A stretch of DNA of 29,555 nucleotides. Origin: a virus. Under the pieces are notes generated by a model, which was given only the letters and a program-made list of their open reading frames with translations, had not been told where the DNA came from and searched no databases. The translations under genes were made by a program, and so were the position numbers. The stretch lies in IMG/VR virus record IMGVR_UViG_3300021964_010180, positions 1-29,555 of that record. One strand, 5' to 3'. This document shows, one piece after another, positions 1-29,555 of this stretch; position 1 is the first letter of the stretch; every line of letters begins with the position of its first letter.

Positions 1-1
1 T

Positions 2-922
2 AATTCTACAGCTGTAGTCAATACAATTCCTGCTCAAGCAGCGCAGATGCAATCAATTGTTAACAAAGAGAAAAACTTCGCTCAAGTAGATGATACATTC
101 ATTGCTTGGGGCGCGTATCATGACATTGTCAAGATTGTAAAATCAAATATGTTCTACCCAACTTATATCTCAGGTCTTTCTGGGAATGGTAAAACATTTA
201 TGGTAGAACAAGCTTGTGCTAAACTTCAAAAAGAGTTTATTAGAGTTCAAATCAACCCAGAGACTGACGAAGATGATTTGTTAGGTGGGTTCAGATTGAT
301 CAATGGTGAAACTGTCTTTGCTAAAGGACCTGTTCTTAAAGCAATGGAGAACGGTGCAATATTACTTCTGGACGAAATCGATAGAGCGACAAATAAAATT
401 ATGTGTCTCCAAGGTATCCTGGAAGGCAAACCTGTCTTGGTCAAAAAGACTGGTGAAATTGTAACACCAGCCGAAGGATTCAATGTAATCGCTACTGCCA
501 ATACAAAAGGCAAAGGCTCAGAAGATGGCAGATTTACTGCTGCTTCAATTATTGATGAGGCTTTCCTTGAAAGGTTTACTATTTCGGTTGATCAAAAGTT
601 TCCATCACTATCAGTAGAAAAGAAAATTGTCCTTAAGCATATGGAAAAATATGGTGCTGCAGACGATGATTTTGCAGATAAATTGGTTACATGGGCTGAC
701 ATTATCAGAAAGACTTATTATGACGATGGTGTTGACGAAGTGATTTCAACCAGAAGATTGTGTCACATCGTACAGACATTCTCTATTTTTAATAATAGAG
801 CAAAGGCTATTGACCTATGTATTTCAAGGTTCGATGATGATACCAAATCAGCTTTCTTAGATCTTTATACTAAGGTTGATGATGGTGTACTTACAGCTGA
901 AACTGAAGAGGAGGTAGTGTAA
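2..922 (+). CDS. cobS: CobS/MoxR-type AAA+ ATPase (5' partial)
   Basis: AAA+ ATPase of the family annotated CobS in marine T4-like phages. Counting from the ATG at 47, Walker A GLSGNGKT is at residues 43-50 and Walker B ILLLDEID near 105-112, followed by an IATANT sensor-like stretch and an ISTRR arginine region. The frame stays open upstream to base 2, giving about 15 more residues, and no Shine-Dalgarno precedes the ATG at 47, so the true start is probably outside the window. The cobalamin (cobaltochelatase) name is inherited; MoxR-like remodelling ATPases share this fold and the phage role is unproven. It is followed by an HNH gene whose ATG overlaps its stop codon. Confidence 0.88.
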   Translation, partial: NSTAVVNTIPAQAAQMQSIVNKEKNFAQVDDTFIAWGAYHDIVKIVKSNMFYPTYISGLSGNGKTFMVEQACAKLQKEFIRVQINPETDEDDLLGGFRLINGETVFAKGPVLKAMENGAILLLDEIDRATNKIMCLQGILEGKPVLVKKTGEIVTPAEGFNVIATANTKGKGSEDGRFTAASIIDEAFLERFTISVDQKFPSLSVEKKIVLKHMEKYGAADDDFADKLVTWADIIRKTYYDDGVDEVISTRRLCHIVQTFSIFNNRAKAIDLCISRFDDDTKSAFLDLYTKVDDGVLTAETEEEVV

Positions 923-1299
923 TGAAAATTGAATCTACAGAAACAAGATTGGTTGAACTTAATGGAAATTTATATCAGGTACATAAAAATGGATTTGCTC
1001 TTGATTCAAAGGGCAAAAAAGTTGGTTATAGAACTAGTGATGGGTATATAAAAATTGCAGGTGATTTTCTATTACATCGAGTAATATATAAAGAATTTAC
1101 TGACTGGACAAAAAGAGGTACACCTAAAGGAATTGGTTATGAGTATTGGAAAACATTATCAGTAGAGAAAAGGAAAGATTTTCATGAAAGGTATGAGGCT
1201 GTAGACCACGCTGATGGTAATAAAAAAAATAATAAATTTGAAAATTTACAAGGAATGCCTTATAGAGATAATTCAAAAAAAGGAAATAAAGCAGCTTAA
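922..1299 (+). CDS. HNH endonuclease (homing-type)
   Basis: 125-aa protein with a C-terminal HNH_3-like core: a histidine in LLHRVIYKEF (about residue 51), then VDHADGNKKNNKFENLQ (about 95-110), which supplies the His-Asp and the Asn-Asn-(x)-EN pattern of phage HNH enzymes. The N-terminal half may be a small DNA-binding segment. The ATG overlaps the stop of the ATPase (taATG) and is preceded by a strong GAGGAGG ribosome site, so it is translated with its neighbour. It is more A-rich than the flanking genes, which fits recent acquisition. It could be a free-standing homing endonuclease; the target is not visible. Confidence 0.75.
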   Translation: MKIESTETRLVELNGNLYQVHKNGFALDSKGKKVGYRTSDGYIKIAGDFLLHRVIYKEFTDWTKRGTPKGIGYEYWKTLSVEKRKDFHERYEAVDHADGNKKNNKFENLQGMPYRDNSKKGNKAA

Positions 1300-1300
1300 T

Positions 1301-1603
1301 ATGTTTGGCAAAAAGAAACAACAACCAGATTATAAGTTTAACGAGGGAGCTCTGATTGAAGAGCTTCTGAATTATATAAACAAAACCTATGGTGGTCACT
1401 ATAGTAAAAACAAATTTCAATCAACGGAATTTATTATTGACTGTGACCATGGAATGGGTTTTGCTTTAGGGAATGTACTAAAATACGCACAGAGGTATGG
1501 TAAAAAAGAAGGATATAATAGAGCTGATCTATTAAAAATACTACATTATGCCCTTATCGCATTACATGTACATGATAAAAATGAAAAAGAGGGTTTACAA
1601 TAA
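1301..1603 (+). CDS. DUF3310-like small protein
   Basis: 100-aa protein starting at the ATG two bases after the HNH stop. Its core reads GHYSKNKFQSTEFIID, then GFALGNVLKYAQRYGKK and DLLKILHYALIALH. This matches the DUF3310 pattern (HY, an acidic helix, F-GN-KY-R-K, DL-KA-Y) found in many phage proteins often called nucleotide-kinase-like, although no Walker motif is present. A longer frame opens upstream, but its start lies inside the HNH gene without a ribosome site, so the MFGKKK start is preferred. The 3' end overlaps the -35 of the early promoter for gene 45. Function unknown. Confidence 0.7.
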   Translation: MFGKKKQQPDYKFNEGALIEELLNYINKTYGGHYSKNKFQSTEFIIDCDHGMGFALGNVLKYAQRYGKKEGYNRADLLKILHYALIALHVHDKNEKEGLQ

Positions 1604-1622
1604 CCTCTTTATATGGTATAAT
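1594..1622 (+). promoter_or_regulatory. Early promoter upstream of gene 45
   Basis: TTTACA at 1594-1599, 17-bp spacer, TATAAT at 1617-1622 preceded by TGG (extended -10), followed by ATACTATT. This is the T4-type early consensus read by host sigma70 polymerase. The transcript would have a ~20-nt leader containing AGGAG before the ATG at 1648. Confidence 0.9.
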
Positions 1623-1647
1623 ATACTATTAACTATAGGAGAAAAAA

Positions 1648-2313
1648 ATGCAATTATCGCAAGATACTTTGGCACTGTTAACTAACTTTGGATCGATCAA
1701 CTCCAATATTGTCTTAAAACCAGGACAAAAGCTCAAGACTATTTCTGAAGCTAAAAACATTCTGGCAATAGCTGATATTACAGAAGACTTTCCAAGTGAT
1801 ATGGGTATATATGATTTGAATGAATTCTTATCTACTTATTCATTGGTTGACGATGCTACTTTAGTGTTTAATGATAACTCGGTTCTAATACAAAATGGTA
1901 CCAATAAGGTAAATTTTTATTTTGCAGAACCTAGTATTCTGACAGCACCTGATAAGGATATCACAATGCCTAATGCTGAGGTTAGTGTTACATTAACTGA
2001 AGAAGTTTTGGGTCAAACCAAAAAGGCTGCTTCTGTATTGGGACATACTGATGTCGCAATCATTGGTGATGAGTCCATATCAATTAAAGTATTTGACACT
2101 AAAGATTCTAGTGCCAATACTTTTGAATCAAATTTAGGTCCAAATGAAACTGGACATAAGTTTTCGTTCGTTTTGAATATTTCAAATTTGAAATTAATCG
2201 ACGGCGAATATGATGTAGCTATTTCATCAAAGTTGATTTCCAATTGGGTGAATAAGAACAAACCTGTTTCTTATTTTATTGCCTTGGAAAAATCATCAAC
2301 GTTTGGTGTATAA
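1648..2313 (+). CDS. 45: Sliding clamp gp45
   Basis: 221-aa homologue of the T4 gp45 trimeric DNA polymerase processivity clamp (T4 protein 228 aa). Recognisable parts are the N-terminal LSQDTLALLTNFGSIN segment, a central acidic strand region, and the C-terminal YFIALEKSS, which matches the family's conserved end. In T4 it is loaded on DNA by gp44/62, tethers gp43, and is the mobile activator of late transcription with gp33/gp55; the nearby TATAAATA boxes make that second role relevant here. It has its own early promoter and an AGGAG site. A late promoter box overlaps its stop codon. Confidence 0.95.
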   Translation: MQLSQDTLALLTNFGSINSNIVLKPGQKLKTISEAKNILAIADITEDFPSDMGIYDLNEFLSTYSLVDDATLVFNDNSVLIQNGTNKVNFYFAEPSILTAPDKDITMPNAEVSVTLTEEVLGQTKKAASVLGHTDVAIIGDESISIKVFDTKDSSANTFESNLGPNETGHKFSFVLNISNLKLIDGEYDVAISSKLISNWVNKNKPVSYFIALEKSSTFGV

Positions 2314-2316
2314 ATA
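2309..2316 (+). promoter_or_regulatory. T4-type late promoter box
   Basis: Exact TATAAATA, overlapping the gene 45 stop codon. T4 late promoters are defined by this -10 octamer (sigma gp55) with no -35. It would drive the 85-aa gene and perhaps the clamp-loader genes late. The following leader holds a hairpin that recurs downstream of the hsp20 late box. Confidence 0.65.
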
Positions 2317-2320
2317 CATT

Positions 2321-2389
2321 ATGAATTGTGGGAAGATGCCGAATGGGTCTTTCCATTTTGTTAATTACTTTGCAAAGGAGAAATTATGA
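2321..2389 (+). CDS. Possible 22-aa leaderless upstream ORF
   Basis: ATG four bases after the TATAAATA box, so a late transcript would begin at or next to it. The frame encodes 22 residues (MNCGKMPNGSFHFVN...) and ends with a TGA overlapping the ATG of the next gene (ATGA), an arrangement suited to translational coupling. Its DNA also forms the late-leader hairpin, so the ORF may be a by-product of that RNA structure. No independent evidence of translation. Confidence 0.25.
   Translation: MNCGKMPNGSFHFVNYFAKEKL
2329..2355 (+). promoter_or_regulatory. Late-leader hairpin, copy 1
   Basis: Stem TGGGAAGA (2329-2336) with TCTTTCCA (2348-2355), eight pairs including one G-U, around TGCCGAATGGG. 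It lies just after the late promoter and upstream of the AAAGGAG site of the 85-aa gene. The loop (TGCC-N-AAT-N-GG) and the closing TTCCA-N-TTT match the hairpin at 5045-5069, so it looks like a reused leader element for late mRNA. Confidence 0.55.
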
Positions 2390-2643
2390 CAGAAGAAGTG
2401 AATACCACTGAAACTGAAGTAAGTACAGAAGAACAACAAGTTCAATTGTCTCTCAAAGACATCGCAACAATGGTTCAGATAATTGATATCTGTTCCAAAA
2501 GAGGTGGGTTTGAAGGGCCAGAGCTTGAAGCAGTTGGAGGATTAAGAAACAGAATCGTTACTTTCTTAAACGCTGCATCTAAAGGAGCCGAAAATGTTCC
2601 TGAAGGAGAAGTTCCTGTTGCTGAAGAATCAGAATCAGAATAA
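2386..2643 (+). CDS. Conserved small acidic protein
   Basis: 85-aa protein with a helical core (LSLKDIATMVQIIDICSKRG, then FEGPELEAVGGLRNRIVTFL) between acidic, Glu/Ser-rich tails. Small proteins with this core are common between gene 45 and gene 44 in marine T4-like phages as I remember them, but no function is assigned. The start is supported by AAAGGAG eight bases upstream. Upstream lie a late promoter box and a leader hairpin, so it may be expressed late as well as from the gene 45 promoter. Position suggests a link to the clamp, which is inference only. Confidence 0.75.
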   Translation: MTEEVNTTETEVSTEEQQVQLSLKDIATMVQIIDICSKRGGFEGPELEAVGGLRNRIVTFLNAASKGAENVPEGEVPVAEESESE

Positions 2644-2648
2644 CAATC

Positions 2649-2667
2649 GAGGGGTGAAATTCCCCTC
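2649..2667 (+). terminator. GC-rich hairpin, weak terminator candidate
   Basis: Perfect stem GAGGGG / CCCCTC around a 7-nt loop in the 41-bp gap after the 85-aa gene. It is followed by CAATTTTAGG rather than a clean U-run, so it may attenuate transcription or protect RNA ends rather than terminate. Confidence 0.45.
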
Positions 2668-2684
2668 CAATTTTAGGATATATT

Positions 2685-2999
2685 ATGGAAACAAATGAAA
2701 AAGCCAAATTGCTCGAGGCTTTACAAACAGGGCTAGTCACAGTAACATTCAAAAAAATAGATACAGGCGAATTAAGAATTATGCCTTGTACTCTTAACGA
2801 AGACATTCTTAAAGAGAATGGAGTAACATCAACAATCAACTATTCACCAAACAATGTGGAAGCATTTCCAGTTTGGTCAATGGATAAAAACGCATGGAGA
2901 AGCTTTAGATTAGATACAGTTGTACAATGGGATACAAACAGTCCATTCAGAATCGTTGACGATGCTGGTGTTGATTTAGAAACAGGTAAAATGGTATGA
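2685..2999 (+). CDS. WYL_2/DUF2693-type Sm-like SH3 barrel protein
   Basis: 104-aa protein of the small SH3-barrel family seen in many T4-like phages. Recognisable features are an N-terminal helix (KAKLLEALQTG), strands VTVTFKKIDTGELRIMPCTL with the typical MxCTL ending, and the late motif VWSMDKNAWRSFRLDTV (W-D-x-x-x-WRSFR). The family has been described as WYL_2/Sm-like; nucleic-acid or ligand binding is suspected but not shown. It sits directly upstream of gene 44, with the ATG of 44 overlapping its stop, which suggests co-translation with the clamp loader. Confidence 0.75.
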   Translation: METNEKAKLLEALQTGLVTVTFKKIDTGELRIMPCTLNEDILKENGVTSTINYSPNNVEAFPVWSMDKNAWRSFRLDTVVQWDTNSPFRIVDDAGVDLETGKMV

Positions 3000-3931
3000 A
3001 CGAATTTTTATGGGTTGAAAAATATCGACCACAAACAGTAGCAGATACTATTCTGCCTAGTGCTTTAAAAGAAACATTTACAGAAATACTTAATCATAAG
3101 GAATTACCAAACCTATTGTTCACAGGGACTGCAGGGATTGGTAAAACTACAATCGCTAAGGCTGTCTGTAACGAATTAGGATTGGATTACCTATTAATCA
3201 ATGGGTCTGAAGAAGGTAACATTGATACACTCAGACACAAAATAAAACAATTTGCATCAACAATTTCCCTACAGGGTGGATACAAGGTGGTTATTTTAGA
3301 TGAAGCAGACTATCTAAATCCCCAGTCCACCCAACCCGCTTTAAGAGGATTCATAGAGGAATTCAGTGGCAACTGTAGGTTCATAATGACCTGTAACTTT
3401 AAAAACAGAATTATTGAACCATTGCATTCCAGATGCTCAGTTGTTGAATTCAATGTTTCCAAAAAGGACCTCGCAGATTTGTGTGGTCAGTTTATGAAAA
3501 GGGTAACCAATATCCTTACAAAAGAACAAATTACTTATGAGGAACCTGTGATTGCAGAACTCATTATGAAGCATATGCCAGATTGGAGAAGAGTCCTAAA
3601 TGAATTACAAAGGTATTCACTCTCTGGTAAAATTGATTCAGGTATATTGGTTAATATACAAGAGGTATCGCTAAACAATTTAATGTCAGCGATGAAAGAT
3701 AAAAACTTTAAACAAATGAGACAATGGGTAACAGATAATATTGATGTTGAACCTGCTGCTCTATTCAGAAAGATATATGATAATATGTATGAATTTATTG
3801 ACCCACAGAGTATACCACAACTAGTGCTTATTCTGGCAGATTATCAATATAAGAATAGTTTTGTTGCAGACCACGAACTCAATATGGTTGCCTGTTGTAC
3901 TGAAATTATGGCAGGAGTCAAATTTAAATGA
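2996..3931 (+). CDS. 44: Clamp loader large subunit gp44
   Basis: 311-aa RFC/DnaX-family AAA+ ATPase (T4 gp44 is 319 aa). It begins LWVEKYRPQTVADTILP, the usual RFC box. Walker A is GTAGIGKTT (44-52), Walker B VVILDEADYL (about 98-107), and the sensor/arginine-finger motif is LHSRCSVVEF (about 143-152). With gp62 it forms the pentameric ATPase that opens gp45 and places it on primed DNA. The ATG overlaps the previous stop by four bases. The C-terminal collar domain is present, so the protein looks complete and active. Confidence 0.96.
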   Translation: MNEFLWVEKYRPQTVADTILPSALKETFTEILNHKELPNLLFTGTAGIGKTTIAKAVCNELGLDYLLINGSEEGNIDTLRHKIKQFASTISLQGGYKVVILDEADYLNPQSTQPALRGFIEEFSGNCRFIMTCNFKNRIIEPLHSRCSVVEFNVSKKDLADLCGQFMKRVTNILTKEQITYEEPVIAELIMKHMPDWRRVLNELQRYSLSGKIDSGILVNIQEVSLNNLMSAMKDKNFKQMRQWVTDNIDVEPAALFRKIYDNMYEFIDPQSIPQLVLILADYQYKNSFVADHELNMVACCTEIMAGVKFK

Positions 3932-4137
3932 AAAAATATATACACAACATGCATAACGGAACCTTTGGACCAGAAGAAGATATCAGTATAACATATCAAA
4001 TGTGGCCAGTCATGTACGATTTAGAAGTCACAAGATGGAGAGTCGTTCGCTTTGAGGATAAGGAAGTAAAATACGAAAGAATTTTTGATTCAGAAAAACA
4101 AGCAAGAAAATATATAAGCCAAAATGAGTCCATTTGA
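3928..4137 (+). CDS. Small protein between 44 and 62
   Basis: 69-aa protein, overlapping gene 44 by four bases (ATGA) and gene 62 by 14. No family recognised. The composition is aromatic and charged, with a VTRWRVVRFEDKEVKYERIF stretch suggesting a small beta-sheet unit followed by a short helix (EKQARKYISQ). In T4 genes 44 and 62 are adjacent, so this is an insertion relative to T4. The double overlap implies tight co-translation and possibly a role with the clamp loader, which is inference. Confidence 0.65.
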   Translation: MKKYIHNMHNGTFGPEEDISITYQMWPVMYDLEVTRWRVVRFEDKEVKYERIFDSEKQARKYISQNESI

Positions 4138-4504
4138 ATACCTAAACGATATTACCTATGCCAAAAAAGGCATTATGGTAGATGATATTGCTGAGAAGGA
4201 ATATAATGCTTTTATTATCAATCGTGGGCTTTCTATGTATTCAGATACAATTCTATATGCTAATGAAATGAATATACATCATACATTAGATCATCGGCTT
4301 CAGTACGATTTTTTTATAAATATAATTAGGAAACGTAAAAGATGGTCTAAGTGGATTAAACCACAAGAAATAACCAATCTTGAACTAATTAAAGAATATT
4401 ATGGATATAGCAATGAAAAGGCTAAATCTGTTTTATCATTATTCAGCACAGAACAAATTGCTGATTTGAAACAAAGGATTTACAAAGGTGGAAAACGAAA
4501 ATAA
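4124..4504 (+). CDS. 62: Clamp loader small subunit gp62
   Basis: 126-aa protein matching the marine T4-like gp62 type, which is shorter than T4 gp62 (187 aa). Typical segments are MSPFEYLNDITYAKKGI at the N-terminus, FIINRGLSMYSDTILYANEMN, and RKRKRWSKWIKP followed by EYYGYSNEKAKSVLSLFS. It is the non-ATPase subunit joining four gp44 subunits in the loader. Its start overlaps the previous gene and its end overlaps regA, preserving the classic 44-62-regA order. Confidence 0.92.
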   Translation: MSPFEYLNDITYAKKGIMVDDIAEKEYNAFIINRGLSMYSDTILYANEMNIHHTLDHRLQYDFFINIIRKRKRWSKWIKPQEITNLELIKEYYGYSNEKAKSVLSLFSTEQIADLKQRIYKGGKRK

Positions 4505-4913
4505 AGAAATCACAAATTGGCAACCAACAAGTATGTTGGAAGTCACCCTCAACGAACCAGACGACTTTTTAAAGATAAGAGAAACATTAACTCGTATCGG
4601 AGTTGCATCTAGGAAAGATCAAAAGTTATATCAGTCATGTCATATATTACACAAACAAGGCAGATATTTTATAGTACATTTTAAAGAATTGTTTTTATTA
4701 GATGGCAAACCAAGCAATCTATTAGAAAATGATATAGAGCGACGCAATACAATAACCACTCTGCTTGCAGACTGGGGATTAGTTAGTGTAGTAAATGCTG
4801 CTCAGGCGAAACCTCTGGCTCCATTAAGACAAATAAAAGTCATTCCATTTAAGGAAAAGAGTCAGTGGGAGTTGTGTCCGAAATATAATATCGGAAATAC
4901 AAATAAAGATTAA
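4488..4913 (+). CDS. regA: Translational repressor RegA
   Basis: RegA binds ribosome-start regions of many early phage mRNAs, including its own and those of 44/62/45 in T4. The core is unmistakable: EVTLNEPDDFLKIRETLTRIGVA, YQSCHIL, YFIVHFKE, LADWGLV and the C-terminal WELCPKYNIGN. T4 RegA is 122 aa and starts at the position of the internal ATG at 4533. Here a GTG at 4488 with AAAGGA upstream gives 141 aa, and no ribosome site precedes 4533, so I take the GTG; the 15-residue extension is uncertain. A TTTCATAA/TTATGAAA palindrome follows at 4952-4969. Confidence 0.94.
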   Translation: MENENKEITNWQPTSMLEVTLNEPDDFLKIRETLTRIGVASRKDQKLYQSCHILHKQGRYFIVHFKELFLLDGKPSNLLENDIERRNTITTLLADWGLVSVVNAAQAKPLAPLRQIKVIPFKEKSQWELCPKYNIGNTNKD

Positions 4914-4999
4914 TGTATGGTCTTTTTGATTACCTTAGTTAATCTTCCAGCTTTCATAATTTTATGAAATCTTTTAAAATAATTTTTAATTAATGTCAT
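4910..4999 (-). CDS. Possible 29-aa basic peptide, antisense to regA end
   Basis: On the minus strand an ATG at 4999 lies five bases after a TATAAATA box (5012 to 5005) and opens a 29-codon frame (MTLIKNYFKRFHKI..., ending KKTIH), strongly basic and possibly amphipathic. It ends overlapping the regA stop. There is no Shine-Dalgarno, but the start would coincide with the 5' end of a late transcript. It is the only plausible minus-strand gene seen; it may instead mark an antisense RNA with no peptide. Confidence 0.25.
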   Translation of the reverse strand: MTLIKNYFKRFHKIMKAGRLTKVIKKTIH

Positions 5000-5004
5000 A
5001 ATAA

Positions 5005-5012
5005 TATTTATA
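5005..5012 (-). promoter_or_regulatory. Divergent late promoter box (minus strand)
   Basis: TATAAATA read on the minus strand, mirror image of the hsp20 box. It would send a transcript antisense to regA and, if unterminated, gene 62. The octamer is common by chance in AT-rich DNA; the perfect symmetry with the plus-strand box raises its likelihood. Confidence 0.4.
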
Positions 5013-5032
5013 CAAACTAGGCAAACTTTTTG

Positions 5033-5040
5033 TATAAATA
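5033..5040 (+). promoter_or_regulatory. Late promoter for hsp20
   Basis: Exact TATAAATA in the intergenic region, 64 bp before the hsp20 ATG. There is no sigma70-type promoter in this gap, so hsp20 looks late-expressed. The leader contains a hairpin and a good AGGAGG site. Confidence 0.7.
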
Positions 5041-5044
5041 ACAG

Positions 5045-5069
5045 TGGAATTGCCCAATAGGGGATTCCA
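5045..5069 (+). promoter_or_regulatory. Late-leader hairpin, copy 2
   Basis: Outer stem TGGAAT (5045-5050) / ATTCCA (5064-5069) with an inner CCC/GGG stem closed by AATA. It starts four bases after the hsp20 late box. It shares TGCC-N-AAT-N-GG and TTCCA-N-TTT with the hairpin at 2329-2355. Confidence 0.6.
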
Positions 5070-5104
5070 ATTTTAACCTTGCTAACTAATAGGAGGAAAT
5101 AAAA

Positions 5105-5563
5105 ATGGTAGTAAGAAATAACTTGAACGTACCTCGTTCACTTTTTGTTGGATTTGACACTTTATTTGAGGACCTGGAAAGGATCCATCAAAGTGCTAGG
5201 TCTGGTAACGATAATTATCCACCCCACAATGTGGTCAAGATAGATGAGGAAAAATTCCTGATCGAATTGGCAGTGGCTGGATTCACCAAAGATGATATTG
5301 ATCTAGAGTTGAAAGATGGTATCCTTAAAATCAAAGGTGAGGTCGAAAAGGATGAGCGTGAATATGCGTATAAAGGCATTTCATCTCGCAAATTTGAGAA
5401 GAGCTTCCGTCTCTCAGAATTTGTCGTAATAGATGGTGCTGATCTTCAGGATGGTATCCTCGTGGTTTATGCCAGAGTGGAACTCCCAGAAGAAAAGCGT
5501 CCAAGGAAGATCGATATAGGGTCTGCTGGGGCGTCAAAGAAAAAATCTTTTTTGAAAGGCTAG
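5105..5563 (+). CDS. hsp20: Small heat-shock protein Hsp20 (IbpA-like)
   Basis: 152-aa alpha-crystallin-domain chaperone. The N-terminus NNLNVPRSLFVGFDTLFEDLERI resembles IbpA. The ACD runs from about residue 38 (YPPHNVVKIDEEKFLIELAVAGF) through DDIDLELKDGILKIKGE and ISSRKFEKSFRLSEFV to the GILVVYARVELPEEKRPRKI segment (about 120-140), which has the usual G-x-L pattern. Phage Hsp20 is frequent in marine T4-like genomes and is thought to hold folding intermediates, possibly of virion proteins. Strong AGGAGG upstream. It is preceded by a late promoter rather than an early one, consistent with a role during assembly. Confidence 0.93.
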   Translation: MVVRNNLNVPRSLFVGFDTLFEDLERIHQSARSGNDNYPPHNVVKIDEEKFLIELAVAGFTKDDIDLELKDGILKIKGEVEKDEREYAYKGISSRKFEKSFRLSEFVVIDGADLQDGILVVYARVELPEEKRPRKIDIGSAGASKKKSFLKG

Positions 5564-5617
5564 TATCAGAGAAGCAATCCCAGTAGATAAGTAATAAACT
5601 TTTTACTGGAGATAACT

Positions 5618-5746
5618 ATGAAAGAACTAATACATATGTTCTTAAAATATGATGATATAAGAGAGACCCTAGGATTATTAATGATAAGTGTGACAACTTT
5701 AACATTGGCACCACTGACAATTTATTTATCCTACCTCTCTTATTAA
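5618..5746 (+). CDS. 42-aa single-pass membrane peptide
   Basis: Short ORF MKELIHMFLKYDDIRETLG followed by a hydrophobic segment of about 22 residues (LLMISVTTLTLAPLTIYLSY). ACTGGAG lies seven bases before the ATG. It is 54 bp downstream of hsp20 and probably in the same late transcript, ending just before a GC-rich hairpin. Size and topology would fit a small inner-membrane effector; no family recognised. Confidence 0.55.
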   Translation: MKELIHMFLKYDDIRETLGLLMISVTTLTLAPLTIYLSYLSY

Positions 5747-5758
5747 TTGAATTCATGC

Positions 5759-5778
5759 GGGGGAAAGAAATTTCCCCC
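5759..5778 (+). terminator. GC-rich hairpin after hsp20 unit
   Basis: Perfect 8-bp stem GGGGGAAA / TTTCCCCC with a GAAA tetraloop, between the 42-aa gene and the gene 43 promoter. It lacks a U-run. It is preceded by ATTCATG, as is the hairpin at 19718. It probably ends or protects the hsp20 transcript. Confidence 0.6.
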
Positions 5779-5784
5779 AACCTA

Positions 5785-5813
5785 TTTACATTATGCTGAA
5801 ATTGTGGTATAAT
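5785..5813 (+). promoter_or_regulatory. Early promoter of gene 43 (leaderless)
   Basis: TTTACA 5785-5790, 17 bp, TGG-TATAAT 5808-5813. The ATG of gene 43 begins at 5821, only seven bases after the -10, which is where sigma70 transcripts start. The mRNA should be leaderless or nearly so, and no ribosome site is present. Confidence 0.9.
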
Positions 5814-5820
5814 ATACATT

Positions 5821-8322
5821 ATGAAATTTTATACAAATATATCTCGCTATGGCAACTCTCTCCTCTACAGAGGGTACGAAAATGGCAAGAAAATATCCAA
5901 ACGAATCAAATACAAACCAACGCTCTTTGTTAGTTCAAATAAGGGTCAGTGGAAATCCATTGACGGTGTGCCCTGCGCGCCAATTGAATTTGAAACTATG
6001 CGAGAAGCCAAAACTTGGATAGAAGAAAACAAACACACTGCAGGTCGCCAAATCTTTGGTAACGATCGTTATATACCTGCATTTATTAATGATGAGTTTC
6101 CTGGTGAAATTAAATACAACCGTAACCAAATCAACGTAACAACAATCGATATTGAGGTCCAATCAGACGAGGGATTTCCCCACCCAGACACTGCAAGTTA
6201 TCCTGTGACTGCCATCTGTCTTAAGAATAACATTGACAATACATATTATGTCTGGGGGTGTGGCGATTATAATGTCGCTGAATCCGTAATGAAAACAAAT
6301 CGCGTGGTATACAAAAAGTGCGAATCAGAATTGGAACTCTTTCAATTATTCCTTGCTCATTGGTCTACTCCAAGTCATTGTCCAGATGTAATCACTGGTT
6401 GGAATGTTCGCTTCTTTGATATTCCTTATATCATTAATCGATCAATTAAAATACTAGGTGAGGACCTAACAAAGAAATTCAGTCCCTGGAATATGATCGA
6501 ACCAGGCACAGTCCGTAGGGTTAATAGGACCGAGGCAGTCTATGATCTTAAAGGTATCAATACTGCTGATTACCTAGAGCTATTCCAAAAATATACTTAC
6601 ACTGCTCAGGAATCATATCGCCTTGACCATATTGCAAATGTAATACTTGGTGATAAAAAGCTCTCATACGAAGAACATGGTTCCTTATTCGATCTATACA
6701 AAAATGATTACCAAAAATTTATTGATTATAACATTAAAGATGTGGAATTGGTTGATCGACTTGAGGATAAAATGGGTCTAATCACGCTGATGATGACTAT
6801 GGCGTATAAAGGTGGTGTAAACTATTCAGACACATTTGGCGTCACAGCCATATGGGAAACAATCATATATCGTCACCTATACGAACAGAAAATCGCAATA
6901 CCTTTTTATGAGGAGAAAATCAAATCATCATATCCTGGTGGATATGTCAAGGACCCTATGGTTGGAATGCATGATAATGTTGTATCCTTCGACCTTAATT
7001 CACTATATCCATCTTTGATTATGCAATACAATATGTCGACAGAAACAATTGCTGAAGGTGTTGTTGCTCAAATTGATATCGAAAAAATACTAGAAGGACA
7101 ACAAATTAATAATAAAGGTTATTCTGTAGGTGGCAATGGCCAATGCTTCCATACAAGTAAAAAAGGTGTAATGCCAAAACTTGTGGACAATATGTATAGT
7201 GACCGTGTCCAAATTAAAAAGGATATGCTTCAGGCTCAAAAGGACCTACAGACCATTGATAAAACAGACAAACAAAAATTATATGATATTGAACGAAGAA
7301 TATCAGTTGCCGAAAATGAACAGATGGCAATTAAAATTCTCTTAAACAGTCTTTATGGTGCCTTAGGTAACAGGTACTTCCGCTTCTTTGACCAAAGGAT
7401 TGCAGAGGCAATTACCCTATCTGGTCAATTAACAATTCGTTGGGCAGAGGTTGCCATTAACAAATATTTAAATAATATATTGCAAACAAAGGATAAGGAC
7501 TATGTTATTGCCATCGATACTGATTCGCTATATGTTTCACTTGATGGTTTGGTTAAAGCAGTCAATCCAGATGATCCTATTAATTTTATGGATAAGGTTT
7601 GCCAGGATAAATTGGAACCTGTATTACAGAAATCATATGAACAACTATATCAACTAATGGGTGGTATTGAAAATCGTATGGTTATGAAACGAGAAGCCAT
7701 AGGCGACCGTGCCATATGGACAGCCAAAAAGAGATATATCCTTAATGTACATGATAACGAGGGTGTTCGATATTCAGAGCCTAAACTTAAAATTATGGGT
7801 ATTGAGGCCATCAAATCCAGTACACCAGCCACTTGTCGTGATGCACTAAAGGAACTATTCAAGGTTATAATGCAAGGTAGTGAAAGGCAAACACAAATTG
7901 CCATTGAACAATTTAAAACATATTTCTGTACGTTGCCTGCCCACGATGTTGCATTTCCAAGAGGTGTTTCAAAGGTTTCTGATTATAGTGCGAAGGATAC
8001 AATTTATCGCAAAGGCACGCCGATGCATGTCCGAGCCGCCTTGTTGCATAATCATCAACTTAAGGTCCATGGTCTGACCAGAAAATATGAACCAATTAAG
8101 AATGGAGACAAAACAAAATTTGTTTATCTTAAAACACCAAATCCTATCCACGAGAACGTGGTTGGCTTTACTCAATATCTGCCTAAGGAATTTGGTCTAA
8201 ATAACTATATTGATTATGAAACTCAATTTCAAAAAACCTTCTTGGATCCTATCGAACATATTCTGAAGGCCGTAGGTTGGTCATCAGAAGAGGTTCAATC
8301 TTTGGAGGATTTTTTCGGATGA
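5821..8322 (+). CDS. 43: DNA polymerase gp43 (family B)
   Basis: 833-aa replicative polymerase with 3'-5' proofreading (T4 gp43 is 898 aa). Exo I is TTIDIEVQSDE with D110/E112, Exo II ITGWNVRFFDIPYI, Exo III YNIKDVELVDRL. Polymerase motif A is SFDLNSLYPS (D391), motif B KILLNSLYG (K505), motif C AIDTDSLYV (D566, D568). All catalytic residues are present and the C-terminus ends in an acidic, hydrophobic tail (EEVQSLEDFFG) like the gp45-binding tail of gp43. It follows a strong early promoter with no leader, so translation must start without a Shine-Dalgarno. Its stop overlaps the methyltransferase ATG. Confidence 0.98.
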   Translation: MKFYTNISRYGNSLLYRGYENGKKISKRIKYKPTLFVSSNKGQWKSIDGVPCAPIEFETMREAKTWIEENKHTAGRQIFGNDRYIPAFINDEFPGEIKYNRNQINVTTIDIEVQSDEGFPHPDTASYPVTAICLKNNIDNTYYVWGCGDYNVAESVMKTNRVVYKKCESELELFQLFLAHWSTPSHCPDVITGWNVRFFDIPYIINRSIKILGEDLTKKFSPWNMIEPGTVRRVNRTEAVYDLKGINTADYLELFQKYTYTAQESYRLDHIANVILGDKKLSYEEHGSLFDLYKNDYQKFIDYNIKDVELVDRLEDKMGLITLMMTMAYKGGVNYSDTFGVTAIWETIIYRHLYEQKIAIPFYEEKIKSSYPGGYVKDPMVGMHDNVVSFDLNSLYPSLIMQYNMSTETIAEGVVAQIDIEKILEGQQINNKGYSVGGNGQCFHTSKKGVMPKLVDNMYSDRVQIKKDMLQAQKDLQTIDKTDKQKLYDIERRISVAENEQMAIKILLNSLYGALGNRYFRFFDQRIAEAITLSGQLTIRWAEVAINKYLNNILQTKDKDYVIAIDTDSLYVSLDGLVKAVNPDDPINFMDKVCQDKLEPVLQKSYEQLYQLMGGIENRMVMKREAIGDRAIWTAKKRYILNVHDNEGVRYSEPKLKIMGIEAIKSSTPATCRDALKELFKVIMQGSERQTQIAIEQFKTYFCTLPAHDVAFPRGVSKVSDYSAKDTIYRKGTPMHVRAALLHNHQLKVHGLTRKYEPIKNGDKTKFVYLKTPNPIHENVVGFTQYLPKEFGLNNYIDYETQFQKTFLDPIEHILKAVGWSSEEVQSLEDFFG

Positions 8323-8885
8323 GATCACTAGAAACATTTAACCAATTAGTTAATCATCATATATTTGAAACAGTACTTGATGTAGGCTCTGGCAACTTTA
8401 CATTTGCTCGTATGTTTCAAGAGAAAGGTAAACAAGTATATACAACTGATATATTAGAATCTGATTATCAAGGAGACTTTAATACAATTGATTTCGATCG
8501 TAGCTTTGATTGTATATGGTGTGCACATACATTAGAACATCAATTGAATGTTCATCATTTTCTTAGTAAGATCTTTCATTTATTAGACACAAATGGAGTT
8601 CTTGCGATATCTGTTCCACCACTTAAACACAATATTGTAGGTGGACATGTTTCATTATGGAACGGCGGATTATTACTATATAATTTAATACTTGCTGGTT
8701 TTGATTGTAGTGAGGCAAGTGTAAAACAATATGGATATGATATATCTATTGTTGTACAAAAGAAAGAGGCAATATTGCCTGAATTAAACTATGATCATGG
8801 AGACATTGAGGTACTTGCTAAGTTCTTTCCTATGAAAGTAAAGCAAGGATTTCATGGACAATTAGATGAAATTAATTGGAAATAA
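8319..8885 (+). CDS. SAM-dependent methyltransferase, class I
   Basis: 188-aa protein starting at the ATG that overlaps the gene 43 stop (ATGA), with GGAGG about 12 bases upstream. Motif I is TVLDVGSGNFTFA (about 18-30), an acidic residue follows at YTTD (about 44), and motif IV-V reads DCIWCAHTLEH then LLDTNGVLAISVPP, the Methyltransf_11 arrangement. The substrate cannot be told from sequence; small-molecule, sugar or modified-base substrates are all possible. A longer frame exists upstream inside gene 43 but its start is TTG without support. Translational coupling to gp43 is likely. Confidence 0.82.
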   Translation: MRSLETFNQLVNHHIFETVLDVGSGNFTFARMFQEKGKQVYTTDILESDYQGDFNTIDFDRSFDCIWCAHTLEHQLNVHHFLSKIFHLLDTNGVLAISVPPLKHNIVGGHVSLWNGGLLLYNLILAGFDCSEASVKQYGYDISIVVQKKEAILPELNYDHGDIEVLAKFFPMKVKQGFHGQLDEINWK

Positions 8886-8888
8886 GGG

Positions 8889-8917
8889 TTTACAAATGTG
8901 TCTAAATATAGTATAAT
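8889..8917 (+). promoter_or_regulatory. Early promoter
   Basis: TTTACA 8889-8894, 17-bp spacer, TATAAT 8912-8917. The transcript would have a short leader with GGAG before the ATG at 8939. Confidence 0.88.
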
Positions 8918-8938
8918 ATACCAACATGGAGAAAAAAA

Positions 8939-9214
8939 ATGGAATTAATTAGATTATCCTCAGGCGAGGAAGTGATAGGAAATGTTACCGATAATGGAAA
9001 TGATATAACTATCAAAGATGGCTACTCTCTGCTTCCAGCAGGAGAAGGCAAAATAGGCTTTATGCCTTTTATGGCTTATACAAAGGCTAAAGATGGAATC
9101 ACAATCGATAAAAGATTTGTGGTGTTTATAGTAGAACCTGCTACGGAATTAGCTGACCAGGTGAGGCAAATGGATACAGGATTAACAGTACCAAAAAATA
9201 AAATTATAACATAA
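8939..9214 (+). CDS. Sm-like small barrel protein
   Basis: 91-aa protein opening with MELIRLSSGEEVIGNVT, the Sm1-like pattern of LSm folds (a strand, then SGEE-I-G), followed by ITIKDGYSLLP, GKIGFMPFMAYTKAKDG and a strand RFVVFIVEPA. Proteins of this type are common in marine myoviruses as Sm-like hypothetical proteins. Known Sm folds form rings binding U- or A-rich RNA, but ring formation here is inference. It is the first gene after an early promoter and overlaps the glycosyltransferase start by one base. Confidence 0.72.
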   Translation: MELIRLSSGEEVIGNVTDNGNDITIKDGYSLLPAGEGKIGFMPFMAYTKAKDGITIDKRFVVFIVEPATELADQVRQMDTGLTVPKNKIIT

Positions 9215-10149
9215 TGCAATCAAAATATCCAATATACATTATTTCAAAGGGTAGAGCCGACAGCCGGCTAACAGTCAAATCTATGGAAGAGATTGGAGCA
9301 ATGTATCGTATTGTAATTGAGGAATCTGAATACGATGATTATGCTGCAGTTATTCCAAAAGAGAATATACTCACAGTACCAACAGATTTTAGAGATAATC
9401 CAAACTGGGCAAGAAGATGTGAGGTTACAGGTCATTTAGGTGGTTCAATACCAGTTCGTAACTGGGTTTGGGAACACTCAATAAAAGAGGGTCACAAACG
9501 ACACTGGATATTAGATGATAATATGCAACACTTCTATCGTTTGCATAATAATAAAAAAATACAAATGACTACGCCAACAGGTTTTAGAGCATGTGAGGAC
9601 TTTGCAGATAGGTATACCGATGTAAAAATGTTTGGTATGAACTATGCATTCTTTGCTCCTTCAACTACTAAACGCCCACCTTACTATCACAATACAAGAG
9701 TTTACAGCTGTATATGTTTATCAAATGATATATACCCAGAACTATATTGGAGAGGTAGATACAACGAGGATACTGATTTATCATTAAGAGTAATGAAATC
9801 AGGATATCACACATTATTGTTTAATGCTTTCTTGTGTGGTAAAGTTGCATCGATGGCAATGAAAGGTGGTAATACTGAAGAGGTATACAATATTCAAAAA
9901 GTAGGTGGAGTTGATACTAGAGCAGGTAGTGAGGGATTTGATAACAGATTAACCTTTGCACAATCTCTTAAAGATCAACACCCTGATGTGGTACATATAA
10001 CACAGAAATGGGGTAGGTACCATCACCATGTTGATTATAAAACATTTCAAAAGGGTATTAAACCTACTTTAAAAGAAGGACTAAATATAACTAAAGGTCC
10101 AAACAATTATGGATTAAAACTAGTAAGACTCAAGGAGAAAAAAGTATGA
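9214..10149 (+). CDS. TET-associated-type DNA glycosyltransferase
   Basis: 311-aa protein matching the TAGT (TET/JBP-associated glycosyltransferase) family. Motifs in order: SKGRADSRLT (11-20), YDDYAAVIP (40-48), RHWILDDNM (96-104, the DxD-like nucleotide-sugar site), the signature RGRYNEDTDLSLRV (180-193) and MKGGNTEE (216-223). Family members are encoded beside TET dioxygenases or hydroxymethyl-pyrimidine pathways and transfer sugars to hydroxymethylated bases in phage DNA. No TET or hydroxymethylase gene is in this window. UDP-sugar enzymes 3 kb downstream could provide the donor. Cytoplasmic; complete by length. Confidence 0.85.
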   Translation: MQSKYPIYIISKGRADSRLTVKSMEEIGAMYRIVIEESEYDDYAAVIPKENILTVPTDFRDNPNWARRCEVTGHLGGSIPVRNWVWEHSIKEGHKRHWILDDNMQHFYRLHNNKKIQMTTPTGFRACEDFADRYTDVKMFGMNYAFFAPSTTKRPPYYHNTRVYSCICLSNDIYPELYWRGRYNEDTDLSLRVMKSGYHTLLFNAFLCGKVASMAMKGGNTEEVYNIQKVGGVDTRAGSEGFDNRLTFAQSLKDQHPDVVHITQKWGRYHHHVDYKTFQKGIKPTLKEGLNITKGPNNYGLKLVRLKEKKV

Positions 10150-10466
10150 GTAGAAATAATAAAACTTTAAACTATCAACCTGAAAATCTATTCGTAGTAA
10201 CAGGACAAGAGGATCAAGCAACACCTTATGATTGGGATGGAATGCCTGAATTTAATCAACCTGAAGCAGAAGCTTGGAAGGTACTAAAGGTCAGATTTCG
10301 TAACGAAGAGGATTTAAGAGAGTTTGCTGAAAAGATTGATCAAACAAATATCACTACTAAAACAAAGGGTATTTGGTTCCCACCAGCTGATAAAACAGCT
10401 AACAGTCTGCTCCGATATATGGACGAGAGTCAAATAGACGATAATGTCCAGGAGATTGTGGAATAA
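10146..10466 (+). CDS. Conserved protein with W-GMPEF motif
   Basis: 106-aa protein with YDWDGMPEFNQPEAEAWKVLKV, then FRNEEDLREFAEKIDQ and TTKTKGIWFPP. I recognise this W-x-GMPEF ... F-x-x-EED ... KT-x-x-IWFP layout from small phage and mobile-element proteins near ParB-like or DNA-modification genes, but no function is known to me. Four-base overlap with the glycosyltransferase and direct abutment to the next ATG place it in the modification operon, possibly as an accessory subunit (inference). Confidence 0.65.
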   Translation: MSRNNKTLNYQPENLFVVTGQEDQATPYDWDGMPEFNQPEAEAWKVLKVRFRNEEDLREFAEKIDQTNITTKTKGIWFPPADKTANSLLRYMDESQIDDNVQEIVE

Positions 10467-11252
10467 ATGTCGGAATTTCTACAATTAAAAGGTAAGAAGT
10501 TACTTGATACCTTTTTAGATGATTATAAAAGCATTTGTAATGTTGATGATACCTTTTTAGATATAACAAAAAATTATATTAAAACAAACGAAAGGTTTGA
10601 CTATCTAACTGAGTTATGGTATAAGAGATTAAATGCTGATGATTTAGATGGCGCGTATGAGGTCTATAGTGATAAACATTATCTCACAGACCAATTTAAT
10701 TGCTTTAGAGTTTATGCAAGAGCTTATTTAAGGGCGATGAGTAAGTCTACAAAGCTAATTGAACAACCATTGAACGAATTTACTGGAGACGCAACATCAA
10801 TTGTGGATGTAGGAAATGGTATTGGTTATTCAACCACCATATTATCTCAGCTCTATCCTAATCTAAAAACATATGGTACTAATTTGCCTAACACAGACCA
10901 GTGGAAATTTGCTACCGAAATGGGTAGAAGGCATAATTTTACTATGGTAGAAGATGTGGTCGAAATACCAGAGCGAGGTGGTTTGGTATTTGCATCTGAA
11001 TACTTTGAGCACTTTTTAGATCCAATCAGCCATGTTGAACATATCATAGACGCAATCGAACCAAAGTATTTTGTTATTGCTAATGCATTTAATACTTGGT
11101 CAATAGGTCATTTTGAATCATATGATGTAAAGGGTGAAACAATACCACAAGAACGCATCAGCAGAATGTTTAATAAAAGGCTAAGGGATCTAGGCTATAC
11201 TCAAGTCCAAACTGGACTCTTTAATAGAAAGCCAAATATATGGAAAAAATAG
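10467..11252 (+). CDS. Methyltransferase-fold protein
   Basis: 261-aa protein. Residues 1-105 are a helical N-terminal domain. A Rossmann methyltransferase core follows: SIVDVGNGIGYSTTILSQL (about 111-129), a TYGTNLP strand at the acidic-loop position, and GLVFASEYFEHFLDPISHVEHII (about 170-192). The glycine loop is DVGNGIG rather than the usual DxGxGxG, but should still bind a nucleotide. It starts immediately after the previous stop. Position in the glycosyltransferase operon suggests action on a modified base or nucleotide, but small-molecule targets are equally possible. Confidence 0.68.
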   Translation: MSEFLQLKGKKLLDTFLDDYKSICNVDDTFLDITKNYIKTNERFDYLTELWYKRLNADDLDGAYEVYSDKHYLTDQFNCFRVYARAYLRAMSKSTKLIEQPLNEFTGDATSIVDVGNGIGYSTTILSQLYPNLKTYGTNLPNTDQWKFATEMGRRHNFTMVEDVVEIPERGGLVFASEYFEHFLDPISHVEHIIDAIEPKYFVIANAFNTWSIGHFESYDVKGETIPQERISRMFNKRLRDLGYTQVQTGLFNRKPNIWKK

Positions 11253-11253
11253 G

Positions 11254-11282
11254 TTTACATTTGCTCAGTTTTGTGGTATAAT
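11254..11282 (+). promoter_or_regulatory. Early promoter (leaderless downstream gene)
   Basis: TTTACA 11254-11259, 17 bp, TGG-TATAAT 11277-11282; the ATG follows seven bases later at 11290. No Shine-Dalgarno. Confidence 0.9.
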
Positions 11283-11289
11283 ATACTAT

Positions 11290-12219
11290 ATGATTTCGGG
11301 TACACTATTCCAATCTATCTTCGATAACAAAACCGATAAAGGTATTGAACTACCTGATTTTCAGCACTTTGAAGAAGTATTATATAAACTTGCTAAGAAG
11401 AAACGCAAGGGTAAAAAAGATGCTGAATTAATGTCTCCTGCAATATATATTAAAAATACCACCAGAGCTAATGATAATGTTACAAGCTGGGGTGGTTGGT
11501 GTGCAGTAGATGTTGATAATTATGAAGGTAATGTAAATGATTTAAAAGCATGGTTACAGAATAAATGTAATAATCATTATTTTGTTTGCTATTCTACAGC
11601 CTCGTCCACAGAAGCTAATCCAAAATTTAGGTTGGTTTTTCCTCTTACACGAGAGGTTCCAAGCCATGAAATCAAACACTTTTGGTTTGCCCTAAACAAA
11701 GAACTAGGCGAGGTTGGTGATATTCAAACTAAGGACTTATCACGTATGTATTATATTCCAGGCACATATAAAGATGCTTATAATTTTATATTTACATCTG
11801 AGGGTAATATTATGGACCCAGCACTCATTATGTCAAAACATGAATACATAGAGAGCTCTGGTAATACTATGTTCGATAGGCTTCCAAAGAAAATGCAAGA
11901 AGCCATGATGGAACATATGAAAAATAGGCTCACCAATACTGATGTTAAATGGACAGGATATAAGGATTGTCCATTTTTTCCTAAATCATTGGAACAAGAC
12001 TATCGCACAATATCTGGTACAGGTTGGTATCACAAAATGTATCAAATCATGGTTGCTCTTGCTGGTAATGCAATTAAAAATAATTATCCAATTACAGCAT
12101 CTGAAATCGCATATCTCTGTAGAGAACTAGATATTGACACAGGAAACTGGTATGCCAAAAGAGCTCTTGATAAAGAAGCAGAAAGAGCTTTGGAATATGT
12201 TTACAAAAATCAATTTTAA
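11290..12219 (+). CDS. Primase-polymerase (AEP-like) protein
   Basis: 309-aa protein. The region at about 70-120 has the layout of archaeo-eukaryotic primase/Rep-type domains: CAVDVDN (D74, D76 as metal ligands), then FVCYSTASST, and PKFRLVFPLTRE, where the serine/histidine-type strand and R-x-x-F-P are expected. A KDLSRMYYIPGTY motif (about 150) matches the S-R-x-(Y/W)-x-x-P segment following the catalytic core. The C-terminal 100 residues form a helical domain similar to primase-helicase linkers. No helicase domain is fused. Possible roles are primer synthesis beside gp41 or gap filling. Expected to be translated from a leaderless mRNA. Confidence 0.55.
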   Translation: MISGTLFQSIFDNKTDKGIELPDFQHFEEVLYKLAKKKRKGKKDAELMSPAIYIKNTTRANDNVTSWGGWCAVDVDNYEGNVNDLKAWLQNKCNNHYFVCYSTASSTEANPKFRLVFPLTREVPSHEIKHFWFALNKELGEVGDIQTKDLSRMYYIPGTYKDAYNFIFTSEGNIMDPALIMSKHEYIESSGNTMFDRLPKKMQEAMMEHMKNRLTNTDVKWTGYKDCPFFPKSLEQDYRTISGTGWYHKMYQIMVALAGNAIKNNYPITASEIAYLCRELDIDTGNWYAKRALDKEAERALEYVYKNQF

Positions 12220-12228
12220 TGGTATAAT
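12200..12228 (+). promoter_or_regulatory. Early promoter of ugd (leaderless)
   Basis: TTTACA 12200-12205, 17 bp, TATAAT 12223-12228, lying inside the end of the preceding gene. The ATG at 12235 is six bases after the -10. No ribosome site. Confidence 0.9.
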
Positions 12229-12234
12229 ATACTA

Positions 12235-13401
12235 ATGAAAAATATAACAGTAGTTGGATCAGGATATGTTGGTATGGCAAATGGAGTTGCTCTATCACAG
12301 CAGAATAATGTTATTATATTGGATATCAATTCTGAACGAGTAAATAAAATCAGAAACAATGAATCACCGATAGAGGACAAGCTTATCACTGAATTTTTAA
12401 ACTCAGAAGATTTAACACTTACAGCTTCTACTAATAAAGAAACCGCTTATAATCATGCTGATTATGTTATTGTAGCTACTCCAACAGATTATTGCCCTAT
12501 ACGAAATTATTTTAATACCGAATCAGTGGAGTCTGTAATAGAAGATGCATTGGAAAAATGTAAAGGATATATTATAATTAAATCAACGGTTCCTGTTGGG
12601 TTTACTAAACGAATGAATGAAAAGTTTGAAACTGATAGGATATTATTCAGCCCAGAGTTTTTAAGGGAAGGCAGAGCACTCTTTGATTGTTTGAATCCTA
12701 GTAGGATTGTTGTTGGAGGTAAAACTAAAGCGGCCAAAGCTTTTGCCAAACTCTTATCAAATGTGGCAATAAAAGAATCACCAGTAATATTAACTCACTG
12801 GACTGCTGCAGAGGCAATTAAACTATTTGCAAATGATTACCTAGCCATGCGTGTTGCTTATTTTAATGAAGTGGATATATATGCAGAATACCATAAACTG
12901 AATGCAAAAGATATTATTGATGGTATGTGCTATGACGATAGAATAGGACAGGGGTATAATAATCCATCTTTTGGTTATGGTGGTTATTGTTTTCCTAAGG
13001 ATACAAAACAATTATTGGCAAACTATGATGAGAATCTAATACCCAATCGTTTGGTAGGTTCAATCGTTCATTCAAATGAAATTAGAAAAGATTGGATTAC
13101 CAACCAAATATTAAGAAGGAATCCAAATGTTGTTGGTATATACAGAATGGCTATGAAAGCTGGTTCAGATAACTATAGAAGCTCAGCGATCGAGGGGATT
13201 ATAAAAAGATTATCGGCACGAGTCAAAGTGATTATATATGAACCAATGTGTAATGACGAGGAGTTCCTAGGTTGTATATTGGAAACAGATCTAAATAAAT
13301 TTAAGAAGTTAAGTGATACTATTGTTGCAAATAGGCTCGATGATGATATCGCAGATGTAAATGAAAAAGTCTATACGAGAGATATATATGGAGACAACTA
13401 A
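12235..13401 (+). CDS. ugd: UDP-glucose 6-dehydrogenase
   Basis: 388-aa NAD-dependent enzyme converting UDP-glucose to UDP-glucuronate. The N-terminal Rossmann motif is ITVVGSGYVGMANGVAL (4-20), followed by IVATPTDY, IIKSTVPVG and FSPEFLREGRA. The central helix (AAEAIKLFANDYLAMRVAYFNE) and catalytic cysteine C252 in GYGGYCFPKD are intact, as is the C-terminal domain (GIYRMAMKAGSDNYRSSA). Length is normal for the bacterial family. It overlaps the following sugar-nucleotide SDR, so the pair should make a UDP-glucuronate-derived sugar. Best explained as donor supply for the glycosyltransferase at 9214; surface-polysaccharide synthesis is the alternative. Confidence 0.95.
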   Translation: MKNITVVGSGYVGMANGVALSQQNNVIILDINSERVNKIRNNESPIEDKLITEFLNSEDLTLTASTNKETAYNHADYVIVATPTDYCPIRNYFNTESVESVIEDALEKCKGYIIIKSTVPVGFTKRMNEKFETDRILFSPEFLREGRALFDCLNPSRIVVGGKTKAAKAFAKLLSNVAIKESPVILTHWTAAEAIKLFANDYLAMRVAYFNEVDIYAEYHKLNAKDIIDGMCYDDRIGQGYNNPSFGYGGYCFPKDTKQLLANYDENLIPNRLVGSIVHSNEIRKDWITNQILRRNPNVVGIYRMAMKAGSDNYRSSAIEGIIKRLSARVKVIIYEPMCNDEEFLGCILETDLNKFKKLSDTIVANRLDDDIADVNEKVYTRDIYGDN

Positions 13402-14245
13402 TATATTAGTTATTGGAGGTGCTGGCTTTGTTGGTTCAGCACTATGTAAGCAATTAGAAGCTGAAGGACATAATGTTACTTCGTTGGATAACTATTTCAC
13501 TGGTAGTAAATTAAACCACCATGATGGAATAGAATACATCGAGGGAACACCACATGATTTAACAGAGCTTTGGTCTGAACCAGTTTTTGATTATGTGTTT
13601 CACTTAGGTGAATATGCAAGGGTTGAACAAAGCTTTAATGATTTTGATACTGTAATGAGTTCGAATTATCATCAGTTTCCAAAGGTGTTGGAATTCTGTA
13701 AGCTACAGGATGCTAAATTAATTTATTCTGGTTCATCCACTAAATTTTCAGTAGGTGAAGATGGACAAGCTATGAGTCCTTATGCCTATACAAAAGCAAA
13801 TAACACTAACCTACTACAAAATTATGCCAAATGGTATGGATTAGATTATACCATTGTATATTTCTATAATGTCTATGGTGATCACGAGATTGGACAAGGC
13901 AAATATGCAACAGTGGTTGCTAAATTCTTGGATATAGTCAAAGGTGGCCACAGAACATTACCTGTAACTTCTCCAGGAACACAGCTCAGAAACTTTACTC
14001 ACATTGATGATATTGTGGCTGGATTAATATTGGCTGGATTCCAAGGTAGTGGCGACGGTTATGGTATTGGATCTGATGAAAAATATTCGATATTAGATTT
14101 GGTAGAAATGCTAAAAGCACAACCTATTATGACAGAAGAGAAACCAGGTAATAGAATGGACGGTGTACTAAAAACAGAAAAGCTAAAAGAGCTTGGTTGG
14201 TCATGTCAGAGATCATTACCAGAATATATTAAAGGAAAATTATGA
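13388..14245 (+). CDS. NAD-dependent nucleotide-sugar epimerase/decarboxylase (extended SDR)
   Basis: 285 aa from the ATG at 13388 (a start 27 bases earlier lacks a ribosome site). GGAGFVGSAL (10-19) is the NAD-binding GxxGxxG. The catalytic set is a SGSSTKFS serine/threonine region and Y132-x-x-x-K136 in SPYAYTKANN, then FYNVYGDHE and the C-terminal R-x-FTHIDDIVAG typical of UDP-sugar 4-epimerases and UDP-glucuronate decarboxylases. Its product (UDP-xylose, UDP-galacturonate, UDP-galactose or other) cannot be decided from sequence. The 14-base overlap with ugd points to a UDP-glucuronate substrate. Confidence 0.87.
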   Translation: METTNILVIGGAGFVGSALCKQLEAEGHNVTSLDNYFTGSKLNHHDGIEYIEGTPHDLTELWSEPVFDYVFHLGEYARVEQSFNDFDTVMSSNYHQFPKVLEFCKLQDAKLIYSGSSTKFSVGEDGQAMSPYAYTKANNTNLLQNYAKWYGLDYTIVYFYNVYGDHEIGQGKYATVVAKFLDIVKGGHRTLPVTSPGTQLRNFTHIDDIVAGLILAGFQGSGDGYGIGSDEKYSILDLVEMLKAQPIMTEEKPGNRMDGVLKTEKLKELGWSCQRSLPEYIKGKL

Positions 14246-14799
14246 GTAAATTTGGAAAGGCAGTAGATACTGAAGTAAAACATACTGGATTAGCTATGTT
14301 TAAAACATTCTTATATGGTATGGCATTTGGTGCAATGCTGATGGGTATATTATTATTACCATCAACAGTAAAAGCTTCAGACGCAAATAATGACATCTAT
14401 TGTCTAGCTCAAAACATTTATTTTGAAGCAGGTAACCAACCAGTAGCTGGTAAGATTGCTGTATCCCAGGTTGTTCTTAATAGAGTAAAGCATCCATCAT
14501 ATCCAGACAATATATGTGATGTTGTATATCAGGCTAGTATGAGAGTGAATTGGAAAAATGAATTAGTTCCAATACGAAATCAATGTCAATTCAGCTGGTT
14601 TTGCGATGGTAAATCAGATGATCCAGTAGATAGTCAAACGTGGCTCTTAGCTTTACATATAGCTCGAGATGTAGTTCAAGAGCGATATGGTGATATAACA
14701 GAGGGATCAACACATTATCATGCTGATACCGTATATCCATATTGGGCAGAAAGCTTAAATCAAACGGTTATTATAAATAATCACACATTTTACAAATAG
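14242..14799 (+). CDS. SleB-type cell-wall hydrolase with N-terminal membrane signal
   Basis: 185-aa protein. Residues 1-18 are cytoplasmic, 19-40 hydrophobic, ending in a possible signal-peptidase site VKA-SD (43-47). The Hydrolase_2/SleB domain follows: DIYCLAQNIYFEAGNQP with the family's catalytic glutamate at E62, AVSQVVLNRVKHPSYP, NQCQFSWFCDG and THYHADTVYPYWA. Related enzymes cleave peptidoglycan (lytic transglycosylase/amidase type). The signal may allow Sec export or anchoring as a SAR-like endolysin, independent of a holin. It is the likely lysin of this phage, oddly placed among nucleotide-metabolism genes. Confidence 0.88.
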   Translation: MSKFGKAVDTEVKHTGLAMFKTFLYGMAFGAMLMGILLLPSTVKASDANNDIYCLAQNIYFEAGNQPVAGKIAVSQVVLNRVKHPSYPDNICDVVYQASMRVNWKNELVPIRNQCQFSWFCDGKSDDPVDSQTWLLALHIARDVVQERYGDITEGSTHYHADTVYPYWAESLNQTVIINNHTFYK

Positions 14800-14807
14800 G
14801 AGAAAAT

Positions 14808-15263
14808 ATGTACAAATATAAAGTTCATGTAACAAGGGTAGTCGATGGTGATACTGTCGATGTCGATATCGATTTAGGTTTCGGTATGATATATAAAAAG
14901 CAAAGAGTTCGACTAATGGGTATTGATACTCCAGAATCAAGAACAAGAGATTTAGAAGAAAAGTTTTATGGTTTGCAATCAAAAGCATTTCTTAAACAGC
15001 TATTAACTGGTTCAAGAACCTATAGAGATATCCATTTAGTATCACATGATAAAGGTAAATTTGGAAGAATATTAGGAGAACTCTTTATTGATACTGTTAT
15101 GCTAGAAGGAGTTACAACAAATGCTGCTGGGTCAGTTAATCAAATGATGATTGACAATTTTCATGCTGTTCCATATCTTGGGCAATCCAAGGCTGATACA
15201 ATACAAGGTCATATGATGAACAGAGCCGCACTTAATGAACAAGGTGTAATTTATCAGAAATAA
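14808..15263 (+). CDS. Thermonuclease-family nuclease (SNase-like)
   Basis: 151-aa OB-fold nuclease. VTRVVDGDTVDVDIDLGF (8-25) carries the metal-binding aspartates. VRLMGIDTPESR (34-45) supplies the catalytic Arg, Asp and Glu, and DKGKFGRILGEL (about 80-91) the second catalytic Arg. SNases cut DNA and RNA in a Ca2+-dependent way. No signal peptide is present, so it would act inside the cell, for instance in host DNA breakdown. AGGAG lies upstream, just after the SleB stop. Confidence 0.9.
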   Translation: MYKYKVHVTRVVDGDTVDVDIDLGFGMIYKKQRVRLMGIDTPESRTRDLEEKFYGLQSKAFLKQLLTGSRTYRDIHLVSHDKGKFGRILGELFIDTVMLEGVTTNAAGSVNQMMIDNFHAVPYLGQSKADTIQGHMMNRAALNEQGVIYQK

Positions 15264-15267
15264 CGTG

Positions 15268-15296
15268 TTTACATTTGACCTATTTTATGGTATAAT
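15268..15296 (+). promoter_or_regulatory. Early promoter (leaderless downstream gene)
   Basis: TTTACA 15268-15273, 17 bp, TGG-TATAAT 15291-15296. The ATG at 15305 is eight bases after the -10; a GTG at 15299 would fall upstream of the expected transcript start. Confidence 0.9.
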
Positions 15297-15304
15297 GGGT
15301 GCAT

Positions 15305-15994
15305 ATGTTTAAAAATGATTATAATACTATACCTGGAGCCTTTTGGGAAACCTTAGGGCAATATGTATATGGTTATAAAGAAGATGGTAATTTTGTATAT
15401 GTTGGAAAGGGTAATGGCAACAGAGCTCTTTCGCATGTCGGTAGTAAAGAATATAATACTGATAACCTATACATTATTGCTAGAAACCTTGAACGATTTG
15501 AGGAGAAAAAGGACTATCAATCTTTTCTACTTGAATCATATTTAATATCAAGTAACAGCCCCAGAGATAACTCAGTCTCTGGACATTATAAGGAGTGTTT
15601 TATTATGGCAAAAATGAGTGAATTATTTAATGAATTCGAAAAGAGTCAACATGACAATTTCGAGGTATTACCAGATTGGTATGTGGAAAATTATAATATA
15701 TTTAAAGGTAGATTAAATGTATTTGTGGTTAAATCACATCATCATCTTTTAGAGTTTGAGACAACTCATAAAATGCAACCTGTTTTAGAGATTACTACTG
15801 ACGATGAGGTATCACTAAAGGTTCAAATACATGCAAGAGACGAGGTATTGGAAACCAGAAAAGAACAATTATATACCTTCTGTGAGCAATTGGGCATACA
15901 GGACCTTGAAGAGGTTGGAGTCAGAAATCATTTCCAAATTGGAGTAGAAGATAAGGAAATGGCATTTAAATTTATCGAGGACTTTTATTCGTAA
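15305..15994 (+). CDS. GIY-YIG nuclease-domain protein
   Basis: 229-aa protein. The N-terminal domain has YVYGY (20-24), then VYVGKGNGNRALSH (31-44), which is the GIY-(x)-YIG core with the typical GKG-x-GNRA-x-xH extension, and a candidate catalytic glutamate in FLLESYLI (E77). The C-terminal 130 residues are unrecognised and may bind DNA. It resembles stand-alone phage GIY-YIG nucleases (LEM3/Seg-like). The ATG is chosen because the expected transcript begins almost at it. Its stop overlaps the next gene. Confidence 0.72.
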   Translation: MFKNDYNTIPGAFWETLGQYVYGYKEDGNFVYVGKGNGNRALSHVGSKEYNTDNLYIIARNLERFEEKKDYQSFLLESYLISSNSPRDNSVSGHYKECFIMAKMSELFNEFEKSQHDNFEVLPDWYVENYNIFKGRLNVFVVKSHHHLLEFETTHKMQPVLEITTDDEVSLKVQIHARDEVLETRKEQLYTFCEQLGIQDLEEVGVRNHFQIGVEDKEMAFKFIEDFYS

Positions 15995-16443
15995 TGAAAA
16001 TGAAAAATCCTAAAATCGGATTTACAGCTTCTACATTTGACCTATTACACTCGGGTCATGTTGCCATGTTAAGAGAAGCAAAAACTGCATGTGATTATTT
16101 AATCTGTGCATTACAAAATGATCCATCGATTGATCGACCAGAAAAAAACAAACCAGTCCAAAACATTGTTGAACGCCAAGCTCAACTGGCTGCAATTAAA
16201 TATGTAGACGAAATATTGGTCTATAATACAGAAGCAGAACTATTGGATATCTTATCAATGTATCACATAGATGTTAAAATTATGGGCGAAGAATATCGCA
16301 ATAAAGATTTCACAGGTAGAGAATTATGCCAAGAACGAAACATTGAATTTTATTTCAACAAAAGAGATCACAGATTCTCTACAAGCGATTTGAGAAAACG
16401 AGTCACAGAAAGTGGTTTACAAAAGCCCAAAGATGTGGTATAA
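15994..16443 (+). CDS. Cytidylyltransferase-like nucleotidyltransferase
   Basis: 149-aa protein of the HxGH nucleotidyltransferase superfamily, closest in layout to TagD/glycerol-3-phosphate cytidylyltransferases: GFTASTFDLLHSGHVAMLREAK (9-30) with HSGH at 19-22, a LICALQNDPS strand, and the C-terminal RFSTSDLRKRV (about 126-136) matching the STT(S)-x-x-x-R motif. It should transfer CMP (or AMP) to a phosphorylated small molecule, giving a CDP-activated compound. Common in marine T4-like phages. The early promoter for bS21 overlaps its 3' end. Confidence 0.82.
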   Translation: MKMKNPKIGFTASTFDLLHSGHVAMLREAKTACDYLICALQNDPSIDRPEKNKPVQNIVERQAQLAAIKYVDEILVYNTEAELLDILSMYHIDVKIMGEEYRNKDFTGRELCQERNIEFYFNKRDHRFSTSDLRKRVTESGLQKPKDVV

Positions 16444-16444
16444 T
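16416..16444 (+). promoter_or_regulatory. Early promoter for bS21-uvsX-41
   Basis: TTTACA 16416-16421, 17 bp, TGG-TATAAT 16439-16444, inside the end of the cytidylyltransferase gene. A ~20-nt leader with AAGGAG precedes the ATG at 16472. Confidence 0.9.
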
Positions 16445-16471
16445 ATACTATTAATATAAAAAAGGAGAAAT

Positions 16472-16738
16472 ATGCCAAGTATTGATTTAAGTCCTCGACC
16501 GAGGCGACCTAAGGATAGGCGACCATCAACACCAATGCCGTTTGATATAGCTTTAAGAAAATTTAAAAAGGCAGTCGAAAAAGCTGGTATCGTACAAGAA
16601 GTACGTGACCGACAATACTATGAGAAACCAGCTCAAAAGAAACAAAGAAAAAAAGCAGAAGCTATTGCTAGAAACAGAAGAGCTCAAAGAGCAGATTCAA
16701 TAGCAAGATCACCAAGGCACTACGGAGGAAAAAGATAA
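16472..16738 (+). CDS. rpsU: Ribosomal protein bS21 homologue
   Basis: 88-aa, very basic protein. Residues 22-68 match bS21: [48 protein letters not shown], parallel to the bacterial PFDVALRRFKR ... EKAG ... EV-RRE-YEKPTxxRKRKKA-A pattern. Extra proline/arginine-rich tails lie at both ends ([21 protein letters not shown]). bS21 sits on the 30S platform near the anti-Shine-Dalgarno and is loosely bound, so a phage copy can exchange into host ribosomes. The gene stands first in the operon with uvsX and gene 41, with a strong ribosome site. Confidence 0.9.
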
Positions 16739-17805
16739 TGTCAGTAATGGATAAATTAAAAAAGAATAGTAAAATTAAATTTACATCACAATTAGATGAA
16801 TCAGAATTTTTTACACAAAAGGATGTAGTAACAACTGAGGTGCCTATGATTAATGTTGCCTTATCTGGTGATATTGATGGAGGGTTAAGCTCTGGTCTTA
16901 CAGTATTGGCTGGACCAAGTAAACACTTTAAAACTTCATTTGCCTTATTAATGGCAGGTGCTTATTTAAAAGAGCATGAAGATGCTGTATTATTATTCTA
17001 TGATTCAGAATTTGGCTCACCCCAATCATATTTTGAATCATTTGGTATTGATACTTCAAGAGTATTACACACCCCTATTGTTGATGTTGAACAATTAAAG
17101 TTTGATTTGGTTGGTCAATTAGAAAACCTAGACAGAGAAGATAAGGTTGTTGTAGTGATTGATTCAATTGGTAACCTTGCATCTAAGAAAGAATTGGAAG
17201 ATGCTTTAAATGAAAAATCAGTTGCAGATATGTCAAGAGCTAAAGCATTAAAGGGATTATTCCGAATGGTTACACCTTATCTTACCATGAAAAACATTCC
17301 TCTACTTGCTGTGAATCATACTTATCAAGAGATTGGGTTATTCCCTAAATCAATCGTTTCAGGTGGAACAGGGATTTATTACTCAGCTGATAACATTTGG
17401 ATTATAGGTAGGAGACAAGTCAAAAAGGGTACTAATGTACAAGGTTATGACTTTGTAATCAATGTAGAAAAATCAAGGTTTGTAAAAGAAAAATCTAAGG
17501 TACCTATCAGTGTTACTTGGGAAGGCGGTATTGCAGAATATTCTGGACTATTAGAAGTAGCAATGGCTGGTGGCTATGTGGTAAAACCAACAATGGGCTG
17601 GTATGCTGCAGTGGATAAAGAGACTGGAGAAATTATCGAACCAAAAGTTAGAGAAAAAGATACTGTTACAGAAGCTTTCTGGACTCCTATTTTTGAAACC
17701 ACAGACTTTAAAGAATTTGTTAAATCATATTATTCAATTGGACATAAGCCAATGCTTGAAATAGATTTAGAAAGCACTTTACAAGGGGAAGAGGATAGTG
17801 TATAA
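16738..17805 (+). CDS. uvsX: UvsX recombinase (RecA family)
   Basis: 355-aa strand-exchange protein (T4 UvsX is about 390 aa). Walker A is the UvsX-type GPSKHFKTS (59-67), then LLFYDSEFGSP (the catalytic-Glu region), VVVVIDSIGNLASKKE (Walker B) and the SVADMSRAKALKGLFR and LLAVNHTYQEIGLF segments with loop-2-like VSGGTGIYYSADNIWII. It forms filaments on ssDNA for recombination-dependent replication. It overlaps bS21 by one base, and its 3' end contains a further early-type promoter. Confidence 0.96.
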   Translation: MSVMDKLKKNSKIKFTSQLDESEFFTQKDVVTTEVPMINVALSGDIDGGLSSGLTVLAGPSKHFKTSFALLMAGAYLKEHEDAVLLFYDSEFGSPQSYFESFGIDTSRVLHTPIVDVEQLKFDLVGQLENLDREDKVVVVIDSIGNLASKKELEDALNEKSVADMSRAKALKGLFRMVTPYLTMKNIPLLAVNHTYQEIGLFPKSIVSGGTGIYYSADNIWIIGRRQVKKGTNVQGYDFVINVEKSRFVKEKSKVPISVTWEGGIAEYSGLLEVAMAGGYVVKPTMGWYAAVDKETGEIIEPKVREKDTVTEAFWTPIFETTDFKEFVKSYYSIGHKPMLEIDLESTLQGEEDSV

Positions 17806-17806
17806 T
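17778..17806 (+). promoter_or_regulatory. Early-type promoter inside uvsX end
   Basis: TTTACA 17778-17783, 17 bp, TATAAT 17801-17806. It matches the other early promoters in sequence and spacing but lacks the GG before the -10 and lies in coding DNA. It would start transcription near 17813, inside the 120-aa gene, and so would mainly supply gene 41. Confidence 0.5.
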
Positions 17807-18160
17807 ATAACAGAAGCGGATTATTCTATTGTAGAAAATCCACAATCCGAGTTCCATGGAGTTAAACTTAAAACAGGAACTTGGAAAGATGTAATAATAA
17901 TCTATGGTGCTGTATCAGTCAAGGAATCCCCAGACTTAGATATGGCAACCCTAGGGTTTACTTTTACAATACAGGACCCAGCTGACCATGACTTTGATCA
18001 GTTAAATGAAGATGAAGCATTTAAAAATTACTTGGGTTCTGTATTGCAACATATTATTACCGACAGTTTAGAATGGGGACAAGAAAATAATTTATCAAGG
18101 ATAGGAATTGGAAATAACGAATCAACTACAGACACACATACTGAATCACCTTCTGAATAA
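17798..18160 (+). CDS. Small acidic protein between uvsX and 41
   Basis: 120-aa acidic protein read from a GTG at 17798 (GGGGAAGAGG upstream), overlapping uvsX by eight bases and gene 41 by 53. The fold looks like a mixed sheet (HGVKLKTGTWKDVIIIYGAVSVKE; LGFTFTIQDPAD) followed by a helix and an unstructured Thr/Ser-rich tail (NNESTTDTHTESPSE). In T4 the gene at this place is 40, but I see no resemblance to its product. Equivalent genes are frequent in marine T4-like phages; function unknown. Confidence 0.7.
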   Translation: MYNITEADYSIVENPQSEFHGVKLKTGTWKDVIIIYGAVSVKESPDLDMATLGFTFTIQDPADHDFDQLNEDEAFKNYLGSVLQHIITDSLEWGQENNLSRIGIGNNESTTDTHTESPSE

Positions 18161-19499
18161 CGAAGAGTATTGCAGAAGAGTTGTACCATATTTAAAGCAT
18201 GATTATTTCGAAGGCACGCATAAGGTTGTCTTTGATTTAATTACTAAATTTGTACACGAACATAATAATTTACCAACATCTAAGGTATTACAATTAGAGC
18301 TAAGAAAGGTTAGCGCGCCAGATGAAATTCTAAACAATGCCGCAACACTTATTAATGAAATCGCTGTAAAAACAGATGTTGATACAGAATACCTAATTCG
18401 CGAATCTGAAAAGTGGTGTAAGGACCGAGCAGTCCATCTTGCCATTATGGATTCAATTGGTATTATTGATGGTAGAGATAAGGAACGAACAGAGGGTTCA
18501 ATACCAGAAATACTATCAACAGCTCTAGGTGTTTCCTTTGACCAACAGATAGGTCATGATTATATTGATGATTCAGATGAGCGGTTTGACTTTTATAATA
18601 CCAAAGAGGATCGAACTCCATTTGATTTAGATTATTTCAATAAAATTACAAAAGGTGGATTACCTAATAAAACCTTAAATATTGCTCTTGCAGGGACTGG
18701 TGTAGGTAAATCGTTGTTTATGTGTCATTGCGCCGCATCAGTCCTACAGCAAGGCAAAAATGTTTTATATATTACCATGGAAATGGCAGAAGAGCGAATC
18801 GCAGAGCGTATCGATGCCAACCTAATGGATCTACCTATTGAACAACTACAAAGAATTGGCAAAACAGCCTTTGATTCTAAAATACAAAAAATTGCACAGG
18901 CGTCTATTGGTAAACTTATTATTAAAGAGTATCCAACAGGCGCAGCTCATACAGGTCATTTTAGAGCTTTACTTAATGAGCTTAAAATGAAAAAGAACTT
19001 CAAACCTGATATGATTTACATTGATTATTTAAACATATGTTCCTCTAGTCGCATGCGTGGGCTTGGAGGGAGTATAAATAGTTATTCGTACATCAAAGCC
19101 ATTGCAGAGGAATTGCGTGGACTTGCTGTCGAATTTAATGTACCGATCGTGTCTGCAACTCAGACCACTAGGTCAGGCTTCAGTAATACTGATGTTGGGC
19201 TTGAAGATACATCGGAATCATTTGGTTTACCTGCTACGGCAGACCTTATGTTTGCTCTTATATCAACAGAGGAACTAGAGGAACTTGGCCAATTACTGGT
19301 AAAACAATTGAAAAATCGTTATAACGATCCAACCAAATATAAGAGATTTGTAATTGGTATTGATCGTTCCCGCATGAAACTATATGATGTAGAGGAGTCG
19401 GCTCAAGCAGACATTATGTCTGATCCTATTCCGGATAAGCCGATAAACAAGTTTGGTGATCGTGACTCGGAAGATACTTTCGCCAACTTTAAAATATAA
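18108..19499 (+). CDS. 41: Replicative helicase gp41 (DnaB family)
   Basis: 463-aa 5'-3' hexameric helicase (T4 gp41 is 475 aa). The N-terminal domain (HILNHLLNNEEYCRRVVPYL, YFEGTHKVVFDLI) is of gp41 type. The RecA-like domain has Walker A LAGTGVGKSLFM (about 196-207), the DnaB H1a-like YITMEMAEERIAERI, Walker B DMIYIDYLNIC, and SATQTTRSG. The start is a TTG at 18108 preceded by AAGGATAGGA; no other in-frame start retains the N-terminal domain. It overlaps the previous gene by 53 bases. With a primase it forms the T4-type primosome; no gp61-like gene is visible in this window. Confidence 0.94.
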   Translation: MEITNQLQTHILNHLLNNEEYCRRVVPYLKHDYFEGTHKVVFDLITKFVHEHNNLPTSKVLQLELRKVSAPDEILNNAATLINEIAVKTDVDTEYLIRESEKWCKDRAVHLAIMDSIGIIDGRDKERTEGSIPEILSTALGVSFDQQIGHDYIDDSDERFDFYNTKEDRTPFDLDYFNKITKGGLPNKTLNIALAGTGVGKSLFMCHCAASVLQQGKNVLYITMEMAEERIAERIDANLMDLPIEQLQRIGKTAFDSKIQKIAQASIGKLIIKEYPTGAAHTGHFRALLNELKMKKNFKPDMIYIDYLNICSSSRMRGLGGSINSYSYIKAIAEELRGLAVEFNVPIVSATQTTRSGFSNTDVGLEDTSESFGLPATADLMFALISTEELEELGQLLVKQLKNRYNDPTKYKRFVIGIDRSRMKLYDVEESAQADIMSDPIPDKPINKFGDRDSEDTFANFKI

Positions 19500-19510
19500 A
19501 GGAGAAATAT

Positions 19511-19693
19511 ATGAATATGTTAAATACAGCAAAAGCTTGGTTAATGGACAGATGGGCAGAACGCACATCCTGGGACGGTGGCATGATCATCGGACTATCA
19601 TTATCCTACCTACTATTAGGTGGCTTAGTTGATCTAGTAGCTTGGGTAGCCCTTGCTTATGGTGTTTACACTTTTATTGCAAAAGAAGTATAA
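19511..19693 (+). CDS. 60-aa membrane protein
   Basis: Small protein with an amphipathic N-terminus (MNMLNTAKAWLMDRWAERTSWDG) and two short or one bent hydrophobic segment (MIIGLSLSYLLLGGLVDLVA, WVALAYGVYTFIA). GGAG lies seven bases before the ATG. It is the last gene of the uvsX-41 unit, directly before a strong terminator. No family recognised. Confidence 0.7.
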   Translation: MNMLNTAKAWLMDRWAERTSWDGGMIIGLSLSYLLLGGLVDLVAWVALAYGVYTFIAKEV

Positions 19694-19717
19694 TAACCTT
19701 TTAATATGACATTCATG

Positions 19718-19747
19718 GGGGAGTTTTCATAACTCCCCTTCTTTTTT
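19718..19747 (+). terminator. Rho-independent terminator
   Basis: Stem GGGGAGTT (19718-19725) / AACTCCCC (19731-19738) with a 5-nt loop, followed by TTCTTTTTTC. It ends the bS21-uvsX-41 operon. It is preceded by ATTCATG, as is the hairpin at 5759. Confidence 0.9.
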
Positions 19748-19755
19748 CTCAGTTT

Positions 19756-19795
19756 TGTTACAACTATGTAACATCTATGTAACAATTGTGTTACT
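19756..19795. repeat. Four TGTWACA sites at 11-bp pitch
   Basis: TGTTACA (19756), TGTAACA (19767), TGTAACA (19778) and TGTTACT (19789) start exactly 11 bp apart with 4-bp spacers. TGTWACA is itself a palindrome. The array ends 15 bp before the -35 of the early promoter at 19811, where an activator or repressor would bind on one face of the helix. Iterons or a replication site are the alternative. Confidence 0.65.
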
Positions 19796-19810
19796 TTTTC
19801 ATCTAGCGTG

Positions 19811-19839
19811 TTTACAGGGCCTCTATTTTAGAGTATAAT
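19811..19839 (+). promoter_or_regulatory. Early promoter below the TGTWACA array
   Basis: TTTACA 19811-19816, 17 bp, TATAAT 19834-19839, without the GG extension. A ~30-nt leader with AAGGAG precedes the ATG at 19874. Confidence 0.85.
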
Positions 19840-19873
19840 AGTACCATATTTAATTAATTGATAAGGAGTAAAT

Positions 19874-20173
19874 ATGGCTTATAACATTATAGGAAAAACT
19901 AAAGAAGGCAGAACAGGTTATTATTCTGTTAATAAAATCGTAACTTATTTTAGAAACAAGTTAGGATATGATTTAGTTCCAGTCCATGGAAAATACAACA
20001 AATTCTGGTTTAGAGCTCAGTATGTCAAAGGTCAAAAATTTGATTTCATTGATGGTTCAAAATACTATAAATTAGTGGTTAATGATAATGACTTCGGTAT
20101 TGAATCTGGTGGCGATATTAATGGCTGGCAGTTTGCTGGAAAAATTAAAACTCAATTAAAGGAGGCTTCATAA
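19874..20173 (+). CDS. Uncharacterised 99-aa protein
   Basis: Basic, aromatic-rich protein (MAYNIIGKTKEGRTGYYSV...). It appears to be mostly beta with repeated aromatic strands (KFWFRAQYVKGQKFDFIDG, YYKLVVNDNDFG) and one helix near the N-terminus (NKIVTYFRNKLG). No family recognised. It is the first gene after the array-controlled promoter, with a strong AAGGAG site, so it is probably made in quantity early. Its stop overlaps the ATG of a 24-aa membrane peptide. Confidence 0.7.
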   Translation: MAYNIIGKTKEGRTGYYSVNKIVTYFRNKLGYDLVPVHGKYNKFWFRAQYVKGQKFDFIDGSKYYKLVVNDNDFGIESGGDINGWQFAGKIKTQLKEAS

Positions 20174-20247
20174 TGGATTGGGGATTTATACAAGGATTGG
20201 CTTTATTTGCATTGCCAGTAATATTAAAAGTTTTAGGAGTATCTTAA
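20173..20247 (+). CDS. 24-aa hydrophobic membrane peptide
   Basis: MDWGFIQGLALFALPVILKV then LGVS: one uninterrupted hydrophobic helix. The ATG overlaps the previous stop (taATG) and GGAGG lies nine bases upstream. Its own stop overlaps the next ATG (taATG). Tight junctions on both sides and a good ribosome site support real translation despite the size. Perhaps a small membrane effector. Confidence 0.6.
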   Translation: MDWGFIQGLALFALPVILKVLGVS

Positions 20248-20744
20248 TGAAATTAGTTATTAATACACAATATAGAGAAAATTATGCAGCGCATGACGAG
20301 GGTTATGTGCACGGTGTTTCAGAACCATACTGGAAATTTAAAGGTGGTACCTCATATGTAGTTCCTAACTTTACTGGAACAAATGGTGAAGCAAGTGCTT
20401 TGGTATCTAGGCTATCTCATTTAATTGAATACTCTAATCCAGCTTCAGAGGAATATATTATTGAATCTGAGGTCGTATCAAATTTGGATAAGCATGTCCC
20501 AGAATGGGATACTGTTACTGAAATCTTTGAGAATGAGCCAGGCTTATTTCAAACTATGAGAGTAACCGACAACCGAGAAGATGGTTGGATGCGAAAAGAA
20601 ATCTTAGAAAAGACTGAAGCCTGGACTATGGGTATCGGTGGGGAAAGAGAAGGATATGTATCCTCTTTCCTAATGGAAGATGGCGACATTGTCTATGGTC
20701 AGGATGAACTCAGAGAATGGTTCGAAGCTAACGAAGTAAATTAA
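20247..20744 (+). CDS. Uncharacterised 165-aa protein
   Basis: Starts at the ATG overlapping the 24-aa peptide's stop, with TTAGGAG eight bases upstream; an in-frame GTG further upstream would read through the peptide gene and is rejected. The sequence begins MKLVINTQYRENYAAHDEG and contains GEREGYVSSFLMEDGDIVYGQDELREWF at its end. Acidic and soluble, with no motif I can name. Similar MKL-x-I-x-TQYxENY(G/A)AHD starts are familiar to me from marine phage hypotheticals. Confidence 0.72.
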   Translation: MKLVINTQYRENYAAHDEGYVHGVSEPYWKFKGGTSYVVPNFTGTNGEASALVSRLSHLIEYSNPASEEYIIESEVVSNLDKHVPEWDTVTEIFENEPGLFQTMRVTDNREDGWMRKEILEKTEAWTMGIGGEREGYVSSFLMEDGDIVYGQDELREWFEANEVN

Positions 20745-20747
20745 TGG

Positions 20748-20776
20748 TTTACTTTTCTAGCTAAGTATGGTATAAT
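20748..20776 (+). promoter_or_regulatory. Early promoter of 28-aa ORF (leaderless)
   Basis: TTTACT 20748-20753 (one mismatch to the local -35), 17 bp, TGG-TATAAT 20771-20776. The ATG at 20785 follows eight bases after the -10. Confidence 0.85.
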
Positions 20777-20784
20777 ATACTATT

Positions 20785-20871
20785 ATGCGTCACCTATTGG
20801 ACGGATTAAGGCAAGAGGGGGTTATGGCCGAACATACAAAGGAAGATGAAAAAGCTTCCTCATTTTATTAA
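20785..20871 (+). CDS. 28-aa leaderless small ORF
   Basis: MRHLLDGLRQEGVMAEHTKE then DEKASSFY. The ATG sits at the expected transcript start. An internal ATG at 20824, with GAGGGGG six bases upstream, would give a 15-aa version. Hydrophilic and charged. It may be a leader peptide controlling the 87-aa gene that begins 15 bases after its stop. Confidence 0.4.
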   Translation: MRHLLDGLRQEGVMAEHTKEDEKASSFY

Positions 20872-20886
20872 CTTTATGGAGCAACA

Positions 20887-21150
20887 ATGGATTATTTAAA
20901 AATCAAAAAAACAAAAACAAAATTAAGATATAAAGGAATCAATATTGATACCCTACAGAATATGCAATGGTATCCTAAAATTTATACAGATCCTTTTAAA
21001 TTTGATTTTGAAAAGGTAAAACAAAGAATGCTCGATGCAAAAGAAGCTGGGTACTCAGACGATGTTTCTACAATTAAAAGAAATATATTAAGAGTCACAA
21101 GGGACAATCCAGGAATCTTCGATCAGTTCTTAGAACTATTAGAGGTCTAA
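20887..21150 (+). CDS. Uncharacterised 87-aa protein
   Basis: Basic N-terminus (MDYLKIKKTKTKLRYKGINIDTL) followed by helices (FDFEKVKQRMLDAKEAGYSDD; STIKRNILRVTRDNPGIFDQFLELLEV). TGGAG precedes the ATG. No family recognised. It belongs to the small-gene run 20.8-21.5 kb transcribed from the promoter at 20748. Confidence 0.65.
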   Translation: MDYLKIKKTKTKLRYKGINIDTLQNMQWYPKIYTDPFKFDFEKVKQRMLDAKEAGYSDDVSTIKRNILRVTRDNPGIFDQFLELLEV

Positions 21151-21151
21151 T

Positions 21152-21334
21152 ATGTACATGAACAAGGACATTAAAATACATAAGCCTAAACTACAAGCCT
21201 TTTGTGTTCTAGTCAAATATAAAGAATCTATTATTGCTGATTATATGTTTGACGGACTCAAGGAGGCTATGGTTTTTGAATCTCAAATGAGAGATAAAGG
21301 ATATACCACGGAAACAATCCGAAGGGAAATATAA
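21152..21334 (+). CDS. Uncharacterised 60-aa protein
   Basis: MYMNKDIKIHKPKLQAFCVL then VKYKESIIADYMFDGLKEAM and a helical, charged end. It looks like a small alpha/beta unit. The ATG lies one base after the previous stop and its stop overlaps the next ATG, so it is translated as part of the chain. Confidence 0.6.
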   Translation: MYMNKDIKIHKPKLQAFCVLVKYKESIIADYMFDGLKEAMVFESQMRDKGYTTETIRREI

Positions 21335-21504
21335 TGGACTACTTAATAGTATTCCTTTGTGTTCTAGGCGCAGGATACCAAGCCTTTCAAATTGGAATCA
21401 GAGAAGGTGCTGAACGCACTATCCGTAAATTACACGAGAAAAAAATCATATCAGTTAATCGAGGAGGCGAAATATTGCCTAATCCCTTTTATAAGAAATC
21501 ATAA
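21334..21504 (+). CDS. 56-aa protein with N-terminal membrane helix
   Basis: MDYLIVFLCVLGAGYQAFQI forms one membrane segment with a small-residue patch. It is followed by a cytoplasmic basic tail (GIREGAERTIRKLHEKKIIS, then VNRGGEILPNPFYKKS). The start overlaps the previous stop (taATG) and GAAGGGA lies upstream. N-out/C-in topology likely. Unknown function. Confidence 0.62.
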   Translation: MDYLIVFLCVLGAGYQAFQIGIREGAERTIRKLHEKKIISVNRGGEILPNPFYKKS

Positions 21505-21505
21505 G

Positions 21506-21534
21506 TTTACAAAAGTTATAAATAGTGTTATAAT
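21506..21534 (+). promoter_or_regulatory. Early promoter of the head-protein cassette
   Basis: TTTACA 21506-21511, 17 bp, TATAAT 21529-21534. A late box lies inside the spacer. The leader carries AAAGGAG before the ATG at 21556. Confidence 0.82.
21517..21524 (+). promoter_or_regulatory. Late promoter box nested in early promoter
   Basis: Exact TATAAATA in the 17-bp spacer of the early promoter. It would start late transcripts near 21530, still upstream of the AAAGGAG site, allowing late expression of the cassette. Confidence 0.55.
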
Positions 21535-21555
21535 ATCCTAAAGGAGAAAAAACAG

Positions 21556-23016
21556 ATGCGTAAATTTAGTAGCTTTTATCCAAGTCTAATAGAAGATATT
21601 AATACTCTTAAGTATACTGGTAATGATAATCCTTTTGTTATAGCCATACTAGAAGATATAGACAATCAAATTGGTGGCATTAAAACCGTAATTGAAATTG
21701 ATTTAAGAGCCGGAAAGTCCAGTGGTAAAAAGCTTGGTATATCTCAGCAAATGCCAGATAAGGACCGAAATAAGTATGCTGGTTTGGCTAAGGTAATTAT
21801 TAACGAGCATCCCGACCTTGAATTATTAATGGATAATGTCCCAGGGTCCAGAAAAGAAAAAGATTATGCATTTAAACATAAGGATATGGAAAAATATGTT
21901 TATGTGAATGTGCGACCAATCGGTGGCCGTGGTTCATTAGGCGATGACCCACATGAACTAATGACAGCTGCACTTTGTGTGTTTCCACAAAAACATAAAA
22001 TCAATGACTCCAACGAAATGGATAAACTCATTGAAATGGTAAGGGCGCAATTAGGAAAGGTAAAAGGATATAAACAAGGCCAAGTTGATTCACTTGTGGG
22101 TAATTATTCTAATCTTTGTCAAGCAGTCTCGGCTGCAAACGCAATTATAGATGCTGGGTATGGTAATGCTGATATGGTTTATTTAACAGGCCAAGCATGG
22201 GACGATGATGTAAAGCAATTCCAAATGACAAAATACGGAATGAAAGATTTTAACTCTTCTGATTTTATTATTAGAAAAGGTAACAACTTTGTTGGTATAT
22301 CATTAAAGAAAAAGAAAAGAGTAACAGAAACCGACCCAACATTAATTAATAAGGCATTCACGGGATTACTTGCAGATAAAAAGTTCGATAAATTAAGAGC
22401 TCAAATTGACAAGGATGCTGGAGCCTTTTATTTACATGTTATTAAGGTTGCAATGAAAACAAAAATATTGTCTCCAGAGTTAATGAAGGACATTAAAAAG
22501 GATAAACCAACAATTAAAAATTGGAAACAATTTATCCAAAGAATTGATAATCAATTAGTTAATAGAGTATTAAAAGGTAAAAGAACACTTTTTAAAACTA
22601 TGGCTACAACCATTGATAAAAATAGTGATATGATTGCAAACCAATTAGTGCAATTAATATTTAAATCAGACCTCAAGGAATTAAAAAAGGTTAACTTTGA
22701 TTTTGCTCTTGTTACTGGTGTAGGTGACTATGGGCCATCAAAAGGAGTTGTCGTAGAGAAGGGAGAATATAAAGATATTGAAACCACAACAACAAAGCTT
22801 GATGATTTATTCTCAGGTGGTAAAGCTAAAATGATTTTAACACCAGGGGCAAAACAAGCTTTTGATATTGGAGCAACTGCAGCAAATTTAAAATTTGATC
22901 TTGTGGTTGGTAAAACAACAATTGCAAATATTACATTAAGATATAAAGGTGATTTTAGATCAGCACCTAATTTTAATGCAGTGGCAACAAATGAATTTAA
23001 GGCATTATTAAAATGA
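21556..23016 (+). CDS. Large cassette protein, possible PD-(D/E)xK-like core
   Basis: 486-aa protein. The N-terminus MRKFSSFYPSLIE-D fits the capsid-targeting pattern with LIE as a cleavage site. A conserved-looking block DPHELMTAALCVFP (131-144) precedes a segment SSDFIIRKGNNFVGISLKKKK (234-254) laid out like the D-x(n)-(E/S)-x-K centre of restriction-type nucleases (D236, S249, K251), with serine replacing the usual acidic residue. The remainder is helical with a beta-rich C-terminus. Equivalent proteins occur in marine T4-like genomes as hypotheticals. The nuclease idea is weak inference. First gene of the cassette; its stop overlaps the next ATG. Confidence 0.7.
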   Translation: MRKFSSFYPSLIEDINTLKYTGNDNPFVIAILEDIDNQIGGIKTVIEIDLRAGKSSGKKLGISQQMPDKDRNKYAGLAKVIINEHPDLELLMDNVPGSRKEKDYAFKHKDMEKYVYVNVRPIGGRGSLGDDPHELMTAALCVFPQKHKINDSNEMDKLIEMVRAQLGKVKGYKQGQVDSLVGNYSNLCQAVSAANAIIDAGYGNADMVYLTGQAWDDDVKQFQMTKYGMKDFNSSDFIIRKGNNFVGISLKKKKRVTETDPTLINKAFTGLLADKKFDKLRAQIDKDAGAFYLHVIKVAMKTKILSPELMKDIKKDKPTIKNWKQFIQRIDNQLVNRVLKGKRTLFKTMATTIDKNSDMIANQLVQLIFKSDLKELKKVNFDFALVTGVGDYGPSKGVVVEKGEYKDIETTTTKLDDLFSGGKAKMILTPGAKQAFDIGATAANLKFDLVVGKTTIANITLRYKGDFRSAPNFNAVATNEFKALLK

Positions 23017-24248
23017 AATCACTAACTAACTATTTAGCCGAAGCCAAGAATACACATATGGTCCATTTGGAGGACCTTATCTTGGACGGCGGAGTTAAGG
23101 GGGCACGCCAAGCTATCCTAGCGCTAAGATCACTGAGGGATATGTTGAGCGGTAACACCAAAGCACCTGTAGATGTTACTGTCAAGTGGGACGGTGCCCC
23201 CGCCTTATTCGCTGGAGAGGATCCAAGAGATGGACAATTCTTTGTAGCGAAGAAAGGAATCTTTAATGCCAATCCAAAGGTATATAAAAACCATGCTGAT
23301 ATTGATGCAGATACATCTGGCGATTTATCTAAAAAATTAAAAATAGCATTCGATAACCTAAAAGGACTTGGAATTAAAGATGTAATCCAAGGGGACTTTA
23401 TGTTTGATAAAAGTGATTTGAAGAAGGAGAAAATAAATGGAATTAATCATATTACTTTCCATCCCAATACTATATTGTATGCGATACCTCTTGGCACACC
23501 GCTCGCAAAAGAGATTGAAAAAGCAGAGGTAGGTATTGTATGGCATACATCGTATAGTGGTTCTGATTTTGAAAATATGAAAGCTGAGTTTGGCAAAGAT
23601 ATAGTATCAAAAATTAGACCATCATCAAAGGTATGGATGCAAGATGCAACATTAAAGGATTTATCAGGTACTGCAACGCTGACCCAACAGGATAGCTTAT
23701 TAGTGTCAAAGAAATTATCAGATGCTGGTAAAATATTCCAAAAGATTGCAAGTAGCACACTCAAAGAGATAGAGTCAAATAAGGAATTAAATTTAGTTAT
23801 TAATGTATATAATAACACTATGGTACGAAAGGGGCAAAGAATAGCAAATACAAAGAAACACGCACAAGGTCTAATTCAATTTGTAACCGATAGGTATGCA
23901 AAAGAAATAGGAAAACGTAGTTCGCAGAAAGGAAAGGATGTACAAATACAAAAACGTGATCAATTATTATCGTTTTTTTCTAAAAGTAACCTAAAAAACC
24001 TTGAAAATATATTCATTTTACAGAATTTAGTGATAGATAGTAAATTAATTATTATAAATAAACTAAACAGGTTGTCAAAAATTGGCACGTTTGTTAAAAC
24101 TAAATCCGGATTTAAGGTGACCAACCCAGAAGGTTTTGTCGCCATAGATCGAATGGAAGGTGGTGCTGTTAAATTAGTAGATAGGATGGAATTCTCTACT
24201 AATAACTTCAGCAAAGATATTATAAAAGGCTGGGATAATCCAGGCTAA
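23013..24248 (+). CDS. DUF6267-type protein with nucleotidyltransferase (ligase/capping) motifs
   Basis: 411-aa protein. After a targeting-like N-terminus MKSLTNYLAE-AK it has VTVKWDGAPAL (56-65), which reads as motif I (KxDG, K58) of ATP-dependent ligases and capping enzymes. VIQGDFMF (124-131) fits motif III, VGIVWHT (173-179) a possible IIIa, EGFVAID (373-379) motif IV and AVKLVDR (385-391) motif V. Order and spacing suit a covalent nucleotidyltransferase, although the long III-IV gap indicates an insertion. I associate the whole protein with DUF6267, which has no known activity. The ligase-like assignment is mine from motifs and needs structural support. Confidence 0.65.
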   Translation: MKSLTNYLAEAKNTHMVHLEDLILDGGVKGARQAILALRSLRDMLSGNTKAPVDVTVKWDGAPALFAGEDPRDGQFFVAKKGIFNANPKVYKNHADIDADTSGDLSKKLKIAFDNLKGLGIKDVIQGDFMFDKSDLKKEKINGINHITFHPNTILYAIPLGTPLAKEIEKAEVGIVWHTSYSGSDFENMKAEFGKDIVSKIRPSSKVWMQDATLKDLSGTATLTQQDSLLVSKKLSDAGKIFQKIASSTLKEIESNKELNLVINVYNNTMVRKGQRIANTKKHAQGLIQFVTDRYAKEIGKRSSQKGKDVQIQKRDQLLSFFSKSNLKNLENIFILQNLVIDSKLIIINKLNRLSKIGTFVKTKSGFKVTNPEGFVAIDRMEGGAVKLVDRMEFSTNNFSKDIIKGWDNPG

Positions 24249-24267
24249 TGGGAAACCGAGGATATAT

Positions 24268-25644
24268 ATGTCGATTAAATCATTCAGTGATTTTTTAACT
24301 GAAGATACTAAAGAAGCTGCATTCGTATTTGGGCGATTTAATCCGCCTACAATAGGACATGAAAAGCTCTTTGATAAGTTAAAATCACAAGCGCGATCAG
24401 GAGTGTATAGAATATACTCATCAAAATCAGTAGATCCAAAAAAGAATCCATTACTATTCAAAGATAAAATTAAATTTCTACGCAAGATGTTTCCAAAACA
24501 TGCACGTAGTGTTATGGCAGATAAAGATGTTCGCAATGTACTCGATGTTGCAGTAAAACTTTACGAACAAGGCTTTACCAAAGTAACAATGGTTGCAGGA
24601 AGCGACCGTGTCAAAGAGTTCGATATACTCTTAAACAAATATAATGGTCAGAAAGCTAAACACGGTTTTTATAATTTTGAAGGTGCTATAAATGTAGTAA
24701 GTGCAGGGGAGCGTGATCCAGATGCTGAAGGAGCAACTGGTATGTCAGCTTCTAAGATGCGAGACGCCGCTCAACAAAATAAGTTGCATATATTTGCAAA
24801 AGGTCTCCCATCGAATTTTTATCCTACTGATCTCTTTAACGCAGTCCGAAAAGGCATGGGCCTTAAAATGGAATCACTTCGCCAACACGTTGAATTACCT
24901 CCTGTCTCTGAAACAAGAGAAGAATATATTGAAGGTAGTTTATATCAAGTAGGCGATATTGTACGAATTAAAGAGACACAGGATATAGGCGAAATCATTT
25001 TATGTGGTAGTAACTATGTAATGGTTGAGTCAGAGTCAGTTAAGAAGCGATATTGGTTAGAATCAGTAGAACTTTTTGAGGAAGGTGGTGCTGGCGATTG
25101 GGGTACAGTTAAAGGATTAAAAAGATATTTAAAGGATACTCCAGGCCAGAAACACTTTAAGGAAAAAATGGGACCTCAGGACCCAGATATAAAAGATAGA
25201 AAAGGTACTCAGCCTAAAGGTTATTATGCAAAAGATGCCAGTGGTAAAGAAATGGCAAAGAGTACAAAAGCAAAGCGTGCAGCACATTTTAAAAAATTAT
25301 CAACAAAACCTGCTCCAGGCGATGCTACTGCAAAAACAAAACCATCACAACATACAAAGAAATTTAAACAGATGTATGGTGAGTGGGCCGAACATTTAAC
25401 TTTCGAAGATTTTATGATCGATGAAAGTAATACAGAATCTGCCTTAAAGAAAAAAGCTGATAAATCTGGTATGCCTTTAGGTATACTAAGAAAGGTTTTT
25501 GACAGAGGAGTTGCAGCATGGAAATCAGGACATCGTCCTGGAACAACTGCTGTGCAATGGGGATTGGCAAGAGTCAATTCATTTGTAACTAAATCAAAAG
25601 GAACATGGGGTAAGGCCGATAAAGATCTTGCTGCCAAAGTATAG
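24268..25644 (+). CDS. Nucleotidyltransferase fused to KOW-like and DUF5824 domains
   Basis: 458-aa multidomain protein. The N-terminus MSIKSFSDFLTE-DT resembles a capsid-targeting peptide. Residues 17-180 form an HxGH-superfamily nucleotidyltransferase: FVFGRFNPPTIGHEKL (TIGH at 28-31), VTMVAGSDRVKEF, and GMSASKMRDA (158-167), as in NadM/CoaD-type enzymes. Residues about 222-265 look like a KOW/SH3 barrel (YQVGDIVRIKE, GEIILCGSNYVMVE). After a Lys-rich linker the C-terminus (about 390-450) has PLGILRKVFDRGVAAWKSGH, PGTTAVQWGLARVNSF, a DUF5824-type domain seen in phage proteins. The substrate of the transferase is unknown (NMN, pantetheine phosphate or other). Confidence 0.8.
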   Translation: MSIKSFSDFLTEDTKEAAFVFGRFNPPTIGHEKLFDKLKSQARSGVYRIYSSKSVDPKKNPLLFKDKIKFLRKMFPKHARSVMADKDVRNVLDVAVKLYEQGFTKVTMVAGSDRVKEFDILLNKYNGQKAKHGFYNFEGAINVVSAGERDPDAEGATGMSASKMRDAAQQNKLHIFAKGLPSNFYPTDLFNAVRKGMGLKMESLRQHVELPPVSETREEYIEGSLYQVGDIVRIKETQDIGEIILCGSNYVMVESESVKKRYWLESVELFEEGGAGDWGTVKGLKRYLKDTPGQKHFKEKMGPQDPDIKDRKGTQPKGYYAKDASGKEMAKSTKAKRAAHFKKLSTKPAPGDATAKTKPSQHTKKFKQMYGEWAEHLTFEDFMIDESNTESALKKKADKSGMPLGILRKVFDRGVAAWKSGHRPGTTAVQWGLARVNSFVTKSKGTWGKADKDLAAKV

Positions 25645-25653
25645 GAAATTAAA

Positions 25654-26112
25654 ATGAAATTTAAAGAACTAAGAGAAAAATACAGAAGCAAATATCCTTC
25701 AGCTCTTGTATCTGCAGCAGTTAAAATTGCAATTGATATGAGTGGTAATATGACAGGAGCATATAAGAAGATTGAAGCAATGAAAAAAGGATTAGCAAAT
25801 GATCCTATGGTTAAAGATGCTTTAAGACAAGCGAATGAATCAGTTGATGAAGGAACTATGGCAATTGGTATTTTCGATAGAGATAAATCAAAAGCAAAAA
25901 AAGCTATTGCCGATATGCAGAAATTAATTAAAGGTAAACAAAATGTTAAAGTTGGTTCGCCAGAAGGTAAAAAAATAGGTGATAAATTGGATATGGATTT
26001 ATTATCCGATGATGAATTAGCTGATGATTTTATGGACCCAAAAAATAAAGGCATGTCAATAAAAGATTTATTAAAAAAACATTCAAAAAGATTAGGACTT
26101 AACATCAAATGA
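25654..26112 (+). CDS. Conserved cassette protein, basic helical
   Basis: 152-aa protein. MKFKELRE-KY gives an LRE site after a short basic-aromatic N-terminus. The first half (SALVSAAVKIAIDMSGNMTG, AYKKIEAMKKGLA, ALRQANE) is a helical module familiar from other marine phage hypotheticals. The second half is Lys/Asp-rich (FDRDKSKAKKAIADMQKLIK; DLLKKHSKRLGLNIK). A TAGGA site precedes the ATG. High charge and likely small helical domains fit an internal head or DNA-associated protein (inference). Confidence 0.7.
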   Translation: MKFKELREKYRSKYPSALVSAAVKIAIDMSGNMTGAYKKIEAMKKGLANDPMVKDALRQANESVDEGTMAIGIFDRDKSKAKKAIADMQKLIKGKQNVKVGSPEGKKIGDKLDMDLLSDDELADDFMDPKNKGMSIKDLLKKHSKRLGLNIK

Positions 26113-26339
26113 ATTTAGAAGAAGCGTACAGAAATAGGATTGCCGAAGATGGTCATGTTGATTCTGCTAATGTAAAGAATCAATTAACATCTTTAAAAAG
26201 AAATGCAGAGCAATTATTAGCTCAAATACAACCAGATGCAGAATATCCATCATGGTGGGTAAATAAATTAGTTAAAGCAGCTGATTACCTAGATACTGCA
26301 AAGGACTTTTTACAAAATAAAGTGGATCAAGGAAAGTGA
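26109..26339 (+). CDS. Small cassette protein with WW motif
   Basis: 76-aa protein. MNLEEAYRNRIAE-DG ends in IAE, the same tripeptide as the T4 IPI-III cleavage site. The rest is a two-helix hairpin: NVKNQLTSLKRNAEQLLAQI, then PSWWVNKLVKAADYLDTAKD. Short proteins with P-x-WW-x-NK-x(3)-A-x-DYLD are recurrent in marine T4-like phages in my recollection. Four-base overlaps with both neighbours. Function unknown, probably structural or packaged. Confidence 0.7.
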   Translation: MNLEEAYRNRIAEDGHVDSANVKNQLTSLKRNAEQLLAQIQPDAEYPSWWVNKLVKAADYLDTAKDFLQNKVDQGK

Positions 26340-26566
26340 AAACCTTTAAAGAATTAAGAGAATCAAGCCTAAAAGAAGCTCCATTAGTAGCAAGTGATAG
26401 TGCTATTCTCGATTCAGTATGGGCTGAAGTAAAAAAGGTTTTAGAAAAAGAATTAGCTCGAGGTAAAACCGAACTAACCAATATGGTTGCAAGAATTGGT
26501 AAATTTAAAATAACAAAAGATAGACAACAAAAAGGCAAAGCCTTTAGATCGGACTTAAAAAGATGA
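26336..26566 (+). CDS. Small basic cassette protein
   Basis: 76-aa protein from a GTG at 26336, four bases before the upstream stop ends. MKTFKELRESSLKE-AP strongly resembles the MKTYQEFIAEA start of T4 internal proteins, with LRE and LKE as candidate cleavage sites. The mature part is helical and Lys/Arg-rich (DSVWAEVKKVLEKELARGKT; ARIGKFKITKDRQQKGKAFR). AAGGA lies very close to the GTG, so coupling to the upstream stop probably matters. Confidence 0.65.
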   Translation: MKTFKELRESSLKEAPLVASDSAILDSVWAEVKKVLEKELARGKTELTNMVARIGKFKITKDRQQKGKAFRSDLKR

Positions 26567-26997
26567 TAAAATTCAAAGATTTTTTAACAACAAATCCAGG
26601 TATGGAGAAGGATGACCATATTGCCTATATGCGTGCGAAGCGTAGAAAGTCTCAGGACTATGGTAACGATAATGCCTCAGTAGATTATAATGAGAAAGCA
26701 GTATCACAAGCACAACAAAAACTATTTGGATTAGCATTAGCGGTTAAGAATGGTGAGGTTGATCCATCAGAGGTATCACAACAAGTACGAGATATGGCAA
26801 AGGACATATCAAAGAAAGATTTAGAAGATTTTGCTAAAACAAAACATAAAGGATTACCAAAAAAAGTTGAATCAACTGCATCTTGGGCAAAGTCATTAGA
26901 AACAATTGCAAAGAAAAGACAATTAGATAAAATATCGCCAAAGGATAAAGAAACATTAAAAAAGATTATGGCGTTATTAAATAAGGAAAAGAAATGA
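26563..26997 (+). CDS. DUF3008-like protein
   Basis: 144-aa protein. Residues about 45-100 follow the DUF3008 pattern: SQAQQKLFGLALAVKNGEVD, PSEVSQQVRDMAKDISKKDL and FAKTKHKGLP, the last being the family's diagnostic KHKGLP ending. The N-terminus MIKFKDFLTTNPGME has the aromatic-basic start of its neighbours but no clean (L/I)xE. Function unknown; such domains are small helical units found in marine bacteria and phages. ATGA overlaps on both sides. Confidence 0.78.
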   Translation: MIKFKDFLTTNPGMEKDDHIAYMRAKRRKSQDYGNDNASVDYNEKAVSQAQQKLFGLALAVKNGEVDPSEVSQQVRDMAKDISKKDLEDFAKTKHKGLPKKVESTASWAKSLETIAKKRQLDKISPKDKETLKKIMALLNKEKK

Positions 26998-27251
26998 TAA
27001 CATTTAATCAATATCTCGCTGAAAACATTAGAGCTAAATTTGTAGTGATGTCAAGAGTAAGTGGTGATCTATGGAAGATCAATCACGTAACAGATGATAA
27101 AAAAGAAGCACTTACAATGAAAAAGGATATGTTTGTTCAGTCAAAAAAGGCTTCTGATAAAGCAGTAGTTGATGGTAAATTTGCTAAAAAGAATAAGTGG
27201 AAGCTTTATGGTATGGTCGAGTGGGATGGTAAGAGTGGCAAGGTTGCATGA
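26994..27251 (+). CDS. Small cassette protein with LAE start
   Basis: 85-aa protein. MITFNQYLAE-NI is one of the closest matches to T4 MKTYQEFIAE-A: K/T, aromatic, polar, aromatic, aliphatic, AE. The mature part is a small basic alpha/beta domain (AKFVVMSRVSGDLWKINHVT; KKASDKAVVDGKFAKKNKWK; YGMVEWDGKSG). Unknown function; four-base overlaps both sides. Confidence 0.68.
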   Translation: MITFNQYLAENIRAKFVVMSRVSGDLWKINHVTDDKKEALTMKKDMFVQSKKASDKAVVDGKFAKKNKWKLYGMVEWDGKSGKVA

Positions 27252-27607
27252 TTAAATTTAAGGAATATCAGGATCGATTTGGTCTATACGAGGGTACTCA
27301 TGTTCCCTTGGAACAACCTATGATTGAAGAAGCAGATCCTGAATTAAATTCACCTAAAAGAGGTGGAAAAAAGAAGTTTGTCGTATATGTAAAGAATCCA
27401 CAAACAGGTAATATAAAGAAAATCGAATTTGGAGATACAACAGGTTTAAACGCAAAAATTAACGATAGAGATGCAGCAAGGAGTTTTGCAGCCCGACATC
27501 AGTGTGATACTAAAACAGATAAATTAGCACCAGGCTATTGGGCATGTAGATTACCGAAATATGCAAAAGAATTGGGGTTAAAGGGTGGCGGAAATTACTT
27601 TTGGTAA
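27248..27607 (+). CDS. DUF5872-like protein
   Basis: 119-aa protein. The core KFVVYVKNPQTGNIKKIEFG, then DRDAARSFAARHQCDTKTDK, LAPGYWACRLPKYA matches the DUF5872 type (VYVKxPxTGxxKKxxFG ... R-SF-ARHxCD...YWxCR). The paired cysteines (ARHQCD, YWACR) with the histidine could bind metal. The N-terminus MIKFKEYQDRFGLYE-GT ends in LYE. The family occurs in marine T4-like phages; its role is unknown to me. Confidence 0.75.
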   Translation: MIKFKEYQDRFGLYEGTHVPLEQPMIEEADPELNSPKRGGKKKFVVYVKNPQTGNIKKIEFGDTTGLNAKINDRDAARSFAARHQCDTKTDKLAPGYWACRLPKYAKELGLKGGGNYFW

Positions 27608-27866
27608 GGATTTTCCTTTTACACAAGAAGGAGAGATCCGTGAATTTCATGTTGATCATGATGATAGCGAGTATGTGTGGCATCGAGATCATGAGGATAG
27701 AGAAATAGAAATTATAGCTGGTGAGGGTTGGCAATTTCAATACGAAAATGCATTACCATACCATCTTCAGCCTGGTATGATCTTTGATGTACCTCAAGGA
27801 GAATACCATAGATTAATAAAAGGGTACAATAATCTTAAATGTAGGATAATTAAAAAAAATGGCTAG
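27585..27866 (+). CDS. Cupin-fold protein
   Basis: 93-aa single-domain cupin read from a GTG at 27585, overlapping the previous gene by 23 bases with AAAGG directly upstream. Cupin motif 1 is seen in YVWHRDHEDREIEIIAGEG (H-x2-H ... E ... G), motif 2 in LQPGMIFDVPQGEYHRLIKG (PG, then P-x-G-x2-H). The histidines suggest a metal site. Its N-terminus lacks the targeting pattern, unlike most neighbours. Enzyme or sensor roles are both possible. Confidence 0.78.
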   Translation: MAEITFGKDFPFTQEGEIREFHVDHDDSEYVWHRDHEDREIEIIAGEGWQFQYENALPYHLQPGMIFDVPQGEYHRLIKGYNNLKCRIIKKNG

Positions 27867-28152
27867 AGAATCACAAGCACAGAGACTAGATCGAATCGAA
27901 GAGAAGATCGATAAGTTAGCAGACGCCGTTGTTGCCCTTGCAAGAGCTGAAGAAAAAATACATACTCTCACCGCATTTAGTAAACAACAATCGGAACAAA
28001 TTCAATCTATTATAAATAGAATTGATAAATTAGAACTTGCAGTAAATAATAACGCAAATACTGTAGGTGTTATAAATAGGATCTTTTGGGTTATATTAGT
28101 TGGTTTAATATCAGCAATAACTTGGGAGTATATAGTTCATTTAAGCAATTAG
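27859..28152 (+). CDS. Coiled-coil protein with C-terminal membrane anchor
   Basis: 97-aa protein. Residues 1-70 are a heptad-rich coiled coil (SQAQRLDRIEEKIDKLADAV; EQIQSIINRIDKLELAVNNN), followed by one C-terminal transmembrane helix (IFWVILVGLISAITWEYIV). The topology resembles XhlA-type haemolysin/holin partners, though sequence similarity is only in layout. It overlaps the cupin by eight bases. A role in lysis or membrane contact is possible; it stands out as the only membrane protein in the cassette. Confidence 0.72.
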   Translation: MARESQAQRLDRIEEKIDKLADAVVALARAEEKIHTLTAFSKQQSEQIQSIINRIDKLELAVNNNANTVGVINRIFWVILVGLISAITWEYIVHLSN

Positions 28153-28161
28153 GAGATAAAA

Positions 28162-28992
28162 ATGAAATTTAATGACGATATTACCATGTCTATTGCTTCC
28201 GCAGCAAAAGATGTGTTAGAAGGTAAAGTACAAAAAGAGGAAGTAAAATATCCTCACATGATGTATCACCCAGAAACAGGCAAAGAAGTAGAGGTCAAAG
28301 ATAAGGCTGAACACGAGAAATATGCCGAAAAGGGTTATACGCACGATAAGCCAAAAGTAAACGAGGTTGAAGAGCCAAGAGCTAAAGGCGAAAAAGATTT
28401 TAAAGACAAGCATGTTATAAAAAAATCTGGCGAAAAAGAAGATGGCACAGTAATGAAAGAAGCTAAGAAAGAAGTCAAAGAGGATGATGTTGACGATTCA
28501 GAAGCTAAAATCGAAAAAGAAGAATCTGATAAGCAAAAGAAATATCAAGCATTTTTTCAAAAAGCTTTAAAGAAATTTGGAGTTAAATCACCAGCTGAAT
28601 TAGAAGGCGAAAAGAAAAAAGAATTCTTTGACTATGTTGATGCTAACTACGAGGCTGATAACGAAACTGATGAAAGTGTTAAGGAAGAAGTTGAGCAGGT
28701 AGATGAGATTCTAGGATTTGTTAAAAAGGTTAAAGATAAGATTACAGGTAAAAAATCTGAACCTACGAAAACAAGGAATCCTGTAGATATGAAAAAACTG
28801 CTAAACAGCCCTGGACAATTAAAAGCCAGACTTGCAGATGCAAAAGAAAAGCTTAAAAAGACACAAGAAAAGCTTAAAAAGGCTCAAGGCCCAGACGGTG
28901 ATGATGAGTCAGAAGATTATTGGGGCGAAATAGAAATGAAGCAAGCTCAGGAAGTAGAGAAACTTGAAAAGAAATTAAGAGATGCAAAATAG
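28162..28992 (+). CDS. Highly charged head-core-like protein
   Basis: 276-aa, Lys/Glu-rich protein. It starts MKFNDDITMSIASAAKDVLE-GK, giving an LE site near the N-terminus. YHPETGKEVEVKDKAEHEKYAEKGY (about residues 30-54) resembles small repeats in marine phage virion-associated proteins. KKYQAFFQKALKKFGVKSPAEL (about 128-149) with KKKEFFDYVDANYEADNETDE follows, and the end is a long charged coiled coil. The composition is like T4 prohead core proteins. AGGAG precedes the ATG. Assigning it as a scaffold or internal core protein is inference. Confidence 0.68.
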   Translation: MKFNDDITMSIASAAKDVLEGKVQKEEVKYPHMMYHPETGKEVEVKDKAEHEKYAEKGYTHDKPKVNEVEEPRAKGEKDFKDKHVIKKSGEKEDGTVMKEAKKEVKEDDVDDSEAKIEKEESDKQKKYQAFFQKALKKFGVKSPAELEGEKKKEFFDYVDANYEADNETDESVKEEVEQVDEILGFVKKVKDKITGKKSEPTKTRNPVDMKKLLNSPGQLKARLADAKEKLKKTQEKLKKAQGPDGDDESEDYWGEIEMKQAQEVEKLEKKLRDAK

Positions 28993-29004
28993 TAGGAGTA
29001 TTTA

Positions 29005-29502
29005 ATGAAAGATTATTTTAAATTAAGACAAGAGCTTAATGAAGCTAAAATATCTCTAGCTAAGCTTTCAGCTGGTATGAAAGTTAACATTATTCATGAT
29101 GGCCGAAGTGCAAAACAATTTGGAATCAAGGATGAAAATGTCTATGGTGGTAAAGTACAAGTATTAGGTTTAGGGGTTATTCCATATAAAAAGGAAGCCT
29201 CTAAGCAATTAGTATTAGCCAAAGACATGGCAGATCTTAAAAAGAAATATAGTCAGGTATTTAAAAGCGAAGAAATTATGTATGGATCATTTTTTAATGC
29301 AAGACATAGATTACAAGCAGCATTTGATGCTATTGTAAATGCTGATAAAAAAGTTAAGCCAGGTTTTGGTGCTTGGATATGGCAGGTTATTGATGGTCCA
29401 AACAAAGGTAAATTTGGCTATTGTTATATTGGTACTGGTAGAAATGATGAATGGGAAGTAAGGTTTTTAAATAAATCAACTCAATTCAGAATCGAAAGTT
29501 AA
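29005..29502 (+). CDS. Cassette protein with LNE start
   Basis: 165-aa protein. MKDYFKLRQELNE-AK again fits the targeting pattern, with LNE followed by Ala. The mature part has a barrel-like region (GMKVNIIHDGRSAKQFG, VYGGKVQVLGLGVIPYKK), a helix (FNARHRLQAAFDAIVNADKK), and a C-terminal sheet rich in Trp/Gly (FGAWIWQVIDGPNKGKFGYC; EWEVRFLNKSTQF). No family recognised. TAGGAG precedes the ATG. Confidence 0.68.
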   Translation: MKDYFKLRQELNEAKISLAKLSAGMKVNIIHDGRSAKQFGIKDENVYGGKVQVLGLGVIPYKKEASKQLVLAKDMADLKKKYSQVFKSEEIMYGSFFNARHRLQAAFDAIVNADKKVKPGFGAWIWQVIDGPNKGKFGYCYIGTGRNDEWEVRFLNKSTQFRIES

Positions 29503-29506
29503 TTTC

Positions 29507-29527
29507 ATATATACCTGAGGTATATAT
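29507..29527. repeat. Perfect 21-bp palindrome between genes
   Basis: ATATATACCT, centre G, AGGTATATAT: two 10-bp arms in the 30-bp gap before the last ORF. It is not followed by a U-run, so an operator-like DNA site or mRNA stability hairpin is more likely than a terminator. Confidence 0.6.
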
Positions 29528-29532
29528 AATAT

Positions 29533-29555
29533 ATGATGAAAATATTTGATGAGCT
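29533..29555 (+). CDS. Start of next cassette gene (3' partial)
   Basis: Two adjacent ATGs (29533, 29536) open a frame reading MMKIFDEL to the window end. The aromatic-basic beginning resembles neighbouring proteins, suggesting the cassette continues. No clear ribosome site; product cannot be assigned. Confidence 0.4.

Follow-up and report, generated by a model that had tools for sequence, protein, structure and literature searches.

In a marine T4-like virus we found a group of genes that we lean towards reading as a module that glycosylates phage DNA and also supplies the sugar nucleotide for it. The sequence analyzed here, referred to as the window, is a 29.5-kb fragment (IMGVR_UViG_3300021964_010180), for which a megablast search against the annotated phage collection retrieved no matching phage. 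In the proposed pathway, Ugd would convert host UDP-glucose to UDP-glucuronate, on which an extended SDR would act; the likeliest reaction is a C4 epimerisation that yields UDP-galacturonate. The TAGT glycosyltransferase, together with its detached W-GMPEF module, would then place a uronosyl group on phage DNA, via a hydroxylated base or a sugar already present there. The contribution of the methyltransferase MT2 would be a second decoration such as an O-methyl group or a methyl ester, and relatives would employ other glycosyltransferases in its slot.

Table 1. Positions of genes and promoters in the window and the evidence for their assignment
Feature	Position	Strand	Evidence or remark
Methyltransferase, upstream of the 9214-14245 span	8277-8885		Pfam search
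Sigma70-type early promoter, TTTACA-N17-TATAAT	8889..8923	+	Ahead of the 8939/TAGT/W-GMPEF/MT2 unit
91-aa protein, function unassigned, opens TAGT unit	8939..9214	+	phrog_527, E 5e-17
TAGT glycosyltransferase (GT-A)	9214..10149	+	PF20691, E 5e-42; phrog_842, 1e-40; DDN motif, residue 101
W-GMPEF protein, N-terminal module of TAGT enzymes encoded separately	10146..10466	+	Adjacency or fusion to TAGT
MT2, class I SAM methyltransferase, O-methyltransferase-like	10467..11252	+	Pfam matches of homologues, AlphaFold model, fold match, slot swap
Primase-like gene	11290-12219		phrog_9765, E 5e-46
Early promoter of Ugd-SDR unit, TTTACA-N17-TATAAT	12200..12234	+	GGTATAATATACTA at 12221, exact
Ugd, UDP-glucose 6-dehydrogenase (UDP-Glc to UDP-GlcA)	12235..13401	+	Three Pfam domains, 3phl, catalytic motifs
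Extended SDR, predicted NAD-dependent C4 epimerase	13388..14245	+	PF01370, HLGEYSRVEQS and GSST motifs, Ugd neighbor in bacteria
RfaE/TagD-like nucleotidyltransferase	15994..16443	+	rfaE_dom_II 1e-21 and g3p_cytidyltrns 2e-17, both below cut-off

The first-pass annotation had listed a TAGT-family glycosyltransferase, two methyltransferase-fold proteins, a W-GMPEF protein, Ugd and an overlapping SDR for positions 9214-14245. TAGT, the W-GMPEF protein, Ugd and SDR are all present, and one of the two methyltransferases, MT2, lies inside the span; the other is located upstream of it. The list had passed over a primase-like gene that stands between the TAGT unit and Ugd-SDR. Gene order and reading frames are preserved in dozens of IMG/VR contigs, indicating that the ORFs are not due to chance. 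The gene that opens the TAGT unit overlaps TAGT by 1 nt and keeps its position ahead of TAGT across the T4-like clade. The two units have early promoters of a common type, which is also that of the polymerase and clamp genes and matches the window ten times versus 0.5 expected. In the promoter of the TAGT unit, AGTATAATATACCA at 8910 deviates from the element by two mismatches, and in that of the Ugd-SDR unit the -10 element abuts the Ugd ATG. The pol-uvsX interval of T4-like phages is a known site for DNA-modification genes, such as T4 b-gt and the arabinose module of RB69 (PMC6024577).

TAGT matched PF20691 over the complete profile (positions 1-205 of 205) with 144.5 bits at a cut-off of 27.5. 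The published role of TAGT in T-even phages is the addition of a second glucose onto an already glucosylated base (PMC13216743); for the window enzyme we propose transfer of a uronic-acid-derived sugar to DNA. Its gene overlaps by 4 nt with that of the W-GMPEF protein, which yielded no match in Pfam and PHROG searches and an AlphaFold model whose quality (pLDDT 67, pTM 0.34) did not permit a fold search. Of 71 W-GMPEF ORFs seeded by a DNA motif scan, for a family whose alignment is very diverse, 65 had TAGT next to them or fused to them, and WGMPEF lay beside TAGT in 71 of the 80 TAGT-seeded loci. Phages in which the two form a single fused protein are POP12, Kuja, Aeromonas 65, PTm1 and Vibrio 1.076.O/1.124.O; neither Ugd nor SDR was seen beside W-GMPEF-TAGT in Aeromonas phage 65 or Pectobacterium phage POP12. 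The module also forms the C-terminus of ParB_N-domain proteins adjoining TAGT. These associations identify the W-GMPEF protein as TAGT's own N-terminal module.

Ugd is complete, with the NAD-binding, central and UDP-binding domains (PF03721, PF00984 and PF03720) typical of UDPG_MGDP_dh proteins. It is related to the UDP-glucose 6-dehydrogenase 3phl over its full length (E 6e-137) and contains the catalytic motifs FSPEFLREG, IKLFAN and FGYGGYCFPKDT, including the active-site Cys. The predicted overlap of SDR with Ugd was borne out. The longest SDR ORF begins at 13361; because homologues start at METTN, we place the start at 13388, which leaves an overlap of about 14 nt. SDR is a member of the Epimerase family (PF01370, E 1e-35); assignment as an RfaD, GalE or RmlB equivalog was rejected as all were under the NCBIfam cut-offs. 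The motifs HLGEYSRVEQS and GSST are conserved, as are the active-site Tyr and Lys of SPYxxxK, and GSST hardly varies among the copies from viruses and bacteria. At the hydroxyl positions 126-127-128 (UGAepi numbering) SDR carries Ser-Ser-Thr. This triad is Thr-Ser-Ser in UDP-GlcA 4-epimerase and Thr-Ser-Glu in decarboxylases, where the Glu has a role in decarboxylation (PMC7984243). Arg185 of BcUGAepi, which binds the product carboxylate and belongs to an RPDMA motif whose Arg is present in SDR of the C48C1 type (a related record), had no obvious counterpart by eye, and REIxxGKYAT is found there instead. In about 79 bacterial loci with SDR homologues, e.g. in Capnocytophaga, there were 27 Ugd neighbors. 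We infer that SDR acts on the product of Ugd as an epimerase, with UDP-galacturonate as the best guess from the sequence motifs.

MT2 has no Pfam match of its own, and its homologues match Methyltransf_23. A fold search with its AlphaFold model (pLDDT 89.7) led to small-molecule O-methyltransferases at Z about 13, many of which tied (Z 12-13.5), so that the substrate cannot be read from this search; tblastn against the annotated phage collection gave no match. In close relatives the slot of MT2 is occupied by a GT-B protein, a second TAGT or a DxD glycosyltransferase-like protein. The slot therefore apparently serves a swappable second decoration, and this swap is the single observation from which we infer methyl transfer onto the sugar. 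The earlier suggestion that the sugar is "possibly methylated" is plausible to that extent, and any particular target of MT2 would be speculative.

The combination of W-GMPEF/TAGT, SDR and Ugd was recovered repeatedly, from viruses that differ in other respects, in independent searches seeded with TAGT, SDR or W-GMPEF. Ugd was present in 13 of 23 TAGT-seeded loci having at least 6.5 kb downstream, and among 51 SDR-seeded loci TAGT was found within 6 kb in 33 and Ugd in 34. The genes occur in the orders TAGT-W-SDR-Ugd, W-TAGT-SDR-Ugd and TAGT-W-Ugd-NTase-SDR, with either a full-length Ugd or a short type that is ~23-28% identical. The last order is that of a compact operon (contig L171) whose nucleotidyltransferase is of the type encoded at the right of the module in the window, a possible sugar-pathway accessory. 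On the TAGT tree the module label changes seven times, at least four of these changes being forced by well-supported branches, as against a mean of 13 after shuffling. Since the module recurs across seeds, gene orders, unlike Ugd types and tree changes, a non-glucose sugar, as claimed in the first-pass annotation, is likely. The same link of TAGT to UDP-glucuronate supply agrees with the claim of a self-made donor as far as a uronic acid is concerned, and we regard the sugar as probably derived from UDP-GlcA.

The neighborhood could also have arisen if the pol-uvsX interval simply collects accessory genes. Ugd and SDR would then be auxiliary metabolic genes that serve the surface polysaccharide or LPS of the host, or glycans of the virion, and TAGT would use host UDP-glucose on DNA. 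We consider this rather unlikely, though it deserves serious attention. In its favor, C48C1 and others carry Ugd with another, UDP-GlcA-4-epimerase-like SDR and no TAGT at the equivalent locus, Ugd/SDR without TAGT adjoin KdsA/KdsB-like genes in L122, viral SDR copies of the window's family lie near RmlB/RmlD-like genes without TAGT or Ugd (L178, L193), and the bacterial SDR-Ugd pairs sit in polysaccharide-type clusters. However, TAGT, SDR and Ugd are adjacent in varied orders and with non-orthologous Ugd, also outside the pol-uvsX interval (L046-L050, L171, L197-L200), and the early promoter is common to replication genes. The pentose of the earlier proposal (xylose, or arabinose after epimerisation) would require SDR to be a UDP-GlcA decarboxylase of the UXS/ArnA type. 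UXS structures are indeed among its better PDB sequence matches (E about 1e-17), pentoses are known from the DNA of phages RB69 and Thanatos (PMC6024577, PMC12838424), and disrupted UGAepi variants can decarboxylate (PMC12338863). Yet in the alignment of the SDR family profile with UXS 4lk3 a Thr of the nearly invariant GSST replaces the decarboxylation Glu, GalE-type 4zrm outscores 4lk3, no UDP-xylose 4-epimerase candidate adjoins SDR, and the pathway differs from that of RB69. Because of the Thr in particular, we regard a pentose as improbable.

The acceptor envisaged by the first-pass annotation, a hydroxymethylated pyrimidine, is so far unsupported, because searches of the window and of the TAGT-bearing contigs L171 (165 kb), L181 (170 kb) and L313 (150 kb) turned up neither a TS-family hydroxymethylase nor TET. 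Related records were searched with PF00303, PF12851, PF02511, PF00145 and PF13640. TET/JBP dioxygenases, the partners after which the TAGT family is named, were absent from the PHROG matches of the 29.5-kb window and from 41 of 42 related records, the single match being in C48C1, which is without TAGT; nor was a primary DNA glucosyltransferase seen in the window. Several relatives have ThyX and some have 2OG-Fe(II) oxygenases, neither of which is specific. In POP12 and Kuja, the TS homologues retain the Asn of the (LPF/LNF)N motif, which we take to suggest dUMP- rather than dCMP-type enzymes. Long TAGT-bearing contigs in which no base-hydroxylating enzyme was found would fit a TAGT that glycosylates protein or another polymer. 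This we hold to be very improbable, since TAGT has been assigned to DNA in T2/T6 (PMC13216743, PMC13390438), is grouped and promoter-matched with replication genes, and adjoins ParB_N-domain proteins bearing the W-GMPEF module. DNA is the probable acceptor.

Solitary TAGTs, which account for 288 of the 753 genomes with glycosyltransferase homologues, have been reported to be of undefined function (PMC13216743). The present analysis connects many of them with a particular donor pathway and with an obligate partner domain that had no annotation. If the preferred reading of a DNA-glycosylation module is true, a GT-A transferase would introduce a uronic acid on phage DNA. Being charged, this decoration would affect defences based on restriction, CRISPR and DNA glycosylases in its own way, and the second slot with its exchangeable occupants would resemble the footprint of a phage-defence arms race. 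Only tentatively do we extend this to a widespread DNA-glycan assembly line, in which TAGT and W-GMPEF would attach an acidic sugar of the hexuronic type, either galacturonate or a methylated version of it, to a base made without classical hydroxymethylases, with a swappable gene for the second decoration; galacturonate itself is speculative.

Among the known systems that decorate DNA with sugars in T4-like phages, the proposed module shares the transferase family with the T2/T6 enzyme (beta-glucosyl-HMC-alpha-glucosyltransferase, PF20691). That enzyme uses host UDP-Glc to place a second glucose on glucosylated hmC (PMC13216743, PMC13390438), whereas in the window Ugd and SDR accompany TAGT and neither a primary glucosyltransferase nor an hmC synthase was seen. 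The arabinosyl-cytosine module of RB69/Mosigvirus is likewise a phage-borne route to a special DNA sugar in the pol-uvsX interval (PMC6024577). It comprises SIS isomerases, an NTP-transferase/kinase fusion, a GT-B arabinosyltransferase and a TS-family 5-hydroxy-dCMP synthase (PMC13390438). Neither the isomerases, the fusion nor the TS-family hydroxylase appeared among the PHROG/Pfam matches of the window, and the RB69 interval contains no Ugd, SDR or TAGT. Bacillus phage SP-15 provides a precedent for a glucuronic-acid unit on DNA and a phage-encoded UDP-glucose dehydrogenase (PMC5977210), 27% identical to the window Ugd. There, a phosphoglucuronated hypermodified uracil carries the sugar via a phosphodiester on dihydroxypentyluracil, with a teichuronic-acid-like cluster and no TAGT reported. 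Bacterial Ugd-SDR pairs (Capnocytophaga and others) have the SDR family in common, directly beside Ugd and without TAGT. The closest cultured carrier is Vibrio phage Kuja (MN718199), in which SDR-Ugd lie about 60 kb from TAGT, a thymidylate-synthase homologue is present and no MT2 was found; this named phage carries two fused W-GMPEF-TAGT proteins together with SDR (48%) and Ugd (41%).

We regard glycosylation of DNA with a UDP-GlcA-derived sugar as the best explanation for the TAGT glycosyltransferase (GT-A family PF20691) and UDP-glucose 6-dehydrogenase (Ugd) gene set, and hold this reading with modest confidence. The T4-type replication genes of this 29,555-base virus record are arranged as clamp, clamp loader, RegA, DNA polymerase, UvsX and gp41-like helicase, and the gene set lies in the polymerase-UvsX interval. 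Four of its genes, from 8939-9214 through TAGT and the small W-GMPEF protein to the methyltransferase MT2, overlap or abut. The first-pass annotation had counted two methyltransferases in the span 9214-14245; MT2 does lie there, the other (8277-8885) falls outside and was seen only in the nearest relatives of the window. A DUF6267 and DUF5824/CTP_transf_like protein pair (23013-25644) is conserved in the clade.

Features of the window and of related loci
Feature	Location
DNA polymerase	5821-8322
First gene of TAGT unit	8939-9214
TAGT	9214-10149
W-GMPEF	10146-10466
Methyltransferase MT2	10467-11252
Primase-like gene	11290-12219
Ugd	12235-13401
SDR (extended short-chain dehydrogenase)	about 13388-14245
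UvsX	16738-17805
gp41-like helicase	18108-19499
Early promoter TTTACA-N17-TATAAT(ATACTA)	1615, 5806, 8910, 11275, 12221, 16437, 20769, 21527
Slot: MT2	window, L002-L008, L011, L034, L035, L037
Slot: GT-B protein, weak Glyco_transf_4 matches	L015-L022, L026, L027, L032, L033, L168
Slot: second TAGT (PF20691 2e-34)	L013, L014, L023-L025, L036, L038, L039
Slot: 315-aa DMD-motif protein	L028, L031, L040, L045
Slot: empty	L165, L167, L207
TET/JBP - unassigned protein - UDP-galactopyranose mutase	OQ984149.1 (phage C48C1) 49583-53030; L083:31584-35031

A promoter-like element, GGTATAATATACTA with TTTACA 17 bases upstream, is repeated: it heads the clamp and polymerase units, those of 8939-TAGT, the primase-like gene, Ugd and 16472-UvsX, and two later genes; ten matches with at most 2 mismatches were found in the window versus 0.5 expected, and no shuffle reached ten. 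Since the same promoter precedes them, TAGT and Ugd-SDR are probably co-expressed with the replication genes, as judged from the consensus, and such expression is what DNA modification would predict. Where the primase-like gene and Ugd start, the -10 element ends at most one base ahead of the ATG, so that leaderless mRNAs are likely there.

A degenerate DNA motif for W-GMPEF, searched over viral contigs independently of TAGT, returned 71 ORFs, 63 with a TAGT neighbour and two fused to TAGT; of the six that remain, several sit at the end of a contig. The same region forms the N-terminus of the TAGT protein in POP12, Kuja (two copies), Aeromonas 65, PTm1 and Vibrio 1.076.O and 1.124.O, and the C-terminus of a ParB_N-like protein adjoining TAGT in L197-L200 and L069. 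The W-GMPEF protein is best seen as a putative detached N-terminal module of TAGT.

The TAGT-seeded search yielded 226 viral relatives, from which we retained 80. Members of the T4-like clade share the arrangement TAGT - W-GMPEF - slot - primase - Ugd - SDR; contig L229, although filed under a Gammaproteobacteria genome, plainly belongs to this clade as a T4-like phage (GTB-primase-Ugd-MazG-SDR). Rearranged orders are TAGT - W-GMPEF - SDR - Ugd (L046-L050, L058, L060), W-GMPEF - TAGT - SDR - Ugd (L175-L186, L197-L200) and TAGT - W-GMPEF - Ugd - nucleotidyltransferase - SDR (L171), with a Ugd of a short type, ~23-28% identical and without the C-terminal part. Three of these (~275 aa; L050:12102-12947, L171:8719-9591, L058:12100-12936) keep the catalytic Cys motif and lack the C-terminal UDP-binding part. 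Four relatives (L019, L021, L026, L034) have a MazG-like nucleotide pyrophosphohydrolase (read by eye) between Ugd and SDR, which the window lacks. Among 51 SDR-seeded loci, 33 have TAGT no farther than 6 kb away, and several of the remainder are fragments that begin at Ugd or SDR. TAGT is present in only 2 of 67 more distant polymerase-seeded loci, both (L095, L099) close kin of the window. Mapped onto a tree of 38 TAGTs, the module label requires 7 changes, and well-supported branches force at least 4 of them, versus a mean of 13.1 for shuffled labels; adjacency was therefore gained, or lost, several times.

The slot that separates W-GMPEF from the primase-like gene varies in content within one T4-like clade. 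We read the 315-aa DMD-motif protein, which has no Pfam match, as a putative glycosyltransferase. Because the other occupants resemble glycosyltransferases, MT2 probably acts on the sugar or its linkage; its predicted fold resembles small-molecule O-methyltransferases.

The window Ugd is full-length, and because bacterial homologues of the SDR neighbour Ugd (Capnocytophaga, Marinomonas, Poseidonibacter and others; 27 Ugd neighbours in ~79 loci), the SDR substrate is probably UDP-GlcA. UDP-GlcA decarboxylases carry an acidic Glu in place of epimerase Ser128 (PMC7984243). Aligned by profile with UXS 4lk3, the SDR has Thr at this position, and its family shows [SA]GSST with hardly any variation, which argues for C4 epimerisation and away from the xylose or arabinose that the first-pass annotation named as one option; a decarboxylase route to a pentose appears improbable. 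Arg185 of the B. cereus enzyme binds the UDP-GalA carboxylate (PMC12338863); since no counterpart was visible on inspection of the window SDR, galacturonate is only a best guess for the product. The C48C1-type SDR, unlike that of the window, is close to solved UDP-GlcA 4-epimerases (6zl6, E 3e-51; RPDMA present). That Ugd and SDR serve surface glycans instead is unlikely, if a serious alternative: in L122 the pol-uvsX interval holds genes that resemble KdsA and KdsB by eye (L122:14664-16071), next to Ugd, an epimerase and the RfaE-like nucleotidyltransferase, possibly a phage Kdo pathway.

An acceptor other than DNA seems very improbable to us, even though neither a TS-family hydroxymethylase nor TET/JBP was found in the window, L171 (165 kb), L181 (170 kb) or L313 (150 kb); Kuja carries a TS homologue. 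Phage C48C1, whose UvsX is 74% identical to that of the window, has Ugd and an epimerase and no TAGT at the same locus; elsewhere TET/JBP (PF12851, 3e-17), an unassigned protein and UDP-galactopyranose mutase stand in a row, which may be another route to DNA glycosylation. Two module-bearing contigs encode divergent ThyX-like proteins (~300 aa, E ~1e-8; L218:10792-11697, L226:7169-8068).

TAGT, Ugd and the window-type SDR occur together in none of T-even phages, RB69 and SP-15, as far as the cited papers show. From glucose, the TAGT of T-even phages builds gentiobiosyl-hmC (PMC13216743, PMC13390438), and SP-15, with phosphoglucuronate on its DNA, encodes a UDP-glucose dehydrogenase (PMC5977210). 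By interval comparison, the polymerase-UvsX interval that holds the window's module is occupied by b-gt in T4 and by a different, arabinose-related module in RB69 (PMC6024577).
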